This document shows, piece after piece, positions 1 through 64,000 of a stretch of 64,000 nucleotides of DNA. The translations under genes were made by a program, and so were the position numbers. How positions within the stretch are numbered: the stretch's first letter is position 1; the number at the start of each line of letters is the position of its first letter. Under the pieces are notes generated by a model, which searched no databases, was not told the DNA's origin, and saw only the letters and a list, made by a program, of their open reading frames with translations. The stretch lies in NCBI RefSeq assembly GCF_020076305.1, contig NZ_JAIQXE010000003.1, positions 496,001 to 560,000 of the forward strand, given 5' to 3'. This DNA comes from Flavihumibacter profundi. GTDB lineage: Bacteria > Bacteroidota > Bacteroidia > Chitinophagales > Chitinophagaceae.

Positions 1-151
1 GTGTATTAAACATATTTACATCCATCCGTTTTTCTTCCCAGTTCCAGCTCTCAGAGCCTGGTGCTTTACCCTGATACAGTTTAATCACCTCCGGCTGAGA
101 CCAGCCATGGAAACAAAGTAGCGTGAATGTTACTATAAATATTTTTCTCAT
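1..151 (-). CDS. Alpha/beta-hydrolase (esterase-like) protein, 5' part only
   Basis: The gene begins with ATG at 149-151 on the minus strand and runs off the left edge, leaving about 50 residues. The first 19 or so residues (MRKIFIVTFTLLCFHGWSQ) form a signal peptide, so the product is exported. The mature start, with LYQGKAPGSESWNW, resembles secreted Bacteroidota alpha/beta hydrolases of the acetyl-xylan-esterase type, which often begin with an L-Y-x-G-x-A-P-G-S-E motif. The catalytic residues lie outside the window, so the esterase call is inferred from this N-terminal motif. It is 109 bases downstream of the GH78 rhamnosidase gene on the same strand, which fits a shared role in removing side groups from plant polysaccharides. 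Confidence 0.5.
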   Translation of the reverse strand, partial: MRKIFIVTFTLLCFHGWSQPEVIKLYQGKAPGSESWNWEEKRMDVNMFNT

Positions 152-260
152 ATGACAAACCATTTCAGAACCATAAATATACCCCCTTTAACCTGACTAT
201 TAATTTGCTCATCTTTTCATTTTATAGAACTATGTTAATAAAACCAGGCTCATTCCATGT

Positions 261-3200
261 CTATCGTTCACCATCAAATACCAAACCCTGCATCTCCATT
301 CTCACTTTTACTACCTTTCCTGAACTGTTACGCGTAAACATTACGATTGCGCCATTATCGCCTTTAAAATGGTCAGAGTTAGGCCCTTCAGGGAACAATT
401 CAGTTTCATGCCCCCAGGCAGAAATAAAAAGGCTGCCATTTTCTGCACTTACCTCCACTTCCCGAGTCATGCCTTCCTTAACCTGGTATGTACCCTCATA
501 ATCAGTTGCATTCTTTATACTGGCAAATTGATGCGAATCAATGGCTGTTGAAAAATGATACAGGCCCGATCCCGCTGTTACAACAGCATAACCGGCTTCC
601 TCCCTGATGTATTGAATTTCTTTTTTTGCAAGAAGTGGTTTTCCACTTTCAGTGATTTCGGCCTTTGGTAAAACTGGAATATAGATGGTTGCGCTTGTAT
701 TTGCCGGAATCTCAATATCCATCTTTAACTGGTCACCTTCAATCGTCCAGCTGCTGGAAGCGATACCATAATATGTTTTCAGGCTGGCTGCAACATGGGA
801 GAACTTCCCACCAACATGTGGCCTGATCCTGATCTTCCTGTATCCCGGACCGTCTTCCTCAGTATCCAGTCCGGCCATTACCCTGTACATCCAATCGCCA
901 ATGGCGCCATAAGCGTAATGGTTAAACGAATTCATACCCGGTGTCTGGAAGCTGCTGTCAGGTTTAATGCCATCCCATCTTTCCCAGATGGTGGTTGCAC
1001 CCATTTTTACCGGGTAAAGCCATGAAGGATATGTTTCCTGTAATAATAATTTATACGCCATATTGGTATAACCAAATCGGGTTAGTACATGACAAATACG
1101 TGATGATCCCAGGAATCCTGTCGTTATATGCTGATCATAACTCTTGATATTCTCCACCAGTCTTTCTGCCGCCTGTTTACGCAATTGCTCCGGCAGCATA
1201 TCAAATTCCAAAGCGAGTACATATGCAGTTTGCGTGCCTGAAACCAACCGGCCATTGGCGGTAACATATTCCCTTTGATATGCTTCCTTGATGCGGGTCA
1301 GCAGGGATTCATAATTGGCAGCATCTTCTGTCTTACCCAATACCCTGGCCGCGTTGATTAAGAGTTGTGTCGAATTTGCATAAAAGCATTGAGCCAGCAT
1401 GTATTTATCAGTTACGGCTGCCCGTCCGTCATTGTCATCATCCGGACGGTAAAATAACCAGTCCCCAAAATGGAATCCTGTATTCCAAAGATCATTTTTC
1501 GCCGAACGCCGGATACTTTCCACATAACTTTTCATACTGTAATACTGGTTCTCCAGCATCCTTTTATCGCCATAAGCCAGGTACATATTCCAGGGAACAA
1601 TGGTGGCCGCATCTGCCCAGCCTGCACTGCTGATGGGATTCCCCAACACATTCGGGACAACAAAAGGTACCGTGCCATTTACCTGTTCAGCTTCCAGGTC
1701 CTTTAACCATTTGGCAAAGAAATTATTGACCTGCATATTGAAAGATGCCGTACGGGAAAACGCCTGCGCATCGCCAGTCCAGCCAAGTCTTTCATCACGT
1801 TGCGGACAATCAGTCGGTACATCCAGGAAATTACCCCGCTGGCCCAACTGAATATTATGCTGCAACTGATTTATCAATTCATTGGAACTGGTAAAAGTTC
1901 CTGTTGGCGGCATATCCGAATAAAGGGAAACAGCTTCAAAATTATTGGCATTCAGTTCACCCGGGTAGCCTTCAATTTTAGCATACCTGAATCCCTGCCA
2001 GGTAAAATGCGGTTCAAACACCTCCAGCACGCCGCCTTTTAGAATATATTGGTTCTGGGCTTTGGCAGAACGCAGGTTGTCTGTATAAAAATTCCCGGCT
2101 TTATCAAGTACTTCTGCATGTGATATCCTGATAGTGTCTCCTGCATTTCCTTTTACTTTCATCACAACCCAACCCACCAGGTTCTGGCCAAAGTCAATCA
2201 CTTTTTCACCAGCCGGAGTAGTAAATATTTTTACCGGCTTATACACTTCCTGTTTCCTTACCGGCTCATTATAAGTTGCCAGCAATACATCCTTAGGAAA
2301 GTTGGCCTCCCTGGCCGCATACCAATCGGTATCAGGATAACCGGCTTTCATCCAGCCTGGCTTATCCATACGCGCATCAATTGTTTCACCATTGTAGATT
2401 TCTGCATACCGAATCTGGCCGGTACTCGTCTTCCAGGTCTGGTCAGAACCAATAGTTTCAGTTGTGCCATCGTTGTAGGTAATATTCAGCTGGAACAATA
2501 ATGCGATATCTTTTCCATATACATTTAAACTGTTGGTAAACCCAATTATACCCCGGTACCACCCGCTTCCTAATTCAACAGCAATTGCATTAGCACCACT
2601 TTTCAACAGGCTGGTTACGTCGTAGGTCTGGTATTGCAAGCGTTTTTTATATGCCGTCCAACCTGGTGTAAGATATGCATCTCCCACCCGCTTGCCATTA
2701 ATATGCGCTTCGTACATGCCATGCGCTGTGATATATGCTGTTGCGGAAACGATTTTTTTTGCGGCAGTAAACTCTTTACGCATCAGTGGACTAGGCCGCA
2801 TAACAGAGTCTTCAATATACCCGGGCATTATCCATTTTGCTTTCCATTCTCCAGCATCCAAAAAAGCTATTTGGAAATAGGCCGGTGCACTCCAGGCTGA
2901 TTGTTTACCATGATTGTCCCAAACCCTTACGCGCCAGGTATATTGCTGGTTGCTTTTCAGGGCTTGCCCCTGGTAAGGCACCTGCACCGATTGACCTGAA
3001 TTTTGCTTGCCGCTGTTCCAGACTGCTGTCTTTCCGGAAAGAACAGTGATCTCAAATGCGGTTTGAAGGGTATTCCTGGCAGGCGAACTTAATTGCCAGC
3101 TAAACCTGGGTTGGGCAATATCAAGGCCAATGGGGTTGTCCCTGTTTTCTGTGAGCAAATGCTGGACAGTAATCTGCGCATTAACATTTTCAGCAACAAT

Positions 3201-3278
3201 AAGCAGTAACAACAAACAAAAGGATAGCACAATTTTGTTGGCGGCCCTGGCCAGCATCAACTTAAAACATGAAATCAT
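261..3278 (-). CDS. Alpha-L-rhamnosidase, glycoside hydrolase family 78
   Basis: Secreted 1005-residue enzyme expected to release terminal L-rhamnose from pectic glycans or glycosides. A signal peptide ends near residue 34 (NVNAQ). It is followed by the N-terminal fibronectin-like region typical of GH78 (NPIGLD, PRFSWQL) and beta-sandwich modules (LTPGWTAYKKRLQYQTYDV, GSGWYRG). The (alpha/alpha)6 catalytic domain carries the family signature DCPQRDERLGWTGDAQ, whose E of DER is the expected general acid. The last 85 or so residues form an extra beta-rich domain (YEGTYQV to KVRMEMQG) resembling the DUF3471 domain of serine hydrolases, unusual on a rhamnosidase. It is divergent from a GntR-type regulator that probably controls it. 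Confidence 0.93.
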   Translation of the reverse strand: MISCFKLMLARAANKIVLSFCLLLLLIVAENVNAQITVQHLLTENRDNPIGLDIAQPRFSWQLSSPARNTLQTAFEITVLSGKTAVWNSGKQNSGQSVQVPYQGQALKSNQQYTWRVRVWDNHGKQSAWSAPAYFQIAFLDAGEWKAKWIMPGYIEDSVMRPSPLMRKEFTAAKKIVSATAYITAHGMYEAHINGKRVGDAYLTPGWTAYKKRLQYQTYDVTSLLKSGANAIAVELGSGWYRGIIGFTNSLNVYGKDIALLFQLNITYNDGTTETIGSDQTWKTSTGQIRYAEIYNGETIDARMDKPGWMKAGYPDTDWYAAREANFPKDVLLATYNEPVRKQEVYKPVKIFTTPAGEKVIDFGQNLVGWVVMKVKGNAGDTIRISHAEVLDKAGNFYTDNLRSAKAQNQYILKGGVLEVFEPHFTWQGFRYAKIEGYPGELNANNFEAVSLYSDMPPTGTFTSSNELINQLQHNIQLGQRGNFLDVPTDCPQRDERLGWTGDAQAFSRTASFNMQVNNFFAKWLKDLEAEQVNGTVPFVVPNVLGNPISSAGWADAATIVPWNMYLAYGDKRMLENQYYSMKSYVESIRRSAKNDLWNTGFHFGDWLFYRPDDDNDGRAAVTDKYMLAQCFYANSTQLLINAARVLGKTEDAANYESLLTRIKEAYQREYVTANGRLVSGTQTAYVLALEFDMLPEQLRKQAAERLVENIKSYDQHITTGFLGSSRICHVLTRFGYTNMAYKLLLQETYPSWLYPVKMGATTIWERWDGIKPDSSFQTPGMNSFNHYAYGAIGDWMYRVMAGLDTEEDGPGYRKIRIRPHVGGKFSHVAASLKTYYGIASSSWTIEGDQLKMDIEIPANTSATIYIPVLPKAEITESGKPLLAKKEIQYIREEAGYAVVTAGSGLYHFSTAIDSHQFASIKNATDYEGTYQVKEGMTREVEVSAENGSLFISAWGHETELFPEGPNSDHFKGDNGAIVMFTRNSSGKVVKVRMEMQGLVFDGER

Positions 3279-3319
3279 GGTGGCAAATTGAATCGTTGAA
3301 AATGTAGCAATATACTGAA

Positions 3320-3351
3320 GGAAAATTGACCATTTTGGGGAAATTTACCAT
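3320..3351. promoter_or_regulatory. Direct repeat upstream of the rhamnosidase gene
   Basis: Two near-identical 14-base words, GGAAAATTGACCAT (3320-3333) and GGGAAATTTACCAT (3338-3351), start 18 bases apart and lie 42-73 bases upstream of the rhamnosidase start. The position suits an operator for the divergently encoded GntR-type regulator. No binding evidence exists; this is inferred from repetition and placement. Confidence 0.3.
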
Positions 3352-3461
3352 CCTGTCCCATCCTGTGGTTAAAGCAGACGGTAGTGTTTTCCCTGCAATT
3401 ACACTGTATCCTTAACAAGCTTCAAATTCAGTGTGCCTGAAAATGCTTCAGGATTTGCTAT

Positions 3462-3476
3462 TTTACAGTTTGTAAA
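3462..3476. promoter_or_regulatory. Perfect palindrome upstream of the GntR-type regulator
   Basis: TTTACA-GTT-TGTAAA is a perfect inverted repeat with 6-base arms and a 3-base centre, 81 bases upstream of the preferred regulator start. Dimeric winged-helix regulators often bind such sites, so autoregulation is plausible. Chance occurrence in AT-rich DNA cannot be excluded. Confidence 0.35.
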
Positions 3477-3557
3477 CCCGCTTATTACTATGAGCTGATA
3501 ACTGAGTTGATGTTAAATTGTGCATGAATTCAGGCAGTGGCTTACTTTATAAATATT

Positions 3558-4589
3558 ATGTTTTCTGATAACGTTTATCGGTATATTCAAATTGATGACA
3601 AGTCGGTTACACCCAAGTACCTGCAACTGACCAACTCAATTATCAAGGGGGTTGAGGCTGGTATTATTAAAAAGGACTACCAGCTGCCTTCCATCAATGA
3701 CCTTAGCTATGAACTCGATATTTCACGCGACACGGCAGAGAAGGCATATCGCCACCTTAAATCTTTGGGCATTATTGGTTCTGTTCCCGGCAAAGGCTAC
3801 TTTATTGCCAAAACAGACTTTATTCAGACATATAAAATTTTCCTGCTTTTTAATAAACTGAGCGCACATAAAAAGATCATATACGATTCACTGGTGAATA
3901 AACTCGGTGCAAAAGCAGCAATCGATTTTTATATCTATAATAATGACTTCAGCATATTTAAGAAATTACTGGCCGAACACAGTGAAGGATACACCCACTA
4001 TGTAATCATTCCCCATTTCCTGGAAGGCGGGGAAAAGGCACACGAACTGATTAATGCCATCAAAGGGGCAAACCTGATTCTGCTCGACAAAAAAATACCT
4101 GGCATTACCCGGCCCTTTGGCGCAGTTTATGAAAATTTTAAAAAGGACATTTTTAACGCATTGGTCCAGGCTCTTCCCCAGATGCAGAAATACCAGGCTA
4201 TTAAAATTATTTTCCCTTCCTATACCTATTTTCCGGAAGAAATTCTGAAAGGCTTTTTTGCTTTCTGCAGCGAGTACGCATACAATTACAAAGTTGTACG
4301 TGATTTAAAAGATGAGCCGATCAGTGACGGGGATGTATATATCAACCTCATGGAGGAAGACCTCGTCGTACTGCTAGACAAAATACAGCATACAAACCTC
4401 AAAGTGGGTAAGAACCTGGGGATCATCTCCTACAATGAAACACCGTTGAAACGATTTATTATGAATGGAATCACTACCATCTCTACAAACTTCCAGGCAA
4501 TGGGTGAAGCAACTGCCCAAATGATTCTCAATAATGAGCTTGAACAAACAGAAGTTCCGTTCACTCTTACACTACGGCCTTCCTTATAA
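3558..4589 (+). CDS. GntR-family regulator with LacI-like sensor domain
   Basis: Transcription factor of about 343 residues. The N-terminal 80 or so residues form a GntR winged helix: TPKYLQLTNSII, then LPSINDLSYELDISRDTAEKAYRHL, then the wing GSVPGKGYFI. The remainder (KIFLLFNKLSAHKK, later GIISYNETP and GEATAQMI) looks like the periplasmic-binding-protein fold of LacI sensors, so a sugar effector is likely. The reading frame extends back to a GTG at 3537, but the ATG at 3558 gives the more usual N-terminus. It is transcribed away from the GH78 gene across a 280-base spacer holding two repeat elements, which points to local control by rhamnose or an oligosaccharide (inference). Confidence 0.85.
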   Translation: MFSDNVYRYIQIDDKSVTPKYLQLTNSIIKGVEAGIIKKDYQLPSINDLSYELDISRDTAEKAYRHLKSLGIIGSVPGKGYFIAKTDFIQTYKIFLLFNKLSAHKKIIYDSLVNKLGAKAAIDFYIYNNDFSIFKKLLAEHSEGYTHYVIIPHFLEGGEKAHELINAIKGANLILLDKKIPGITRPFGAVYENFKKDIFNALVQALPQMQKYQAIKIIFPSYTYFPEEILKGFFAFCSEYAYNYKVVRDLKDEPISDGDVYINLMEEDLVVLLDKIQHTNLKVGKNLGIISYNETPLKRFIMNGITTISTNFQAMGEATAQMILNNELEQTEVPFTLTLRPSL

Positions 4590-4596
4590 GCAGGTA

Positions 4597-4983
4597 TTAT
4601 TGCGCCGCCCAATAATCGATAACCAAAACCTTGTCGAGGTGCGGTTTTAATACTTCGCCAAATGCTTTATGTGCGGGATGCGGCAAATATACAGCCCTGT
4701 CGGCTTCTGAATTAAAGGTTACAAAAAAACAATGCGTGAAGCCCTGGTTAAGGTTCTCCGGACTATTGTTTAATCCCCATTCAAAAGATTTAATCTCTTT
4801 TATCTGACCTGGCAAAGCACGGAAAGCATCTTCTACTTTCTTAATGTCTGCTGCTGAACTGGTCTCCTTAAATTTAAACAATACCACATGGCGTAAAACT
4901 TTCCCTGTGTTCTTACTGTTCTGGGCATTTGTAATAGCTGTCATAGAAATCATTGCGAATAATAACGCGAATATATTTTTCAT
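4597..4983 (-). CDS. Exported Dabb (stress-responsive alpha/beta barrel) protein
   Basis: A protein of 128 residues with a signal peptide (cleavage near ITNAQ, residue 21) and one Dabb ferredoxin-like domain: LRHVVLFKFKE, an alpha-helical stretch (IKKVEDAFRALPG), IKSFEWGLN, FTHCFFVTF and the closing HPAHKAF/VLVIDYW. Dabb domains usually form small dimeric barrels, and the biochemical role of most members is unknown. It is the last gene of the minus-strand operon, 10 bases after cysS, and converges on the GntR-type regulator with only 7 bases between the stops. The signal peptide means it acts outside the cytoplasm, unlike many Dabb proteins. Confidence 0.85.
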   Translation of the reverse strand: MKNIFALLFAMISMTAITNAQNSKNTGKVLRHVVLFKFKETSSAADIKKVEDAFRALPGQIKEIKSFEWGLNNSPENLNQGFTHCFFVTFNSEADRAVYLPHPAHKAFGEVLKPHLDKVLVIDYWAAQ

Positions 4984-4993
4984 GCTTTTTTAT

Positions 4994-6493
4994 TTAGGCA
5001 AAATTCACACTTACGCTGCCATCTTTTTCATCTTTTAAAATTACCCCCAGATCCTGCAATTGATTGCGGATTTTATCGCTGGTCGCGAAATCTTTCCGGC
5101 CTTTGGCTTCTTTACGGATATCAATAAGCAATTGCAGAACCCCATCCAGTTTGCTATTATCGCCACCTGCTGCCGATTGTTCATCTTTTAATCCGAAAAT
5201 ATCTTCAAGGTAAGCTTTAAACGCCTTGCGCATTTTTTCTACAGTGGCGGTGCTTAATGCCGTAGCGGCAATATGCTTGTCCTTAATGCCATTAATTACA
5301 GGTACCAGCTCGAACATACTGGCTAATACTTTTGCAGTATTCAGGTCGTCGTTCATGAATTCATCAAACTCATCTACCAGCTTATTACAGCGCGCATCCA
5401 GCTCTGCATCACCTGCAATGGCTGCGCCTGCTATTATTTTTCCCAATACATCATAAGCGTCCCATAAACGCCGCATACCTTTCTGGGCAGCCTGCAATGC
5501 TTCATTCCCAAAATCAAGTGTGCTGCGGTAATGTGTCTGTAAAATAAAAAAGCGTACCGTCATCGGGTGGTATGCCTGCTCCAGCAAAGGATGTGAGCCA
5601 CTAAACAATTCAGTCAGCTTGATCACATTATTATAGCTCTTCCCCATTTTACGGCCGTTGATGGTAATCATATTATTGTGCAGCCAGTAACGTGCAGGAA
5701 CATGGTGGTTGCAAATGGTACTTTGTGCAATTTCACTTTCATGGTGCGGAAACTGCAGGTCCATACCGCCACCATGGATATCAAATTGTTTACCCAGGTA
5801 CTTGGTAGCCATTGCCGAACATTCGATATGCCAGCCGGGGAAACCTTCCCCCCATGGACTATTCCACCGCATAATATGTTCCGGGGGGGCAGCTTTCCAA
5901 AGGGCAAAATCCTGTTTGTTATTTTTTTCGTCCTGACCTTCAAGGTCGCGTGATGTTTCCAGCAGTTCATCCATTACCCTCCCGCTGAGTTTTCCATATG
6001 GATAGTGTTCGGCATATTTTACCACATTAAAATACACTGACCCGTTCTTCACGTAAGCATAGCCCGCATCAATTATGGTTTTAATCATCTCGATCTGCTC
6101 CACTATATGCCCCGTTGCGGTTGGCTCAATGCTTGGATCCAGGTTATTAAATTGCTTCATGGCCCAGTGGAACAGGTTGGTGTATTTCTGAACCAGTTCC
6201 ATCGGTTCCAGTTTTTCAATCTGTGCCTTTGTGGAAATCTTGTCTTCCGCCTCGCGGCCTTCTTCCTCAAAATGACCGGCATCGGTAATATTGCGTACAT
6301 ACCTTACTTTATACCCCAAATGCATAAGGTAGCGGTATACCACGTCAAATGTGATAAATGGCCTGGCATGACCGAGGTGGCTCTCGCCACTAACAGTTGG
6401 TCCGCAAACATACATACCCGCATAGCCGGGTACAAGTGATTCAAAAGCCTCTTTTTGCCTTGTATAAGAATTGTATACTTTAAGTGTTGACAT
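4994..6493 (-). CDS. cysS: Cysteine--tRNA ligase
   Basis: Class I aminoacyl-tRNA synthetase, 499 residues (family about 460-500), charging tRNA-Cys in the cytoplasm. Visible hallmarks are the zinc/cysteine-site start YVCGPTV, the HIGH-type motif HLGH in SHLGHARPF, the zinc ligands in WHIECSAM and [15 protein letters not shown], and the KMSKS-type loop as KMGKS ([11 protein letters not shown]). The C-terminal helical anticodon-binding region includes [15 protein letters not shown] and SDKIRNQL. It lies 68 bases downstream of the EEP-family gene and 10 bases before the Dabb gene, probably in the same transcript. Confidence 0.97.
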
Positions 6494-6561
6494 ATGCTTG
6501 TAAAATGACTTGGATAACGTTCACTTTGGATAAAGATTATGAATTCATCTAAAATATTGGA

Positions 6562-7704
6562 TTATTCCGGGTTTTCCAGCACCAGGTCTGCAATTACCGG
6601 GAAATGGTCCGACAGCCTGGGGTGCGGATTCCGGCATTGGACAACCCTGAATCGCTGGTCGGCCAAAATATAATCTATGCGCAAAGTTGGGGAAATGGAA
6701 GAAAAAGTCCGGCCAATGCCAAACCCTTTTTGGGTAAATACATCCTGTCTTTCTCCCTTAATGCGATGATAGGCAAAAGAGTTGGGAACATCATTGAAAT
6801 CACCACAAATAATAACCGGGTATGGACTTTTATCAAGTTGCTCGCGCACCAGTTCTGCCTGTTTTTGCCTGAAACCATAAGCCTGCCTGAATTTCCTGAA
6901 AATAGCCCAGGATTTTTCAATCGTACTGTCATCGCCTTTCTTTATGTCTTCTACATTCTTGAATTCAGTGCTGGTAAATAACAAGGATTGCAAATGTGTA
7001 GTAAATACCCTGATTATTTTACCGTTTATTTCAATATCGGCGTAAATATAGCTTTCATCGGCTTTCAGGGATTTCGGACCGCCGAATTTCCATCGGCCGG
7101 TATTGCGGATCGGGTATTTTGAGAATATGGCTATACCATGCTCGTAACGTTTATCGGGCCTCCGATGGTCCATTGCATAAGAAAAATAGGAGTACCCAAG
7201 TGTATCTTTGAAATATGGAATATTGGCATCCAGTAATTTCAGGTTGTTGGATTCCAGGAATTCCTGCATACAAATAATATCGGGTTGCTGCTTCCGCACA
7301 TAATCAAGGATTTCTATTCTTTTTGATTTACGCGAATGGGGACGGTAAGTCATTTCATCAAAGCGGGCCACGTTCCATTGCATAATCCTGAATGACCCGG
7401 GCTCTTTTTTTTCTGTGGACGGAGAAAAAGGATGAACCGCAAAAAATGCATTGATGGGCTTCCAGCCAATGAGCAGGGCAAAAAACGGAACCATAAACCA
7501 ACGTGACCGGAAAACCACCCAGAACAATAAAAGGCAAAATACACTAAAACAGAGAAATGCAAAGCCAACGCCCAGTAAAGCGATATACCAATATTTCCCG
7601 GGAGGGATATACCAGGCCACGCAGGATAAAAGGAATATTCCCGTTACCACAATGGTAAGGGTGATAAATATCCTTTTGGTAAGGCTGCGAAGTAGCGACG
7701 GCAT
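6562..7704 (-). CDS. Membrane-anchored endonuclease/exonuclease/phosphatase family protein
   Basis: A protein of 380 residues. The first 95 or so residues hold three hydrophobic helices (near 10-32, 38-62 and 68-90); the rest is an EEP (DNase I-like) domain. Conserved pieces are the entry motif MQWNVARFD, the metal-ligand glutamate in IICMQEF, the HGIAIFSKYPI segment, TTHLQS, ICGDFNDVPNS and the closing SDHFPVIADL. Many Bacteroidota have this EEP protein directly after two rhomboid genes, as here (8-base gap). The substrate may be a phospholipid, nucleic acid or phosphoester and cannot be told from sequence. Confidence 0.9.
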   Translation of the reverse strand: MPSLLRSLTKRIFITLTIVVTGIFLLSCVAWYIPPGKYWYIALLGVGFAFLCFSVFCLLLFWVVFRSRWFMVPFFALLIGWKPINAFFAVHPFSPSTEKKEPGSFRIMQWNVARFDEMTYRPHSRKSKRIEILDYVRKQQPDIICMQEFLESNNLKLLDANIPYFKDTLGYSYFSYAMDHRRPDKRYEHGIAIFSKYPIRNTGRWKFGGPKSLKADESYIYADIEINGKIIRVFTTHLQSLLFTSTEFKNVEDIKKGDDSTIEKSWAIFRKFRQAYGFRQKQAELVREQLDKSPYPVIICGDFNDVPNSFAYHRIKGERQDVFTQKGFGIGRTFSSISPTLRIDYILADQRFRVVQCRNPHPRLSDHFPVIADLVLENPE

Positions 7705-7712
7705 GATCGAAT

Positions 7713-8639
7713 TTACAACTCATCTTCGTTAGCGGCCCGACGTAAAATGTCTTTTTCTTCGTCGGTGAGCATATGATACCCTTCCTGGTTAATCTTATCC
7801 AGTATCTGGTCTATCCTTTGTTGGGTGATGTTTGGATATTTTTTATACGGGGCATGCCCGCTTACCTTATAATAAAAACTGTCTTTCTGCTTTTTCCTGC
7901 GCGAAGGTTTATCGGGATTAAAAAGGTTTTCAAACCATTCGAAGAAATTATTGATCCAGGCACTCCAGTCGCGGCCCCGGCGCATTTGGTAAATAAATAC
8001 AAAGCCCAGCGCTGCCCCGGCAAGATGAGATATATATCCAGCGACATTGCCTGTTGAAATACTGGCAAAATCTATGATTACAAACAGGGAAGTCAGTATC
8101 CATAAAGGAATACCACCATTGATCATCGGGAAAATCCGGTAATCTGGTGCCACTGTGGTAGTTGCTACTGCCACTGCCATCACCGATGTGTTTGCGCCGA
8201 TCAGGCTGGCAAATGCCAGGTCGGGATGCAGACTTGGAATAAGGTAATGTGAGGCAACGAAAACCAAAGCACCAGTAAAACCACCCAAGAGGTATATAGG
8301 TACCAACTTCCTGTTTCCAGTGAGGTCCTGCAGGATATACCCAAACATCCATAGCCAAAGCAGGTTAGCAATAACATGCATCACGCTTTCATGTGTAAAC
8401 ATAAAGCTGATAATAGTCCATGGCCGGTAGGCCAGCTTCTCAATATTGGCCGGCAGGATAAACCAATTGAACACATTGCTGTAATAAGCATCCAGGTTCA
8501 AATCACTTAACATGTAAACGATATAGATGAATTTCAGCAATACGAAAACTACTGCATTCACTATTACCAGGTTAACCAATGCATTACCATCGGAACCCAG
8601 GAATACCCTGCTTCTGCTTTTTTCTTCTTGTACGTTCAT
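7713..8639 (-). CDS. Rhomboid-family membrane protein, catalytic serine replaced by Asn
   Basis: A 308-residue rhomboid fold with about six membrane helices. The L1/HxxxN region (HESVMHVIANLLWLW) and the last-helix histidine (ISHLAGAALG, H205) are present. The active-site motif is GANTS (residues 148-152) where GxSx is expected, so the nucleophile position is Asn150; a serine lies two residues later at 152. The C-terminal tail carries a DUF6576-like segment (RIDQILDKINQEG, LTDEEKDILRRA). It may be a pseudoprotease or use a shifted serine. The gene sits 11 bases after an intact rhomboid gene and 8 bases before an EEP-domain gene. Confidence 0.88.
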   Translation of the reverse strand: MNVQEEKSRSRVFLGSDGNALVNLVIVNAVVFVLLKFIYIVYMLSDLNLDAYYSNVFNWFILPANIEKLAYRPWTIISFMFTHESVMHVIANLLWLWMFGYILQDLTGNRKLVPIYLLGGFTGALVFVASHYLIPSLHPDLAFASLIGANTSVMAVAVATTTVAPDYRIFPMINGGIPLWILTSLFVIIDFASISTGNVAGYISHLAGAALGFVFIYQMRRGRDWSAWINNFFEWFENLFNPDKPSRRKKQKDSFYYKVSGHAPYKKYPNITQQRIDQILDKINQEGYHMLTDEEKDILRRAANEDEL

Positions 8640-8650
8640 AATGGATTATA

Positions 8651-9253
8651 TCAATAAAACGTATTACGATTGGTTTTGTTCCACAATACTACCAGGATAA
8701 AACCGGTTATTGCACCACCAAGATGTGCCCAGTGGGCGATATTGTCACCATTTACACTGGCTATGCCTCCAAAAAGGTCCAGGGCCATTAGTCCGGGAAT
8801 CGCGTATTTTGCCTTGATGGGAATAGGAATAAACATGAGGTAAAGCGGTGTATTGGGAAAAAGATAGGTAAAGGCTGCCAAAACCCCCATAATTGCCCCG
8901 GATGCACCAACTGCATAACCAAAATCACTTCCCATAAACAGTTGTGCCAAAGCAGCTACAATACCGCAGATGATATAAAAATTAAAAAAACGTTTTGGCC
9001 CCCAAACCTGTTCCAGCATGCTGCCAAACATATACAGCGTGAACATATTGAATAAAATGTGAAACCAATTATTCGTGGCATGCATAAACATATGCGTGAC
9101 CAGTTGCCATATCTTGAAGTTTCCGGAGGCTATCGGCCATAATGCACCATACAATTCAAGAGGGGTTTCGGAATTCCTGAAATACATCTGTGCCAGGAAT
9201 ACCAGCACATTGGCAATCAAAAGGTTTTTTACTACTGGTGGTAATGATCTCAT
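8651..9253 (-). CDS. Rhomboid family intramembrane serine protease
   Basis: A compact 200-residue, six-helix rhomboid expected to cut membrane proteins within the bilayer. The catalytic dyad is intact: S118 in VGASGAIMG and H177 in AHWAHLGG. The helix-2 motif is also present (WFHILFNMFTLYMFG). It lies between rlmD (9 bases) and a second rhomboid gene (11 bases) on the same strand, so the two rhomboids are co-transcribed and may act together. The physiological substrate is unknown. Confidence 0.93.
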   Translation of the reverse strand: MRSLPPVVKNLLIANVLVFLAQMYFRNSETPLELYGALWPIASGNFKIWQLVTHMFMHATNNWFHILFNMFTLYMFGSMLEQVWGPKRFFNFYIICGIVAALAQLFMGSDFGYAVGASGAIMGVLAAFTYLFPNTPLYLMFIPIPIKAKYAIPGLMALDLFGGIASVNGDNIAHWAHLGGAITGFILVVLWNKTNRNTFY

Positions 9254-9262
9254 CTTTATTAC

Positions 9263-10666
9263 TTATTTCCTCAGTTTTAACTGGACTACATTTTCAATAT
9301 GGTGTGTATGCGGGAACATATCCACCGGTTTAACCCTTGTAACAATATACCTGGCATCCAGCAAATTCAGGTCGCGGGCCTGGGTTGCCGGGTTGCAACT
9401 TACGTAAACAATCAGTGGCGCTTCCATTTCCAACAGTTTCTGCACCAGTTTTTCATGCATTCCAGCCCTTGGGGGATCGGTGATGATTACATCCGGCCTG
9501 CCATTGCTTGCAAAAAAAGCGTCATCACATATATCAATTACATCACCTGCAAAAAAATCAGCATGCTCAATCTGGTTCAAAGATGCATTTTCTTTAGCAT
9601 CGGCAATGGCTTCTGCCACCACTTCCACCCCAATCACTTTTGCCGCCTGCTTACTTACAAAGATGCCAATGCTACCGGTTCCGCAATACAGGTCATAAAC
9701 AATTTCCTTTCCCGTTAGTTCAGCAAATTCACGGGCTACCTGGTACAAATGCTCTCCCTGGCGGGTATTGGTTTGGAAAAATGACTTTGGGCCAATTTTA
9801 AACCGGAAATCTTCAAGTTTTTCCAGCGCATACCCTTTTCCGTAATAAGTTATTGGCTCCTGGTCATGCAGGCTGTCATTCCATTTCTGGTTGATGGTAT
9901 ACAACAAAGTGGTAATGGCCGGGATCTTCTGCAGCAAATGATCAAGCAGCGCTTTGCGTAAGGCTTTATCTTCCTTACCAAAACAGACATTCACCATAAC
10001 CTCCCCGGTAGTTAATACCCTTACAATTACAGTACGCAGGAATCCGACGTGTTCACGGATATCATAATAACTCAGTCCATTTACTGCGGCATACTCGCGG
10101 ATTGTATTCCTGACCAGGTTGGCCGGTTCATGCATCAGGTGGCAGGAATAAATATCAATTACTTTATCAAATATGCGGGGAACATGGAATCCTATGGCAT
10201 TCTCAGCCTGTATTTCCTGGTCTTTTTTGATTTCATCCGGCAAAAGGTATCGCCTGTTACTACAGGTGAACTCCAGTTTATTGCGATAATAACGTGTTTC
10301 AGTGCATCCAAGAATGGGTTCAATAGCCGGAAGGGCTACTTTGCCTATCCTTTTTAAATGCTGCTCCACCTCCTGCTGCTTGTATTGCAACTGCTTTTCA
10401 TAGGGCAACATTTGCCATTTACACCCTCCGCAAACGCCAAAATGCTCGCAAAACGGGTCTACCCTTTCGGCAGAATACTTGTGAATCAGTACCGCTTTGC
10501 CCTCTGCCCAGTCTTTTTTGTTTTTGGTAAGGCGCACATCCACAATATCACCCGGAATTGCCCCTTCAATAAAAATGACCTTCCCGTCTACCCTGCTCAG
10601 CGCTTTCCCTTCGGCCGCATAGTCTTCAACCAATAATTTCTCCAGCGTAATATTCTTTTTGCGCAT
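9263..10666 (-). CDS. rlmD: 23S rRNA (uracil-C5)-methyltransferase, RlmD/TrmA family
   Basis: SAM-dependent RNA uridine-C5 methyltransferase, 467 residues. It begins with a TRAM domain (EDYAAEGKALSRVDGKVIF), followed by iron-sulfur cysteines in CEHFGVCGGCKWQM. The methyltransferase domain has the SAM motif YDLYCGTGSIGIF, the motif IV loop ITDPPRAGMHEKL and the catalytic cysteine in YVSCNPATQARDL. RlmD acts on U1939 of E. coli 23S rRNA; Bacteroidota homologues are often annotated that way, but the exact target base here is inferred. It is the first gene of the minus-strand operon and has a well-matched promoter almost abutting the start codon. Confidence 0.92.
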   Translation of the reverse strand: MRKKNITLEKLLVEDYAAEGKALSRVDGKVIFIEGAIPGDIVDVRLTKNKKDWAEGKAVLIHKYSAERVDPFCEHFGVCGGCKWQMLPYEKQLQYKQQEVEQHLKRIGKVALPAIEPILGCTETRYYRNKLEFTCSNRRYLLPDEIKKDQEIQAENAIGFHVPRIFDKVIDIYSCHLMHEPANLVRNTIREYAAVNGLSYYDIREHVGFLRTVIVRVLTTGEVMVNVCFGKEDKALRKALLDHLLQKIPAITTLLYTINQKWNDSLHDQEPITYYGKGYALEKLEDFRFKIGPKSFFQTNTRQGEHLYQVAREFAELTGKEIVYDLYCGTGSIGIFVSKQAAKVIGVEVVAEAIADAKENASLNQIEHADFFAGDVIDICDDAFFASNGRPDVIITDPPRAGMHEKLVQKLLEMEAPLIVYVSCNPATQARDLNLLDARYIVTRVKPVDMFPHTHHIENVVQLKLRK

Positions 10667-10670
10667 GGGG

Positions 10671-10700
10671 CAAAAGTAAACACAATATTATTGCAGGCAA
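10671..10700 (-). promoter_or_regulatory. Bacteroidota-type promoter of rlmD
   Basis: On the minus strand TTG (10698-10700) is followed after exactly 19 bases by TACTTTTG (10671-10678), a full match to the TAnnTTTG -7 element with the expected spacing. Only four bases separate it from the rlmD ATG, so the transcript would start at or within a few bases of the start codon, making a leaderless or nearly leaderless mRNA likely. Confidence 0.65.
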
Positions 10701-10729
10701 TTCGTGAAATTAGCAACTCAATCGAAGCG

Positions 10730-12193
10730 ATGAAAAACCAGCTGATCGGTATTATGATTTTATTGAATGGATGGCTGATCAATCCTGTTATGGCACAGTC
10801 TTCCGGAAATAAAGGGTATCAACTGACTCTTTCTATTAATGCTTATCCAGCCCAGTATCTCTACCTGGGGTACCATTATGGCAAAATGAAGGCATTGGCC
10901 GATTCTGCTCTTGTTCAACCAGGGGGCAGGGCTGTTTTCAAAGGACCCGCCAAACTGCCGGGCGGCATATATTTTGTTGTTTCACCGAAAAAAGAAATCC
11001 TGTTTGAGTTGCTTCTCGACAAGGAACAAGTATTTTCAATGACCGTAGATTCAGCCAGGCTCAGCCAGGTTCAATTCATTGGTTCCACTGATAATACTGA
11101 TTTTCAGGCTTATACCCGTTTTATTCAAACCAGGGGAAATGCAATATCTGAATCGCAACAGTTGCTCTTAAATGCAAAAAGCAAGGCCGATTCTTCCCGC
11201 ATCCAGGAAAAATTACGTGACCTGAATACCGAAATATTGAATTACCGGTCCGATTTTATTAAAAAATCACCGGGCAGTTTCCTTAGCACCCTTTTCGCTG
11301 CACTTCAGGAACCACAGGTCCCACCAGCCGAAAAACACCCAAAAGGGGTGTATGACTCATCTTTTGCTTACCAGTATTTCAAAGCCCATTACTGGGATGG
11401 CATCAGCTTTACAGACAGCCGTTTGCTTCGGACACCCATTTTTGAAGGACGCCTCGACAAGTATTACCGTGACCTGGTATCTCCGGAACCTGATTCCATA
11501 AAAAAAGAAATTGATGGAATGCTGGCCAAGTCTAAGCCGGACAAGGATATGTACAAATACCTGCTGACCCATTTTGTGCAGCTTTATATCAATCCTCAGT
11601 ATATGGGCCAGGACGCAGTTTTTGTGCACCTTTTTGAAAAGTATATTAATGAAAAACCGGAAGTCGACTGGTTTACAGAGAAGTATAAAAAATATATGAC
11701 CGACCGGGCCTATTCACTCATGGCCAACCTGATTGGCAACCCGGCCTGGGATATGACCATGACCGACACAACAGGTAAAATCAGGCCACTTTATGAAGTT
11801 TCAGCCCCTTATGTTGTCCTTTGTTTCTGGGATCCTACCTGTAGTCACTGCAAAGAAATGGTACCTCACCTCGACTCTATGTACCAGCACAAATGGAAGC
11901 AACAGGGAATAAAAATCTATGGGGTTATGACCGATGGAGGAAAAGAAAACTGGCTAAGTTATATCCGTCAAAACAATCTGAAAGACTGGATACACGTTTA
12001 CCAGACAGAGGAACAGCGTGAAACGGAAAAGAATTCAGGCAAACCAGGGTACAGGCAATTATATGACGTATACCAGACACCGGTTTTATATCTTCTCGAT
12101 AACCAGAAAAGAATAATAGCCAAAAAATTGACATACCAGCAGATGGATGACCTGATTACAATAAAACAACAAAAAAACGCAGCCAACCGATAA
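10730..12193 (+). CDS. Periplasmic thioredoxin-fold (TlpA-like) protein with DUF5106-type region
   Basis: The ATG at 10730 gives 487 residues with a clean signal peptide (MKNQLIGIMILL to PVMAQS); the longer TTG frame from 10691 would bury it and is rejected. The N-terminal third resembles the DUF4369 beta domain (LTLSINAYPAQYLYLGYHYG). A helical middle region of DUF5106 type follows (FLSTLFAALQEPQ, TDSRLLRTPIFEGRLDKYY). The C-terminus is a thioredoxin/AhpC-TSA fold with active-site CSHC in CFWDPTCSHCKEMVP and the cis-proline region YQTPVLYLLD. It probably reduces or isomerises disulfides in the periplasm. It starts a plus-strand envelope operon with a PPIase gene 3 bases downstream. Confidence 0.9.
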   Translation: MKNQLIGIMILLNGWLINPVMAQSSGNKGYQLTLSINAYPAQYLYLGYHYGKMKALADSALVQPGGRAVFKGPAKLPGGIYFVVSPKKEILFELLLDKEQVFSMTVDSARLSQVQFIGSTDNTDFQAYTRFIQTRGNAISESQQLLLNAKSKADSSRIQEKLRDLNTEILNYRSDFIKKSPGSFLSTLFAALQEPQVPPAEKHPKGVYDSSFAYQYFKAHYWDGISFTDSRLLRTPIFEGRLDKYYRDLVSPEPDSIKKEIDGMLAKSKPDKDMYKYLLTHFVQLYINPQYMGQDAVFVHLFEKYINEKPEVDWFTEKYKKYMTDRAYSLMANLIGNPAWDMTMTDTTGKIRPLYEVSAPYVVLCFWDPTCSHCKEMVPHLDSMYQHKWKQQGIKIYGVMTDGGKENWLSYIRQNNLKDWIHVYQTEEQRETEKNSGKPGYRQLYDVYQTPVLYLLDNQKRIIAKKLTYQQMDDLITIKQQKNAANR

Positions 12194-12196
12194 TTT

Positions 12197-14128
12197 ATGA
12201 AGAAGCTTTTTTTTGTACCGGCCCTTTTATTACTGCTTGCTTCAACCACCATCAACGCACAAACGCTGTTTACTTACGGCCCCTATCCTGTTAGTAAAAC
12301 CGAATTCCTGAATGCTTTCAGAAAGAATAACAATAATACGACTCCGGGCCAGAAGGCTTACGCCGACTATCTTGAAATGTACATCCGTTACAAGTTAAAA
12401 GTACAGGCCGCCAGGGCAATGCGATTCGATACTATTCCGACCCAAAAAGCAGACCTGCAGGATTTTAGAAAGCAGGTTATCAATAATTACCTGGCAGATG
12501 ACAGCACTGTTAAATTCCTCGTAAGGGAAGCGATGGAGCATTGCACAAAAGACCTCCGCATATCACACATATATTTTCCTTTTGTAGGCAATGATAGTGC
12601 CGTTGCTAAAGAAAAAGCGATTCAGGCCATGTTGGAACTCAATAAAGGGGCTGCCTTCGAAACCGTTGCCCAGGCTTATTCTGCTGATACTTCAGTTAAA
12701 TATAACAAAGGTGATATTGGCTGGATCAGCGCTTTTGTACTGCCCTACCCGCTGGAAAAATTAGCCTACCAGACAAAAGTTAATACCAACAGCCAACCAT
12801 TTAAAACCAGCCACGCATACCATATTTTCAGAATAACCGCTGAACGCAAATCAGTAGGCATGTTACAAATTGCCCAAATACTGATCAGCCTTCCGGCAAC
12901 AGCCAATCGGCAGGAAACAGAGAAAGCGGGCAAACTTGCCGATTCCATTTATAAAGCATTACAAAATGGAGCCAACTTTGCCACCCTCGCATTGACCTAC
13001 AGTGATGATAATGCTTCCTATAAGAACCAGGGGGTAATACAGGCCTTTTATCCGGGAACTTATGACAAGGATTTTGAAGAACAGGCGGTTTCCCTGCAAA
13101 AAGACAATAACATTTCCCGCCCATTCAGAACAGCACAGGGAATCCATATCCTAAAAAAAATCGGTTCATTCCATTACTCCACCGACTTTAATAATGAAAC
13201 CGCATTTGCTGCAATGAAAACAAGGGTGCTGAGTGACCCGCGTGGCAAACTCGCCATGGATGCAGTGGTAGTGAAGGCGGAAAAATCTATTGGTTTTAAA
13301 AAAGGAACTGTTCCGCAATCTGCAATCGATGCTTTTACAACGGCAAAGTTACAAGGCAATGCTACAGGGAATACCCTTTTAAAACCCCAAACGGTTCTGG
13401 CTACTTATAAAGGCAAAACGATTGTGGTTAAAGACTATGAAAGTTACCTTTCAACGAATGCCAGCCAGCTCAATAATACCCAACCAGGCTTATCAGGTCA
13501 ACAGGTTTACCAACAGTTTCTGCAAAGCAAAATCCTTGAAGAATACCAGCAGAACCTGGAAAAATACAACCCGGATTTTGCCCGCCAGTTAAATGAATTC
13601 AAAGATGGTAACATGATTTTTGAAGCCATGCAGGTAAATATATGGGATAAAGCGGTAAATGATGAAGCCGGCCTTAAGCAGTATTTTAACCAGCATAAGG
13701 ACAAATACACATGGAAAGAAAGTGTACGTGCAATTATTTTCAATAGTTTGGATTCAGCGGCCGCTTCTGGCATTTATAATTCAATTAGAACAAATCCATC
13801 TGACTGGAAGCAATTAGCCGACAAGAGCAACGGAATTGTACAGGCAGACAGCGGCCGCTATGAATTGGACCAGTTACCGAAACATACAGATACAGCGCTA
13901 AAGCCAGGAACCATTACCAGTCCGCTTTTCAGGGCAGAAGACCTGCTTACTACCTTTATTTATATAATTGAATCATTGCCTGGAAATTCACCCAGGAGCT
14001 TCGAAGAAGCAAAAGGATTTGTGCTAAACGACTACCAGTTATTACTGGAAGAAGAATGGATTAAAGCCTTAAAAAAGAAATACCCTGTAAAAGTAAACCA
14101 ACAGGTTTTAAATAGCCTTAACAGGTAG
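12197..14128 (+). CDS. Periplasmic parvulin-type peptidylprolyl isomerase
   Basis: A 643-residue exported protein with a signal peptide ending near TTINAQ (residue 22). An N-terminal helical chaperone-like segment (FLNAFRKNNNN, YADYLEMYIRYKLKVQAA) resembles SurA/PpiD. Two rotamase domains follow: the first around residues 115-215 (LRISHIYFPF, KGDIGWIS, FKTSHAYHIFRI) and the second around 225-330 (LQIAQILISLP, NQGVIQAF, FRTAQGIHILKK). The C-terminal half is less conserved. The family helps outer-membrane proteins fold; the gene lies between a thioredoxin-fold gene and an OMP gene, which supports an envelope-biogenesis operon. Confidence 0.9.
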   Translation: MKKLFFVPALLLLLASTTINAQTLFTYGPYPVSKTEFLNAFRKNNNNTTPGQKAYADYLEMYIRYKLKVQAARAMRFDTIPTQKADLQDFRKQVINNYLADDSTVKFLVREAMEHCTKDLRISHIYFPFVGNDSAVAKEKAIQAMLELNKGAAFETVAQAYSADTSVKYNKGDIGWISAFVLPYPLEKLAYQTKVNTNSQPFKTSHAYHIFRITAERKSVGMLQIAQILISLPATANRQETEKAGKLADSIYKALQNGANFATLALTYSDDNASYKNQGVIQAFYPGTYDKDFEEQAVSLQKDNNISRPFRTAQGIHILKKIGSFHYSTDFNNETAFAAMKTRVLSDPRGKLAMDAVVVKAEKSIGFKKGTVPQSAIDAFTTAKLQGNATGNTLLKPQTVLATYKGKTIVVKDYESYLSTNASQLNNTQPGLSGQQVYQQFLQSKILEEYQQNLEKYNPDFARQLNEFKDGNMIFEAMQVNIWDKAVNDEAGLKQYFNQHKDKYTWKESVRAIIFNSLDSAAASGIYNSIRTNPSDWKQLADKSNGIVQADSGRYELDQLPKHTDTALKPGTITSPLFRAEDLLTTFIYIIESLPGNSPRSFEEAKGFVLNDYQLLLEEEWIKALKKKYPVKVNQQVLNSLNR

Positions 14129-14190
14129 TGGCATGATTTATGCGTATAGCCGTCTGCGTTAACTATTCCCTTAAATCGATTAAAATTCAC

Positions 14191-14874
14191 ATGAAAAAGT
14201 TTATGATTTTTTTGATGGCAACATCTGCCATCGCATTAAGCAGTAAATCACAGGATAGTAAATACTACCTGAAGGCCGGTATAAACATGGCCAATATTTC
14301 AACCACGCAGGATGCCAGTGCAAGCAGCCTCACAAGTTTTCATGCCGGTTTTATGGCAGACTTTCCTTTAAGCAAATTACTTTCAGTTCAACCCGGATTG
14401 TTATTTACGGGGAAAGGTTCAAAACTGGAAATAGGAAAACCCGATGATGCTACATATTTCAAGAACACAGTTAATCCTTATTATATTGAAATTCCGGTAA
14501 ACCTTATTGCAAATATCCCGCTTGTGGATGGTGAGTCTAAATTCTTTATAGGTGCAGGTCTGTATGGAGCAGCAGGTGTTGCAGGAAAATACAAAAACTC
14601 ATACAAAACACTTGCCGGAACAATCAATGCTGAAGACAAGATAAAATTCACAAGTGACGCACCAAGCACTAGTGAAGAAGTATTGGCTGGCCTTGGACGG
14701 ATGAACAGGTGGGATTATGGTATCAACGGTACTGCCGGATTTGCTTTTAAAAATCTGCTTATTTCCATAAACTACGGGCATGGATTGGCCAATCTGTATA
14801 CAGGCACAACCAACAGCTCAAGTGATAAGTACTATAACCGGGTATGGAGTCTGACCTTCGGTGTTAGTTTATAA
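14191..14874 (+). CDS. Outer-membrane beta-barrel protein (PorT-type)
   Basis: The ATG at 14191 gives 227 residues with a proper signal peptide (MKKFMIFLMATSAIALSSKSQ); the frame reaches back to 14140, but those 17 residues would precede the signal. The mature protein is a run of amphipathic strands (YYLKAGINMANIS, FHAGFMADFPL, LLSVQPGLLFTGKG, YYIEIPVNLIANI) ending in an aromatic/leucine strand (WSLTFGVSL), as in the PorT/OMP_b-brl_2 group. The specific cargo or role is unknown. It follows the PPIase gene by 62 bases. Confidence 0.85.
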   Translation: MKKFMIFLMATSAIALSSKSQDSKYYLKAGINMANISTTQDASASSLTSFHAGFMADFPLSKLLSVQPGLLFTGKGSKLEIGKPDDATYFKNTVNPYYIEIPVNLIANIPLVDGESKFFIGAGLYGAAGVAGKYKNSYKTLAGTINAEDKIKFTSDAPSTSEEVLAGLGRMNRWDYGINGTAGFAFKNLLISINYGHGLANLYTGTTNSSSDKYYNRVWSLTFGVSL

Positions 14875-14887
14875 TACTGCCTCTTTT

Positions 14888-15841
14888 TTAGACCAATTCC
14901 TTAACGACATTCCAGATAACTTTTGGTTTTCCCAAAGTATAATAATGCAGTACGGGTACGTGAGCTGCTTTCAGCTCACGGCTTTGCTGCAATAACCATT
15001 CAGTGCCTACCTGCTCAACTTCCGTATCGGATTTACATTTAGTAATCTCAATGGAAAGTTCAGTGGGTAGGTCCACATGGAATATACGAGGCAGCAGACT
15101 CATTTGCTTTTTGTTGGTGATAGGCTTTAAACCTGGAATTATCGGCACATTAATTCCTGCAGCCCGGCAGCTCGCAACAAATTCGAAATACTTCTGGTTA
15201 TCGAAGAACATTTGGGTCACAACATACTCAGCACCTGCGTCCACCTTGGCTTTCAGGTAAGCAACATCCGTGGCAATGTTGGGCGCCTCAAAATGCTTTT
15301 CAGGGTAACCGGCCACTCCAATACAAAATTTGGCATTGCCCGGATCTTTCACTTCCTCCTCCAGGTAAAGGCCATTATTCAAATCCATAACCTGCTTCAG
15401 CAAGTCGATCGCATAGCGGTTCCCCCCGGGTTCGGGCTCGAAAAAAGTTTCATTTTTCGCAGCATCCCCCCGCAAAACAAGCACATTATCTATACCCAGA
15501 AAGGCCAGGTCAATCAACGCGTTTTCGGTCTCTTCACGGGTAAACCCTCCACAGATCAGGTGGGGAACTGGATCAACTTTATAGTGCTGCATTATCGCTG
15601 CACAAATACCTACAGTGCCTGGTCTCTTACGAACTTCAATCTTAGCAAAAGAACCATCCGCCTGTTTTTTAAACATGGTTTCACTGCGGTGGTAGGTAAC
15701 ATTTATAAACGATGGTTTGAATTCCATCAGCGGATCAAGGTGATTATAGATAGCACTTATACCCTTCCCTTTCAGGGGTGGAAGTATTTCAAAAGAGATT
15801 AAAGTATCCTTCGCCTCCTTAATATGATCAATTACCTTCAT
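14888..15841 (-). CDS. metF: Methylenetetrahydrofolate reductase
   Basis: Cytosolic flavoprotein of 317 residues reducing 5,10-methylene-THF to 5-methyl-THF for methionine synthesis. It is a TIM barrel with FEILPPLKG at the start, [21 protein letters not shown], the LRGDAAK phosphate/FAD loop, [28 protein letters not shown] and [10 protein letters not shown]. Size and motifs match bacterial MetF. It converges on the OMP gene and is divergent from lptB, with an exact promoter 31-60 bases upstream. The leader would be only about 25 bases, leaving no room for a SAM riboswitch. Confidence 0.96.
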
Positions 15842-15871
15842 TTGTTTGCTTGCGGATGAATAAACTATCTA

Positions 15872-15901
15872 CAAACTTAGCATGCAGTTATGAATTAACA
15901 A
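15872..15901 (-). promoter_or_regulatory. Bacteroidota-type promoter of metF
   Basis: On the minus strand TTG (15899-15901), a 19-base spacer and TAAGTTTG (15872-15879) match the consensus exactly. Transcription would start about 25 bases before the metF ATG. Its -33 region lies directly beside the proposed lptB -7 box on the other strand. Confidence 0.65.
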
Positions 15902-15903
15902 GG

Positions 15904-15911
15904 TATTTTTG
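15904..15911 (+). promoter_or_regulatory. Candidate -7 box of lptB
   Basis: TATTTTTG matches TAnnTTTG. The best -33 candidate, at 15882-15884, reads ATG rather than TTG, so only half of the promoter is well matched. If used, the transcript starts near 15917, downstream of the ATG at 15856, which supports a TTG (15928) or GTG (15937) start for lptB. Confidence 0.4.
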
Positions 15912-15927
15912 CCAAAAGCCGCCCACA

Positions 15928-16713
15928 TTGAATTTAGTGATCCAAACCAATGAGCTTGTTAAAAGCTACCACAACAGGACTGTTGTAAATCATGTGTCTG
16001 TTAACGTAAAGCAGGGGGAAATTGTCGGCCTCCTTGGACCTAACGGTGCCGGTAAAACCACTACCTTCTATATGGTAGTTGGACTTATTAAACCCGATGA
16101 AGGACAAGTTTTCCTGAATGACCAGAACATTACAAGTCTGCCAATGTACAAAAGGGCGCAACTGGGAATCGGGTACCTGCCGCAGGAAGCCTCGGTTTTC
16201 AGAAGCCTCACCGTCGAAGACAATATCCGCTCTGTACTTGAAATGACCAGGCTTACCCGCCAGGAACAAAAGACAAAACTGGAAGAACTTCTCGATGAAT
16301 TCAGGTTGCACCATGTTCGTAAAAATAATGGCGACAGCCTTAGCGGTGGCGAAAGAAGGCGCACGGAAATTGCACGGGCCCTGGCAGTTGACCCCAAATT
16401 TATCTTGCTGGATGAGCCTTTTGCAGGCGTAGACCCAATAGCAGTGGAAGATATCCAAACCGTAGTGGCACGCCTCAAATACAAGAATATCGGTATACTG
16501 ATAACCGACCATAATGTGAATGAAACCCTCTCTATATGCGATCGTGCTTACCTGTTAATTGAGGGAAAAATCTTCAAACATGGCACGGCTGAAGAGCTGG
16601 CAGATGACGAACATGTTCGCAAACTATACCTTGGCCGGAATTTTGAGCTGAAACGAAAAGACTATCTCCACGAAGAAGTAATGAAGGGAATGGGTGATTT
16701 CCCCAAGATGTAA
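15928..16713 (+). CDS. lptB: LPS export ABC transporter ATP-binding protein LptB
   Basis: Cytosolic ATPase powering lipopolysaccharide extraction through LptFG. Walker A is GPNGAGKTT, the Q-loop is [18 protein letters not shown], the ABC signature is [15 protein letters not shown], Walker B is [13 protein letters not shown] and the switch histidine is in LITDHNV. The tail ARKLYLG-like segment ([14 protein letters not shown]) is typical of LptB. The frame is open upstream to an ATG at 15856, but those residues match nothing in the family and the candidate promoter lies inside them; TTG 15928 or GTG 15937 restores the usual length of about 260 residues. lptC lies elsewhere in the window (59394-60041). 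Confidence 0.93.
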
Positions 16714-16742
16714 CGGTATTTTCAGTATTTTGCTACTGCTGT

Positions 16743-18260
16743 ATGAAATTATTCTCGCCTGCCATATCAAGATTGGCCCGGCTAAGGCTTTGGCAAATCG
16801 ACGAGTGGGTCAACAATCCTGTTGCTGCCCAACGAGAGGTATTGCAGGAACTGGTCACTTCAGCACAATACACCCAATTCGGAAGACAGTTTGGTTTTAA
16901 CCAGCTGTTTAACGTACGCACTTTTAAACAAACCGTTCCTGTTCACGAATACGAAGACCTCAAACCCTATATTGAAAGAATGATGCAGGGCGAGGATAAC
17001 GTACTTTGGAATACACCTATAAAATGGTTTGCCAAAAGCAGTGGCACCACCAGCGATAAAAGCAAGTTTATACCGGTTAGTGAAGAAAGCCTTGAACAAA
17101 ATCACTATCAGGGCGCAAAAGATGTCTTAACCCTTTACTATCGTTTCAATCCCGATTCTGAACTTTTAACCGGCAAAGGATTGGTTATTGGAGGTAGTCA
17201 TCAAATCAGCCAGACTACTGAGGATATAAGTTATGGCGACCTTAGTGCTGTTTTACTGCAAAACTCACCGTTCTGGGGTCATTGGATAAGGACCCCGGAA
17301 TTATCGATTGCACTGATGGACGAATGGGAGCAAAAAATTGAACAACTTGCCCTGTCAACGATTCCCGAAAATGTAACCTCCATTTCAGGTGTCCCTACCT
17401 GGAACCTGGTCCTGCTAAAACATATCCTGGCCATCACCGGAAAGTCAACGATCGCAGAAATCTGGCCGCAACTCGAATTATACATTCATGGGGGCGTTTC
17501 ATTTGTCCCCTATCGCGAACAGTTTCAGCGTCTAATTGGCAAAGACATCCATTACCTCGAAATGTACAATGCCAGTGAAGGTTTTTTCGCAGCACAGGAC
17601 AGTCCCGGTGAAGATGGCATGTTGCTTTTCACCCGCCATGGTATTTTTTTTGAATTCATGCCAGTCGAAGAATACGGTAAAAAATTTCCGAATACGGTTG
17701 GTCTCAACAAAGTTCAAACCGGAAAGAATTATGCCCCTGTTATTAGTACAACCGGTGGGCTATGGCGGTATATAATTGGTGATACTATCCAGTTCACTTC
17801 ACTAAAACCTTACCGGATAAAGGTTAGCGGAAGGCTGAAGCATTTTATTAATGCATTTGGCGAGGAACTGATTGTTGACAATAGCGATAAAGCAATTGCC
17901 ATTGCCTGTGAAAAAACCGGAGCCTCGGTTAATGATTATACTGCAGCGCCTATCTACTTTTCCGAGCATGGAAACGGCGCTCATGAATGGTTGATTGAAT
18001 TTGAAAATAAGCCCGTTGATTTAGCGCTGTTCGCATATGAGTTAGACTCCGCCTTAAAAAACATCAACAGCGATTATGAAGCAAAACGCCATAAAGACAT
18101 CGCCCTTAGAATGCCACAGTTGCATGCTGTAAGGAAAGGCCTGTTCAACGAATGGCTAAGCGGAAAGGGAAAACTTGGAGGACAACATAAAGTGCCCCGC
18201 TTAAGTAATGACCGCAAAATCCTTGAATCAATTCAGATGTTGCTCTATAATCAACACTAG
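16743..18260 (+). CDS. GH3 auxin-responsive-promoter family protein (acyl-adenylating enzyme)
   Basis: A 505-residue member of the GH3 branch of the adenylate-forming superfamily. Plant members conjugate amino acids to hormones; the bacterial role is not established. Features seen are the start VNNPVAAQREVLQELV, the phosphate-binding loop WFAKSSGTTSDKSKFIPV, SGVPTW, the LYIHGGVSFVPY segment, the adenine-site MYNASEGFFAAQD, VISTTGGLWRYIIGDT and the GRLKHFINAFGEEL hinge. It begins 29 bases after lptB and overlaps the stop of the convergent FemAB-like gene by 4 bases. Such proteins are common in Bacteroidota. Confidence 0.9.
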   Translation: MKLFSPAISRLARLRLWQIDEWVNNPVAAQREVLQELVTSAQYTQFGRQFGFNQLFNVRTFKQTVPVHEYEDLKPYIERMMQGEDNVLWNTPIKWFAKSSGTTSDKSKFIPVSEESLEQNHYQGAKDVLTLYYRFNPDSELLTGKGLVIGGSHQISQTTEDISYGDLSAVLLQNSPFWGHWIRTPELSIALMDEWEQKIEQLALSTIPENVTSISGVPTWNLVLLKHILAITGKSTIAEIWPQLELYIHGGVSFVPYREQFQRLIGKDIHYLEMYNASEGFFAAQDSPGEDGMLLFTRHGIFFEFMPVEEYGKKFPNTVGLNKVQTGKNYAPVISTTGGLWRYIIGDTIQFTSLKPYRIKVSGRLKHFINAFGEELIVDNSDKAIAIACEKTGASVNDYTAAPIYFSEHGNGAHEWLIEFENKPVDLALFAYELDSALKNINSDYEAKRHKDIALRMPQLHAVRKGLFNEWLSGKGKLGGQHKVPRLSNDRKILESIQMLLYNQH

Positions 18261-18997
18261 TCTTTCTTATAGAACCCCAATAAAACATATATCTTCCTTA
18301 ACAGGTAATAAGGTATGGAAAAATAATTCGCTGTAGTTTTCTTTTCAGCGCCAAAATCCAGCTTAAACTTTAAAAGGCTCTCAATCACTTTATCACTGTG
18401 CGTTTCATGGTACCCACCAAAATCAAAGGACAAAATACCCTGGTCTTTGAAAGCCAACATATCATAATAAAAAAGGTATTTATTAGCCCTCCCAATTTTG
18501 TTACTGTCAAACCGCTCATCAAAGCGCATTGAAGCAGAGTGCATTAGTCGCACAATTTTCTGACCCTGGTCCACTAAATAGGTATGGGTTGCAAGTAACT
18601 GGCCATCTAACTCTGCATAACTTATTTTGAAGCTGGGGCCATAAGATTTGACCCTTTCAATCGTTTCCTTTGGAATTCCTTTAGCCGGAGCAAACTCATT
18701 GAAGAAATTCACAAATTTGGAACTGTCCTGGTCAAAATAGCATTTAACACCTTCTTTCTCAGAATTCCTGACCAGCCTGTTGAATGTTCTTGAAAAATCT
18801 TCCAGTATCTGTTCCTTAGACTTTGAAAGATCCAGTGCAACAGTATAATTCGGGACTTTAACAAGAAATGGATTTTTTAAGTCCGTCCTAATATGGTTAA
18901 AGGCATTTAATCCGAATATGGACCAAAATCCCGGGTAATACGAAAACCAATACTCATGCACATTCAGAAAAAAAAATTTCCTGGAAATCTTGATCAT
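18257..18997 (-). CDS. FemAB/GNAT-like acyltransferase-fold protein
   Basis: A protein of 246 residues without a signal peptide. The pattern of a nonribosomal-peptidyl/GNAT fold is visible: an N-terminal segment with a helix rich in Arg/Lys (SRTFNRLVRNSEKEG), then SYAELDGQLLATHTYLVDQG and IVRLMHSASMRF beta strands, YLFYYDMLAFKDQGILSFDFGGY, and a C-terminal KFKLDFGAEKK, which recalls the KxxFG end of FemAB-type enzymes. No catalytic residue can be assigned. It may modify a cell-surface lipid or sugar amine. The gene converges on the GH3-family gene with a 4-base stop overlap. Confidence 0.6.
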   Translation of the reverse strand: MIKISRKFFFLNVHEYWFSYYPGFWSIFGLNAFNHIRTDLKNPFLVKVPNYTVALDLSKSKEQILEDFSRTFNRLVRNSEKEGVKCYFDQDSSKFVNFFNEFAPAKGIPKETIERVKSYGPSFKISYAELDGQLLATHTYLVDQGQKIVRLMHSASMRFDERFDSNKIGRANKYLFYYDMLAFKDQGILSFDFGGYHETHSDKVIESLLKFKLDFGAEKKTTANYFSIPYYLLRKIYVLLGFYKKD

Positions 18998-19078
18998 CTT
19001 TTTATGGTTATAGAGAAATTAACGCCAAACTAGTACAAATTCGTATTTCTACCTATTTTCACAGCTCAATTTTACCAA

Positions 19079-19834
19079 ATGAGTTTATTATCGAATAAAG
19101 TCGCAATCGTTACCGGTGCAGCACGTGGAATTGGCGAAGGGATTGCACTTAAATTGGCTGAACAGGGCGCTAATATTGCATTTACTTATGTTAGTGAAGC
19201 TAGTTCCTCCAAAGCGGAAGCATTGGTGGAAAAGCTAAAATCAATGAATGTACAGGCAAAAGCATACCGAAGCAATGCCGGCATTTTTGAAGAATGCGAA
19301 CAATTTGTAAATGATGTAGTTGCAAGTTTTGGGAAAATTGATATCTGTGTAAATAATGCAGGTATCTCAAAAGACAACCTGCTACTTAGAATGACACCCG
19401 ATCAATGGGATGAAGTTATGGTTACCAATCTGAAGAGCGTATTCAATATGACCAAGCAGGTAATCAGGCCTATGATGAAGGCAAAATCCGGTAGTATCAT
19501 TAATATGAGTTCGATCATTGGCATTAAAGGAAATGCAGGACAAAGCAGTTATGCAGCTTCAAAAGCAGGTATTATTGGTTTTACCAAATCGATTGCGCTG
19601 GAATTGGGCAGCCGGAATATTCGCTGCAACGCTATAGCCCCCGGATTTGTTGAAACTGATATGACCCATTACCTTAAAGAAGGCAGCGGCGCAGATGAAT
19701 TCCTAAAGAAAATCCCGCTCGGCCGCTTTGGCACCACCGAAGAAATTGCCAACGTAACCCTGTTCCTGGCCAGCGAATTGAGTTCTTACATGACGGGACA
19801 AGTACTCAGCACCTGTGGTGGGCTCAATATTTAA
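19079..19834 (+). CDS. fabG: 3-oxoacyl-[acyl-carrier-protein] reductase
   Basis: Classical SDR, 251 residues, reducing beta-ketoacyl-ACP with NADPH in fatty acid synthesis. The cofactor loop is VTGAARGIGEG, then NNAGISKDNLLLRM (the NLLLRM stretch is characteristic of FabG), the catalytic serine in NMSSIIG, the YAASKAG Tyr-Lys pair, the APGFVETDMT loop and the FLASELSSYMTGQVL C-terminus. It stands alone on the plus strand with 81 bases upstream and 203 bases of non-coding DNA downstream. Confidence 0.93.
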   Translation: MSLLSNKVAIVTGAARGIGEGIALKLAEQGANIAFTYVSEASSSKAEALVEKLKSMNVQAKAYRSNAGIFEECEQFVNDVVASFGKIDICVNNAGISKDNLLLRMTPDQWDEVMVTNLKSVFNMTKQVIRPMMKAKSGSIINMSSIIGIKGNAGQSSYAASKAGIIGFTKSIALELGSRNIRCNAIAPGFVETDMTHYLKEGSGADEFLKKIPLGRFGTTEEIANVTLFLASELSSYMTGQVLSTCGGLNI

Positions 19835-20037
19835 TATCTGGATTTTTCGCCAGATGGCCTTCCGGAAATCAGGCTGCCAATAAATACTTTCAAGAAGAGG
19901 TAAATCAATAAACCTTACAATCTGTCTTTGGCCCTTTAGGACAATCATTTTTAGTCTTGCCTGTTAATAGTAAAGAATGCCGCCCACTAAAGCATGGGTA
20001 AGATAATTATTCCTGCTATTTTTGGCCACATAAATTG

Positions 20038-21060
20038 ATGACAATGAAATTGGTTTCTTACCTCCGTGAAGGACATGACCAGCTGGGAATTCTGGTGGAC
20101 GGATACTTGTTTGATATGGAAACCCTGCATCCAGACCTTCCCGGTAATATGAATATGTTCCTGCAATATTGGGAAGATTCTTATCCCGTTGCACAGATCG
20201 GTGAAAGAATGGTAAAGGAAGGAAGGATTCCACAAGAAAAAGGTTTTCCTATTGACCAGGCCTATATTCTTGCCCCTGTGCCCTTTCCCGCATCATGCCG
20301 CGATGGCTATGCTTTCAGGCAGCACGTAGAAGCAGCGCGCCGGAACCGCAATGCGCCAATGATTCCCGAGTTTGACCAATACCCCATCTTTTACTTTACA
20401 AACCATACCAGTATCCAGGGGCCTGGAGATATTATTTGCATGCCCGATCACCTGGAGAAACTGGATTTTGAACTTGAAGTGGCTATCGTTATCTGTAAAA
20501 CCGGCCGGAATATCAGGGCCGAAGAAGCTGATGAATATATTGGCGGTCTGATGATTATGAATGACATGAGCGCAAGAAGGCTGCAGATGGAAGAAATGCT
20601 GCTTAACCTGGGACCTGCAAAGGGTAAGGATTTTTCTACTGTCATTGGCCCATGGTTGGTTACCACAGATGAATTAGAGCCGCTTGAAATTCCTGCCAGG
20701 CAAGGGCATACGGGGAAATGCTGGAACCTTAGTATGGAATGCCATGTAAATGGCATTCCCGTTAGTAAAGGAAATGTAGGCGACATGGACTGGACATTTG
20801 CCGAAATTATTGAGCGCTGTTCCTATGGCGTTACACTTCATCCGGGTGATGTAATTGGCAGTGGAACGGTAGGTACGGGCTGTTTTCTGGAATTGAACGG
20901 AACAGGAAAACTGAATAATCCCGACTATCCCGAGCAATGGTTAAAAGAAGGTGATGTAGTTGACCTTGAAATCAATGGCCTGGGAGTACTCTCAAATACT
21001 ATCGTAGCAGAACCAACAGAATATTCTATCCTGGCTTTAAAAAAAACAAATACTACCTAA
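20038..21060 (+). CDS. Fumarylacetoacetate hydrolase family protein
   Basis: Cytosolic C-C bond hydrolase or related enzyme, 340 residues. The FAH fold is seen in YPIFYFTNHTSIQGPGD, the metal-binding acidic residues in DFELEVAIVICKTGRN and IMNDMSARRLQ, the KGKDFSTVIGPWLVT segment and the conserved GDVIGSGTVGTGC loop. Two starts are possible: ATG at 20038 or at 20044, six bases later. The next gene, a flavin reductase, follows after 7 bases. In Bacteroidota this pairing often lies near homogentisate or other aromatic catabolism genes, but none are in the window, so the substrate stays open. Confidence 0.9.
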   Translation: MTMKLVSYLREGHDQLGILVDGYLFDMETLHPDLPGNMNMFLQYWEDSYPVAQIGERMVKEGRIPQEKGFPIDQAYILAPVPFPASCRDGYAFRQHVEAARRNRNAPMIPEFDQYPIFYFTNHTSIQGPGDIICMPDHLEKLDFELEVAIVICKTGRNIRAEEADEYIGGLMIMNDMSARRLQMEEMLLNLGPAKGKDFSTVIGPWLVTTDELEPLEIPARQGHTGKCWNLSMECHVNGIPVSKGNVGDMDWTFAEIIERCSYGVTLHPGDVIGSGTVGTGCFLELNGTGKLNNPDYPEQWLKEGDVVDLEINGLGVLSNTIVAEPTEYSILALKKTNTT

Positions 21061-21067
21061 CGCACTC

Positions 21068-21952
21068 ATGCAAATAACACTTTCGGAAATTTCACCTGCT
21101 CAATGCCAGCAATGGTTACAACATGCCATTGCACCGAGGCCAATTTGCCTAGCTTCAACAATTAATGCTGCAGGACAGGTAAACTTAAGCCCTTTTTCGT
21201 TTTTCAACTTGTTCTCGATGGTGCCGCCAATTGTTATTTTCTCCGCCTCCAGGAGAATGCGCGATAATACCACAAAACATACATTGGAAAACGTATTTGA
21301 AGTTCCGGAAGTAGTGATAAATATCGTTGATGATGATATGGTACAACAGGTTTCCTTAGCGAGCTGTGAATTCCCCAAAGGTGTAAATGAATTTATAAAA
21401 GCCGGATTTTCTGAAGAACCCGCTACCCTGGTAAAGCCCCCTATGGTTAAAGAGAGTAAAATAAAAATGGAATGCAGGGTAATAGAAGTTAAACCCCTTG
21501 GCACTAAAGGAGGAGCAGGAAACCTGGTGATATGCGAAATACTTCGTATGCACGTTGCTGATAGTATACTTAATGAACGGGGAGATATGATCGAACAGCA
21601 GAAACTACATCATGTTGCCCGGCTTGGCGGACATTGGTACTGCAGAGTGGATACCAGTAACCTTTTTGAAGTGGAAAAACCCAATACCCAATTAGGCATA
21701 GGTATTGACGCTTTACCAGAAAATATCCGGAATAGTACAATTCTAAGTGGTAATGACCTTGGCCAGTTAGGCAATATCCATGAACTGCCAATGGTCGACC
21801 CTGCTTTTGATGATGAAAGACTTCGCAGCATCTTCCAGTATTACGCAATAGACCCAAAGGAAATGGAAAAGGAGCTTCATCTTTATGCCAAATCATTGCT
21901 ACAACAGCATAAGACAATGGATGCATGGCAGGTCTTGTTATCTCTCCAATAA
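21068..21952 (+). CDS. Flavin reductase-like domain protein
   Basis: A 294-residue protein whose first 200 or so residues form an FMN-binding split barrel: the IAPRPICLASTINAAGQVNLSPFSFFN start is a family hallmark, followed by PPIVIFSASRRMRDNTTKH and VINIVDDDMVQQVSLAS. The tail is helical (FDDERLRSIFQYY, KEMEKELHLYAKSLLQQHK). It may reduce flavin for a partner oxygenase or directly bind a substrate. It is co-transcribed with the FAH-family gene, which suggests an aromatic-acid route by analogy. No transmembrane or signal segment is seen. Confidence 0.88.
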   Translation: MQITLSEISPAQCQQWLQHAIAPRPICLASTINAAGQVNLSPFSFFNLFSMVPPIVIFSASRRMRDNTTKHTLENVFEVPEVVINIVDDDMVQQVSLASCEFPKGVNEFIKAGFSEEPATLVKPPMVKESKIKMECRVIEVKPLGTKGGAGNLVICEILRMHVADSILNERGDMIEQQKLHHVARLGGHWYCRVDTSNLFEVEKPNTQLGIGIDALPENIRNSTILSGNDLGQLGNIHELPMVDPAFDDERLRSIFQYYAIDPKEMEKELHLYAKSLLQQHKTMDAWQVLLSLQ

Positions 21953-22208
21953 ACCCCACTGGTATTTTTTGCAGATTTTCCCATCCTCAATAATTGTTTT
22001 AGTAAGAAATACCTAACCGGGGGAAAATGCTGGTTATGGTTAGGGAAAACCAATTACCCCAAAATATGTACCTGTACTACTTGCAATAATTCATAATTGC
22101 TTTAATAATCCCGTATTTATCAATTTCAACCACGCAATCTGCCGGCCTAGATTTACATCATATTCCACAAGAAACAGTATTTATTGTGAACCGTTTAAAT
22201 TGATAGTT

Positions 22209-22898
22209 ATGGCAGAGAATTATATCCTTTTCATTGTTTCCCTAACCAGCTTTTTGCTGTTTTTATTAAACGTGGCTGCCGTTCCTGGCATGAATCTCCT
22301 GGATATTATTGAAAGCAGAAACAGCCAGCCTGGAATTTATTCCCTTTCAATACGTAATGTATTTTCTATGCTGATCACCTTGGTGCCAGTTATGCTATCA
22401 CTTTATTCAGATTATTATTTCAATGCTTACAGGCTACCATCAGCTGCTGAAAAAAATGCGGTATTCTTCACCGTTTTTCTATCAGTACTGGCATTGGGGA
22501 TTGGTGTTCAGTCGGGCCGTAATGTAATAAAGGAGTGGGGCAAAAAAAACCCAATTAACCTGAGTTGGTTTTCAGTAAATATATACCTGGCAAGCCGCAT
22601 CCTCTATATCATCAGTTATGAATTGTATTTCAGGGGATTCCTGTTTTGGTATTGCCTGCAATTCATGAATCTTACCGGAGCCATAACTGTAAATCTTGTT
22701 TTTTACCTGGTGGCCCATTACAAGTGTAATCAGCAGATTATCTTAGGCTGTATTCCAATGGGTATACTACTGTGTCTCTCCAATTTCTTCATGAACAGCA
22801 CCCTGCCCGCGATCCTGATCCATTTGTGCCTTACCATTCCCTATGAATTTGTCCTTGGTAAAAAAATAACTCTTCACACAAAATCTTATGCAATATGA
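22209..22898 (+). CDS. CPBP-family intramembrane protein, catalytic motif degenerate
   Basis: A polytopic protein of 229 residues (ATG at 22209 preferred over the upstream TTG at 22200). Hydrophobic helices lie near 5-25, 50-66, 84-101, 121-137, 143-170 and 178-205. The region ISYELYFRGFLF matches the EExxxR motif of CPBP/Rce1-type proteases but has Tyr137 in place of the first glutamate; later histidines occur in FYLVAHYK and ILIHLCLT, the last lacking the usual Asn. It is probably related to CPBP proteases but may not be active. The stop overlaps the epimerase start (ATGA). Confidence 0.6.
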   Translation: MAENYILFIVSLTSFLLFLLNVAAVPGMNLLDIIESRNSQPGIYSLSIRNVFSMLITLVPVMLSLYSDYYFNAYRLPSAAEKNAVFFTVFLSVLALGIGVQSGRNVIKEWGKKNPINLSWFSVNIYLASRILYIISYELYFRGFLFWYCLQFMNLTGAITVNLVFYLVAHYKCNQQIILGCIPMGILLCLSNFFMNSTLPAILIHLCLTIPYEFVLGKKITLHTKSYAI

Positions 22899-23902
22899 AA
22901 GTATTAGTAACAGGGGCTGGCGGATATATTGGGAATCCAATTGCACACCGCCTGGCAGAGGAACAGCATCATGTAATTGCCTTAGTCAGGTCACCAGCTT
23001 CAAATGTCCACTTGAATCATCCTAACATCCAAATCATGACCGGTGATATCACCCTACCATCTTCCGTTCAGGCCGCAATGAAAGGGTGCCAGCAGGTTTA
23101 CCATGTAGCTGGCTATGCAAGGCTTTGGTCGCCCAACCCTTCAGTTTTTTACAATGTTAATGTAGATGGGACAAGAAACCTGCTTCTTGCAGCACTGAAA
23201 GAAAATGTGGAAAAGTTCGTCTATACATCCAGCACAGCAGTTTTTGGGCCTTCGCTTATGCAACCAACCATAGAAAACGACCCAAGGTCCTTTGCTTTCG
23301 ATAACGATTATGACCTCTCAAAACATCTTGCAGAACAGGAAGTGTTTAAATATATTAAACAAGGCCTTTCTGCGGTGATTGTAAATCCCAGTAGGGTATA
23401 TGGCCCGGGGTTAGACTCACCTAGTAATGCGATAAGCAGAATGTTGAAAAATGCCTTGCAGGGGCGATTTATTTTCTTGCCCGGAAAAGCAAGCACAATA
23501 GGCAACTACGCATATATAGATGATGTCGTCAACGGACATATCAATGCTATGCACCTTGGTAAAAGCGGTGAACGTTATATACTTGGTGGAGAAAATAAAT
23601 CTTACCAGGAAATTAAAGACAGTATTACAAACATTATAGGCCCCTCTCCCGTTGTCCAGGTTCCGATGGCATTCTTTAAACTTTTTTTATTGGGCATGAT
23701 TTCTTATAAAAAAATCACCGGGCAGGATGCAATATGCAGCGCTTCCGGAATAATGCGATATACTAAAAACAGTGCATTTGATTGCAGCAAAGCAAAGGCT
23801 GAAATAAATTACAGGATTACCCCATTTGATGTAGGTATAGAAAAAACTATTCAGGAAATAATAAAAGAACTACCATGTCATCCGGAATTTTCACACTTAT
23901 AA
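22895..23902 (+). CDS. NAD-dependent epimerase/dehydratase (extended SDR)
   Basis: A protein of 335 residues with the Rossmann entry VLVTGAGGYIGNPIAHRL, VYHVAGYARLW, the catalytic serine in VYTSSTAVFG, a YDLSKHLAE Tyr-Lys pair in place of YxxxK, and the substrate-domain start VNPSRVYGPG. It resembles the 3-beta-hydroxysteroid-dehydrogenase/dihydroflavonol-reductase type, including enzymes acting on lipid or polyprenoid alcohols, rather than nucleotide-sugar epimerases. It overlaps the CPBP-like gene by 4 bases and the broken SDR gene by 28 bases, so these form one operon. Confidence 0.88.
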   Translation: MKVLVTGAGGYIGNPIAHRLAEEQHHVIALVRSPASNVHLNHPNIQIMTGDITLPSSVQAAMKGCQQVYHVAGYARLWSPNPSVFYNVNVDGTRNLLLAALKENVEKFVYTSSTAVFGPSLMQPTIENDPRSFAFDNDYDLSKHLAEQEVFKYIKQGLSAVIVNPSRVYGPGLDSPSNAISRMLKNALQGRFIFLPGKASTIGNYAYIDDVVNGHINAMHLGKSGERYILGGENKSYQEIKDSITNIIGPSPVVQVPMAFFKLFLLGMISYKKITGQDAICSASGIMRYTKNSAFDCSKAKAEINYRITPFDVGIEKTIQEIIKELPCHPEFSHL

Positions 23903-24726
23903 CAGGTGCCAGCGAAGGTTTAGGAAAAGCCTTAGCACTGGAGTGCGCTAACAGGAAAATGAACCTTATCCTTGTTGCTTTACCCGGTAAAGAACTGTTT
24001 CAACTCGCAGGTGCATTGGAAAGGAGTTTCCAAATTAAGGTAGCCGTTTTTGAAAAAGATTTGACCATTGAAGAAGAGTGCAGTTCACTTTACCATGAAA
24101 TAGTTGAACAAAAATGGGAAATCAATATGCTGATCAATAACGCAGGTTTGGGCAATTGCTGCGCATTCGAGGACGGCCAGCTTGCAGGATTTCAGCAATT
24201 GATAAAATTAAATATCATGGCCACAACCATGCTAACCAGACTATTTATTGATCTGCTTAAAAAACAAAAGAAATCTTATATACTCAATGTTAGTAGTCTC
24301 ATTGCATTTTTCAATTTGCCTAATAAACAGGTTTACGGGGGGACAAAATCATATATCTATTATTTCTAAAAATGCCTGAGAAATGAACTGGCGCACTTGA
24401 ACATATCTGTTTCCGTGCTATGCCCGGGTGGCATGAATACCAATCCTAGGTTGTACCAGCTGATGAGTTCAGGAAATTGGTTTGTCCGCAATTCAACGAT
24501 GTCGCCCGAATCTGTTGCGGCCATTGCCATAACCGGATTATTGAATGGGCAGACTGTTTTGATTCCTGGAAAATTAAACCGGCTATCTCTGGTAATTAAT
24601 AAACTACTGCCCCGAAATCTGCACAAATACTGCACAAGGTTACTTACTAATAAAGTCACTTCACCTTCAATCATTCAAAGCATTAACCAGTATGAAACAC
24701 AAGTCAGCCTTCCGGCATCAGCCTGA
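23875..24726 (+). pseudogene. SDR-family oxidoreductase interrupted by one in-frame stop
   Basis: One reading frame of 283 codons encodes a complete SDR of the DltE/YqjQ type except for a TAA at 24367-24369. Before the stop lie TGASEGLGKALA, NNAGLGN, the catalytic serine in NVSSLIAF and the YGGTK pair; after it, in the same frame, KCLRNELAHLNISVSVLCPGGM and the rest of the substrate domain continue normally. The expected residue at the stop is Ser (TCA), so one C-to-A change explains it. The truncated 164-residue product would lack the substrate loop. It overlaps the epimerase gene by 28 bases. A sequencing error is the alternative. Confidence 0.8.
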
Positions 24727-24754
24727 TCTCTTTTTTAATACTTTTACTTTCTGA

Positions 24755-25183
24755 AATGGGTCTGACTCAAATGCATTTGCATTCTGGCGACATAAAAACC
24801 ATCATATACATCCTGGGAATATCAGGGTAACTCCAAAGCAAAGAACAATTTTGGGAAAGATCTGCTTTGTATTATTTATTCCGGCACTGTTCTGGAATAA
24901 TTATTACATTCTGTTTACCGGCTATATTTTTTGATGCTCGTATTACTTCATAAGCCATTAGATGCTTCATCAGAGAAGGGTAAAATACCTGTTTCCAGGT
25001 TCATTGAAATTTCACATGCACCACCACAGTAGGTTCGCGAAATATTGCTTCGGATTTAGCTGTCTTTGGTGGGATATTTTATTTGGTACCCAAACACCAA
25101 CCCAAACAACAGTAATTAATAAGAATATTGAGTTTTATTTTAACAAGGACAAATTTGGCGAAGCAGAACGAATTGAAGCTTAA
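24755..25183 (+). pseudogene. Remnant of a sterol desaturase / fatty acid hydroxylase gene
   Basis: A single frame holds a recognisable C-terminal two thirds of a di-iron membrane hydroxylase, with stops TGA at 24932-24934 and TAG at 24959-24961. Visible are HKNHHIHP (HxxHH box), a membrane stretch ILGKICFVLFIPALFW and the terminal block KFHMHHHSRF followed by WWDILFGT, matching HHLHHYKHGDQGF and FWDLVFGT of the intact gene at 28850-29485. The N-terminal part is missing between the SDR end and this remnant. An ATG at 24962 would start a 73-residue fragment lacking most histidine boxes. The gene is judged dead. Confidence 0.75.
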
Positions 25184-25207
25184 TCAAAATTTATTAACCA
25201 CATTTGC

Positions 25208-26242
25208 TCAGCCAAGCATCATTTCCGGGAAAAGCAAGTCTAAAGCAACTCCCTTTTGCGGATAATTATCCATCAGGTAACCCAATACTTCAGGGATATT
25301 ATTGGAATAGGTTTTTTGAATGGCTTTACCCATAGCAACCCAATTCAGGAATTGTCCGGTAAATTTTTCATCCATTTGTTTCAGTGCAGTAATTCCCATT
25401 TTCTCCAGGGCGGCAGCATTACAATGTTGTTCATACTGACCCTTAATAGGCACAACCAGTAAATTCTTCCCTAAATGCAACACTTCTGCCGGTGTTTCAA
25501 AACCGGCACCCGTAATCACCCCGTACGCACTAATCAGGCTTTCATTGAACAAGCGTTGTGATACCGGTATTAGTTTAACATTTCCAACCGTGCTTACTTG
25601 TTTAACAACTTTTGAAAAAACTTCAAAACGAAATGATGCCAACTTCGAAAATTGGGCGATCAGGAACTCATCACTGCAAGCAGATAAGTATACCGTAATA
25701 TGGCCAAGGTTCTTCGATTTAGCCTGCAATATTTCTTTTTTAATGACCGGTTCGAAAATGAAATCATCATATTTCTCGAAATGGAGGCCAATATATTGCG
25801 ATGCGATAGCGTAATTTTTAAGTAGAAACTCACCAACCAGGTCCTTATTAGCAGGGCGTGGCGCTAGCGGAGAATGGAATGAAGCCTGGTGACCAAAGTT
25901 TACAGAGGGAACTTTTTTATAAGCACAGGCCAGCGAAGTGATACACTCAAAATCATTAATTACTACGTCATATTGCTCTACAGGCAATTCCTTAATTTCC
26001 TTCCAGACACGGTACGGGTTTATTTGCCTGGCCAGTTTACTATATTGCAGGCCGCCATTGTTATTATAAAATAAGCTTAGTCCCTTGCTACGAAACCGTA
26101 CGGGAAGTTCGTTCTGTAATTGGCTATTGGCGCCGCTTAAAAAAATATCCACTTTGCCATACCTCCGCAGGTATGGCAGAAGCTGGGTTGCCCGGCTGAT
26201 ATGACCATTACCGGTCGCTTGTACGGCATACAATATTTTCAT
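25208..26242 (-). CDS. Glycosyltransferase of the MurG/MGDG-synthase-like GT-B fold
   Basis: A protein of 344 residues without a signal peptide. It opens with KILYAVQATGNGHISRATQLL, where GxGH is the acceptor-side loop of GT-B enzymes, and carries the donor-side signature GAGFETPAEVLHLGK with VPIKGQYEQHCNAAAL, which binds the nucleotide-sugar. A mid-protein YDVVINDFECITSLAC also fits. The group includes lipid and cell-wall glycosyltransferases. It lies 11 bases downstream of the LpxH-like gene, and the pair probably makes or remodels a membrane glycolipid (inference). Specificity is unknown. Confidence 0.85.
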   Translation of the reverse strand: MKILYAVQATGNGHISRATQLLPYLRRYGKVDIFLSGANSQLQNELPVRFRSKGLSLFYNNNGGLQYSKLARQINPYRVWKEIKELPVEQYDVVINDFECITSLACAYKKVPSVNFGHQASFHSPLAPRPANKDLVGEFLLKNYAIASQYIGLHFEKYDDFIFEPVIKKEILQAKSKNLGHITVYLSACSDEFLIAQFSKLASFRFEVFSKVVKQVSTVGNVKLIPVSQRLFNESLISAYGVITGAGFETPAEVLHLGKNLLVVPIKGQYEQHCNAAALEKMGITALKQMDEKFTGQFLNWVAMGKAIQKTYSNNIPEVLGYLMDNYPQKGVALDLLFPEMMLG

Positions 26243-26253
26243 GTCAATACATT

Positions 26254-27120
26254 TTAAATAGCAAGTGAATTCACATAAAGATTTACCTCGTCGGTTACTA
26301 CATTCAATTTTGGTTCAACTATTTCCAGCTTGGAGTCTGTAAATTCCTTTTCATCATACGTATAAATATGCCAGTCGTTCTGGTAGTACTCAAGGGCTGT
26401 CAAATGTTCAACCCAATCACCCGAATTAAGGTACATCACCTTCCCTTTTTCGGTTTCTACCATTCTTTTCTGGGGCTGGTGTATATGTCCGCAGATTACA
26501 TAGTCATATTTTTTCTCGATGGCGATTTCTGCTGCAGTAAGTTCAAAATCATTGATTCGGGTTACAGCCTTATTGACGCTGGCCATAACAGATTTTGACA
26601 ATGAGATGCGATCACGGCCAATCACTTTAAGCAGGTTATTTATCAGCCGATTCAACAATATTAATAATCCGTATCCACTGCTTCCAAGCTTTGCCCAGAA
26701 TTTTGCAGCACCCCGGGTAGTATGATCGAAAACATCTCCATGAAAAATCCAGGTCATTTTATGGTTGATTTCAATAACCAGTTTATCAGTCAACTGGAAA
26801 TTTCCCAATTCTATATCACAATACCGGCGCATGAATTCATCGTGGTTGCCAGTTATGTAGATGACCCTGGTGCCATTTGCCATCATACTGAGGATTTCCT
26901 TCACAACTGCAATATGCGCCTGGGGGAAATAATGCTTGGTAAACTGCCAGGCATCAATGATATCGCCATTCAGGATAAGCATTTGCGGAGTGATGCTCTT
27001 AAGGTAGTGGAGCACTTCCTTTGCCCTGGAGCCATAAGTACCCAGGTGGAGATCCGATAATATGGCAACATCTAGCTGGCGTTTTTCCATTTCAGGAGGT
27101 TTGTCAAAATTCGTAACCAT
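26254..27120 (-). CDS. Metallophosphoesterase, UDP-2,3-diacylglucosamine diphosphatase-like
   Basis: A 288-residue calcineurin-type phosphoesterase with all metal motifs: SDLHLG (D, H), NGDIIDAW (GDxxD), TGNHDEF (GNHD), IFHGDVFDH and CGHIHQPQ (GHxH). It is similar in length and motif spacing to the LpxH-like proteins annotated as UDP-2,3-diacylglucosamine pyrophosphatases in Bacteroidota. Whether it does the lipid A step or another lipid diphosphate is uncertain. It precedes the glycosyltransferase gene by 11 bases on the minus strand and is divergent from lysS. Confidence 0.88.
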   Translation of the reverse strand: MVTNFDKPPEMEKRQLDVAILSDLHLGTYGSRAKEVLHYLKSITPQMLILNGDIIDAWQFTKHYFPQAHIAVVKEILSMMANGTRVIYITGNHDEFMRRYCDIELGNFQLTDKLVIEINHKMTWIFHGDVFDHTTRGAAKFWAKLGSSGYGLLILLNRLINNLLKVIGRDRISLSKSVMASVNKAVTRINDFELTAAEIAIEKKYDYVICGHIHQPQKRMVETEKGKVMYLNSGDWVEHLTALEYYQNDWHIYTYDEKEFTDSKLEIVEPKLNVVTDEVNLYVNSLAI

Positions 27121-27174
27121 GTATTAGCAGCCTGTAAAGGAATGGTTAAGGAATAGTGAACCCTTGCTAAGAAA

Positions 27175-27203
27175 TTGTTATCCACTCAAATACATTATTT
27201 TTG
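27175..27203 (+). promoter_or_regulatory. Bacteroidota-type promoter of lysS
   Basis: TTG at 27175-27177, an 18-base spacer and TATTTTTG at 27196-27203 (a full TAnnTTTG match). The transcript would start near 27209, about 13 bases before the lysS ATG at 27222, which also argues against the longer frame starting at 27201. Confidence 0.6.
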
Positions 27204-27221
27204 CGCTTCAAATTTTGGTGC

Positions 27222-28739
27222 ATGCATTTATCAGAACAAGAGTTGATCCGCAGGGAAAAATTGCAACAATTGGTGGAAATGGGCGTGGATCCCTTTCCGG
27301 CCCCACTTTTTCCCGTAAATATTACAGCAGCCTATATAAAGGATAACTATAAAGGTGAAGAAAATAAGGCCGATTTTGCTGATGTTTGCCTTGCTGGCCG
27401 TATAATGAGCATCCGGGATATGGGGAAAGCTAGTTTTGCGGTTTTACAAGACAGCACTGCCCGCATCCAGATTTATGTGCGCAGGGATGATATTTGTTTG
27501 GATGAAGATAAATCCGGATACGACAAAGTATGGAAACACCTGACAGATATCGGTGATATTGTTGGTATAAAAGGCTTTGTTTTTACAACAAAAACCGGTG
27601 AAACCTCTGTCCATGTAACTGAACTTACCTTATTAACCAAGTCTTTGAAGCCATTACCGGTGGTAAAAGAAGCAGAAGGACAAACCTTTGATGCAGTTAC
27701 CGATCCGGAATTTAAATACAGGCAGCGCTATGCCGACCTTATTATTAACCCACAGATCCGGGACACATTTGTGAAACGCACAAAAATGGTAAATACCATA
27801 CGTGAGTTCCTGAATGAACGTGGCGCTTTGGAAATTGACACGCCTGTTTTGCAGGCTATTCCCGGCGGAGCCGCCGCCAGGCCTTTTATCACACACCACA
27901 ATGCATTAGATGTACCCTTTTACCTGCGCATCGCCAATGAATTGTACCTGAAACGTTGTATTGTGGGAGGATTCGATTGGGTATACGAATTCAGCCGCAA
28001 TTTCCGGAATGAGGGTATGGACCGTACCCATAATCCTGAATTCACTATCCTGGAATGGTATACCGCATATAAAGACTACCTCTGGATGATGGAAACCACT
28101 GAGAAACTCCTTGAAAAAATCGCAATTGCCTTACATGGAACAACCGAACTAACAGTTGGGGATAAGAATATCAGTTTTAAGAGCCCTTTCAGGCGGATTT
28201 CGATTTTTGATGCGATCAAAGAAAATACGGGTATAGATATCAGCGGGAAAAACGAAGCTGCACTCCGTGAGGTTTGCATACAATTGAAAATTGAAGTTGC
28301 CCCGAATATTGGTAAGGGCAAACTTATTGACGAAATCTTCGGAGCCACCAGTGAGTTTACTTATATACAGCCAACTTTTATCATCGATTACCCGGTCGAG
28401 ATGAGTCCACTTACGAAAAAACACCGCAGCAAGCCAGGACTGGTTGAGCGATTTGAGCTTATGGTAAATGGTAAGGAAATCGCAAATGCCTATTCTGAGC
28501 TGAATGACCCCATCGATCAGCGCAATCGGTTTGAAGAACAGGTAAAACTGATGGAAAGGGGTGATGACGAAGCAATGTTTATTGACCAGGATTTTCTGCG
28601 TGCTTTGGAATATGGCATGCCGCCAACTGCGGGTATTGGCATCGGAATTGACCGGCTTTGTATGCTGATGACTAATCAGCCTTCTATCCAGGACGTGCTA
28701 TTATTTCCGCAAATGAGACCTGAAAATTTTGAAGAATAA
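27222..28739 (+). CDS. lysS: Lysine--tRNA ligase (class II)
   Basis: Class II synthetase of 505 residues charging tRNA-Lys. The start MHLSEQELIRREKL is typical of LysS; an upstream in-frame start at 27201 falls in the promoter and is rejected. The OB-fold anticodon domain includes LAGRIMSIRDMGKASFAVLQD. Class II motifs follow: motif 1 around KRTKMVNTIREFL, motif 2 with FRNEGMDRTHNPEFT, and motif 3 with GMPPTAGIGIGIDRL. EIATPVLQ-type residues read EIDTPVLQ. The gene is monocistronic or followed after 110 bases by the fatty acid hydroxylase gene. Confidence 0.97.
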   Translation: MHLSEQELIRREKLQQLVEMGVDPFPAPLFPVNITAAYIKDNYKGEENKADFADVCLAGRIMSIRDMGKASFAVLQDSTARIQIYVRRDDICLDEDKSGYDKVWKHLTDIGDIVGIKGFVFTTKTGETSVHVTELTLLTKSLKPLPVVKEAEGQTFDAVTDPEFKYRQRYADLIINPQIRDTFVKRTKMVNTIREFLNERGALEIDTPVLQAIPGGAAARPFITHHNALDVPFYLRIANELYLKRCIVGGFDWVYEFSRNFRNEGMDRTHNPEFTILEWYTAYKDYLWMMETTEKLLEKIAIALHGTTELTVGDKNISFKSPFRRISIFDAIKENTGIDISGKNEAALREVCIQLKIEVAPNIGKGKLIDEIFGATSEFTYIQPTFIIDYPVEMSPLTKKHRSKPGLVERFELMVNGKEIANAYSELNDPIDQRNRFEEQVKLMERGDDEAMFIDQDFLRALEYGMPPTAGIGIGIDRLCMLMTNQPSIQDVLLFPQMRPENFEE

Positions 28740-28849
28740 TCAGGGAATACGTACAACATCTTTAACTTTTCCCTGGCGTCGTAAAAAAGATTTATTTTTA
28801 CAGGCAGGAATAGTGCAATTAATTTTTTTGACCTTAAAAGCAAACTATT

Positions 28850-29485
28850 ATGGAATTCAAAAAAATTCATAATTCAGGAGAAGCCAAATTGTTTCAGAAT
28901 AAATACCTGGAATTACTTACAAAAACGCACCCTCTATTAATATGGGGTATATATTTACCCATTATCATTTTCCTATTGTATTATTCGACAAAAACAATAA
29001 ATGGCTTTCAGGTATTTCTGGTTTTTTTAGCCGGTGCGTTTTTTTGGAGTTTTATTGAATATTTATTACACCGCTTCGTATTTCACTATAAGCCTAAAAC
29101 CGACTTTGGAAAAAGGATTAATTACCTCACGCATGGCAATCATCACGAATACCCGAGGGACAAGAATAGGCTATTCATGCCTCCTTTGCCAAGTTTAACC
29201 ATCGCTAGTCTTTTCTTCCTGGTCTACTATTTAGTATTGGGGAATTATGCTTTCGCATTTTTCCCGGGCTTTATGTTCGGTTATTTGTTGTATGGCAGTA
29301 TGCATTATGCAATACATGCCTGGAATCCTCCATTCAAATGGATGAAACCCCTTTGGCGCAATCATCATTTACACCATTATAAACATGGTGACCAGGGATT
29401 TGGGGTGAGTAGCACGTTCTGGGATCTTGTTTTTGGAACAATGTATGAAACCAATATAAAGCAAGAAGAAAAACAGCATACCTAG
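28850..29485 (+). CDS. Fatty acid hydroxylase / sterol desaturase family protein
   Basis: An integral di-iron enzyme of 211 residues with membrane helices near 28-45, 54-72 and 115-150. The histidine boxes are in place: HRFVFHY (HxxxH), HGNHHEYP (HxxHH) and NHHLHHYKH, with the end motif FWDLVFGT. The order and spacing match fatty acid 2-hydroxylases (FA2H/Scs7-type without cytochrome b5), so it may hydroxylate acyl chains of sphingolipids or related lipids, which are common in Bacteroidota (inference). It lies 110 bases after lysS. The decayed desaturase at 24755-25183 is a relative. Confidence 0.9.
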   Translation: MEFKKIHNSGEAKLFQNKYLELLTKTHPLLIWGIYLPIIIFLLYYSTKTINGFQVFLVFLAGAFFWSFIEYLLHRFVFHYKPKTDFGKRINYLTHGNHHEYPRDKNRLFMPPLPSLTIASLFFLVYYLVLGNYAFAFFPGFMFGYLLYGSMHYAIHAWNPPFKWMKPLWRNHHLHHYKHGDQGFGVSSTFWDLVFGTMYETNIKQEEKQHT

Positions 29486-29544
29486 CCTTTATTGATACCC
29501 TGCCGGGGAATTAAAAGCTTTGTTTTTCCCCTCCCTGACTTCCC

Positions 29545-30366
29545 TCAGATAAATAAATCGTTCATTAATTTGTGCGAAGGATTTACGGCATATTTGTCGA
29601 GGTCGGTTATGCCTTCCTCCGCAAGCACCTGTTCGTCGATAAAGAAATTACCACTACAGTCGATGGACGACCTTCTCAGAATATGCAGCGCAGCTTCTGC
29701 AACAATTTCAGGTGTGCGGCTCCTTTGTATCAGGAAGTCCCCTCCGAGCAGGTTCTCTACCGCTGCAGTGGCAATAGTAGTCCGGGGCCATAAAGCATTT
29801 GCAGCAATGCGGTAAGGCCTTAATTCTTCTGCTAATCCAAATATCACCATACTCATTCCATATTTACTCATAGTATATGCCAGGTGCGGGGCAAACCAGC
29901 GTGGGTCCATGTTAAGTGGCGGAGAGAGGTTTAGTATATGCGGATTATTCGCCTCCTTAAGATGTGGAATACAGGCTTTGCAAACAAGGAATGTACCCCG
30001 AACATTGATACCATGCATGAGGTCCCACTTTTTTGCATCAGTTTGCTCTGTCGGCGTAAGACTGATTGCACTGGCATTATTCACCAGGATATCAATTCCC
30101 CCAAATGCCTGAACAGTTGTATCTACTGCCTGTTGAATACTATCTTCAAAGCGGATATCTGCCTGTAAGGGAAGCACTTTCCCCGGACCCTTTTTGGCAA
30201 TTTCCTCCGCCGCGCTGAATATGGTGCCTTCCAGCCTGGGGTGAGGTTCAATCGTTTTTGCAGCTATGGCAATATTGGCCCCCTCTGCAGCCAGGCGTAA
30301 GGCGATTGCTTTACCGATTCCCCTGCTGGCACCGGTTATCAGCACATTCTTGTTTTCAAATAGCAT
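29545..30366 (-). CDS. SDR-family oxidoreductase, HSDL2/citronellol-dehydrogenase-like
   Basis: A 273-residue Rossmann enzyme. The cofactor motif is TGASRGIGKAIA, with IAAKT next to it, then LVNNASAISLT, LMHGINVRGTFLVCKA, ILNLSPPLNMDP (the Ser of LSPP takes the catalytic-serine place), YTMSKYGMS (YxxxK) and NALWPRTTIATAA. The NLSPP and ALWPRT signatures are typical of the HSDL2-like subgroup, often found in acyl-CoA or terpenoid metabolism; the substrate is not known. The gene converges on the hydroxylase gene (59-base gap) and its upstream side faces the 524-base region without a clear gene. Confidence 0.9.
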   Translation of the reverse strand: MLFENKNVLITGASRGIGKAIALRLAAEGANIAIAAKTIEPHPRLEGTIFSAAEEIAKKGPGKVLPLQADIRFEDSIQQAVDTTVQAFGGIDILVNNASAISLTPTEQTDAKKWDLMHGINVRGTFLVCKACIPHLKEANNPHILNLSPPLNMDPRWFAPHLAYTMSKYGMSMVIFGLAEELRPYRIAANALWPRTTIATAAVENLLGGDFLIQRSRTPEIVAEAALHILRRSSIDCSGNFFIDEQVLAEEGITDLDKYAVNPSHKLMNDLFI

Positions 30367-30550
30367 GTTCTAATATTAATTTATGAATGCATTCAGATGC
30401 TTTACACTAACGGAAGTTAGTAGAGTTATACCAAAAAGCACTTCGTATTTTTACGAAAACATCAGTATTTCATGAACTATGCAGATTCAGCAATTGTGCT
30501 CTTGTACAGGTATTGCTTAGGATATACTTTTGTTATGTCAGTTGATCGAT

Positions 30551-30701
30551 ACCAAATCACCAAAATCCTAAGAAAGACCAAAAGCCAAATCCGAAGAAAA
30601 ACCAGAAAAACCAAATCCAAAGAAAGACTAATTATCCAAGATCCGAGAAAGACCAAGTATCCAAATCCAAGGAAAGACCAGAGCACCAAGCATCCAATGA
30701 A
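30551..30701. repeat. Six-unit degenerate tandem repeat, unit 24-26 bases
   Basis: Units start at 30551, 30577, 30601, 30627, 30652 and 30677 and follow the pattern ACCA..., CCAAATCC, then AAGAAAG. Units 3 and 5 are closest to consensus; the last is truncated and diverged. The plus strand is almost entirely A and C with few T. The 25-base period does not divide by three, so it is not a simple codon repeat. Confidence 0.75.
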
Positions 30702-30847
30702 CCACCAAAAATGATTGGGACCTTTAACTGACAAGAAGTTTAAAATCCAGTATCACGCGATCCAATTCCTAGCGAATGACCAGTAAAATTTGTACCTATC
30801 GATGACCTGAACCATGGTAGTGTTCTGAATCGTACAAAAAATTAAAA

Positions 30848-30877
30848 GTCCCGGTGCACGCGCATCGGGCTTTTTTT
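30848..30877 (-). terminator. Intrinsic terminator of the amine-catabolism operon
   Basis: An 8-base-pair stem CCCGGTGC/GCATCGGG (one G-T pair) at 30850-30869 with a 4-base loop, flanked by an A run on the left and seven T on the right, so it can act in both directions. It lies just after the amidohydrolase stop at 30891 and ends the ten-gene minus-strand operon. Confidence 0.75.
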
Positions 30878-30890
30878 AGGACTCCGCTGA

Positions 30891-32465
30891 TCAGGCAGAC
30901 CAGGCAATTTTTCCATCAACCCAGGTATTCACAACTTTGAGTTCCGGAATTTCATCAATAGGGGTAGACAGTGGGTCTTTTTCCAATTCAATGAAATCTG
31001 CAAGCATTCCTTCTTCCAGCTTCCCGAATTCCTTTACGCCACTAATTTTAGCAGCATTTCCTGTATATAGCTGTAATGCTTCACGGATGCTGATGGCTTC
31101 ACCGCCGGCAATCAGGTTACCTTGGTCGTCTTTACGGCTAACTGCAGCATACACACCTTTAAAGGGATTAAAATTATTGACTACAGGAGCATCTGAGGAC
31201 AAAGCAGCCAGGATCCCATGGTCAAGGACTGATTTTACCGGGTAGCACCTGCTTAGGTAATCTTCATCCAGATACCGTATAAAGTTCTTTCCCAGCTCAC
31301 TTAAAAAAATAGTTTGCATTGATGCGGATATGCCATTCCCGGCCATTTCCTGAAGATGTTTTTGTTCTGGCAGGCCAAGGTGCTCAATCCGTCGGATGCT
31401 GTTGGGAAAAAGGGCATGCATCTCCTTGTAAATATCCACTACAAATTCAATTGCGGCATCACCTATTGCATGGGTAGCAATGCCCAGGCCCTTTTCCAGG
31501 GCTAATTTGCAAAGTTGCCGGTACTGGCCGGCCACCAGTCGCAATACCCCTCTTTCTGTGCTGTTTTTATACGTTCTCTTTAAAGCTGCGGTTTTTCCGC
31601 TCAGCCCTCCGTCACTGAAGAATTTAACCGTATTCAAACGAAGGAAAGACGATTCGAAAAGCTCTGGCAATGGATAGGGCTCTTCACCTCCGTCGGGCAA
31701 CAATATAGGGATGGCGTTTAATCGAAAGCCTAATTCACCGGCTTCATTCATTTCTTTATATGCTTCCAGTAACAGGGGATCTACGGCAGGGTCAGTAGCT
31801 GCAGTTATACCATACCGGTACATCTCATTGCGCGCAGCCAGTACCATATGCTTTAACTGTTGCTTTGTATAAGGGGGAATATGATTGGCCACCAATCCCA
31901 GTGCAGTTTCAGATAAGATTCCATTAGGTTCGCCATCGTCCCCTAAATGCATCACACCGCCATCGGGGATTTTCGTAGCTGCATTTACTCCTGCAAATTG
32001 CAATGCTGCAGTATTTGCAACTGCAATATGCGCGCAGGTTCTGATTACATATACCGGCTTCCCGGGTACAATTTTGTCAAGGTCTTTTTTTTCTGGCAAC
32101 CTATTGTTGGTCCAGCCCGCCTCATTGAAACCTCTTGCTACAATCCATTCGAGATCAGGATACTTCCGGTCATAATCGCGTATCGTATCCAGCATCTCTT
32201 CCAGTGATGACGCGCCACGCAGGTCTAGCATATAAGTTTTTAGGTTACCCACTTTCCAGATATGAATATGGGTATCATTCAATCCGGGCATTATTGTCCT
32301 GCCATCAACATCAATTTGCAAAGTATTGCCATCAACCAGGGGTTGTAATTCATCATAACTGCCAATTGCCCTGATCAGGTTATTCTCTATGAGCAATGCA
32401 TTTCCCCCTTTCCGGAGGCCCTCCTGGAAAGACAATAACGCAGCATTATGGATCAGTGTTTTCAA
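30891..32465 (-). CDS. Amidohydrolase family protein, YtcJ-like
   Basis: A cytosolic metal-dependent hydrolase of 524 residues. The composite beta domain at both ends (MKTLIHNAALLSFQEG; MLADFIELEKDPLS, VVNTWVDGKIAW) and the metal motif GLNDTHIHIWK define the amidohydrolase_3/YtcJ group. Further histidines occur in IATHAIGDAAIEF and RRIEHLGLPEQ, and the terminal aspartate in ALSSDAPV. Substrates in this family are mostly unknown amides or cyclic amides. It is the last gene of the operon, overlapping the GABA-aminotransferase-like gene by 4 bases (ATGA), so it may release an amine from an acylated precursor (inference). Confidence 0.88.
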   Translation of the reverse strand: MKTLIHNAALLSFQEGLRKGGNALLIENNLIRAIGSYDELQPLVDGNTLQIDVDGRTIMPGLNDTHIHIWKVGNLKTYMLDLRGASSLEEMLDTIRDYDRKYPDLEWIVARGFNEAGWTNNRLPEKKDLDKIVPGKPVYVIRTCAHIAVANTAALQFAGVNAATKIPDGGVMHLGDDGEPNGILSETALGLVANHIPPYTKQQLKHMVLAARNEMYRYGITAATDPAVDPLLLEAYKEMNEAGELGFRLNAIPILLPDGGEEPYPLPELFESSFLRLNTVKFFSDGGLSGKTAALKRTYKNSTERGVLRLVAGQYRQLCKLALEKGLGIATHAIGDAAIEFVVDIYKEMHALFPNSIRRIEHLGLPEQKHLQEMAGNGISASMQTIFLSELGKNFIRYLDEDYLSRCYPVKSVLDHGILAALSSDAPVVNNFNPFKGVYAAVSRKDDQGNLIAGGEAISIREALQLYTGNAAKISGVKEFGKLEEGMLADFIELEKDPLSTPIDEIPELKVVNTWVDGKIAWSA

Positions 32466-33805
32466 TTTCTTTTTTGTTGTGCTCTTGCGATAGCTGATTC
32501 CAGAACAGCAAGTCCTTCTTTCAACTGCTCATCTGTTATTACTATAGGCGGGAGTAAGCGGATACAGTTGCTGTACAATCCGGCCCTTATTAGTATCAGG
32601 CCGTTATTTATGGCATCTTTCATCACCTCCATGGCTACATCCATATCTGGAGTTTTGGCATTCCGGTCCTTTACAAATTCCACCAGTTGCATCGCCCCAA
32701 CTCCTCTGGTATCACCAATGATTGGATATTTTTCTTTCCAGCCAGACATAGTAGTACTGATAATGCTGCCAACTTCACAGGCACGCTTTAAAAATGATTC
32801 GCTTTTCAGGATTTTAATGGCTTCAATAGCGGCCACACAGGCTACAGGGCTTCCACCGTATGTACCACCAATCCCGCCCAGGTGCGGGGCATCCATGATC
32901 TCTGCTTTCCCGGTTACGGCGCTGATTGGCATACCGGCGCCAATTGATTTGGCACTTACCACAATATCAGGAACAATACCGCTATGTTCAATTGCATAGA
33001 GCTTTCCCGTACGGCCTGCACCACATTGGATTTCATCCGCAATAAATACAATACCATACTGATCACAGATATCACGCAGTTTTTGCAGGTACTGCGCAGG
33101 GATTGGCAGGAACCCGCCTTCTCCCTGTACTGGTTCAATAATGATTGCTGCCAGTGATTCAGGATCAACCTGTGCAATCAGGGCACGTTCAAGGTTTTGG
33201 ATACAATGCGCAACATATTGTTCCTCGGTCATGCCGTCGGTTTTACGATACATATTGGGCGCCGGGATACGGTAGATATCCGGAACATAAGTTCCAAAGC
33301 CTTTTTTGAACAGGGCATACTTGCTTGTTAAACTAAGTGTAAGTAAAGTCCGGCCATGATAAGCACCTTCAAAACATAATACGGCATTCCGCCTGGTATG
33401 GTACTTGGCAATATTTACTGCATTTTCAACAGCTTCTGAACCGGAGTTTGCCAGCAAGGTTTTCTTGGGAAAATTTCCGGGGGTACTGCTATTGAGCAAT
33501 TCAGCCAGCTCGATATATGGCTCAATGGTAGTTACCAGTGAACAGGTATGAATGTATTTATCTACTTGTTCCTTGATTGCTCTTACAACGGCTTCGTTAC
33601 AGTGACCAACATTAATCATGCCTATACCGCCGGCAAAATCAATCAATTGGTTGCCATCAACATCCCAGACCAATGCTCCTTCAGCCCGCTCCACAACCAC
33701 TTCGGTTGATTTAGCCAGCCCACTGGGCAATGCCTGTTTTCTTCTCTCCAGGATAGATTGTCCTTTTGGTCCGGGTAATGCTGTTTTAAGTTGTATATAA
33801 TTCAT
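32462..33805 (-). CDS. gabT: Class-III aminotransferase, 4-aminobutyrate type (copy 1)
   Basis: PLP enzyme of 447 residues moving the terminal amino group of GABA or a similar omega-amine to 2-oxoglutarate. The start MNYIQLKT at 33805 is chosen over an upstream TTG. Motifs are LIDFAGGIGMINVGH, ANSGSEAVENAVNIAK, FEGAYHGRTLLTLSLT, EPVQGEGGFLPIP, FIADEIQCGAGRTGK (PLP aspartate) and VVSAKSIGAGMPISAV, where K is the Schiff-base lysine. It lies between GNAT (1-base gap) and amidohydrolase genes. A second, diverged copy is encoded at 37280-38596. Confidence 0.92.
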   Translation of the reverse strand: MNYIQLKTALPGPKGQSILERRKQALPSGLAKSTEVVVERAEGALVWDVDGNQLIDFAGGIGMINVGHCNEAVVRAIKEQVDKYIHTCSLVTTIEPYIELAELLNSSTPGNFPKKTLLANSGSEAVENAVNIAKYHTRRNAVLCFEGAYHGRTLLTLSLTSKYALFKKGFGTYVPDIYRIPAPNMYRKTDGMTEEQYVAHCIQNLERALIAQVDPESLAAIIIEPVQGEGGFLPIPAQYLQKLRDICDQYGIVFIADEIQCGAGRTGKLYAIEHSGIVPDIVVSAKSIGAGMPISAVTGKAEIMDAPHLGGIGGTYGGSPVACVAAIEAIKILKSESFLKRACEVGSIISTTMSGWKEKYPIIGDTRGVGAMQLVEFVKDRNAKTPDMDVAMEVMKDAINNGLILIRAGLYSNCIRLLPPIVITDEQLKEGLAVLESAIARAQQKRN

Positions 33806-33806
33806 A

Positions 33807-34466
33807 TTATATTGTTTTATCAATGTCAATTTTGATTAATACGCCATAGTTACCGCAGGCTGGATCATTAAGGTAATCCGGGATCAAAGCAATTGGTTCG
33901 AATCCAATTTTCATTTGCGCAGAAACGGTCGGGTCTGTCCTTTTCCCAGCCAGCAATTCCTGGTAAAACTGTTCACCACTCATCTGGTCACTAACTGCAC
34001 CGTATCCATTCATCATACCTACGGTGATCTGGCCTTTTAATCCAAGTTGGCGGGCAATTTCATGCCTTGCCCTGTATAATATACGGGCAAGTCCCCTTCC
34101 CCGGTAATCCGGATGCACACCAATATCGAGGCCATATAGCCAATCCCCTTCCGGGTCATGGTTGGTTAACCATCCGCCGGCAATGGTTTCCTTGAACGTA
34201 TGGTGATAATGGTCGAAATCAAATTTACTTCGCATAGTAGTGGTCATTGCAACTACTTTATCACCATCTTTTATCACCAGCTGGCCTTCGGGAAATAATT
34301 CAAGATGCCGAAGGTAATGTTCCGCCCTGATCAGTTCATCATCAGCAAGGGTTGGAAATACAATCCTTTGTAAAGCCTCCAGCTGGCCCGCATCTTCTGG
34401 CTGCATACTCTGCACCACAAGGCCATTGCCTATGTCTTTACGATAAAAATATTTTTTTGTTTCCAT
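33807..34466 (-). CDS. GNAT-family N-acetyltransferase
   Basis: A cytosolic protein of 219 residues. Acetyl-CoA-binding motif A is clear in DIGVHPDYRGRGLARILYRAR. Other parts are the N-terminal VVQSMQPEDAGQLEAL, the substrate-side GGWLTNHDPEGDWLYG and FYQELLAGKRTDPTV. The ATG at 34466 is preferred; the frame reaches a TTG at 34484 that would overlap the upstream stop. Its place in an amine-catabolism operon suggests acetylation of an amine substrate or intermediate, as polyamine acetyltransferases do, but the acceptor is unknown. Confidence 0.85.
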   Translation of the reverse strand: METKKYFYRKDIGNGLVVQSMQPEDAGQLEALQRIVFPTLADDELIRAEHYLRHLELFPEGQLVIKDGDKVVAMTTTMRSKFDFDHYHHTFKETIAGGWLTNHDPEGDWLYGLDIGVHPDYRGRGLARILYRARHEIARQLGLKGQITVGMMNGYGAVSDQMSGEQFYQELLAGKRTDPTVSAQMKIGFEPIALIPDYLNDPACGNYGVLIKIDIDKTI

Positions 34467-34476
34467 CAATTCATAT

Positions 34477-35841
34477 TTAAGCAATCATATAACCCATTAC
34501 AACATAGGCAATACAGGTGACCGTAAATGATATCAAGGCAAAAGGCAGTTGTGTGATGCCATGTTGGTAATTATTACATTCGGCGCCCTGGGCGGCAAGT
34601 ATTGTTGCATCGCTGTAAAAGCAGGCATGCGCGCCAAAAGTCCCGGCACTGATAACTGCACCAATACAAACCCATACATTACAGCCAAGGTCATGCGCTA
34701 ATGGTATAACAAGCGGAACAGCAATAGCGTAAAGTCCCCAGGAGTTACCCGTAGTAAAAGCAATCAATCCGAGTGACAGGAAAACCGCCAGTGGTAACCA
34801 GTTTTTATTTACTACTGGTTCTACTACACTGATCACATACTGTGTTAATCCCATTTCATCGCCTAAATCTTTAAGCAGGTAGGAAAAGAGCAGTAGTACC
34901 AATGCAAAAAGCATGCTTTTCATGCCTTCAATGCCTGACTCTGATAATTTTTTAAATGGTGCTACTTTTTTTATACTATAATAAATCAATGTAAACGCAA
35001 GGGCTATAATAATTCCTTTCAGCGCATCCAGGTCCATCAGTACCGTTGCGGTTATTAACACTAATACAGGAAGTACCAGGTACCAGATATTCCCTTTTAC
35101 TTTTTCATCAAAGGGTTCAACTTCCAGGGAAAATTCTTCTGAGTTATCGGGAATCAACTGTCCTGTAGTTAATGCCCGGTGATTGGCTGTTTTCATTTTC
35201 CCTATGATTGGCACTATGCCTAATATGACTAGTGGAACCAAAAGGTATTGCACCCAGCCATAAGAAATATAAGGTATGATACCCAGGTAAACCGAAATTC
35301 CTTTACCGGCAGGAGCCAGGCCATTCCCTTCCAGCAGTTTACTGATAAAAATTACCCAGGTTGATATAGGTACGATTACACAAATTGGAACTGCCGTTGA
35401 ACTCACAACAAATGCCAGCATCTCGCGCGAAACCTTGTAATGATCTGTCAGCTTTTTCATTGTGGTACCTGTGGTTAAAGCATTCAGGTAGTCGTCAACA
35501 AACATAAAAGATCCAAAAGCCCAGGTTGTCAGCAATGACCTTTCCCTGTTCTTTACAAAACGCAGCAGGTATTCACCAAAAGCAAGAACGCCCCCACTCC
35601 GGATCATTAACTGTATCAAGGCTCCATAAAGACTGCACACGATAATGACCCAAACCATCAGGTCATTTTGCATTACTTTGGTAAATGCAGCGATAATGGC
35701 ATTGAAAAAATCCCACTTCCCAACAATGATATAACCTGCAAGGCAACCAATAAGCAAAGGTTCCAGTGAAAGTTTGGTTTTGATTGCTATGGCTATTACA
35801 ATCAAAGGCGGCAGCAATGATATGATTCCGTAGTTTCCCAT
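34477..35841 (-). CDS. NhaC-family sodium/proton antiporter or sodium-coupled solute carrier
   Basis: A polytopic inner-membrane protein of 454 residues with about 11-12 helices. The family block FTTGNSWGLYAIAVPLVIPLAHDLG, the FMFVDDYLNALTTGTTMKKL segment and FGAHACFYSDATILAAQGA are characteristic of the NhaC/MleN ion-transporter superfamily. Some members carry out sodium/proton exchange, others organic-solute antiport. Within an operon for an amine or omega-amino acid it more plausibly moves the substrate or a product across the inner membrane (inference). It lies 3 bases after gabD copy 1 and 10 bases before the GNAT start. Confidence 0.88.
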   Translation of the reverse strand: MGNYGIISLLPPLIVIAIAIKTKLSLEPLLIGCLAGYIIVGKWDFFNAIIAAFTKVMQNDLMVWVIIVCSLYGALIQLMIRSGGVLAFGEYLLRFVKNRERSLLTTWAFGSFMFVDDYLNALTTGTTMKKLTDHYKVSREMLAFVVSSTAVPICVIVPISTWVIFISKLLEGNGLAPAGKGISVYLGIIPYISYGWVQYLLVPLVILGIVPIIGKMKTANHRALTTGQLIPDNSEEFSLEVEPFDEKVKGNIWYLVLPVLVLITATVLMDLDALKGIIIALAFTLIYYSIKKVAPFKKLSESGIEGMKSMLFALVLLLFSYLLKDLGDEMGLTQYVISVVEPVVNKNWLPLAVFLSLGLIAFTTGNSWGLYAIAVPLVIPLAHDLGCNVWVCIGAVISAGTFGAHACFYSDATILAAQGAECNNYQHGITQLPFALISFTVTCIAYVVMGYMIA

Positions 35842-35844
35842 AAT

Positions 35845-37275
35845 TTACAATCCGCCTATGCTGATTAGTTTTTTTTCCATGTACTCAAATAACCCTTCGC
35901 TGCCGCTTTCATGACCCTGTCCGCTGTACTTCCAACCGCCAAACGGGGATTCTGTGCCATGAGGCGCCCATTCATTAATACCAACCATACCGAATTCCAG
36001 TTGTTCGGAAACATGGATGGCGGTGTTTAAGTTATTGGTAAACAAATAAGCCGCTAATCCATATTCAGTATCATTGGCTTTTTTAATTGCATCTTCTGCA
36101 TCGGTAAATGAAAACAAGGGTAATATTGGCCCGAATATTTCATTTCTCGCTAATGTTGAGTCCTGGTCAAGGCCAGATACCACAGCGGGTTGTAGGAAAT
36201 ACCCATTTGGCTTGTCTGCCGGAATATTACCACCCGTTAAAATATTTGCCTGTTCCTGCCGGGTTTTTTCTAAAAGCTCCAGAACACTATCCCGTTGTTT
36301 TTTTGTAATTAACGGACCAACCTGTACACCCTCTTCAAATCCCTGACCCACCTTAATGGCTGCCACATAAGCTGTAACGGCTTCTGCAAACTGGTGATAA
36401 ATTTTATGGTGTACATAGAAGCGTTGGGGAGCGATACATACCTGGCCGTTATTACGGAATCGGGCAAGTGCGGCAGATTTTGCAACTGCAGTTACATCTA
36501 CGTCTTCGAAAATGAGTACTGGTGCATTACCGCCAAGTTCCAGGGCCAATTTTGTATGGGTCCTTGAGGCCCCGTCCATCAGGATTTTCCCAACCCTGGT
36601 GCTCCCGGTAAAGCTTATTTTTTTAAGCAGTGGATGATCAAGCATCGCCTGTCCTATAGAGGATGATTCGCCAGTCAGGACATTCAATACACCAGCTGGT
36701 AATCCGGATTGTTCAAGGGCCTTTGCCATATGATATGCAGACAAAGGCGTGCTTTCTGACGGCTTTGCAACAACAGTGCATCCCGCTGCCAGTGCGGCCG
36801 CCCAGGCACGTGCCGGATTGTAGGCGGGGAAATTCCAGGCAGTGATAACCCCAACAACACCCAGTGGCTGCCATATTACTGAACTTCTTTTATCAGTGCG
36901 GTTAGTTGGAATCACTTTCCCATACGCACGCTTACCTTCCTCTGCATACCATTCAAAAAGGTTCGCAGCGACAGTGAATTCTCCTCTTGCCTCGGCAAGT
37001 GGTTTACCACTTTCCAAAACCATATCCCGGGCAATTTCATCCAGGTTCTCTCTTAAATAATCAGCTGCCTTTTTCAGGATAGTTGCCCTGGTATAAGGTG
37101 TGGTTAATTTCCACTTCCGGAAGGCTTCCTGCGCGGCTTCAATAGCTATTATACAATCTTTATCATTACCATAACTAATGGTATGCAATACTTCCTCAGT
37201 GGCAGGATTAATAAGTTCATGGGTATGTCCATCGATTGCATTAACCCATTGGCCGTTTATAAATTGCTTGTTCAT
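35845..37275 (-). CDS. Succinate-semialdehyde-type aldehyde dehydrogenase (copy 1)
   Basis: NAD(P)-dependent aldehyde dehydrogenase of 476 residues; the start MNKQFINGQWV at 37275 is chosen because the 26 residues before it lack a family match. Visible motifs are WNFPAYNPARAWAAAL (cofactor), FTGSTRVGKILM (GxxxG), the general-base glutamate in LALELGGNAP, the catalytic cysteine in NNGQVCIAPQRF, EIFGPILPL and FGGWKYSGQGHESG. It probably oxidises succinate semialdehyde or another omega-aldehyde made by the neighbouring aminotransferases. Copy 2 lies at 38607-39968. Confidence 0.92.
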   Translation of the reverse strand: MNKQFINGQWVNAIDGHTHELINPATEEVLHTISYGNDKDCIIAIEAAQEAFRKWKLTTPYTRATILKKAADYLRENLDEIARDMVLESGKPLAEARGEFTVAANLFEWYAEEGKRAYGKVIPTNRTDKRSSVIWQPLGVVGVITAWNFPAYNPARAWAAALAAGCTVVAKPSESTPLSAYHMAKALEQSGLPAGVLNVLTGESSSIGQAMLDHPLLKKISFTGSTRVGKILMDGASRTHTKLALELGGNAPVLIFEDVDVTAVAKSAALARFRNNGQVCIAPQRFYVHHKIYHQFAEAVTAYVAAIKVGQGFEEGVQVGPLITKKQRDSVLELLEKTRQEQANILTGGNIPADKPNGYFLQPAVVSGLDQDSTLARNEIFGPILPLFSFTDAEDAIKKANDTEYGLAAYLFTNNLNTAIHVSEQLEFGMVGINEWAPHGTESPFGGWKYSGQGHESGSEGLFEYMEKKLISIGGL

Positions 37276-37279
37276 GTAA

Positions 37280-38596
37280 TTAATATTTTGAGGTAAGTGC
37301 AGCAAGCCCGGCTTCGATAATATCCAATCCTCTGTCCAGCAGGTTTTCTTCAATCACCAATGGACTCAATACCCTTATGATGTTTCCATTTACACCGGCA
37401 CTTATTACAATTAATCCATGTTCTGCGCAAAAAGCAATTAACTTTTTACAAAGCTCTGCATCCGGACGAAACGGATCCTGGTCCTTAACAAGCTCAAAGG
37501 CCATCATTGCCCCTAACCCGCGTACATCGCCTATTACCGGGAATTTTTTCTTCATGTCGTTGAATCGGTCGCGGACAACCTTTCCTACCTTTTCACCCAA
37601 TGCATTAATATTGATTTTCTCCATGTAATCAATCGTGGCGATAGCAGCCGCACAACAAACGGGGTTACCAGGGTAAGTGCCGCCAATGGTTGAAGGCTGG
37701 CAGGCATCCATTATTTCCGCCTTGCCAATCACGGCACCTATCGGCATCCCGCTACCCATGCTTTTGGCCCAGGTTGAGATATCAGGCACCACACCAAAAT
37801 GCTGGTAGGCAGCCCATTTACCAGTACGGCCAAACCCACTTTGCACTTCATCCAGGATAAGCAGTATGCCGTACTTGTCACATATTTTTCTAAGTCCATG
37901 TAAGTAAGGCTGCGGTATTACATTAAATCCGCCTTCGCCCTGCACAGGCTCAACTATAATAGCAGCAACCTGTCCGGCAGGAACATTAGTATGGAAAAAA
38001 TCTTCCAGCTCACGTAAATGGATATCTGAAAACTCATCCAGGTTCAAACCCGTTCCATAACGATAATAATCTGGAAACGGGATCCGGTACACTTCCGGGG
38101 AAAACGGTCCGCAGCCGATCTTGTATCCCACTTTTGAGGTGAGTGTCATTGCCATCATGGTGCGGCCGTGAAAAGCGCCGCCAAAGCATATAATGGCTTG
38201 GCGGCCTGTTGCCTGCCGCGCAATTTTTATAGCATTCTCCACACTTTCTGCACCCGAATTAGTAAGCATTACTTTAGTCTGCTCACCATGTGGAAACAGG
38301 TTGGCCAATTTCTCAGCCAGTTCCATATATAGTTCATAGGTGGCCACATTAAAGCTGCAATGTATCATTGTTGCAGCCTGGCGGGCAATGGCTTCCACTA
38401 CAGGCGGTGGACAATGGCCGGCATTTACCACACCAATACCACCGGCAAAGTCTATCATTTCTTTTCCATCAGCATCAGTGATAACTGCCCCTTTTGCACT
38501 TACTGCTGTTGATGGATTAAAAATTCCTATAGCGTTTGGTACAAACTTTCTTCTTCTCTGCAGCAATTCTGCTGACCTTTCTAAAATATCGTTCAT
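37280..38596 (-). CDS. Class-III aminotransferase, 4-aminobutyrate type (copy 2)
   Basis: A PLP aminotransferase of 438 residues, starting MNDILERSAELLQRRRKF at 38596. It has IDFAGGIGVVNAGH, TNSGAESVENAIKIAR, FGGAFHGRTMMAMTLT, EPVQGEGGFNVIP, LILDEVQSGFGRTGKW and the lysine loop STWAKSMGSGMPIGAVIG. It differs from copy 1 throughout while sharing the core (about the relation expected for old paralogues), so the two could take different omega-amines or opposite directions. The gene lies 4 bases before gabD copy 1 and 10 bases after gabD copy 2 in the operon. Confidence 0.92.
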   Translation of the reverse strand: MNDILERSAELLQRRRKFVPNAIGIFNPSTAVSAKGAVITDADGKEMIDFAGGIGVVNAGHCPPPVVEAIARQAATMIHCSFNVATYELYMELAEKLANLFPHGEQTKVMLTNSGAESVENAIKIARQATGRQAIICFGGAFHGRTMMAMTLTSKVGYKIGCGPFSPEVYRIPFPDYYRYGTGLNLDEFSDIHLRELEDFFHTNVPAGQVAAIIVEPVQGEGGFNVIPQPYLHGLRKICDKYGILLILDEVQSGFGRTGKWAAYQHFGVVPDISTWAKSMGSGMPIGAVIGKAEIMDACQPSTIGGTYPGNPVCCAAAIATIDYMEKININALGEKVGKVVRDRFNDMKKKFPVIGDVRGLGAMMAFELVKDQDPFRPDAELCKKLIAFCAEHGLIVISAGVNGNIIRVLSPLVIEENLLDRGLDIIEAGLAALTSKY

Positions 38597-38606
38597 GTCA
38601 TTTATT

Positions 38607-39968
38607 TTATAATTCTGCGGCAATTGTTTTCGCATTTACAAATTCGAGTATACCATGCCGGCCAAGCTCCCGGCCATATCCGGATTTCTTCACGCCACCA
38701 AAAGGCAGTCGCGGGTCTGATTTAACCAGCGAGTTAATAAATACAGCACCAGTTGTTACCTGCTTAGCGATGGCTATTGCCTTCCCAATATCTGAAGTCC
38801 ATACACTGCCACCAAGGCCGTATTGCGACTGGTTTGCAAGGGAAATTGCTTCCTGCTCATCATTTGCAGTAATTACAGCCGCCAATGGCCCGAATGTTTC
38901 TTCATCAAACGCTGGCATTCCGGGATGCACATTCAGCAAAATTGCAGGCGTGAAATTGCATCCATCCACCTGCCCGCCAAAATCGAGATGTGCACCTGCT
39001 TTTAGTGAAGCATTCAACTGCTCAGATAAATTTGCAGCCAGGTCGGGCCTGGCCATTGGTCCGGTAGTAATGCCAGCTTCAAATGGATTGCCCTGTTTAT
39101 ATCGCAGGATACCTTCGTGCAGGTAATGCATAAAATCATTCATGGCTTCCTTAAGCACTATAAACCTTTTGGATCCAATGCAGGACTGGCCCGCATTGAG
39201 CAACCTCGATTGCAATGCAACTGTTGCGGCTTTTTTTATATCAGCATCCGGCAATACGATCAGCGCGTCGGAACCTCCCAATTCAAGCAGTGATTTTTTA
39301 ATGTGCTTACCGGCAAGCGATGCCACGGAACGCCCCGCTCTTTCACTCCCGGTAAGTGTAACGGCCTGGACAATGTTCGAAGCAATTATCCTTTCCACGG
39401 CATCCGTATCAATAATTAGGGACTGGAATACACCATCCGGAGCCCCGGCCTGCTTAAAAATATCAGCTATTGCCAAAGAACAGCCACAAACATTCGGTGC
39501 ATGCTTCAGCAAGGTTACATTTCCTGCCATCAGCGTTGGTGCTGCATATCGGAATACCTGCCAGAATGGAAAATTCCAGGGCATTATTGCAAGCACTGCG
39601 CCTATTGGCTGGTAGGTTACAAAACTTTTATAGTAACCCGCATCCAGCAATTCATCCTGTAAAAAAGATGCTGCATTTTCCGCATAATATTCGCATACCC
39701 AGGCACATTTCTCCACTTCACCTTCAGCCTCTGCGAAAATCTTTCCCATTTCACGGGTAATCAGCTGCGCATATTGGTTTCTGTTATTACGAAGAATGGA
39801 TGCTGCATTTTTCAGTACAGTTGACCTTTCTTTATAACTTAACCGCTTCCATTTTTCATAACCGGATTCGGCCGAAACAAGGGCATTATTGAGTTGCGTT
39901 TCATCCATCAGGGGATACTCATTCACTAACTCCCTGTTAAAGGGGAATATTGATTGAAACAGCGCCAT
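38607..39968 (-). CDS. Succinate-semialdehyde-type aldehyde dehydrogenase (copy 2)
   Basis: Aldehyde dehydrogenase of 453 residues, resembling the shorter SSADH/YneI-type group. It has MPWNFPFWQVFRYAAPTL, LTGSERAGRSVAS, the glutamate in SLLELGGSDALIVL, the catalytic cysteine in NAGQSCIGSKRF, DEETFGPLAAV and LPFGGVKKSGYGREL. The start is close after the amine oxidase stop (1-base gap), which suggests translational coupling and that its aldehyde comes from the oxidase or from its products. It is clearly diverged from copy 1. Confidence 0.92.
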   Translation of the reverse strand: MALFQSIFPFNRELVNEYPLMDETQLNNALVSAESGYEKWKRLSYKERSTVLKNAASILRNNRNQYAQLITREMGKIFAEAEGEVEKCAWVCEYYAENAASFLQDELLDAGYYKSFVTYQPIGAVLAIMPWNFPFWQVFRYAAPTLMAGNVTLLKHAPNVCGCSLAIADIFKQAGAPDGVFQSLIIDTDAVERIIASNIVQAVTLTGSERAGRSVASLAGKHIKKSLLELGGSDALIVLPDADIKKAATVALQSRLLNAGQSCIGSKRFIVLKEAMNDFMHYLHEGILRYKQGNPFEAGITTGPMARPDLAANLSEQLNASLKAGAHLDFGGQVDGCNFTPAILLNVHPGMPAFDEETFGPLAAVITANDEQEAISLANQSQYGLGGSVWTSDIGKAIAIAKQVTTGAVFINSLVKSDPRLPFGGVKKSGYGRELGRHGILEFVNAKTIAAEL

Positions 39969-39969
39969 T

Positions 39970-41517
39970 TTAACTGGTTTTTGATTTTATTTTTTTCATA
40001 ACTGCCTCAGCAGCAATAGCGGCTGTTTTTGCTGCTCCATTCATATAACCCTGGAATTCAAGACTCACTTGTTCTCCTGCAAAAAAGATATTGCCAACAG
40101 GCTCTGCTTCCCAGCCAGCCAATGTAGACCATTGCCCCTTTTTCATAGCGCTATAGCCGGCTTTACTAAATGGGTTACCTGCCCAGCAGTACTTGATATT
40201 TTTCCCGTTGTAGGCCTTTTTTGCCCCGGGGTAAATTGTATCCAGGCCACCGGAGAAATTTATTTCCAGTTCTTTCATCGGGGTATCACTAACCATATCA
40301 CTGAACCTGCCACCACCGAACACCGTAAAACTGCCTTCCCGTTCAGACTGCAGGTTACTGCTGTCCCAACCACAACCAAAAGAAATATCGGTAAAAGTAT
40401 ACCCCTGCATTTTCTGGTCACGCCATGGCTTTTTATCCATTCCTAAAATAAGTTTACAGCTGTTCCCATAGCCCAGTTCATCAATACACTTTCGTTTTCC
40501 TGCAGGCATATTAACCTTCATTGGAATATTTCTAAGGATTGTAAATGGGATGGTTGAAATCACATAATCCGCCGTGATAGTCTGGTTTTTACCACCGGTA
40601 AAAAACTCCAGTTCATAACTTTTACCGTCACTGCCCGAATTAATAGCTGTTAGCCTGTGTGAAAATTTTATCTGTTCGGGCATTTTATTATACAAAGTAT
40701 CAGTCAGGTGCATAGCCCCGCCCTTTATCCTGAATACTTCATGGTCTTCACCAAACAATGAATACTTGCCTGTATCATTGGACGGCGCCTGGAACATGAT
40801 CAGGAAATTAATTGCAGATTGTTCAGTTATCTCCATACCATATTCACGGGTCAGCAATACATTGAGATAATTGTATAGCCATCCGGAAATTCCAATCGAC
40901 TGGAGATATTCTGAAATAGACATATCATCGAGTCGTTGAAAATCTGGAGCCGTGCGATAAGAAATATGTTCAGGCAGTGAGGTAATGTCTTTTACCATCT
41001 GTTTCACGTATGGTGTTAAAGCCTTTACCAGATCCTCCTCGGAAAATACTTTTCCATCAAAATAATAGGTCTGCTTTACAAATGGGTCCGTACGCAAATC
41101 AAGAAAAGAAAGGCCCAACTCTTCCACAAGTTTGATAATATCTGCATGAGATGTATCTACGAATTCACCACCCAGGTCGGAATAAATTTCCTTTCCGAAC
41201 ACCTCGTTCAGCGACCACATTCTTCCACCTGTACGATTACTGGCCTCATAAACATCAGCCAGTATACCATTTTTTCGTAACTGCCATGCAGCATTTAATC
41301 CCGCTATGCCCGCACCAATGATAGCGACCCGGGGCTTTTGATCAGCCTGCAAACAAGATGGCAGAAATGCCATCCCACCTGCAACTACAGCGGTTTGCTT
41401 CAGGAAATGCCGCCTGCTTTTTTGCCAGGCCTGAAATTCTCCTGCTGTAATGCCATCCTGGTCAAGGGAATTGATAAAGGCTCGTTTTAACAATTCTATT
41501 AACGGGTAATGTGCCAT
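39970..41517 (-). CDS. Tat-exported flavin monoamine oxidase family protein
   Basis: FAD-dependent amine oxidase of 515 residues that converts an amine to aldehyde, ammonia and hydrogen peroxide. A twin-arginine signal, SRRHFLKQTAVVAGG, sits near residues 34-48, followed by a lipobox-like LPSC, so export by Tat and possible lipidation are likely. The FAD dinucleotide fold is VAIIGAGIAGLNAAWQLRKNG, then the GRMWSL segment of amine oxidases, and the C-terminal FAD site FFAGEQVSLEFQGYMNGAAK. The active-site aromatic cage cannot be judged by eye. It lies between SusD and the dehydrogenase gene, which implies a periplasmic first step of amine breakdown. Confidence 0.9.
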   Translation of the reverse strand: MAHYPLIELLKRAFINSLDQDGITAGEFQAWQKSRRHFLKQTAVVAGGMAFLPSCLQADQKPRVAIIGAGIAGLNAAWQLRKNGILADVYEASNRTGGRMWSLNEVFGKEIYSDLGGEFVDTSHADIIKLVEELGLSFLDLRTDPFVKQTYYFDGKVFSEEDLVKALTPYVKQMVKDITSLPEHISYRTAPDFQRLDDMSISEYLQSIGISGWLYNYLNVLLTREYGMEITEQSAINFLIMFQAPSNDTGKYSLFGEDHEVFRIKGGAMHLTDTLYNKMPEQIKFSHRLTAINSGSDGKSYELEFFTGGKNQTITADYVISTIPFTILRNIPMKVNMPAGKRKCIDELGYGNSCKLILGMDKKPWRDQKMQGYTFTDISFGCGWDSSNLQSEREGSFTVFGGGRFSDMVSDTPMKELEINFSGGLDTIYPGAKKAYNGKNIKYCWAGNPFSKAGYSAMKKGQWSTLAGWEAEPVGNIFFAGEQVSLEFQGYMNGAAKTAAIAAEAVMKKIKSKTS

Positions 41518-41526
41518 AAAAATTAA

Positions 41527-42909
41527 TTAGAACCCCGGGTTCTGTTTTACCTGTTCTTTAGAAGCTATTAATTCACGCTGCGGAATCGGGAATACACCTT
41601 TTTCCTGGTCAACCCCTATTACATCATGGATCTTCTCCGTTCTGGCAAGATCAAAAAAACGATGCCCTTCAAAATTCAATTCAGCAAGCCTTTCATCTGC
41701 CACAAACTGCTGGAAAGCAGTTTCATTTTCTACATCTGCAGGCTTTAGTTCATTCATTCCCCTGTTCACCCTAAGCGTGTTTAATAAGGAAAGCCCACCA
41801 CCAGCCAGACCTTTTGCTTCAGCTGCAATCAGGTATAACTCGGCTATCCTAATAATGTAAGCCGGATTGTCCTTAGCTACTTCGCCACGGTATTTTTGGG
41901 TTCTTCCATCTGGTAGAATGCTGGGATCATTGTTTACAAAATCAACCAATTCGCTTCTTCTGTCGCCGGGCCTTGCCTCAAAGAAATTATGCAATCCTTC
42001 ACTGGCAATAAAAAGGATTTCCGACCGCAATGCATCTTCCCTCACATAAGTTGTTCCGTTATAGAAACTGGGGTTCTGTGAATCGAAGCTTAGTTCAAAA
42101 ATCGATTCTGAACTTAATCGACCAGAATAAATCTTAGTGAAATTATCTGCGTCCAGTAAGCTGAAACTGCCATCATCAATTACTTCCTGGGCAAGTGAAG
42201 CTGCCTGGGCTGTATTTTTCTCGTACAGGTAAACTCTTGCAAGTATTGACTTTGCGGCCAACAGGTTCATATATTTTGCATTAATCTCTGCATTGGAAAG
42301 TAGGCCAACCGCATCTGTCAGGTCTTTTATGATAGACGCATAAGTTTCAGCAACTGTACTGCGTGCAACTATATCATAGGGTCCCTGCACAGTAGTCACA
42401 ACAGGGATGCCAAATTCAGAAGCATTATTCCAATGGTAGCCGAACATCCTTAACAAATCAAAATGAATCATTCCACGAATGGCCATTGCCTCCCCTTTTA
42501 TACGCTTTCTTTCTTCTTCGGTGAGGTTAACGTCCTCTATTTTATCCGCAGCATCGATGATAGCGTTTGCATTGGTTATGCTTTTGTATAACGCTACATA
42601 TATCTGTTCAACATAAATGTTGGAAGAAGTTACAGCATGGTCAGCTATTTCATTCAGGGCCGGGTTATCATATCCGCCTGCTTTTGCCACATCACTGTTC
42701 AGGTCGGCAATCAGCGGATAATACCCACCATAATAATCCCTCTGCTGTAAAGTGCTGTAAAGGCCTATAAGCGCTGAACGAAGGCCATTTGCATCTTTGA
42801 AAACATCTTCACTGGCAACATCATTTGGAGAAACAACTTCCAGTTTCTGGCAGGCGAACATAGAAGTTAAAGCCAGGAAAAAAATTATACTTTTTATGGA
42901 AAATTTCAT
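41527..42909 (-). CDS. RagB/SusD-family outer-membrane lipoprotein
   Basis: A surface lipoprotein of 460 residues that captures the ligand for the partnered SusC. The start MKFSIKSIIFF at 42909 is preferred over a TTG nine bases upstream. The lipobox is SMFAC (Cys about residue 20), and the TPR-like start has SEDVFKDANGLRSALIGLY. Later SusD blocks are EERKRIKGEAMAIRGMIHFDLLRMFG, YIIRIAELYLIAAEA and the C-terminal LADERLAELNFEGHRFFDLAR. Partnered with SusC 18 bases upstream. Usually such pairs bind glycans; here the operon is for amine catabolism. Confidence 0.95.
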   Translation of the reverse strand: MKFSIKSIIFFLALTSMFACQKLEVVSPNDVASEDVFKDANGLRSALIGLYSTLQQRDYYGGYYPLIADLNSDVAKAGGYDNPALNEIADHAVTSSNIYVEQIYVALYKSITNANAIIDAADKIEDVNLTEEERKRIKGEAMAIRGMIHFDLLRMFGYHWNNASEFGIPVVTTVQGPYDIVARSTVAETYASIIKDLTDAVGLLSNAEINAKYMNLLAAKSILARVYLYEKNTAQAASLAQEVIDDGSFSLLDADNFTKIYSGRLSSESIFELSFDSQNPSFYNGTTYVREDALRSEILFIASEGLHNFFEARPGDRRSELVDFVNNDPSILPDGRTQKYRGEVAKDNPAYIIRIAELYLIAAEAKGLAGGGLSLLNTLRVNRGMNELKPADVENETAFQQFVADERLAELNFEGHRFFDLARTEKIHDVIGVDQEKGVFPIPQRELIASKEQVKQNPGF

Positions 42910-42927
42910 GGTTGACAATTTTTTGGA

Positions 42928-45900
42928 TTAGAAACTTGCTGTAAGTCCGAATGTGAATACCCTGGGTTGCGGATAGGCTGCATAATCAACACCAGCTGTG
43001 CGGTCGTTGCTGCCTCCCGTTGAACTTACTTCAGGATCAAAACCGCTATAGTTGGTAAATACAAACAGGTTCTGGACCTGTGCATATAAGCGCAGGTTCG
43101 CTATATTATGAAGTTTCTGTTTATTAAATGTATATCCCAGGTTCACTGTGCGGAAACGGAAGAAAGAGGCATTTTCCACAAACATCGATGAGTTTTCAAA
43201 GTAGTTTTTTTCTACAAATGCAAACCGGGGAACATCAGTTTTATCTCCTGGTTTGCGCCAGCGATCCAGCGAATGGGTGCTGTTATTGGCAAATACCTGG
43301 TCCAAGCCGCCGTCATTGCTGTATCCCAGGTTCTCATATACCGGCCTGATGAGGTTATATACCTCATTGCCAATGCTGAACTGGCAGGCAATCAGGAAAT
43401 CAAAATTGCCGTATTTGAAATTGTTGGTTAACCCTCCGTAATAGTCGGGCCGGGCCTTCCCGATAATCTGGGCGTCATTAAAATCAATTACACCGTCTTT
43501 ATTAACGTCATCAAACATAGCGTCTCCGGTCTGCTCATTTACCCCAAGGTATTTTACACCCCAGAATGTTCCGACTGATTCACCAACCTTCATGATATGC
43601 GTAGGAGCAATATCATTATATGCACTTACTAATTCACCGTCAACCGGCAGTTTTTTGATGGTGTTTTTCTGGTATGATATATTGAAATTGGTTGTCCAGC
43701 GGAATTTATTGTTCCAGATATTTTTACTATTGAGTGAAAATTCAAATCCCTTATCCTCCACTTCTCCACCATTGGTGGTCAATGTTGCAAAACCGGTTGT
43801 ACCTGCAATGGGTATATTGCTGAGCAGGTCTGTACGATTGGCTACATAGTATTCCATAGAACCACCAATAACACCGCCAAGGATTTCATAATCAGCACCA
43901 ATATTGAATGATTTATTTTTTTGCCAGGTTAGATTCGGATCGGCAATATTTCTCGGACGAAGCCCTGATTGCCCATCATAACGACCCGGTTGCCAGAAAG
44001 AAATATTCTGGAAGTCTCCAATTTCCTGGTCACCGGTATAACCATAACTTGCCCGCAGTTTAAGGGCAGTAAGCACTTTCGAGTTAGCCATGAATGCCTC
44101 ACGGTCAATATTCCAGCCTACACTTGCCGATGGGAAATACCCATACTGGTTCCCCTTTGAAAACCGGGAAGAACCATCAGCCCTGAAGGTTACACTGGCA
44201 AGGTATTTTCCATTATAATCGTAGTTCGCACGACCAAGGAAAGAATGTAATCGCCATCCGCTGCCAGTCTGTGTCGCACCTGTTATCAATGCCGCACTGG
44301 AAATATTGGTCAACCCGCTCCCTAAAGGGAAACCTTGTCCCGACATACTTGTACGTTCATTTTTTGATTCCTGCTGTGAAAAACCAGCCAGCAGGCCAAG
44401 GTTATGGTCCCCAAATGATTTCTGGTAGTTCAGTGTGTTTTCATTCAGCCAGGTAGTATTACGGAAGTTGCCATTAAATGCTTTCCCGCCAACTGCTTCT
44501 GCATCTGTGGTTAATGCAGACAGGAATAATTCATCCTCAACGGCACTATAATCGGTATTTAATGTTGTTTTGAATTTAAGGTCCGGAGTAATCTTATATT
44601 CTGCAAATACTGATCCCAGGAAACGGTAACTTGTAGTATAACCCTTTATTTCCTTTGCAGATTTTACAGGGTTATCACTTAACCAGTTTGCCTGGTAATC
44701 CTCGAATTTGGCGTAATTACCATTTTCATCATAAACAGGCATCAAAGGAGATGCACCAATCGCATTGGTAATAATTCCAGTGTAGGTATTATCATTAAAA
44801 CTGCGGTGGTTGTTGGTTTTAGAAACCGATATATTAGTGCCAATCAGGAATTTATCCGTTACGGCATGGTCAAGATTCAGTCGCGCATTCATCCTTTTGA
44901 AATAGTTCTCAATCACAATACCCTGCTGGTCGAAATAACCCCCACTCAGGTAAAAATGTGTTTTATCATTTCCGCCACGAAGGTTAAGTTCATAATTACC
45001 AATAGGTGCCGTACGCATTACTTCATCGAGCCATACGGTATTTACAGCACCCGGACCGGCTTTATAATGTAACGGATCGGTCAGAACGGAAGGATCAAAA
45101 TCAGGTCCGAATACTGAATTGTCGGCATTGTATTTTGCCAGGTCGTTAGCCCTGGCTTCTTCAACCATGGATACAAACTGGTCAGAATTCATAAAGTTTA
45201 TTTTCTTAGCCACCTGCTGCATGCCATAATAACTGTTGAAGCCAATTTGTGTTTTTCCTGATTTACCTTTTTTAGTAGTTATCAATACAACACCGTTTGC
45301 AGCGCGGGCGCCATAAATTGCCGCAGATGAAGCATCTTTCAATACTTCAATAGACTCAATATCATCCGGGTTAATGTCTGAAATTGAACTCAGGTTCTGG
45401 CCCTTACCAACCTCTTCCCCTGTTGTATTGAAAGAGGTAGATAATGCAGAATTACTTTCACTAAGCATCGGAATTCCATCAACTACATATAATGGGTTTT
45501 GCGCGCCGCGGATACTTACAAGCAAGCCGGCACCGGGAGTACCCGAAGGCGATGTCACATTTATTCCGGAAACCTTACCCTGTATGCTGCTGGCCAGGTT
45601 AGAAACAGGCTGGTCTTTGAAGTCCTTATTGCTGATGGAGGAAATCGCACCGGTCAGGTTTGATTTCCGCTGGGTTCCATAACCGACCACAACTACATCG
45701 CTTAATTGGCTCTTTGATTCCTGAAGAACAATGTCAACAATTGTTGATTGCCCGGAAAGCTGGACAGATTTTTTTGCAAACCCTACAGAAGAAACTTCCA
45801 GTGTTGCTGGCCCGGCCGGGACTGTTAGGGAAAAAGATCCATCCTCTGCTGAAGACACTCCTTTATTTGCCCCTTTTACCATAATAGAAGCACCAGAGAT

Positions 45901-46038
45901 GGCTTTTCCTTCCGCATCTTTTACGGTTCCCTTAACCTGGACCGTTTGCGCCAGAAGGAATCCCGGCAGGAAAATTAGCAGTGATAATGCTGCTGAAACT
46001 GATAATAATTTTCTCAGAAAGTAAATCATACAAGGCAT
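42928..46038 (-). CDS. SusC/RagA-family TonB-dependent outer-membrane transporter
   Basis: A 1036-residue TonB-linked channel. After the signal peptide (cleavage near LLAQ, residue 31) comes a carboxypeptidase-D-like domain (VKGTVKDAEGKAISGASIMVKG, residues 32-110). A plug with the SusC box DVVVVGYGTQRKSNLTGAI follows, then IQGKVSGINV and NPLYVVDGIPML. The large barrel ends in PRVFTFGLTASF. The first ATG (46038) lies 9 bases before a second ATG. It imports the ligand held by SusD. Its spacer upstream carries repeated TAAGTCAAA boxes shared with the divergent regulator. Confidence 0.95.
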   Translation of the reverse strand: MPCMIYFLRKLLSVSAALSLLIFLPGFLLAQTVQVKGTVKDAEGKAISGASIMVKGANKGVSSAEDGSFSLTVPAGPATLEVSSVGFAKKSVQLSGQSTIVDIVLQESKSQLSDVVVVGYGTQRKSNLTGAISSISNKDFKDQPVSNLASSIQGKVSGINVTSPSGTPGAGLLVSIRGAQNPLYVVDGIPMLSESNSALSTSFNTTGEEVGKGQNLSSISDINPDDIESIEVLKDASSAAIYGARAANGVVLITTKKGKSGKTQIGFNSYYGMQQVAKKINFMNSDQFVSMVEEARANDLAKYNADNSVFGPDFDPSVLTDPLHYKAGPGAVNTVWLDEVMRTAPIGNYELNLRGGNDKTHFYLSGGYFDQQGIVIENYFKRMNARLNLDHAVTDKFLIGTNISVSKTNNHRSFNDNTYTGIITNAIGASPLMPVYDENGNYAKFEDYQANWLSDNPVKSAKEIKGYTTSYRFLGSVFAEYKITPDLKFKTTLNTDYSAVEDELFLSALTTDAEAVGGKAFNGNFRNTTWLNENTLNYQKSFGDHNLGLLAGFSQQESKNERTSMSGQGFPLGSGLTNISSAALITGATQTGSGWRLHSFLGRANYDYNGKYLASVTFRADGSSRFSKGNQYGYFPSASVGWNIDREAFMANSKVLTALKLRASYGYTGDQEIGDFQNISFWQPGRYDGQSGLRPRNIADPNLTWQKNKSFNIGADYEILGGVIGGSMEYYVANRTDLLSNIPIAGTTGFATLTTNGGEVEDKGFEFSLNSKNIWNNKFRWTTNFNISYQKNTIKKLPVDGELVSAYNDIAPTHIMKVGESVGTFWGVKYLGVNEQTGDAMFDDVNKDGVIDFNDAQIIGKARPDYYGGLTNNFKYGNFDFLIACQFSIGNEVYNLIRPVYENLGYSNDGGLDQVFANNSTHSLDRWRKPGDKTDVPRFAFVEKNYFENSSMFVENASFFRFRTVNLGYTFNKQKLHNIANLRLYAQVQNLFVFTNYSGFDPEVSSTGGSNDRTAGVDYAAYPQPRVFTFGLTASF

Positions 46039-46106
46039 TTAGGTTGTTTGTGTAAATGAGCCATTTCACAAAAAGCAACTGTTGAGTTTGATCCTTTAAA
46101 AATGAA

Positions 46107-46224
46107 TAAGTCAAACCAGACAAAATCTAAGTCAAATTATTTTTTCTTATAAAATTAAAATGCTGATTATCAATATTTTAATTTTAGTCATTATTTAGTC
46201 GATATTTAAGTCAAAAGATTTGAC
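46107..46224. promoter_or_regulatory. Repeated TAAGTCAAA boxes and palindrome between SusC and regulator
   Basis: TAAGTCAAA occurs at 46107-46115, 46128-46136 (21 bases apart, two helical turns) and 46207-46215. AGTC also recurs at 46186, 46197 and 46209, at 11-12 base steps. The last box is half of a perfect palindrome GTCAAA-AGA-TTTGAC at 46210-46224, 11 bases before the regulator ATG. The layout fits a control region read by the product of 46236-47255 and governing both the operon and itself (inference). Confidence 0.5.
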
Positions 46225-46235
46225 CATTTTTACAT

Positions 46236-47255
46236 ATGCATTTTACCGAGAAAATAAAAAGAGCCGTTGAGCAGGACTACCTGGTTTTAAATGCTTTAAA
46301 GCCGCGTGGCAAACACGACTGGAACAGTTTTACCCGTACCCAATTTAATACTGTTGCAAGGGTTATTAATAAGGAGATTACCCGTGAGGTTGTAGCAAAT
46401 CCAGAACTGGTTGAACTGAACCTTATAATAGGTAAACAAAAGCTGGAAAAAGAAATGCAGCGATTGCGCTGTCATAACCTGTACGATTACCTGAAGTTAT
46501 TGGGTAACATGAACGAATACCGCATTTATAACTGGGTAAGTGGCAAAACCCTGCAAAGCTATTGGCAGGGCGGCGACTGCAAATTCATCAAAATGAATGC
46601 ATTGCTGGTATTTTTAAAAGTGCCTATGAAAGACTGGGAAAGCTGGCAACAGGAAAACCGCACCATAAACGCAAAACCAGCTATACCTGTTCCCGGATTC
46701 AGCAAGTCCTCATTGCAAATTGTAAAAAGTTATTATCTCGGGAATTATTTCCTGTACTACCAAAAAACGGATGGCAGTAAAAATATCATTAAAACACCTT
46801 TTACTTTAAAAGAACATGAAAGTGGGCAGGTTATCGTGAAATCCGTTTCAGAAGGGCACCGCTATAGCGGCAAGGTAATGGGTATTCGTGACGGGTGCCT
46901 GTATATTAATTGCCAGAACCTCGATTTCGAGGAAATGGAGCAGTACGTTTTCAATATAGGGCTTGAAACCAAACCGCAGGTTTTGTTCGGTGTTTCTAAT
47001 ACCGTTAGCGTAAAAACCCGGCTGGCGGTTGCACTTAGGAATATTTTAGTAAAACAAAAAACAGATGACCCTTCCTTTGACAATATCCAGGAAACAGAAA
47101 TTCCTTTTACCAGAAAATACCCTTCCCTTACAGAGGAAGCAATTATTGTCGGTTACCTGAAACAATTTACCGACAACATTATTTCTACACCCAATTGCTG
47201 CAATCTCGAGGACCTGAAGTCATCTTTCACCCGGCGGGTATTACCCGCCGGGTGA
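46236..47255 (+). CDS. Unrecognised protein with possible helix-turn-helix, putative operon regulator
   Basis: A protein of 339 residues with no signal peptide or membrane helix. Residues about 105-145 (SGKTLQSYWQGGDCKFIKM, LLVFLKVPMKDWESW) resemble the S-x-x-TL ... TL-x-x-LA-x-FLG-x-x-x-W-x-x-F pattern seen in several Bacteroidota DNA-binding proteins, so a DNA-binding role is plausible. The second half is beta-rich (FLYYQKTDG, GHRYSGKVMGIRDGCLYI) and could bind a ligand. I do not recognise the family. It is divergent from the SusC-led operon, sharing a spacer full of repeat boxes. The ORF ends inside a strong hairpin at 47227-47255. Confidence 0.7.
   Translation: MHFTEKIKRAVEQDYLVLNALKPRGKHDWNSFTRTQFNTVARVINKEITREVVANPELVELNLIIGKQKLEKEMQRLRCHNLYDYLKLLGNMNEYRIYNWVSGKTLQSYWQGGDCKFIKMNALLVFLKVPMKDWESWQQENRTINAKPAIPVPGFSKSSLQIVKSYYLGNYFLYYQKTDGSKNIIKTPFTLKEHESGQVIVKSVSEGHRYSGKVMGIRDGCLYINCQNLDFEEMEQYVFNIGLETKPQVLFGVSNTVSVKTRLAVALRNILVKQKTDDPSFDNIQETEIPFTRKYPSLTEEAIIVGYLKQFTDNIISTPNCCNLEDLKSSFTRRVLPAG
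47227..47255. terminator. Perfect 13-bp hairpin overlapping the regulator stop codon
   Basis: TCACCCGGCGGGT (47227-47239) and ACCCGCCGGGTGA (47243-47255) pair perfectly around a 3-base loop, and the second arm ends with the TGA stop. GC content is far above the surroundings. It lies between convergent stops with the aldo/keto reductase gene. No T run follows on either strand, so it is not a standard intrinsic terminator; it may end or protect the transcript. Confidence 0.55.
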
Positions 47256-47260
47256 CAAGA

Positions 47261-48250
47261 TCACATAAGGTTAAGAGCGGGTTTATTGTCCAGGATATGG
47301 TCAATGCGTTGCATAACCTCATCAGTCAGTAACGGTAGAATAGCAAGGGATTTAAGATTTTCCTCCAGCTGGCTCGCCTTGGTTGCACCCAGGATGGCCG
47401 TTGTAACATGCGGATTGCGAATGGTCCAGGCAATAGCCATCCCGGCTAATGAAACGCCTAGCTCTTTGGCTAATGCATCGAGCTGTTTCAGCCTGGAAAT
47501 TTTTTCTTCCTGCATCCACCTCTCCTTCAGCCATTCAAAGCCCTCTATGGCCAGGCGTGACCCTTCCGGAAACCCACCAAGATATTTGCCAGTTAAAAAA
47601 CCTGCAGCAAGCGGACTCCATATTGTGGTTCCTAATCCAACATTTTGGTAAACCGGAAGATAATCAAGCTCAACTTTATTCCTTTCAAACATATTATATT
47701 GGGGTTGTTCCATTACCGGCGCAATTAATCCAAATTGGTTTGCTACCCTATGCGCTTCCATGATTTCAGCACCACTCCACATGCTGGTGCCCCAATACAA
47801 AATTTTTCCCTGCTGAACCAGGTTATGCATGGTCCAAACAACTTCTTCAATCGGTACACTGGTATCGGGACGGTGACAAAAATACATATCCAGGTAGTCT
47901 AACTGCAGACGGCCAAGCGCTTCATGGCAAGCTTCCACAATATGTTTCCTGCTTAACCCGGTTTGGTTAGGCTTGTTATTTTTACCGCGCCAGCCAAAAA
48001 AAACCTTCGAGGAAACGGTAAAAGAACTGCGGTCCCAATTTTTCTTTCGCAGGACACGTCCCATCATTTTTTCGCTTTCCCCCAATGCATAGGTTTCGGC
48101 ATTGTCAAAAAAATTGATGCCGCTATCATAAGCCATACCCATAAGCTGGTCAGCAACTGTATCATCAATTTGTTTGTGAAAGCTAACCCAACTGCCAAAA
48201 CTTAATACACTTAACTGTAGGCCGGAGCGGCCCAGGCGACGATATTCCAT
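47261..48250 (-). CDS. Aldo/keto reductase, potassium-channel-beta-subunit-like group
   Basis: A 329-residue TIM-barrel NADPH reductase of the AKR6/7-like group. It has the start MEYRRLGRSGLQLSVLSFG, FFDNAETYALGESEKMMG (catalytic Asp and Tyr), the lysine in VSSKVFFG, LDYLDMYFCHRPD (catalytic His) and the cofactor segment MAIAWTIRNPHVTTAILGA. Such enzymes reduce aldehydes and ketones. It is convergent to the putative regulator and separate from the amine operon, though it could use aldehydes formed there. Confidence 0.92.
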   Translation of the reverse strand: MEYRRLGRSGLQLSVLSFGSWVSFHKQIDDTVADQLMGMAYDSGINFFDNAETYALGESEKMMGRVLRKKNWDRSSFTVSSKVFFGWRGKNNKPNQTGLSRKHIVEACHEALGRLQLDYLDMYFCHRPDTSVPIEEVVWTMHNLVQQGKILYWGTSMWSGAEIMEAHRVANQFGLIAPVMEQPQYNMFERNKVELDYLPVYQNVGLGTTIWSPLAAGFLTGKYLGGFPEGSRLAIEGFEWLKERWMQEEKISRLKQLDALAKELGVSLAGMAIAWTIRNPHVTTAILGATKASQLEENLKSLAILPLLTDEVMQRIDHILDNKPALNLM

Positions 48251-48410
48251 GTTAATAAACTTTTTGGCCTACGAAACTAGCGTAAAATGTATAAATAAGT
48301 GACGCCCGCATTTGTTACAGCCAATAGCTGCCAAAACAATCAAAGCTTCATAAATATGAAATCTTATATTAGTTAAACTATTCTTTTAAACAACCAGCAA
48401 AGCATTTATT

Positions 48411-49508
48411 ATGCAAACCATTGGCAAACGGCTGATTTCGCTTGATGCTTTCCGTGGCTACACGGTAGCAGCCATGATCATGGTAAATTTTCCAGGCAGC
48501 GAAGACGCTGTTTTTTTCACCCTGCGGCATACCACCTGGAACGGACTGAGCTTTACCGACCAGGTAGCCCCATACTTTCTTTTTATTGTGGGAATGTCCA
48601 TCGCATTCGCATATACGGGTAAGTTAGCTACCGGAATGAGCAAGCCTCCATTGTATAAAAAAATTATATTCCGTTCATTGAAAATTTTTGCTGTTGGCAT
48701 GTTCCTTAATGCAATGCCACAATTTGATTTACACAACCTGCGCTGGACAGGCACCCTGCATCGTATTGCCATTGTATTCCTGGTATCGGCGATAATTTTC
48801 CTGAACACAAACTGGAAGCAGCAAGCCTGGATCGCATTGCTTATACTGGCAGGTTATTGGATCGTAATGACTACCATCCCAACCCCGGGTGAAGGAATGG
48901 TAATACTTGAGCCAGGAAGGAACCTGGCTGCCTGGGTAGACAGCAAATATTTACCGGGAAAAATGTGGCAGGGCACCTGGGACCCCGAAGGAATAATGAG
49001 CACATTCCCATCAATCGCTACCTGCATATTGGGTATGCTCGCAGGCCGGCTAATGCTTGCGCCGATTTCCAATAACCTTAAACTGAATTACCTGATGACT
49101 GCTGGTGTAATCAGCGCAATAACCGGTTATTTTCTCGGACTGGCATTTCCGGTAAATGAAAATTTATGGACAAGCAGTTTTGTATTGGTTACAGCAGGAT
49201 TTGCTGCCCTGGTATTTGGTGCATTTTATTTCGTATCCGATATCCTGGGCTATAACGACTGGTGTATACCTGGTGTTATTTTCGGGGCAAATGCCATCAC
49301 CGTTTATTTTATGGGGGATTTACTTTCCCTGTTTTTTTACCAGTTGCCGATCAGTGGAAAAACGCCAAATGAGCATGCCATGGACTGGATGGTAACCATT
49401 GGGCTTGCACCTAACCTGGCCTCCTGGCTGTACGCATTATTTTATGTTTGCATCAATTTTATACCGGCCTATATCCTATACAAAAAGAAAATTTTTATCA
49501 AATTATAA
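48411..49508 (+). CDS. Heparan-alpha-glucosaminide N-acetyltransferase-like membrane protein
   Basis: A polytopic protein of 365 residues with about 10 helices. The start RLISLDAFRGYTVAAMIMVNFPG, the histidine-containing FTLRHTTWNGLSFTDQVAP (transmembrane acetyltransferase motif) and FLFIVGMSIAFAY match the HGSNAT/DUF5009 family, which transfers acetyl groups across the membrane onto amino sugars. Further family motifs are LHRIAIVFLVSAI and GTWDPEGIMSTFPSIATCILGMLAG. In Bacteroidota it is often linked to amino-sugar use, but no such gene is adjacent here. The upstream spacer is 160 bases. Confidence 0.88.
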   Translation: MQTIGKRLISLDAFRGYTVAAMIMVNFPGSEDAVFFTLRHTTWNGLSFTDQVAPYFLFIVGMSIAFAYTGKLATGMSKPPLYKKIIFRSLKIFAVGMFLNAMPQFDLHNLRWTGTLHRIAIVFLVSAIIFLNTNWKQQAWIALLILAGYWIVMTTIPTPGEGMVILEPGRNLAAWVDSKYLPGKMWQGTWDPEGIMSTFPSIATCILGMLAGRLMLAPISNNLKLNYLMTAGVISAITGYFLGLAFPVNENLWTSSFVLVTAGFAALVFGAFYFVSDILGYNDWCIPGVIFGANAITVYFMGDLLSLFFYQLPISGKTPNEHAMDWMVTIGLAPNLASWLYALFYVCINFIPAYILYKKKIFIKL

Positions 49509-49582
49509 GTGATGCAGTATAGGTTTATTTTAATGTAGCTTAGCCCGCCTGATTGCATTCAATTTGGCCATTAATCATTTAT

Positions 49583-50104
49583 ATGGATAACAGTATTTTT
49601 TCCTATATGGAATTTATTGAATTGATCGCTTTTTTCAGCGGATATCCATTAATCTATGCCGTTACCATACTGATAAGTGATAGTTTTTCAAAAAACAGGT
49701 ATATCGGCAAGGCGGGTTCGTTATTGCCAAACGCGTATGCATTAGTGGGAACATTATATCTCGGGCTCCAGTTAAAAAAATTTTACCCCAACTATTCTTT
49801 CAGCAACTTTAAACAGTCAGTATTCCACCCCTGGGCAATGGCCTGGGCCCTTGTTTCCCTCCTTTTCTGGATACCTGCCCTTGCCAGGAAAAAAACCTTA
49901 AGCCTTATACACAGTTTGTTTTTTCTATACTTATTAATCCATGATTTATATATACAATTCACTCAATTAGAGATTGATAAACATATGGTTAAAAATGATA
50001 TGAATGTTTATACGGCTAGCCTGGTACTTAATTTCTGCGCCTTGTTAGTGGTGGTATTTATGTCGTCTTTGCTTACCCGCCTACGCCAAAAAAATGCCGG
50101 CTGA
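49583..50104 (+). CDS. Unrecognised small polytopic membrane protein
   Basis: The ATG at 49583 gives 173 residues; the longer frame from 49553 has no signal or family match. Hydrophobic segments lie near 8-30 (FIELIAFFSGYPLIYAVTILI), 45-62 (LLPNAYALVGTLYLGLQL), 82-100 (PWAMAWALVSLLFWIPAL), 105-125 (LSLIHSLFFLYLLIHDLYI) and 145-165 (ASLVLNFCALLVVVFMSSLL). A 20-residue acidic and basic loop separates the last two. I do not recognise the family. It lies 74 bases after the acyltransferase-like gene and may share its transcript. Confidence 0.7.
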   Translation: MDNSIFSYMEFIELIAFFSGYPLIYAVTILISDSFSKNRYIGKAGSLLPNAYALVGTLYLGLQLKKFYPNYSFSNFKQSVFHPWAMAWALVSLLFWIPALARKKTLSLIHSLFFLYLLIHDLYIQFTQLEIDKHMVKNDMNVYTASLVLNFCALLVVVFMSSLLTRLRQKNAG

Positions 50105-50267
50105 CGATAGAAAACCTGTCTGCTGGTTATTTGAATTGTATCCCTGGCCATAAGACTAAGCCATTTTATGAGTTTAATCACATAATGCTTTGAGGCAAGT
50201 CATAAAAGCGTCATTTATTCAGAAATAGTTTTACAGTAATTATTTTTTACACTAAAAACGCTTTTTT

Positions 50268-51086
50268 ATGAAACTGCTTAGTAACAAGATACTTGTACTT
50301 GTTCTTATACTTTTCTCCACATTTGGGTATATTGTAAGTTGCACCCACGAAGATGTGGTACCACCTGCCCCGGCGTCTACTACTCCTGTTGTTACACATG
50401 GCACTAATGTGCACCTTGCTGGAATTCCGGGAGATAAGGATTCTACTACCTGGAAACTTGATAAAGTGCATTCAAGTACATTATGGTCAACCGCTTATGT
50501 AGGAGCTGCCGGATTGCTGACTGGCCGGTTTAATCAGTTTGGTATGCATGATGTAACCAACGCTAAAATGCTCAAATATGTTACAACTGGTCAACCGCTG
50601 GCCGACACTTCATGGGCTTTCTATGAAAATGATCCCACAAAAACATATTTTAATGGATATGTACAGATCAACACCTCAAATACCGGGGAACCTGGTCGCG
50701 ACGCTGGCTGTAATATACCAGGAATGAACACAGTCCCCATTATTTCTGGAACACAAAACCTTGAAATAATAAACCTGGCAAAAATCAAAACCAAAAAGGT
50801 GGAATTTGACAAGACTAGTAATGATTATATCGTAACATTTGACCTGACATGGCATAAATGGGATACAACCGCCGCAGGCATGGCTAATCCCGCTCCGATA
50901 ACACAAGAACTTGTTGGAAGGCTAAAATACATCACCAAAGCTCAACCAACTGGTCAGTATTATTATGTATTCGGATTGCAATTGTTGTTCCAGTTTAACT
51001 GTAGGGATTTTGGTATACCAAGCACAAGCATCGGTGATAAAATTGATATTGAATGTAATATGAACTTCAATAATAAGTGGAAATGA
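50268..51086 (+). CDS. YceI-like lipoprotein
   Basis: A protein of 272 residues. A lipobox YIVSC places Cys near residue 25, so it is a lipoprotein. The mature region starts proline/threonine-rich (PPAPASTTPVV), then reads WKLDKVHSSTLWSTAYVGAAGLLTGRFNQFG, which matches the D-x-x-HS ... G-x-F-x-x-F pattern of YceI lipocalin-like proteins; these bind isoprenoid-type or quinone-like lipids in other bacteria. The longer insert (residues 120-220) is unusual for YceI. It begins a nine-gene plus-strand set ending with redox and membrane subunits, so it may carry a lipid or quinone cofactor for them (inference). Confidence 0.65.
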   Translation: MKLLSNKILVLVLILFSTFGYIVSCTHEDVVPPAPASTTPVVTHGTNVHLAGIPGDKDSTTWKLDKVHSSTLWSTAYVGAAGLLTGRFNQFGMHDVTNAKMLKYVTTGQPLADTSWAFYENDPTKTYFNGYVQINTSNTGEPGRDAGCNIPGMNTVPIISGTQNLEIINLAKIKTKKVEFDKTSNDYIVTFDLTWHKWDTTAAGMANPAPITQELVGRLKYITKAQPTGQYYYVFGLQLLFQFNCRDFGIPSTSIGDKIDIECNMNFNNKWK

Positions 51087-51106
51087 TAATCCAAAAATGT
51101 ATTACA

Positions 51107-51490
51107 ATGAAACAACTACTTATAATAATAGGCCTCCTTTTTACAATGGGTGCCGGCTTAACAGGATGTTACCAGGATGTAATTTATCCTAATGCCGCTG
51201 TTGACCCTGATGGCCCTCCACAGTTTGTAAGCTATAAAACAGATTTGGAGCCGCTGTTCAATAACCAATGTGCAAAAGCAGGCTGTCACGTATCTGGTAA
51301 CCATCACCCATACATGAATACAGGTATTTCCTACAATGAAATCATAAACGGTGGATTTGTTAATACTACTGTACCAAAAGAAAGTGAATTGTACATTATG
51401 ATCAACGGTGAAATGAAGGAATATATTCCTTCTGCTACAGACAGGCAAAAAGTGTATGACTGGATCAGAAATGGTGCCCCGAATAATTAA
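51107..51490 (+). CDS. Lipoprotein with CX4CH haem-like motif
   Basis: A protein of 127 residues; the ATG at 51107 gives a lipobox LTGC (Cys21), while the longer frame from 51077 does not. Residues 55-61 read C-AKAG-CH, a CX4CH variant of the c-type haem site, within FNNQCAKAGCHVSGNHHPYMNTG. The pattern 'xxCAxxGCH' is seen in many Bacteroidota cytochrome-like lipoproteins. A later methionine (YIMINGEMKEYIP) could be a ligand, and the end VYDWIRNGAPNN is typical of small cytochrome domains. It may be an electron carrier at the outer membrane. It follows the YceI-like gene by 20 bases. Confidence 0.75.
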   Translation: MKQLLIIIGLLFTMGAGLTGCYQDVIYPNAAVDPDGPPQFVSYKTDLEPLFNNQCAKAGCHVSGNHHPYMNTGISYNEIINGGFVNTTVPKESELYIMINGEMKEYIPSATDRQKVYDWIRNGAPNN

Positions 51491-51508
51491 GCTATAAAAA
51501 ATATTAAA

Positions 51509-52486
51509 ATGAAACTAAATATAAATAAAAGGCATCTCCTGCTTTCATTTACTATGTGCCTGCTTTGTTTCTTATTCGGATTCCAGGAAACAGTAAACGC
51601 ACAGGACAGCACAGGCGCCGCGACAGTAAAACCGGCACCAGCAAAGGTTAAACCGGTAAAGAACACTTTCGAAAGTCTCTGGATCATAGATAACCAAACC
51701 GTTATGGTGCCGCAAAAAGGTACTTTCGAAATGGAAATTATGCACAGGTTTGGAACAACAGAAAATGGCTACGATGATTTCTGGGGATTATTTGCACCTT
51801 CCAATATCCGGCTTGGTGCCAGTTATTCTCCGATTAATAACCTTTTCATTGGAATCGGTATTACAAAGAGTAATATGTTGTGGGATGCCAGTGCTAAATA
51901 TGCACTGATGAAACAAACCAAAGGCCAATACCCGGTAAGCATTACCTATTATGGCAATATGGGTTACGATACAAGGAAAGATCCGGACGGCAGCCTTTTC
52001 AAATACAATTCCCAGCGACTGATTTTCTTTAACCAGTTGATTATCGCCAGGAAGGTTACTGATAAGTTTTCTATTCAGGTCGCTCCTAGTGTTTCCCACC
52101 AGAATGCAGTAAATGGATATTATACAAAAAATGACAGCACAGGTACGTCGACTTATAAGGAAATGGAATTCAACCATTTCGCGATTGCCATTTCGGGAAG
52201 GTATAAATTAACCAATGTAACTTCTGTAATGGTCAATTATGACCAACCGCTTACTAAGCATAATCAAAATAACCCTAATCCAAACCTGTCTTTCGGATTT
52301 GAATTTAGTACCAGCAGCCACTCTTTCCAGATCTTTGCTGGCAGTTATGGATTGCTTAGTCCGCAACGTAATAACCTTTATAACGACACTAATCCGTTTG
52401 GTAGTTATACAGATGCTGCTGGCAATAAACATGAAGGCCATCAGTTCAGGATTGGATTTAATATTACCAGGTTGTGGAATTACTAG
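51509..52486 (+). CDS. DUF5777-family outer-membrane beta-barrel protein
   Basis: A protein of 325 residues with a signal peptide (cleavage near TVNAQ, residue 32). The typical DUF5777 start NTFESLWIIDNQTVMVPQKGTFEMEIMHRFG is followed by barrel strands (IRLGASYSPINNLFIGIGITK, YPVSITYYGNMGYDTRK, FSIQVAPSVSHQN, ISGRYKLTNVTSVMVNYD) and the aromatic C-terminal strand HQFRIGFNITRLWNY. The function of DUF5777 is unknown. In Bacteroidota it is often near cytochrome and YceI-like genes, as here, which suggests a role in outer-membrane electron or small-solute exchange (inference). Confidence 0.9.
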   Translation: MKLNINKRHLLLSFTMCLLCFLFGFQETVNAQDSTGAATVKPAPAKVKPVKNTFESLWIIDNQTVMVPQKGTFEMEIMHRFGTTENGYDDFWGLFAPSNIRLGASYSPINNLFIGIGITKSNMLWDASAKYALMKQTKGQYPVSITYYGNMGYDTRKDPDGSLFKYNSQRLIFFNQLIIARKVTDKFSIQVAPSVSHQNAVNGYYTKNDSTGTSTYKEMEFNHFAIAISGRYKLTNVTSVMVNYDQPLTKHNQNNPNPNLSFGFEFSTSSHSFQIFAGSYGLLSPQRNNLYNDTNPFGSYTDAAGNKHEGHQFRIGFNITRLWNY

Positions 52487-52490
52487 AATA

Positions 52491-53042
52491 ATGTTTTCAG
52501 TTATGGTGATTTCAGTCCATGCACTCAGGATCCGGTGGTATTTATATTTTCCCCTGCTGATCCTGGGTGCCTGTTCTGATAAACCCGGAAAACACCAGGT
52601 TGATAAAATAATAAAAGATCACACGGTTAATGCACAGGGGAAACCACCATCTAGTTTTTCAGATACTATTAAGGTTGGTTTTCCCAGTGCAGTTTTTTAC
52701 GGCCCCGATTCTTTACAGCTTGAAAAAATAAAAGCCAGCACAGATCCCCGGATATTTGAAAGCTTGACCCATGAAAATTTTTACATGATGAGAAATGCAA
52801 GGCAGGTAATTTTAAAATACTACCCGGCCACCAAAATTGTAGATGTAAATAATTACAGGTTCATACTTTTTGAGAAACGCGGATTTGATAAAATAATAAT
52901 CGATTTAAATACAAAAGACCCTTTTGGCCTATTCATTTTTGATGGGAAAAAAGACCCAATGCTTACTGATATGGCTAATATAGATACCGACCTTGGCTTT
53001 TATTTCGACAAAACAAATAATAACAAGGGGCCTGCTAAATAA
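52491..53042 (+). CDS. Unrecognised lipoprotein of the redox cluster
   Basis: The ATG at 52491, four bases after the DUF5777 stop, gives 183 residues with a lipobox LLILGAC. The frame extends back to 52239 but that part overlaps the DUF5777 gene in another frame and is rejected. The mature protein has a Ser/Pro linker, then KVGFPSAVFYGPDSLQL, a helix-strand pattern (FYMMRNARQVILKYYPATKIVDVNNYRFILFEKRG) and a tail FGLFIFDGKKDP. I do not recognise the family. It belongs to the electron-conduit operon by position; it has no haem motif or cysteine pair. Confidence 0.75.
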   Translation: MFSVMVISVHALRIRWYLYFPLLILGACSDKPGKHQVDKIIKDHTVNAQGKPPSSFSDTIKVGFPSAVFYGPDSLQLEKIKASTDPRIFESLTHENFYMMRNARQVILKYYPATKIVDVNNYRFILFEKRGFDKIIIDLNTKDPFGLFIFDGKKDPMLTDMANIDTDLGFYFDKTNNNKGPAK

Positions 53043-53130
53043 ACCGGTTTTTAGATTACCTTTCCTATGATATTACTTGTATTTCTATAAACTGTAAATA
53101 ACATTTAACCTAACAAAACATCTATCAATT

Positions 53131-53538
53131 ATGAAAAAATTATTTGTTATTCTCATTTTAGCCATCGGCTTTGCCAGCATTAGTTTTACTGTTATTAAGG
53201 AACAGCAGGCAAAGCCCTGGGCCGTACCGGACAATTACCAGAAAATGAAAAACCCGGTAGCAGCTGATGCCACTTCATTGGCTGATGGAAAAACCTTATG
53301 GAGTACCCATTGCAAATCCTGCCATGGTGCAAAAGGATTGGGTGATGGTTCTAAAGCTGCGCAGCTAAAAACTGAACCTGGTGACTTTTCCACCGCTACA
53401 ACACAGTCTCAGTCTGATGGGGCATTATTTTATAAAATTTCAGAAGGCAGGGATGATATGCCAAGCTTTAAAAAGAAATTACCAGAAGCTGATGAAAGAT
53501 GGACACTGGTGAATTATATACGGTCATTAAAAAAATAA
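53131..53538 (+). CDS. Monohaem cytochrome c
   Basis: A periplasmic class I cytochrome of 135 residues with an N-terminal signal sequence or anchor (residues 1-22). The haem site is CKSCH at 61-65 in WSTHCKSCHGAKGLGDGS, with the axial methionine likely in DDMPSFKKKLPE and the closing helix WTLVNYIRSLKK. The spacing is typical of single-haem cytochromes that shuttle electrons from quinol complexes to oxidases. It has 88 bases of its own upstream space and is followed by a strong terminator, so it may be expressed separately from the downstream FeS/NrfD genes. Confidence 0.93.
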   Translation: MKKLFVILILAIGFASISFTVIKEQQAKPWAVPDNYQKMKNPVAADATSLADGKTLWSTHCKSCHGAKGLGDGSKAAQLKTEPGDFSTATTQSQSDGALFYKISEGRDDMPSFKKKLPEADERWTLVNYIRSLKK

Positions 53539-53558
53539 ACCGCAGTATATATGAATTT

Positions 53559-53591
53559 AACCGGCCTGTTAAAAACAGGCCGGTTTTTTTT
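53559..53591 (+). terminator. Intrinsic terminator after cytochrome c gene
   Basis: A stem of about 12 base pairs (AACCGGCCTGTT paired with ACAGGCCGGTT, core CCGGCCTGT at 53561-53569 and ACAGGCCGG at 53575-53583) with an A-rich loop and eight T at 53584-53591. It is the best terminator in the window and splits the redox cluster into two transcription units. Confidence 0.88.
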
Positions 53592-53709
53592 ATGCTTAAT
53601 CAGCCCAACCTTATGATTAAGATCATATAGCTGCCTAAGGAAAGTAATAAAATGATCAATGTTTACGCAATAATTTACACTATCAATTATTCAATTCAGA
53701 TTAATAATT

Positions 53710-53949
53710 ATGGAACAACAAACCAAAAACCAAACCCGGAAAAAGTTCCTGTTGTGGGGTGCAGCAGCGCTGTCATCAATTGGCATTCTAAAGTATTTCA
53801 GAAGCCCGAAAACACAAAAAACTGAAACTGTAAAGATGCTTTCCCAGGATGGAACCCTGGTGGAAATTGATAAATCCCTTTTGGCCAATGCAACCAAAAA
53901 AATAAGCAACGCCGAATTACAGCAATGGGTTAATAAAAATAATCCCTAA
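53710..53949 (+). CDS. Small signal-anchored protein of the redox cluster
   Basis: A protein of 79 residues. The N-terminal stretch TRKKFLLWGAAALSSIGIL resembles a weak Tat or membrane-anchor signal. Then comes ETVKMLSQDGTLVEIDKSLL, which closely repeats a segment of the adjacent FeS subunit (EKVKLLSVNGEIIEIDKAFL), followed by a helix ISNAELQQWVNKN. It is 15 bases before the FeS gene and likely co-translated. Function is unknown; the shared motif suggests both bind the same partner. Promoter not clear; the gene begins 118 bases after the terminator. Confidence 0.75.
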   Translation: MEQQTKNQTRKKFLLWGAAALSSIGILKYFRSPKTQKTETVKMLSQDGTLVEIDKSLLANATKKISNAELQQWVNKNNP

Positions 53950-53964
53950 TCAATTTAAACTGCA

Positions 53965-54897
53965 ATGGAAAATACTGATAAATCAAGAAGGGAATTCCTC
54001 ATATCTGGCCTAATGGCTACAGCCGCCCTGGCTGGGTGCGGCGAAAACAACAATCCTTTCGCGCCAGACCAGGAAGTAAAACTTACTGGTGAAAAAGTAA
54101 AATTACTTTCCGTAAACGGGGAGATCATAGAAATTGACAAGGCATTTTTAAAACCAGTGCCCGATCTGCCCACATTATCCAATAGTGAGGAAAGAAAAGG
54201 GATTCCAGGTAAGAAATTTGCCATGGTAATTGACCTGTCGAGGTGTAAAAACCTTAAAAAATGCCAGTCAGCCTGCAACCATATGCATTTTGTACATCCC
54301 GGACAAAGTTGGATAAAAGTGCTTTCCATGCAGGATTCAGAGCAATCTTCACCATACTGGCAACCAACTACCTGCATGCATTGTGATGAACCACCATGCG
54401 TTAAGGTTTGTCCTGTTGATGCTACTTTTAAAAGGCAGGATGGTATCGTTGCCATTGACAGCGACCGTTGTGTCGGTTGCCGGTTTTGTATGGCAGCCTG
54501 CCCTTACTCTACAAGGGTTTTTAACTGGGATGCCCCTGAAATGCCTGAAGAAGTTGCTAAACAACACTACTCCTGCGAAACCAGTGTACCCCAGAAAAAA
54601 GGAACTGTAGGCAAATGCGATTTTTGTCCCGATATGGTTAGAAAAGGCGCACTACCACATTGCGTTTCAGCATGCCCTAATGGCGTATTTCTTTTTGGGG
54701 ACATAAACGAAGATTCTGTTACAAACGGGGCCGAAACTTTCCGCTTCAGTGACCTGATAAAGGATAAAGCCGGGTACAGGCTAATGGAAGACCTTGGCAC
54801 AAAACCCAGCGTTTATTACCTGCCTCCTGTTAGCCGGAATTTCCCATATGAAACCGGTGTTGAAAACCAAAACCCCGATGATTTACACCACCATTAA
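53965..54897 (+). CDS. Exported 4Fe-4S ferredoxin-like subunit (DmsB/NrfC/PsrB type)
   Basis: An electron-transfer subunit of 310 residues. A Tat signal SRREFLISGLMATAALAG ends with a lipobox-like LAGC (Cys25). Cluster motifs are CKNLKKCQSAC (94-104), CMHCDEPPCVKVCP, CVGCRFCMAACPYS and CDFCPDMVRKGALPHCVSACP. In the first set the second cysteine is replaced by Leu97, so one cluster has only three cysteines from this motif and may be a 3Fe-4S type. The following gene is an NrfD/PsrC subunit, the usual partner. No molybdopterin subunit is encoded nearby. Confidence 0.93.
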   Translation: MENTDKSRREFLISGLMATAALAGCGENNNPFAPDQEVKLTGEKVKLLSVNGEIIEIDKAFLKPVPDLPTLSNSEERKGIPGKKFAMVIDLSRCKNLKKCQSACNHMHFVHPGQSWIKVLSMQDSEQSSPYWQPTTCMHCDEPPCVKVCPVDATFKRQDGIVAIDSDRCVGCRFCMAACPYSTRVFNWDAPEMPEEVAKQHYSCETSVPQKKGTVGKCDFCPDMVRKGALPHCVSACPNGVFLFGDINEDSVTNGAETFRFSDLIKDKAGYRLMEDLGTKPSVYYLPPVSRNFPYETGVENQNPDDLHHH

Positions 54898-54908
54898 AAC
54901 TCCTGCTC

Positions 54909-56228
54909 GTGGAAAAAAATACTATTTTATCAAGCGAACAAATCACCCAGGACCTTCTGCCGAAAAAATTCGGAAAGATCGGGTTAATCTGGACAACCAC
55001 ACTGGTCATCATCTGTTTAATAGGCGCTTACGCTTATTTCCGACAGCTTAAATACGGACTGGCTGTCACCAATATGCGCGACTATGTTTCCTGGGGCATC
55101 TACATATCCAACTTTGTATTCTTTGTGGCCATCAGCCTTGTTGGCTCACTAATTACTGCGATCTTCCGGATAGCAAAAGTTAAATGGGCAACCCCGCTGA
55201 CAAGGATTGCAGAAATAATTGCTGTTTCAGCAATCGTATTTGCATCCCTCATAATAATAGTAGATATGGGCCGGCCTGAAAGGTTCATGAACCTGTTCCT
55301 GCACGGCCGCATCCAATCACCAATTATGTGGGACGTGATTGTAATCGCAACCTATTTTTGCATAAGCCTTTTATTACTGTATTTACCATTATTACCCGAT
55401 CTTAAAATACTGATCAGGTTCAAAGAAAAAACCACGAACTCCCTGTATAAATTGTATCGTTTCCAAGGCTCATTCTGGAAAGGAACAAGGGAGCAATTTA
55501 AAATCAGTGAAAAGTCCATCAACGTTCTTTGTATAACAATTATACCTGTTGCCTTTTGTATCCATACGGTAACCTCCTGGTTATTTGCAACGACTTACCG
55601 ACCGGGCTGGGACAGTACTAACTTCGGCGCATATTTCATATCTGGCGCATTCCTTGTGGGGGCAGGTGGTGTAGTAGTGGCCATGTATGTTTTCCGGAAA
55701 TACTATAAGCTGGAAAAATATATCACTGAATTACATTTTGAAAATATGGGCCGTATAGTGGTTTTACTTGCCTTGCTATACCTGTATTTTAATGTTAATG
55801 AATACCTGGTTCCGGCCTTCAAAATGAAGAAATCAGAGGAAGCCCATTTAGCCAGTTTGTTTACGGGGGATTTTGCACCTATGTTCTGGTTTGCGATACT
55901 GGTAGGCATGATCCTTCCCATTATTATACTGTTGTTTAAAAAAGGAAGGAAACCGTTTCCAATGTTTATTGCCGGGGTAATGATAGTTGTAGGTGCCTGG
56001 TTTAAACGGTACCTCATCGTAACCCCTACATTACTGCACCCATTTTTGCCCATGCAGGAAGTGCCGGCAAATTTTCACCATTACTTCCCCAGCTGGGAAG
56101 AATGGGCCATAGCCATGGGTTCCCTGGCAGGCGCCTTACTGGTGATTACTTTTTTTGCAAGAATCTACCCTATCATTCCTATTCAAGAAACTATAACCGA
56201 ACAACATGAAGAGCAAGAACATCAATAA
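54909..56228 (+). CDS. NrfD/PsrC-family quinol-interacting membrane subunit
   Basis: A 439-residue membrane protein with a GTG start at 54909. About nine helices are visible, including WTTTLVIICLIGAYAYFRQL, VSWGIYISNFVFFVAISLVGSLI, IAVSAIVFASLIIIVDMGRPERF (a family hallmark), VIVIATYFCISLLLLYLPLLP, ITIIPVAFCIHTVTSWLFATTYRPGW and ISGAFLVGAGGVVVAMYVF. The SWLFATTYRPGWDST and EYLVPAF segments are shared with alternative complex III ActC and PsrC. It oxidises or reduces quinol and passes electrons to the FeS subunit 11 bases upstream. Its end overlaps the next gene by 23 bases. Confidence 0.9.
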   Translation: MEKNTILSSEQITQDLLPKKFGKIGLIWTTTLVIICLIGAYAYFRQLKYGLAVTNMRDYVSWGIYISNFVFFVAISLVGSLITAIFRIAKVKWATPLTRIAEIIAVSAIVFASLIIIVDMGRPERFMNLFLHGRIQSPIMWDVIVIATYFCISLLLLYLPLLPDLKILIRFKEKTTNSLYKLYRFQGSFWKGTREQFKISEKSINVLCITIIPVAFCIHTVTSWLFATTYRPGWDSTNFGAYFISGAFLVGAGGVVVAMYVFRKYYKLEKYITELHFENMGRIVVLLALLYLYFNVNEYLVPAFKMKKSEEAHLASLFTGDFAPMFWFAILVGMILPIIILLFKKGRKPFPMFIAGVMIVVGAWFKRYLIVTPTLLHPFLPMQEVPANFHHYFPSWEEWAIAMGSLAGALLVITFFARIYPIIPIQETITEQHEEQEHQ

Positions 56229-57111
56229 TATAGGCAGGGCCATCCTTTTACTGGTAATGGCCATGCCCCTTGGTGCAGCAGCCCAGCAAGACTCTGTTAA
56301 ACCAAAGCTGCTTTTAAATGTGGGTTATTACATGAATAATAACCAGATGATGTACCTGTTAGCAAATACAAAAGCAAAAATTTCCGGGAAGTTTAAACAG
56401 GTGCCGGGAATAGCTGTAACTGTTTACCTGGATAAGGAATCCCCTGATCAGTTAATCGGTAAAACTATTACCAATGAAGAGGGATTAGGAAAACTGATTA
56501 TTCCTGCTTCATTGAAATCAGTTTGGGATGCATCAGCACAACATCAATTCATAGGTAGTACGGAAGCCACAAAAGAGTATGAATCCGCCACTGCTGAAAC
56601 TGATATTACCAAATCAAAGATTACCGTAGACACCATTTCTGATGGGGAAACCAGGAAAATTGCTGTATCGGTTTCAGCATATAATGGCAAGGATTGGATA
56701 CCAGCCCCTGATGTAGAACTTAAAGTAGGTGTTGCCAGGATAGGTGGAAGCCTTCTTACAGCAGGGGATGAAGCTACCTATACTACAGATTCCACTGGAA
56801 AAGTTTCCGCTGAATTATTAAAAAAGAACCTGCCTGGTGATGAAAAAGGTAACCTTATATTGGTTGCCAGGGTGGATGAAAATGATACCTATGGTAATTT
56901 GAAAGTTGAAAAATCTGTTCCCTGGGGCATTGCAGTAAAACCAAACGAGCATTTCTTTGACCAACGTACACTATGGTCTACCCGTTTCAAAACACCAATC
57001 TGGTTGCTTGCAATGGCTTATTCAATAGTGCTTGGTGTATGGGGAACTATTATTTACCTGGTCTTTCAAATCATCAAAATTAAAAAACTGGGCACTTCTG
57101 GCGAGTTGTAG
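56206..57111 (+). CDS. Unrecognised membrane-anchored beta-rich protein of the redox cluster
   Basis: A protein of 301 residues: signal peptide (cleavage near GAAAQQ, residue 27), a periplasmic region of beta-sandwich character with two Ig-like repeats (KFKQVPGIAVTVYLDKES..GKTITNEEGLGKLIIP and WIPAPDVELKVGVARIGG..YTTDSTGKVSAELL), and one C-terminal helix (PIWLLAMAYSIVLGVWGTIIYLVF) followed by a short basic tail IIKIKKLG. The topology suggests a scaffold anchored in the inner membrane. Overlap with the NrfD gene implies translational coupling and complex membership. Confidence 0.75.
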   Translation: MKSKNINNIGRAILLLVMAMPLGAAAQQDSVKPKLLLNVGYYMNNNQMMYLLANTKAKISGKFKQVPGIAVTVYLDKESPDQLIGKTITNEEGLGKLIIPASLKSVWDASAQHQFIGSTEATKEYESATAETDITKSKITVDTISDGETRKIAVSVSAYNGKDWIPAPDVELKVGVARIGGSLLTAGDEATYTTDSTGKVSAELLKKNLPGDEKGNLILVARVDENDTYGNLKVEKSVPWGIAVKPNEHFFDQRTLWSTRFKTPIWLLAMAYSIVLGVWGTIIYLVFQIIKIKKLGTSGEL

Positions 57112-57132
57112 TATTTTTTTTCTTAATAAAGG

Positions 57133-57164
57133 AACCCTGGTTTAATTGAAGACCAGGGTTTTTT
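57133..57164 (+). terminator. Intrinsic terminator of the redox operon
   Basis: AACCCTGGT (57133-57141) pairs with ACCAGGGTT (57152-57160) around a 10-base loop and is followed by a T run to 57164. It lies 22 bases after the last gene of the redox operon. Confidence 0.8.
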
Positions 57165-57267
57165 ATGCCTATTTCAATTGTTTAGCTTTAAAACTGCACC
57201 TTTTAAGAATTTTTTTCAAAGAATGGTGCTAGTTTTAAGCCTTTCAACAATTCAACAAATTGCAATA

Positions 57268-58092
57268 ATGACCCGTATTACTGAAGAACCTTCCCAACAC
57301 AGGCACCTGGAAACTAAATCCATCGAAGAAATCACTGTCCTTATTAACCAGGAAGACAAATCAGTTCCTTTAGCGATTGAAAAAGCACTGCCGCAAATTA
57401 ACCGGCTTATTGGCGCTATAGTAACCCAGCTAAAAAATGGCGGCAGGTTTTTTTATCTCGGTGCTGGCAGCGGAGGAAGGCTTTCAGTACTTGACGCCCT
57501 CGAATTGCCTACCACCTATGGCATACCAAAAGGAATTTTCAATGTAATATTAGCCGGGGGTGTTGACAGGCTTGCTGAAGCGCCTGAAGAAAAAGAAGAC
57601 GAATACGAAACCGGCTGGCGTGAACTCGAAAAGCAGCATATCTCAAAAAAGGACCTGGTCCTCGGTATTTCAGCAAGCGGAACAACTCCCTTTGTTCTTG
57701 GTGCATTAACCTGGTGCAGGCAGCATGGCATCCCAACAGGCTGCTTAGTCAGCAACCCTGGTTCGCCTATTGCAGAACAGGCCGACTTCCCGGTAGAAGT
57801 GATTACAGGCCCCGAATTCATAACAGGAAGTACACGCATGAAATGCGGCTCTGCACAGAAGCTGATCTTCGACATGATCAGCACTACTACCATGATTCAA
57901 CTCGGCAGGGTAAAAGATAATAAAATGGTCAATGTATTGCTGATTAACGATAAGATCACCGACCGGGCAGTTAAAATGCTTATGGAATTGGCTGCATTAT
58001 CCGATTACGAAAAAGCAAAAGCACTTTTGCTGGAGCAAGGCAGTGTACAAAATGCATTAGACTATTTATCCGGACTAACTGAAAACAAATAA
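57268..58092 (+). CDS. murQ: N-acetylmuramic acid 6-phosphate etherase
   Basis: A cytosolic lyase of 274 residues splitting MurNAc-6-phosphate into GlcNAc-6-phosphate and D-lactate during cell-wall recycling. ATG at 57268 gives the usual start MTRITEEPSQHRHLETKS; the frame to 57178 adds 30 residues without family match. The SIS-domain motif is FYLGAGSGGRLSVLDALELPTTYG with the catalytic glutamate, then VLGISASGTTPFVLGAL and GPEFITGSTRMKCGSAQKL. It precedes a FucP-type permease gene by 8 bases. The MurNAc kinase that supplies its substrate is not in the window. Confidence 0.94.
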   Translation: MTRITEEPSQHRHLETKSIEEITVLINQEDKSVPLAIEKALPQINRLIGAIVTQLKNGGRFFYLGAGSGGRLSVLDALELPTTYGIPKGIFNVILAGGVDRLAEAPEEKEDEYETGWRELEKQHISKKDLVLGISASGTTPFVLGALTWCRQHGIPTGCLVSNPGSPIAEQADFPVEVITGPEFITGSTRMKCGSAQKLIFDMISTTTMIQLGRVKDNKMVNVLLINDKITDRAVKMLMELAALSDYEKAKALLLEQGSVQNALDYLSGLTENK

Positions 58093-58100
58093 TCCCGCAA

Positions 58101-59369
58101 TTGAAAACGACACCATTGAACCGGCATTTCCTGGGTAGCCGTCCCATCCTCATTATTGGCATTCTTTTTTTTGTTTTCGGATTTGTGACCTGGCTCGGAT
58201 CTGTATTAATTCCCTACCTGCGTATAGCCTGCCAGCTTAATAGCTTCCAGTCTTATTTTGTGGCTTTTTCATTTTATATCTCCTACACAGTGATGGCCAT
58301 TCCCTCATCGTGGGTGCTGGAAAAAATTGGCTTCAAAAAAGGAATGTCCGTTGGATTGCTCTTAATGGCTGTGGGCGCAGTTATATTTATTCCTGCAGCA
58401 CTTACCCGGTATTATTTTTTATTTCTGGTTGGACTATTTTTCCAGGGGGCCGGCCTGACTCTTTTGCAAACAGCTTCCAATCCTTATATCACTATTCTCG
58501 GGCCGAAAGAAAGTGCGGCCCGAAGAATCAGCATTATGGGCATTTGCAATGGCGTTGCGGGTGTTTTAGCCCCGCTGATCCTTGGATCAGTTATCCTCCA
58601 GGATGCAGATTCACTTACAGCAAGCATTGCCCTGATGGACCCCATGCATAAAGAAATGGCCCTGCATACCCTTGCTTCCAAGGCAATCCTCCCCTACACC
58701 ATCATGGTAGTATGCCTTATCCTGCTTTCTTTACTTATTCACTATTCCGGACTGCCCGAAGTAGATGCAGATATTGATGAAGAAGTGTCAACCCTTTCTT
58801 CCCACCGAAAAAAAAGTATCTGGCAGTTTCCGCACCTGCTGATTGGCGTATTTACTTTATTTCTGTATGTGGGCGTTGAAGTAATTGCCGTAGATACGAT
58901 TGCCGGTTTTGCACATGTACAGGGCTTTTCCCTGTCCAATGCAAAATTCTTCGCCAGCTTCACATTGCTTAATATGCTGGCCGGTTATTTTATCGGGATT
59001 ACCTGTATCCCCCGTTATATTAAGCAGGAAAATGCCTTGTTATTCTCATCCATTACCGGTGTTGCATTCGCAGTAACTGCCCTTCTTACCAATGGAACCA
59101 CCTCAGTTGTTTTTATCGCTTTATTAGGAGTAGCCAATGCACTGATGTGGCCTTCTATCTGGCCGCTGGCGATAGATGGACTTGGCCGTTTTACCAAAAC
59201 CGGCGCGTCCCTTTTAATTATGGCCATTGGTGGTGGCGCCCTTCTGCCATTATTATATGGTTACCTGGCCGACCGTTTTACAGCGCATTCCGCATACGGC
59301 ATTGTCATACCCTGCTATATCGTGATTTTTTATTACGCGGCTTATGGACATAAAATCAGAACCTCCTGA
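58101..59369 (+). CDS. FucP-type sugar MFS transporter
   Basis: A 12-helix major facilitator of 422 residues starting at TTG 58101 (no ATG at a sensible place). Features are ILFFVFGFVTWLGSVLIPYL, SYTVMAIPSSWVLEKIGFKKGM, FFQGAGLTLLQTASNPYI (the family block with QTAxNPY) and RISIMGICNGVAGVLAPLILG, all of the FucP/GluP group. These move fucose, glucose or other sugars with protons. Adjacent to murQ, the substrate could be MurNAc or an anhydro-muropeptide sugar, comparable to MurT in Tannerella (inference). It converges on lptC with 24 bases between. Confidence 0.92.
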   Translation: MKTTPLNRHFLGSRPILIIGILFFVFGFVTWLGSVLIPYLRIACQLNSFQSYFVAFSFYISYTVMAIPSSWVLEKIGFKKGMSVGLLLMAVGAVIFIPAALTRYYFLFLVGLFFQGAGLTLLQTASNPYITILGPKESAARRISIMGICNGVAGVLAPLILGSVILQDADSLTASIALMDPMHKEMALHTLASKAILPYTIMVVCLILLSLLIHYSGLPEVDADIDEEVSTLSSHRKKSIWQFPHLLIGVFTLFLYVGVEVIAVDTIAGFAHVQGFSLSNAKFFASFTLLNMLAGYFIGITCIPRYIKQENALLFSSITGVAFAVTALLTNGTTSVVFIALLGVANALMWPSIWPLAIDGLGRFTKTGASLLIMAIGGGALLPLLYGYLADRFTAHSAYGIVIPCYIVIFYYAAYGHKIRTS

Positions 59370-59393
59370 GCCGCTATAAAACAAGAAGCTATT

Positions 59394-60041
59394 TCACTTG
59401 ATTGCTTTGACTGTATCCCTGGCAAGCGTAGAATCTGTTCTTTTGGTAGAATCCCTGGGGGCGAGTGCGCCAAATCCCTGCTTAGGTACCAGGACTTCGC
59501 CGGTTACCTGTTTAATGATCCACCAGTTAAAGGACTGATCGGCCTCGAGTCCATTACCAAATATGGTTTTATCGGGCTGGTGAATCTGTACCGGCTTATC
59601 TGTATAAAACTTCTGGGTATTCTGGTCCCACCATAATTCATCACTGCGCAGTGTGTCTTTCTTAATATTAAAAACAACAACACTATCGCGCAGGAAGACC
59701 TTCTGCTGCGTTTCCTTATAGCGGCCGAACTTTGCATTCAACTGGCTTTCAACTTTGAGACTGTCGTTATAAAAATCAACATGCAGCGTCTTTGGAAATT
59801 CAATATAGGGTGTATCGGTCTGGTACCTGTTCATAACAGGAGCGGTTAACCGCGCTTTCATCTTTCCGCCCTGGCTAAGGTAGCTTTCAATATTCCTGGC
59901 TTCTTCAACAGCTATCCTTTTGGTTGATAAAGCCTGCAATTCCTCATTGCTGTTTTCACAGGACATCAAAAAAAGGCAGCACATAATGGGTGCTGCCAAA
60001 AACAATCCTGATACTTTAATATAAGGAAATCTGTTAATCAT
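59394..60041 (-). CDS. lptC: LptC-type LPS export lipoprotein
   Basis: A protein of 215 residues; the ATG at 60041 is preferred to the TTG at 60056. A signal sequence ends with the lipobox LFLMSC, so the Bacteroidota version is a lipoprotein rather than a membrane-anchored one. The beta-jellyroll of LptC is seen in KARLTAPVMNRYQTDTPYIEFPKTLHVDFYNDS, QLNAKFGRYKETQQKVFLRDSVVVFN and DELWWDQNTQKFYTDKPVQI, the conserved LWWD segment. It bridges LPS from LptFG to LptA. The start overlaps the upstream OMP gene by 8 bases. Confidence 0.9.
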   Translation of the reverse strand: MINRFPYIKVSGLFLAAPIMCCLFLMSCENSNEELQALSTKRIAVEEARNIESYLSQGGKMKARLTAPVMNRYQTDTPYIEFPKTLHVDFYNDSLKVESQLNAKFGRYKETQQKVFLRDSVVVFNIKKDTLRSDELWWDQNTQKFYTDKPVQIHQPDKTIFGNGLEADQSFNWWIIKQVTGEVLVPKQGFGALAPRDSTKRTDSTLARDTVKAIK

Positions 60042-61395
60042 ATTTGCGCTTAACAAACCAGAGATCGCTCAGGGTGAATCCCACGGATAACCTGAACAGG
60101 TTTTCTTTCAAAGCAGTATTGTTATCTCCATTGCGTCCAAATTCCAACCCAAGGTTAATGGTGGAATATTGATTACTGAACCGGTTCGGACGGACAGGCA
60201 GGCCAAATCCAAGCGTAACTGCATATTGCATGGATTGCTTATTGTTGAACTTGAAATAATTCGGGCCATAATTGAATCCCGCACGATAGGCTACGCGACC
60301 CCAAAAATTTGTACCGAATGCATCCGGAACCACCTGGCCGCCAAATTTAATTTTCCAGTTTGATGCCACACTATCTTTCTGTCCAAAAATCCTGAAATCA
60401 TCCCAACCGCTGGTTGTATAGTCAAAACCAACCAACCATTTATCAACTTTTTCCAAAGTAAATCCACCAGAATAAGACCCGGGGAAAGTTACTGTACCTG
60501 GTACATTAAGTTCTTTGTATACGGTATCCCTCGGTATCAGGCCGCCATTGGCATCATATACATAAGTGTCCCTGATGACATCTTTGTGTGCACTGTAGTC
60601 GGTCTTAAATTGTGCAGTAGCACCCAACACGAGGCGCATGGTCGGGCTTAACCTGGTTGAAAATTGAATTCCGGGTTGAAAAAAAATACCCCCGAAATTG
60701 ATTTTAGTTTCGTTGTTTCCCTTGTAGTAGGTTACGGTATCGTTTATAAATTCCTTCCTGGTGCTAAAGTCCTTTGTGCCAAAAAAATAACCGGTATTTA
60801 TACCAAAACTAAACTTCCCAAAAGACTTTCCCAGTCCCGCAAAAAACTGGTAGGAGCCCCCCGTACCCTGGTAAAACGTCAGGGTGGAATCAATGGAATT
60901 TCCGGTTTCAGGGTTTGCTTCCCTGGCAAATGACTGAATCTGGTAACTAACATTTGATACAGGCTTCAGTCCCAGGACCATGGCGAAATTTTTCTTCCGG
61001 CTCAATGGGATCCCCAATTGAACATAGGAAATATTCGCATATGTAGCTTTGTATTTATCTGTCTGCCCCTTTTCTGAAAGTACCTGGCTTTCAAAATCCA
61101 AGCCAAGGTCAAAGGAGGTTATTTTCAATTTGGCGTATGAAGCCGGGTTTAAAAAATTTACTGTCTGGGAGTGCGGGTACTGGTATTTGAAATCATAGCG
61201 GGCATCATAGTCAACATACCCGACCCCTATGCCGCCCATCCCCCTTGTTGCGATTGGGGTGCTTGGTACCAGGCTGCCCCAACCATACCGGGAAGAAGGA
61301 GAATTCTGCTGGGCATTGGTTACTACCCCGCAAAATAGCAGTACGGTTAACAATAATTGGGCTATTGGTCGTTTAATTACACTCGCTGATCGCAT
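60034..61395 (-). CDS. Outer-membrane beta-barrel protein (FadL-like shape)
   Basis: A 453-residue exported barrel with a signal peptide (cleavage near VTNAQQ, residue 29). The mature start SSRYGWGSLVPSTPIATRGMGGIGVGYVD and NFLNPASYAKL recall the FadL/PorV-like group. Many alternating strands follow (FAMVLGLKPVSNVSYQI, FSFGINTGYFFGTKDF, IFFQPGIQFSTRL), ending STINLGLEFG..LFRLSVGFTLSDLWFVKRKYD. In Bacteroidota this protein is usually encoded between coaX and lptC, but its role is unknown; a link to LPS or hydrophobic transport is plausible. It overlaps coaX by 23 bases and lptC by 8. Confidence 0.85.
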   Translation of the reverse strand: MRSASVIKRPIAQLLLTVLLFCGVVTNAQQNSPSSRYGWGSLVPSTPIATRGMGGIGVGYVDYDARYDFKYQYPHSQTVNFLNPASYAKLKITSFDLGLDFESQVLSEKGQTDKYKATYANISYVQLGIPLSRKKNFAMVLGLKPVSNVSYQIQSFAREANPETGNSIDSTLTFYQGTGGSYQFFAGLGKSFGKFSFGINTGYFFGTKDFSTRKEFINDTVTYYKGNNETKINFGGIFFQPGIQFSTRLSPTMRLVLGATAQFKTDYSAHKDVIRDTYVYDANGGLIPRDTVYKELNVPGTVTFPGSYSGGFTLEKVDKWLVGFDYTTSGWDDFRIFGQKDSVASNWKIKFGGQVVPDAFGTNFWGRVAYRAGFNYGPNYFKFNNKQSMQYAVTLGFGLPVRPNRFSNQYSTINLGLEFGRNGDNNTALKENLFRLSVGFTLSDLWFVKRKYD

Positions 61396-62098
61396 ACAGT
61401 CCTTTAAATATTAAATTCTGGTCGGCAAATATCTTGTTTTTTAGGTGCGGTACAAAATAGCTCGAATTACCCCCGGTTAAGACCGCGTTAAAGTTCCCGT
61501 ACCTGGCCTTATATGCATCGATAAATCCATCAATTTCCTTAGCCATGCCCAAAATAACCCCGCTGGTTATATTTGTTACCGTATCGTAGCCTACCAGCGG
61601 AAAATTCCAATCCTCCTGTACCAGCGGCAATTTTGCGGTGTAGTCTTTCAGGCTGCGAAACCGCATTTCCATGCCGGGGGATATACCCCCGCCAAGTAAT
61701 TCATGGTTCCTGTTGACGAAATTGTATGTTATACAGGTTCCAAGGGCAATTGCCAGGTTATTCTTACCCGGAAAAAGATTTACGGCCGCTGCTACAAGCG
61801 CCAGGCGATCGGCACCTATGGTAGCAGGCTTTCCGACAGGAGTCGTAAAGGGTAATTTCGTTAAATGGGAAAGCTTGTGAAAACCTGACTCATCCATAAG
61901 AATACGCTCAACAGCCGGTTCATGGTCAATAACTGATGATAATATGGTTTTCTGGGGAAGATATGCTGCCAGCACCTTACTTATTGTGACTGAACTGGTA
62001 TCTGCCAGCAAGTTAACTTCCTGCAGGATTGCATCCTTAAACACCGCATATTTCTGCCGGGTATTGCCAAAATCAAAGCAGAGGGTTATCTGGGCCAT
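61373..62098 (-). CDS. coaX: Type III pantothenate kinase
   Basis: Cytosolic ASKHA-fold kinase of 241 residues making 4-phosphopantothenate for CoA. Visible: the phosphate-binding start LCFDFGNTRQKYAVF, GADRLALVAAAVNLFPGKN (pantothenate/ribose loop with GADR), IALGTCITYNFVN, GGGISPGMEMRFRSL and NITSGVILGMAKEIDGF, all ordered as in CoaX. Size fits (about 245). It lies 5 bases downstream of the LON-N gene and overlaps the OMP gene. Confidence 0.94.
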   Translation of the reverse strand: MAQITLCFDFGNTRQKYAVFKDAILQEVNLLADTSSVTISKVLAAYLPQKTILSSVIDHEPAVERILMDESGFHKLSHLTKLPFTTPVGKPATIGADRLALVAAAVNLFPGKNNLAIALGTCITYNFVNRNHELLGGGISPGMEMRFRSLKDYTAKLPLVQEDWNFPLVGYDTVTNITSGVILGMAKEIDGFIDAYKARYGNFNAVLTGGNSSYFVPHLKNKIFADQNLIFKGLYAISECN

Positions 62099-62103
62099 TC
62101 AGT

Positions 62104-62748
62104 TTATACATCTAAATCGAGCGAAGATAGGTTTTTAAAGTGCCCGTTGAGCTTCACTTTTTCCTTGAGCTCCTCCATGTCGGCCATCATCGGCAATACC
62201 TTATACAAATGTCTTTTAAGGTATTCCTGCCGCTGCTCTTCCCGCAATAAGGCCAGTAATTCGTATTCTTGTTCGAGCGACATGCCCGCGTGATGGGCCA
62301 CATCATAACTTATCAGCTGGTCATCAGGCTTGCTGAATTCTTTATTCACCTGCAACATCTTGTGCAATTCCCGGATCCCAACTAATACTTTCTGCATCAG
62401 CCCGCGTTTTCCGAGCCCTTCAGCATTTTCCGGATAGGTAACGATTGCACCACCATATAATTTATCCGGAACATTTCTGACCATTTCCAATATCCTGAAA
62501 ACCATAACGCCTTCTGTTTTAATATCCATCTCCCCGTTTTCATACTTCTTGCTAATTTCTGTTACCCGCATCAACGTCCCGAGTTCAGCTACCTTATGGT
62601 TAATAACGGTCGGTATGCCAAACATTTTCTTTTGTTCTGCACATTCCTGGATCAGCTGCTTATACCTGGGTTCAAAAATGTGGAGGTTAAGTGCTTCTTT
62701 GGGGTAAACTACAATCCCTAATGGAAATATTGGAATGAAATTGGTCAT
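62104..62748 (-). CDS. LON peptidase N-terminal-domain protein
   Basis: A cytosolic protein of 214 residues. The start at 62748, MTNFIPIFPLGIVVYPKEALNLHIFEPRY, matches the substrate-binding LON-N domain; the frame to 62820 adds 24 residues of no family resemblance. Other family pieces are FGIPTVINHKVAELGTLMRV and GVMVFRILEM. A helical tail (EYLKRHLYKVLPMMADMEELKEKVK) follows. No protease or ATPase domain is present. The function of stand-alone LON-N proteins is unclear. It is the first gene of the minus-strand unit LON-N, coaX, OMP, lptC. Confidence 0.92.
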   Translation of the reverse strand: MTNFIPIFPLGIVVYPKEALNLHIFEPRYKQLIQECAEQKKMFGIPTVINHKVAELGTLMRVTEISKKYENGEMDIKTEGVMVFRILEMVRNVPDKLYGGAIVTYPENAEGLGKRGLMQKVLVGIRELHKMLQVNKEFSKPDDQLISYDVAHHAGMSLEQEYELLALLREEQRQEYLKRHLYKVLPMMADMEELKEKVKLNGHFKNLSSLDLDV

Positions 62749-62848
62749 CTTAACTTTTAGTACTTTGTAAAATGTACCGGGCTGAATAGCATATTGAATT
62801 AACTTGCCGTGGTTCAACAAACACTCATATCCGATAAGTCAAAATTCC

Positions 62849-63718
62849 ATGAAAATAACTGGATTCACAATAATAAAAAATGCCTTAATCAATGACTATC
62901 CGATTGTAGAGGCCATCGAATCTGTCCTGCCTATGGTAGATGAATTCATTGTACTTGCCGGTGATAGTTCTGATGATACCGACCAACTGATTAAGAACAT
63001 CAATTCCCCCAAAATAAAAATCCACCATTCTACCTGGAACCCGGCACTAAAAAAAGGGGGTGTGGTATTGGCCGATGAAACCAATAAAGCTTTTGACCTC
63101 ATAGGCAGTGACAGTGATTGGGCTTTTTATATCCAGGGCGATGAATGCATTCATGAAAAATACCACAGCACTGTGCTTGCAGCTGCGAAAGAACATTTGA
63201 ACAACCATAAAGTGGAAGGCTTGTTGTTTAACTACCTGCATTTTTATGGCACTTATGATTACATAGGCGATAGCCGGAAGTGGTATAATAAAGAAGTCAG
63301 GATTATCAGGAATGATAAAAATATCCGGGCCTACAGGGATGCACAGGGATTCAGGAAAAACGGCAAAAAATTAAACGTAAAACAAATCGACGCCTGGGTT
63401 TATCACTATGGCTGGGTTAAAAGCCCAATACAGATGAAGAGGAAATTGATGGAAACCGGTAAGTTCTGGCATGATGATGAAACATTGCAGGCCAGGTACG
63501 ACACCAAAGATGTTTTTGATTTTACGGACTTTGATTCTATCGCAAAATTTACCGGCACCCACCCCGCCTGCATGAAACAAAGGATTGAGCAGGCTAACTG
63601 GAACCTCACACTGGACACTTCACAGAAAAAGATGCCCTTTACGGATAAACTGCTCACCTATGCTGAAAAAATAACAGGGAAGCGTTTTTTCGAATTCAGG
63701 AATTACCATACAATTTAA
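62849..63718 (+). CDS. Glycosyltransferase family 2 protein
   Basis: A GT-A-fold glycosyltransferase of 289 residues starting at ATG 62849. It has MKITGFTIIKNALINDYPIVEAIESVLPMVDEFIVLAGDSSDDTDQL typical of family 2, then a DSDWAFYIQGDECI region with the nucleotide-sugar-binding acidic motif, and the mid-protein YGTYDYIGDSRKWYNKEVRIIRND. The C-terminal half (AWVYHYGWVKSPIQMKRK, FTGTHPACMKQRI) is common to enzymes of capsule or glycan synthesis. It is divergent from the LON-N gene (100-base spacer) and converges on the methyltransferase gene. Confidence 0.88.
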   Translation: MKITGFTIIKNALINDYPIVEAIESVLPMVDEFIVLAGDSSDDTDQLIKNINSPKIKIHHSTWNPALKKGGVVLADETNKAFDLIGSDSDWAFYIQGDECIHEKYHSTVLAAAKEHLNNHKVEGLLFNYLHFYGTYDYIGDSRKWYNKEVRIIRNDKNIRAYRDAQGFRKNGKKLNVKQIDAWVYHYGWVKSPIQMKRKLMETGKFWHDDETLQARYDTKDVFDFTDFDSIAKFTGTHPACMKQRIEQANWNLTLDTSQKKMPFTDKLLTYAEKITGKRFFEFRNYHTI

Positions 63719-63747
63719 TATTTCCGCCGCCGCGTTGGGATGCTCCC

Positions 63748-64000
63748 CTACACAGATTTTGGCTTTGTAATAAACGCCAGGTTACTGCCTATTTTCAAAC
63801 TCCTGTGCATAAACCTTGCCAGCCAGTTTTTATCAGAAGTTGCATCCTTCCTTGAATAAGTATAGTATTCAAGGATTTCAAACCTGTTCTTATCCAGGAA
63901 ATATTTCATGCTCCTGATCGTTGGCTCAAATAAATGATCCGGTGTTCTTGACGGATCGCTCCAGGTGTCTGAAAATTGTTTTTTCAGTCCTGCTTTATAG
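63748..64000 (-). CDS. C-terminal part of a SAM-dependent methyltransferase-like protein
   Basis: Minus-strand frame entering from the right edge, ending at a TAG (63748-63750), with 83 residues: YKAGLKKQFSDTWSDPSRTP, then HLFEPTIRSMKYFLDKNRFEILEYYTYS and WLARFMHRSLKIGSNLAFITKPK. The tail ILEYYTYSR ... GSNLAFITKPK resembles the C-terminus of class I methyltransferases found in polysaccharide loci. The SAM-binding motif lies outside the window, so the call is tentative. It converges on the GT2 gene, 29 bases away. Confidence 0.5.
   Translation of the reverse strand, partial: YKAGLKKQFSDTWSDPSRTPDHLFEPTIRSMKYFLDKNRFEILEYYTYSRKDATSDKNWLARFMHRSLKIGSNLAFITKPKSV

Follow-up and report, generated by a model that had tools for sequence, protein, structure and literature searches.

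By default, a SusC/SusD pair is generally taken to handle glycans, and the upstream regulators of Sus-type polysaccharide utilization loci include SusR, HTCS, and ECF sigma/anti-sigma systems. Amine breakdown in Escherichia coli, by contrast, runs through the Puu/Gab enzymes, which comprise an aldehyde dehydrogenase, a GABA transaminase (PuuE/GabT), and succinate-semialdehyde-dehydrogenase (SSADH)-type enzymes. SusCD pairs that bind oligopeptides have already been published, and for one of the SusCD systems described the cargo must reach a minimum size, a fructo-oligosaccharide of DP5 in vitro (PMC7782687, in the part of the article available to us).

The operon described here, found in a 64,000-nucleotide stretch of DNA (the window), resembles Sus-type loci in that SusC/SusD lead a co-directional catabolic operon with a conserved gene upstream. 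It differs from them in a payload of predicted amine catabolism, in lacking the glycan enzymes of a polysaccharide utilization locus (the ten genes include neither a glycoside hydrolase nor a lyase), and in an upstream gene that belongs to no known family rather than to the three regulator types above. The absence of glycoside hydrolases was correctly called in the original prediction, although it is not in itself new for a SusCD system (PMC7782687, same part). With RagAB and other oligopeptide-binding pairs (PMC7782687, same part) the locus shares a candidate non-glycan ligand, but its operon continues with omega-amino-acid enzymes, and no peptidase is among them. Its enzyme types are those of E. 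coli Puu/Gab, as would be the logic of N-acyl protection if the GNAT enzyme does this; the operon has no gamma-glutamyl-putrescine synthetase or PuuD hydrolase, carrying a GNAT and an amidohydrolase instead, and it adds an outer-membrane SusCD port and an exported monoamine oxidase (MAO)-type oxidase. We lean toward reading it, from predicted protein functions and gene neighborhood, as a dedicated SusCD-led utilization operon whose substrate is an amine or omega-amino compound, whose pathway ends in the manner of the GABA shunt, and which has a private regulator.

Organization of the operon

Ten open reading frames form one minus-strand operon at 30891-46038. The tight run, the gene positions, and the families proposed originally (SusC, SusD, flavin amine oxidase, two Aldedh, two class-III aminotransferases, PF03553, GNAT, and Amidohydro_3) were all borne out. 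Intergenic gaps range from -74 to 9 bases with mechanically assigned start codons, and from -4 to 18 bases, as first proposed, once internal ATG starts are used wherever one exists; likely starts of this kind lie 39 bases downstream in AT1 and 78 bases downstream in ALDH2. A terminator had been placed at 30848-30877, and a stem-loop was indeed found there. The interval originally delimited holds the ten genes but omits the divergent gene and the region between it and susC. Rfam and tRNA scans gave nothing useful, a sigma-70 promoter scan returned 38 sites against 36.3 expected, and no promoter was assigned from the Bacteroidota promoter consensus (PMC9723704, as given in the part available). 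An alpha-L-rhamnosidase gene lies 28 kb from the operon; the open reading frames flanking the operons of relatives were scanned in part.

Table 1. Features of the operon and its upstream region
Feature	Position	Strand	Assignment and remarks
Stem-loop	30850-30869		Probable terminator; scan called + strand only; - strand tail ACTTTTAATTTTTT T-rich, read by eye
Amidohydrolase	30891..32465	-	YtcJ-like, Amidohydro_3; PF07969, 283 bits
AT2	32462..33829	-	Class-III aminotransferase, GabT type; best solved relative E. coli GabT
GNAT	33807..34484	-	N-acyltransferase; PF00583; anchor of the survey
NhaC	34477..35841	-	NhaC-type carrier, inner membrane; PF03553 Na_H_antiporter
ALDH2	35845..37353	-	SSADH type; closest solved chains SSADHs
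AT1	37280..38635	-	Class-III aminotransferase, PuuE/GABA-transaminase type; best solved relative PuuE
ALDH1	38607..39968	-	Aldehyde dehydrogenase, optional; best NCBIfam NF006915, 484 bits (cut-off 730)
AO	39970..41517	-	Flavin amine oxidase, monoamine-oxidase type, twin-arginine signal; PF01593
susD	41527..42918	-	Surface lipoprotein lid, operon-exclusive lineage; PF14322, PF07980
susC	42928..46038	-	TonB-dependent outer-membrane barrel; TIGR04056, 863 bits (cut-off 368)
DIV-susC intergenic region	46039..46235	-	Proposed operator; TTTGACTTA at 46207-46215, 46128-46136, 46107-46115
DIV	46236..47255	+	Divergent orphan gene, proposed dedicated regulator

Conservation of the gene order and of the SusC/SusD lineage

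A GNAT-anchored scan of a genome-contig collection returned 21 loci, of which one (L047) was dropped with 38 residues matched. The same gene order recurs in the 20 loci that remain, in answer to the search across genomes that the original prediction had called for. AT1, ALDH2, NhaC, and AT2 are present in all 20. SusC/SusD lead 19 of them, and the genome of the 20th has the pair at the end of another contig; the amine oxidase likewise occurs at 19/20 loci. The amidohydrolase was found at 17, being clearly absent from L045, while two further loci end soon after AT2, and ALDH1 was found at only 4. A divergent form of the operon in genome G070 (L079, outside the 20) keeps the same order without the oxidase and with ALDH1. 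The order of the ten-gene set is thus conserved, but not every gene is kept. The oxidase (missing from L042 and L079) and the amidohydrolase (missing from L045) are therefore not strictly tied to the core, and the idea that AO and ALDH1 always go together was rejected, since 15 of the 19 loci with AO lack ALDH1 and L079 has ALDH1 without AO. Expected active-site residues are kept in all sequences aligned per enzyme (18 to 21 each).

The SusC protein carries the barrel, plug, and carboxypeptidase-regulatory-like domains (TIGR04056, TIGR04057, PF07715, and PF13715), and susD follows directly downstream at a gap of 9 to 18 bases, with one cysteine near the SusD N terminus invariant in 12/12 aligned sequences. 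The operon SusD forms its own lineage: scores above 700 bits were obtained in only 3 of 395 genomes of the class, all of them carriers of the operon, and the next best match reached 289 bits. A SusCD pair of this lineage conserved without the amine genes would have spoken against the proposed tie to amine chemistry, and none was seen in any noncarrier among these genomes. The tie is supported by this carrier-exclusive SusD, by the conserved order, and by AT1, AT2, and ALDH2 residues retained in 21/21 sequences. An ordinary glycan SusCD standing by chance ahead of an unrelated amine operon can be dismissed: with 11 SusD-family matches in this genome such genes are common, but SusCD of one and the same lineage heads 19 of the 20 loci and was found in no noncarrier among the 395 genomes of the class.

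When the GNAT search was widened to the phylum, an order, and a family, a single further genus was gained, from outside the class. There, homologues of ALDH2, NhaC, GNAT, and AT2 are divergent from agmatine-deiminase-like and N-carbamoylputrescine-amidase-like genes. The one deiminase-like protein scanned scored 193 and 197 bits against curated cut-offs of 382 and 483, and the two amidase-like proteins scanned scored 311 and 315 bits against a cut-off of 410.

Enzymes and carrier of the operon

Both aminotransferases retain the PLP lysine and the equivalents of GabT R141, E211, and R398 (R158/E234/R421 in AT1 and R160/E237/R424 in AT2) in 21/21 sequences each, residues that we take to have the same functional roles as in GabT. 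They fall just short of the curated GABA-transaminase score (TIGR00700, 503.7 bits for AT1 and 498.6 for AT2 against a cut-off of 506.65). ALDH2 keeps R182 and R300, presumably the carboxylate-binding arginines of an SSADH, together with C306, presumably the catalytic cysteine, in 21/21 sequences; the third contact position is Ser in the aligned SSADHs and His in all 20 ALDH2 sequences that cover it. Its score against the curated SSADH model TIGR01780 is 491 bits, below the cut-off of 646.

The AO model (pLDDT 85) matched MAO-A best in Foldseek, followed by bacterial MAO and putrescine oxidase, with L-amino-acid oxidases lower. AO shares with bacterial MAO-type oxidases and putrescine oxidase the fold, a lysine that we take to be the flavin-site lysine (K355), and two tyrosines, presumably the two-tyrosine cage (Y455 and Y491), all kept in 20/20 sequences. 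It differs from them in its twin-arginine signal, in an identity of 18 to 22% to the listed structures, and in having G, A, or S in 20/20 sequences at the position of the covalent-FAD cysteine of MAO. The single best phmmer match is the L-amino-acid oxidase 7eme, and because AO also matches such oxidases, it may act on an amino acid. Periplasmic deamination, as first proposed, is consistent with a MAO-like oxidase bearing a twin-arginine signal, but does not extend to the two carrier loci that lack AO; the genome of one (G070) does encode an oxidase elsewhere, at 41% identity. Other AO-like genes (272 to 388 bits) occur in 11 of the 14 matching genomes of the family, and no operon gene was seen near them in the stretches retrieved, two of which were short contigs (3.8 and 7.9 kb). 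One AO-like gene adjoins an agmatine deiminase gene (L017), which on its own proves little.

The NhaC proteins of the window and of L028 share 76% identity with each other and about 50% with the remaining 19. GNAT is homologous to part of open reading frames of about 500 amino acids that are common in the class. The amidohydrolase keeps in 18/18 sequences the six positions of a YtcJ-like enzyme that we take to be its metal site (HxH, lysine, two histidines, and aspartate), and by eye no signal peptide was apparent in the window protein or in the 8 of 17 relatives inspected.

A divergent gene of no known family and a repeat array

A search of 19 carrier genomes found DIV in 18; among the 395 genomes of the class it was found in 2, both carriers. 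Searches of Pfam, PDB, NCBIfam, and PHROGs gave no convincing family match, at most weak scattered ones, and no recognizable DNA-binding domain; a single-sequence structure model (pLDDT 33) was useless. Within region 203-274, 52 of 72 residues are invariant. The motif TTTGACTTA occurs as 18 exact copies in 17 DIV-susC regions, against a shuffle mean of 0.085, and in 17/17 regions at no more than one mismatch, making it a conserved candidate operator beside DIV. It is absent upstream of susC, on the susC strand, in both carrier loci without DIV, and its triple pattern occurs once in the genome. In G070, a gene for an Lrp/AsnC regulator, not DIV, precedes the operon. DIV is probably a ligand-responsive regulator acting on the repeats upstream of susC, as its position and co-occurrence with them suggest. 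The DIV gene of no known family, the TTTGACTTA repeats between DIV and susC, and the agmatine-type neighbors of the core relative are new here.

Proposed route and alternative explanations

In the route that we favor, SusCD would bring the ligand into the periplasm, where at most loci the exported AO would oxidize primary amines, and the NhaC-type carrier would deliver to the cytosol either the ligand or the product of its periplasmic oxidation, in the direction that we presume. The two GABA-transaminase-type enzymes would pass the amino group or groups to 2-oxoglutarate, in an order of steps that is likewise presumed, and ALDH2 would oxidize the semialdehyde to succinate, or to the C5 homologue of succinate, a dicarboxylate that enters the TCA cycle. 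GNAT probably acylates the free amine of an intermediate, in a protect-and-release scheme by analogy with gamma-glutamylation in E. coli Puu, and at most loci the cytosolic amidohydrolase would remove an acyl group. The likeliest ligands appear to be putrescine/agmatine/GABA-family compounds or their N-acyl conjugates. NhaC-type carriers move small solutes; a polymer is argued against because the sole inner-membrane carrier is of this type and no conserved operon gene is a predicted depolymerase or peptidase. Literature searches on SusC with amine or polyamine catabolism and on acetylputrescine catabolism gave no lead, and no GNAT-nitrilase paper was found. Given the lower size limit of one published SusCD (PMC7782687, same part), a free small amine would be an unusual cargo. 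The fuller proposal, that a small amine or omega-amino compound enters through SusCD and that an undescribed regulator family senses the ligand or a metabolite and switches the operon by binding phased TTTGACTTA repeats, is more tentative, and we put it at somewhat below an even chance.

The strongest alternative, though an unlikely one, is that SusCD imports peptides (in the manner of RagAB) or acyl conjugates that carry omega-amino acids (beta-alanine or GABA), and that the amidohydrolase frees the omega-amino acid. The published pairs with bound oligopeptides (PMC7782687, same part) make such a cargo conceivable, as does a YtcJ-aligned metal-dependent enzyme that hydrolyzes N-acyl taurines, among them bile acids conjugated to taurine (PMC13081902, a preprint, in the part available). 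Against this, no peptidase is among the ten operon genes or the conserved genes of relatives, where the scan took in a minority of the remaining open reading frames. In addition, the amidohydrolase lacks a visible signal peptide, and L045 has no copy of it near AT2.

Less probable still is a lysine/cadaverine/5-aminovalerate-type ligand processed by the same enzyme classes on C5 homologues to glutarate. Enzymes of the GabT and SSADH families also take C5 homologues, and neither aminotransferase and neither dehydrogenase reaches the curated cut-off of its best NCBIfam hit, so these hits do not fix the chain length. AT1, however, lies within 3 bits of the GABA-transaminase cut-off, the closest solved relative of AT2 is GabT, and the main neighboring pathway hint is agmatine/putrescine-like. 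Detoxification or nitrogen salvage in place of carbon catabolism, with AO and GNAT neutralizing toxic amines and the transaminases recycling nitrogen, seems improbable: acetylation by GNAT enzymes and the oxidation of amines are well-known means of detoxification, but active uptake led by SusCD and a transaminase-dehydrogenase route look like the layout of a nutrient system, and AO is missing from carrier loci L042 and L079.

Implications

Recurrence in related bacteria of much the same block, with its own divergent neighbor gene, suggests that SusCD importers may take in a nitrogen source as well. The operon offers a clean case for testing the lower size limit of SusCD cargo. If the favored reading of a dedicated amine or omega-amino utilization operon is true, some Bacteroidota SusCD genes would be importers of nitrogen compounds, and DIV with its repeat array would define a new family of regulators whose operator can be put to the test.

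Organization and conservation of the SusCD-led putative amine operon

Open reading frame (ORF) and family scans bore out the positions of the ten minus-strand genes and the families assigned to them in the original prediction, in the order susC, susD, flavin amine oxidase (AO), aldehyde dehydrogenase (ALDH1), class-III aminotransferase (AT1), a second aldehyde dehydrogenase (ALDH2), NhaC-type carrier, N-acyltransferase (GNAT), a second aminotransferase (AT2), and amidohydrolase. The tight spacing it described also holds, with intergenic gaps of -4 to 18 bases once internal ATG starts are used, and a stem-loop lies immediately past the last gene, where a terminator had been placed. The GC content of the operon is 44.1% versus 41.7 and 42.0% in the flanks, and SusD-family matches number 11 in this genome.

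Coordinates of the operon and other features (positions in the window, except in the last row)
Feature	Position	Strand	Remark
Operon	30891-46038	-	Ten ORFs
NhaC-type carrier	34477-35841	-	Window and L028 carriers 76% identical; both ~50% identical to the other 19 loci
Phased TTTGACTTA repeats	46039-46235		Outside the originally predicted interval
DIV (orphan gene, proposed regulator)	46236-47255	+	Outside the originally predicted interval
Alpha-L-rhamnosidase gene, large	261-3278		28 kb off the operon
DUF5777 beta-barrel gene	51509-52486
4Fe-4S dicluster protein	53965-54897		Beyond the DUF5777 gene
NrfD-like membrane protein	54909-56228		Beyond the DUF5777 gene
ORF, 453 aa	60034-61395		No Pfam match at E 1e-5
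Post-AT2 slot of related locus L045	12023-13232 of L045		Held by the amidohydrolase elsewhere; no ORF of 90 aa in 1.2 kb, short repeats by eye

A single scan of named genome contigs, using a three-row GNAT alignment as the query, gave at least 21 loci, a lower bound because only two short peptide patterns were looked for. One locus (L047, 38 residues matched) was left out, and the gene order, which the original prediction had proposed to look for in other genomes, is kept in all 20 further loci compared. AT1, ALDH2, the carrier, GNAT, and AT2 are present in 20/20 (GNAT by selection), AO in 19, SusC and SusD in 19, the amidohydrolase in 17, and ALDH1 in 4. The sole locus without SusCD (L034) begins at a contig end, and DIV-susC-susD closes another contig of the same genome. 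The amidohydrolase is missing over 7.5 kb in L045; L043 and L044 are also without it, but their sequence stops 613 and 191 bases past AT2. The loci belong to Foetidibacter, Puia, Mucilaginibacter, unclassified Chitinophagaceae, Chitinophagales, Sphingobacteriales, and Bacteroidetes, and one uncultured bacterium; a further label, Beijerinckiaceae, we take to be wrong. In another genome of the window's family, G070, the operon (locus L079) is of a divergent form that includes ALDH1 but no AO; this genome has an AO-like gene (41% identical) outside the operon. Two genomes congeneric with the window gave no AO match at E 1e-50, and the distribution of the operon is therefore patchy.

The SusCD pair appears dedicated to this operon. 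Twelve operon SusDs were searched against a sample of 395 genomes (395 species) of the window's class, with at most four candidates scored per genome. Only three matches exceeded 700 bits (G000, G257, and G070), every one in an operon carrier, which answers in favor of the original prediction the alternative it had raised, that the pair is conserved without the amine genes. The best match after these scored 289 bits, and the three next-best matches inspected sit in other SusCD pairs.

Predicted enzyme functions and substrate

The nearest relatives of both aminotransferases are GABA transaminases, PuuE for AT1 and GabT for AT2. Positions aligned with GabT R141, E211, R398, and the PLP lysine, to which we presume the corresponding residue roles, are kept in 21/21 AT1 and 21/21 AT2 sequences; the curated TIGR00700 cutoff is missed by 3 bits in AT1 and 8 bits in AT2. 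The nearest solved chains to ALDH2 are succinate-semialdehyde dehydrogenases (SSADHs), and two arginines aligned with the SSADH arginine pair, which we take to bind the carboxylate, are found in 21/21 sequences. A third contact position is His, where SSADHs have Ser, and ALDH2 scores 491 versus the curated SSADH cutoff of 646. An in-place exchange of carrier type apparently sets the window and L028 apart from the other 19 loci, judging from sequence identities.

By sequence, the top match of AO is a putative L-amino-acid oxidase (7eme), narrowly above monoamine oxidase A; with the family profile, monoamine oxidase A takes the top rank. The leading Foldseek matches of a structure model built from 18 sequences (pLDDT 85) are monoamine oxidase A, bacterial monoamine oxidase, putrescine oxidase, and cyclohexylamine oxidase, with L-amino-acid oxidases appearing from rank 39. 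K355, Y455, and Y491 align with MAO-B K296, Y398, and Y435, whose roles we assume to carry over, and are invariant in 20/20 sequences. At the site of the covalent-FAD cysteine, the 20 sequences carry Gly, Ala, or Ser. From these results, we read AO as a probable amine oxidase in preference to an amino-acid oxidase. A twin-arginine motif is present in 19 of the 20 sequences, the remaining one having RC.

The GNAT is homologous to part of ~500-aa ORFs common in the class, presumably GNAT-nitrilase fusions. It has matches at E 1e-20 in 118/395 class genomes and above 190 bits in only five, namely, the three carriers, G177, and G384. Six loci (L027, L029, L030, L033, L041, and L079) have an additional small GNAT next to AT2 (two of the six scanned, four by eye). 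Six metal-site positions of the amidohydrolase are kept in 18/18 sequences, and no signal peptide is seen by eye at the N terminus of the window's protein or of the 8 of 17 relatives inspected. According to a preprint, N-acyl taurines are hydrolyzed by an enzyme that aligns with the YtcJ family (PMC13081902).

Homologs of ALDH2, NhaC, and GNAT also cluster in a genus belonging to a different class of the phylum, in three of its genomes (these three only, among 114 genomes searched in that order), joined by AT2 in the two where the contig continues; no SusCD lies nearby in the stretches examined. The cluster is divergent from agmatine-deiminase-like and N-carbamoylputrescine-amidase-like genes. 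The one deiminase-like protein scanned scored 193 and 197 bits (cutoffs, 382 and 483), and the two amidase-like proteins scanned scored 311 and 315 bits (cutoff, 410), so all fall under the curated cutoffs. In G177, an AT2-GNAT pair (L080, G177:C319) adjoins a sarcosine/dimethylglycine-dehydrogenase-like gene (FAD and GcvT domains), which shows as two ORFs in this contig, and another GNAT adjoins an amidohydrolase homolog (31% identity). An Lrp/AsnC-type regulator gene immediately upstream of susC in G070 fits amino-compound catabolism. Together, these genomic contexts favor GABA/putrescine-family chemistry, without proving it.

The divergent gene and the intergenic repeats

Searches of Pfam, NCBIfam, PHROGs, and PDB turned up no convincing relative of DIV; its few weak matches vary from member to member. 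It is present in 18 of the 19 carrier genomes searched, a count outside which stand L028 and L029, the latter with a DIV fragment beside susC where its examined stretch ends. The exception, L042, is also without AO, as is the operon of the DIV-less G070, and the two class genomes of 395 with DIV (G000 and G257) are both carriers. DIV is divergent from susC in 16/18 genomes; the other two offer a short stretch without susC, probably a contig end. Region 203-274 is invariant at 52/72 positions in 17 sequences.

Between DIV and susC, the intergenic sequences from 17 loci (two untrimmed at the susC start) align over ~120 columns. Their susC strand carries TTTGACTTA in 18 exact copies, versus an average of 0.085 in 200 shuffles (maximum 2), and, with one mismatch, in 39 copies (shuffle mean 3.6, maximum 9), at least one in each region, counts that are not independent events because the loci are related. 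The opposite strand has 3 copies versus these 39, an exact copy is missing from 3/17 regions, and none with one mismatch occurs on the susC strand of two DIV-less carrier loci (135 and 600 bases). Within the window, a weaker copy (by eye) sits between two exact copies spaced 21 bases apart, a triple pattern found at a single place in the genome with up to 3 mismatches allowed. We infer that DIV would act on these repeats, which form a candidate operator; they may be part of the promoter.

Evolutionary assembly and comparison with known systems

In an ALDH2+GNAT+AT2 tree rooted on the other-class core, G070 falls outside all other operons (support, 1.0), and L042 branches next, with support of only 0.51. 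This fits a stepwise assembly in which a cytosolic core would have gained SusCD, AT1, and the amidohydrolase and then AO, DIV, and the repeats.

In function, the operon would resemble a Sus-type locus for uptake and degradation in which amine enzymes take the place of glycan enzymes. Lacking the defining glycan enzyme, it is no polysaccharide utilization locus. The absence of a glycoside hydrolase, pointed out in the original prediction, stands. A SusCD pair with a ligand other than a glycan has precedent, since oligopeptide-holding pairs have been described (PMC7782687). An open-access literature search found no report of a SusCD-led amine operon, although absence from print is unproven. For the SusCD pair studied in PMC7782687, the smallest cargo in vitro is about five sugars long, a pattern that a small amine as SusCD cargo would break.
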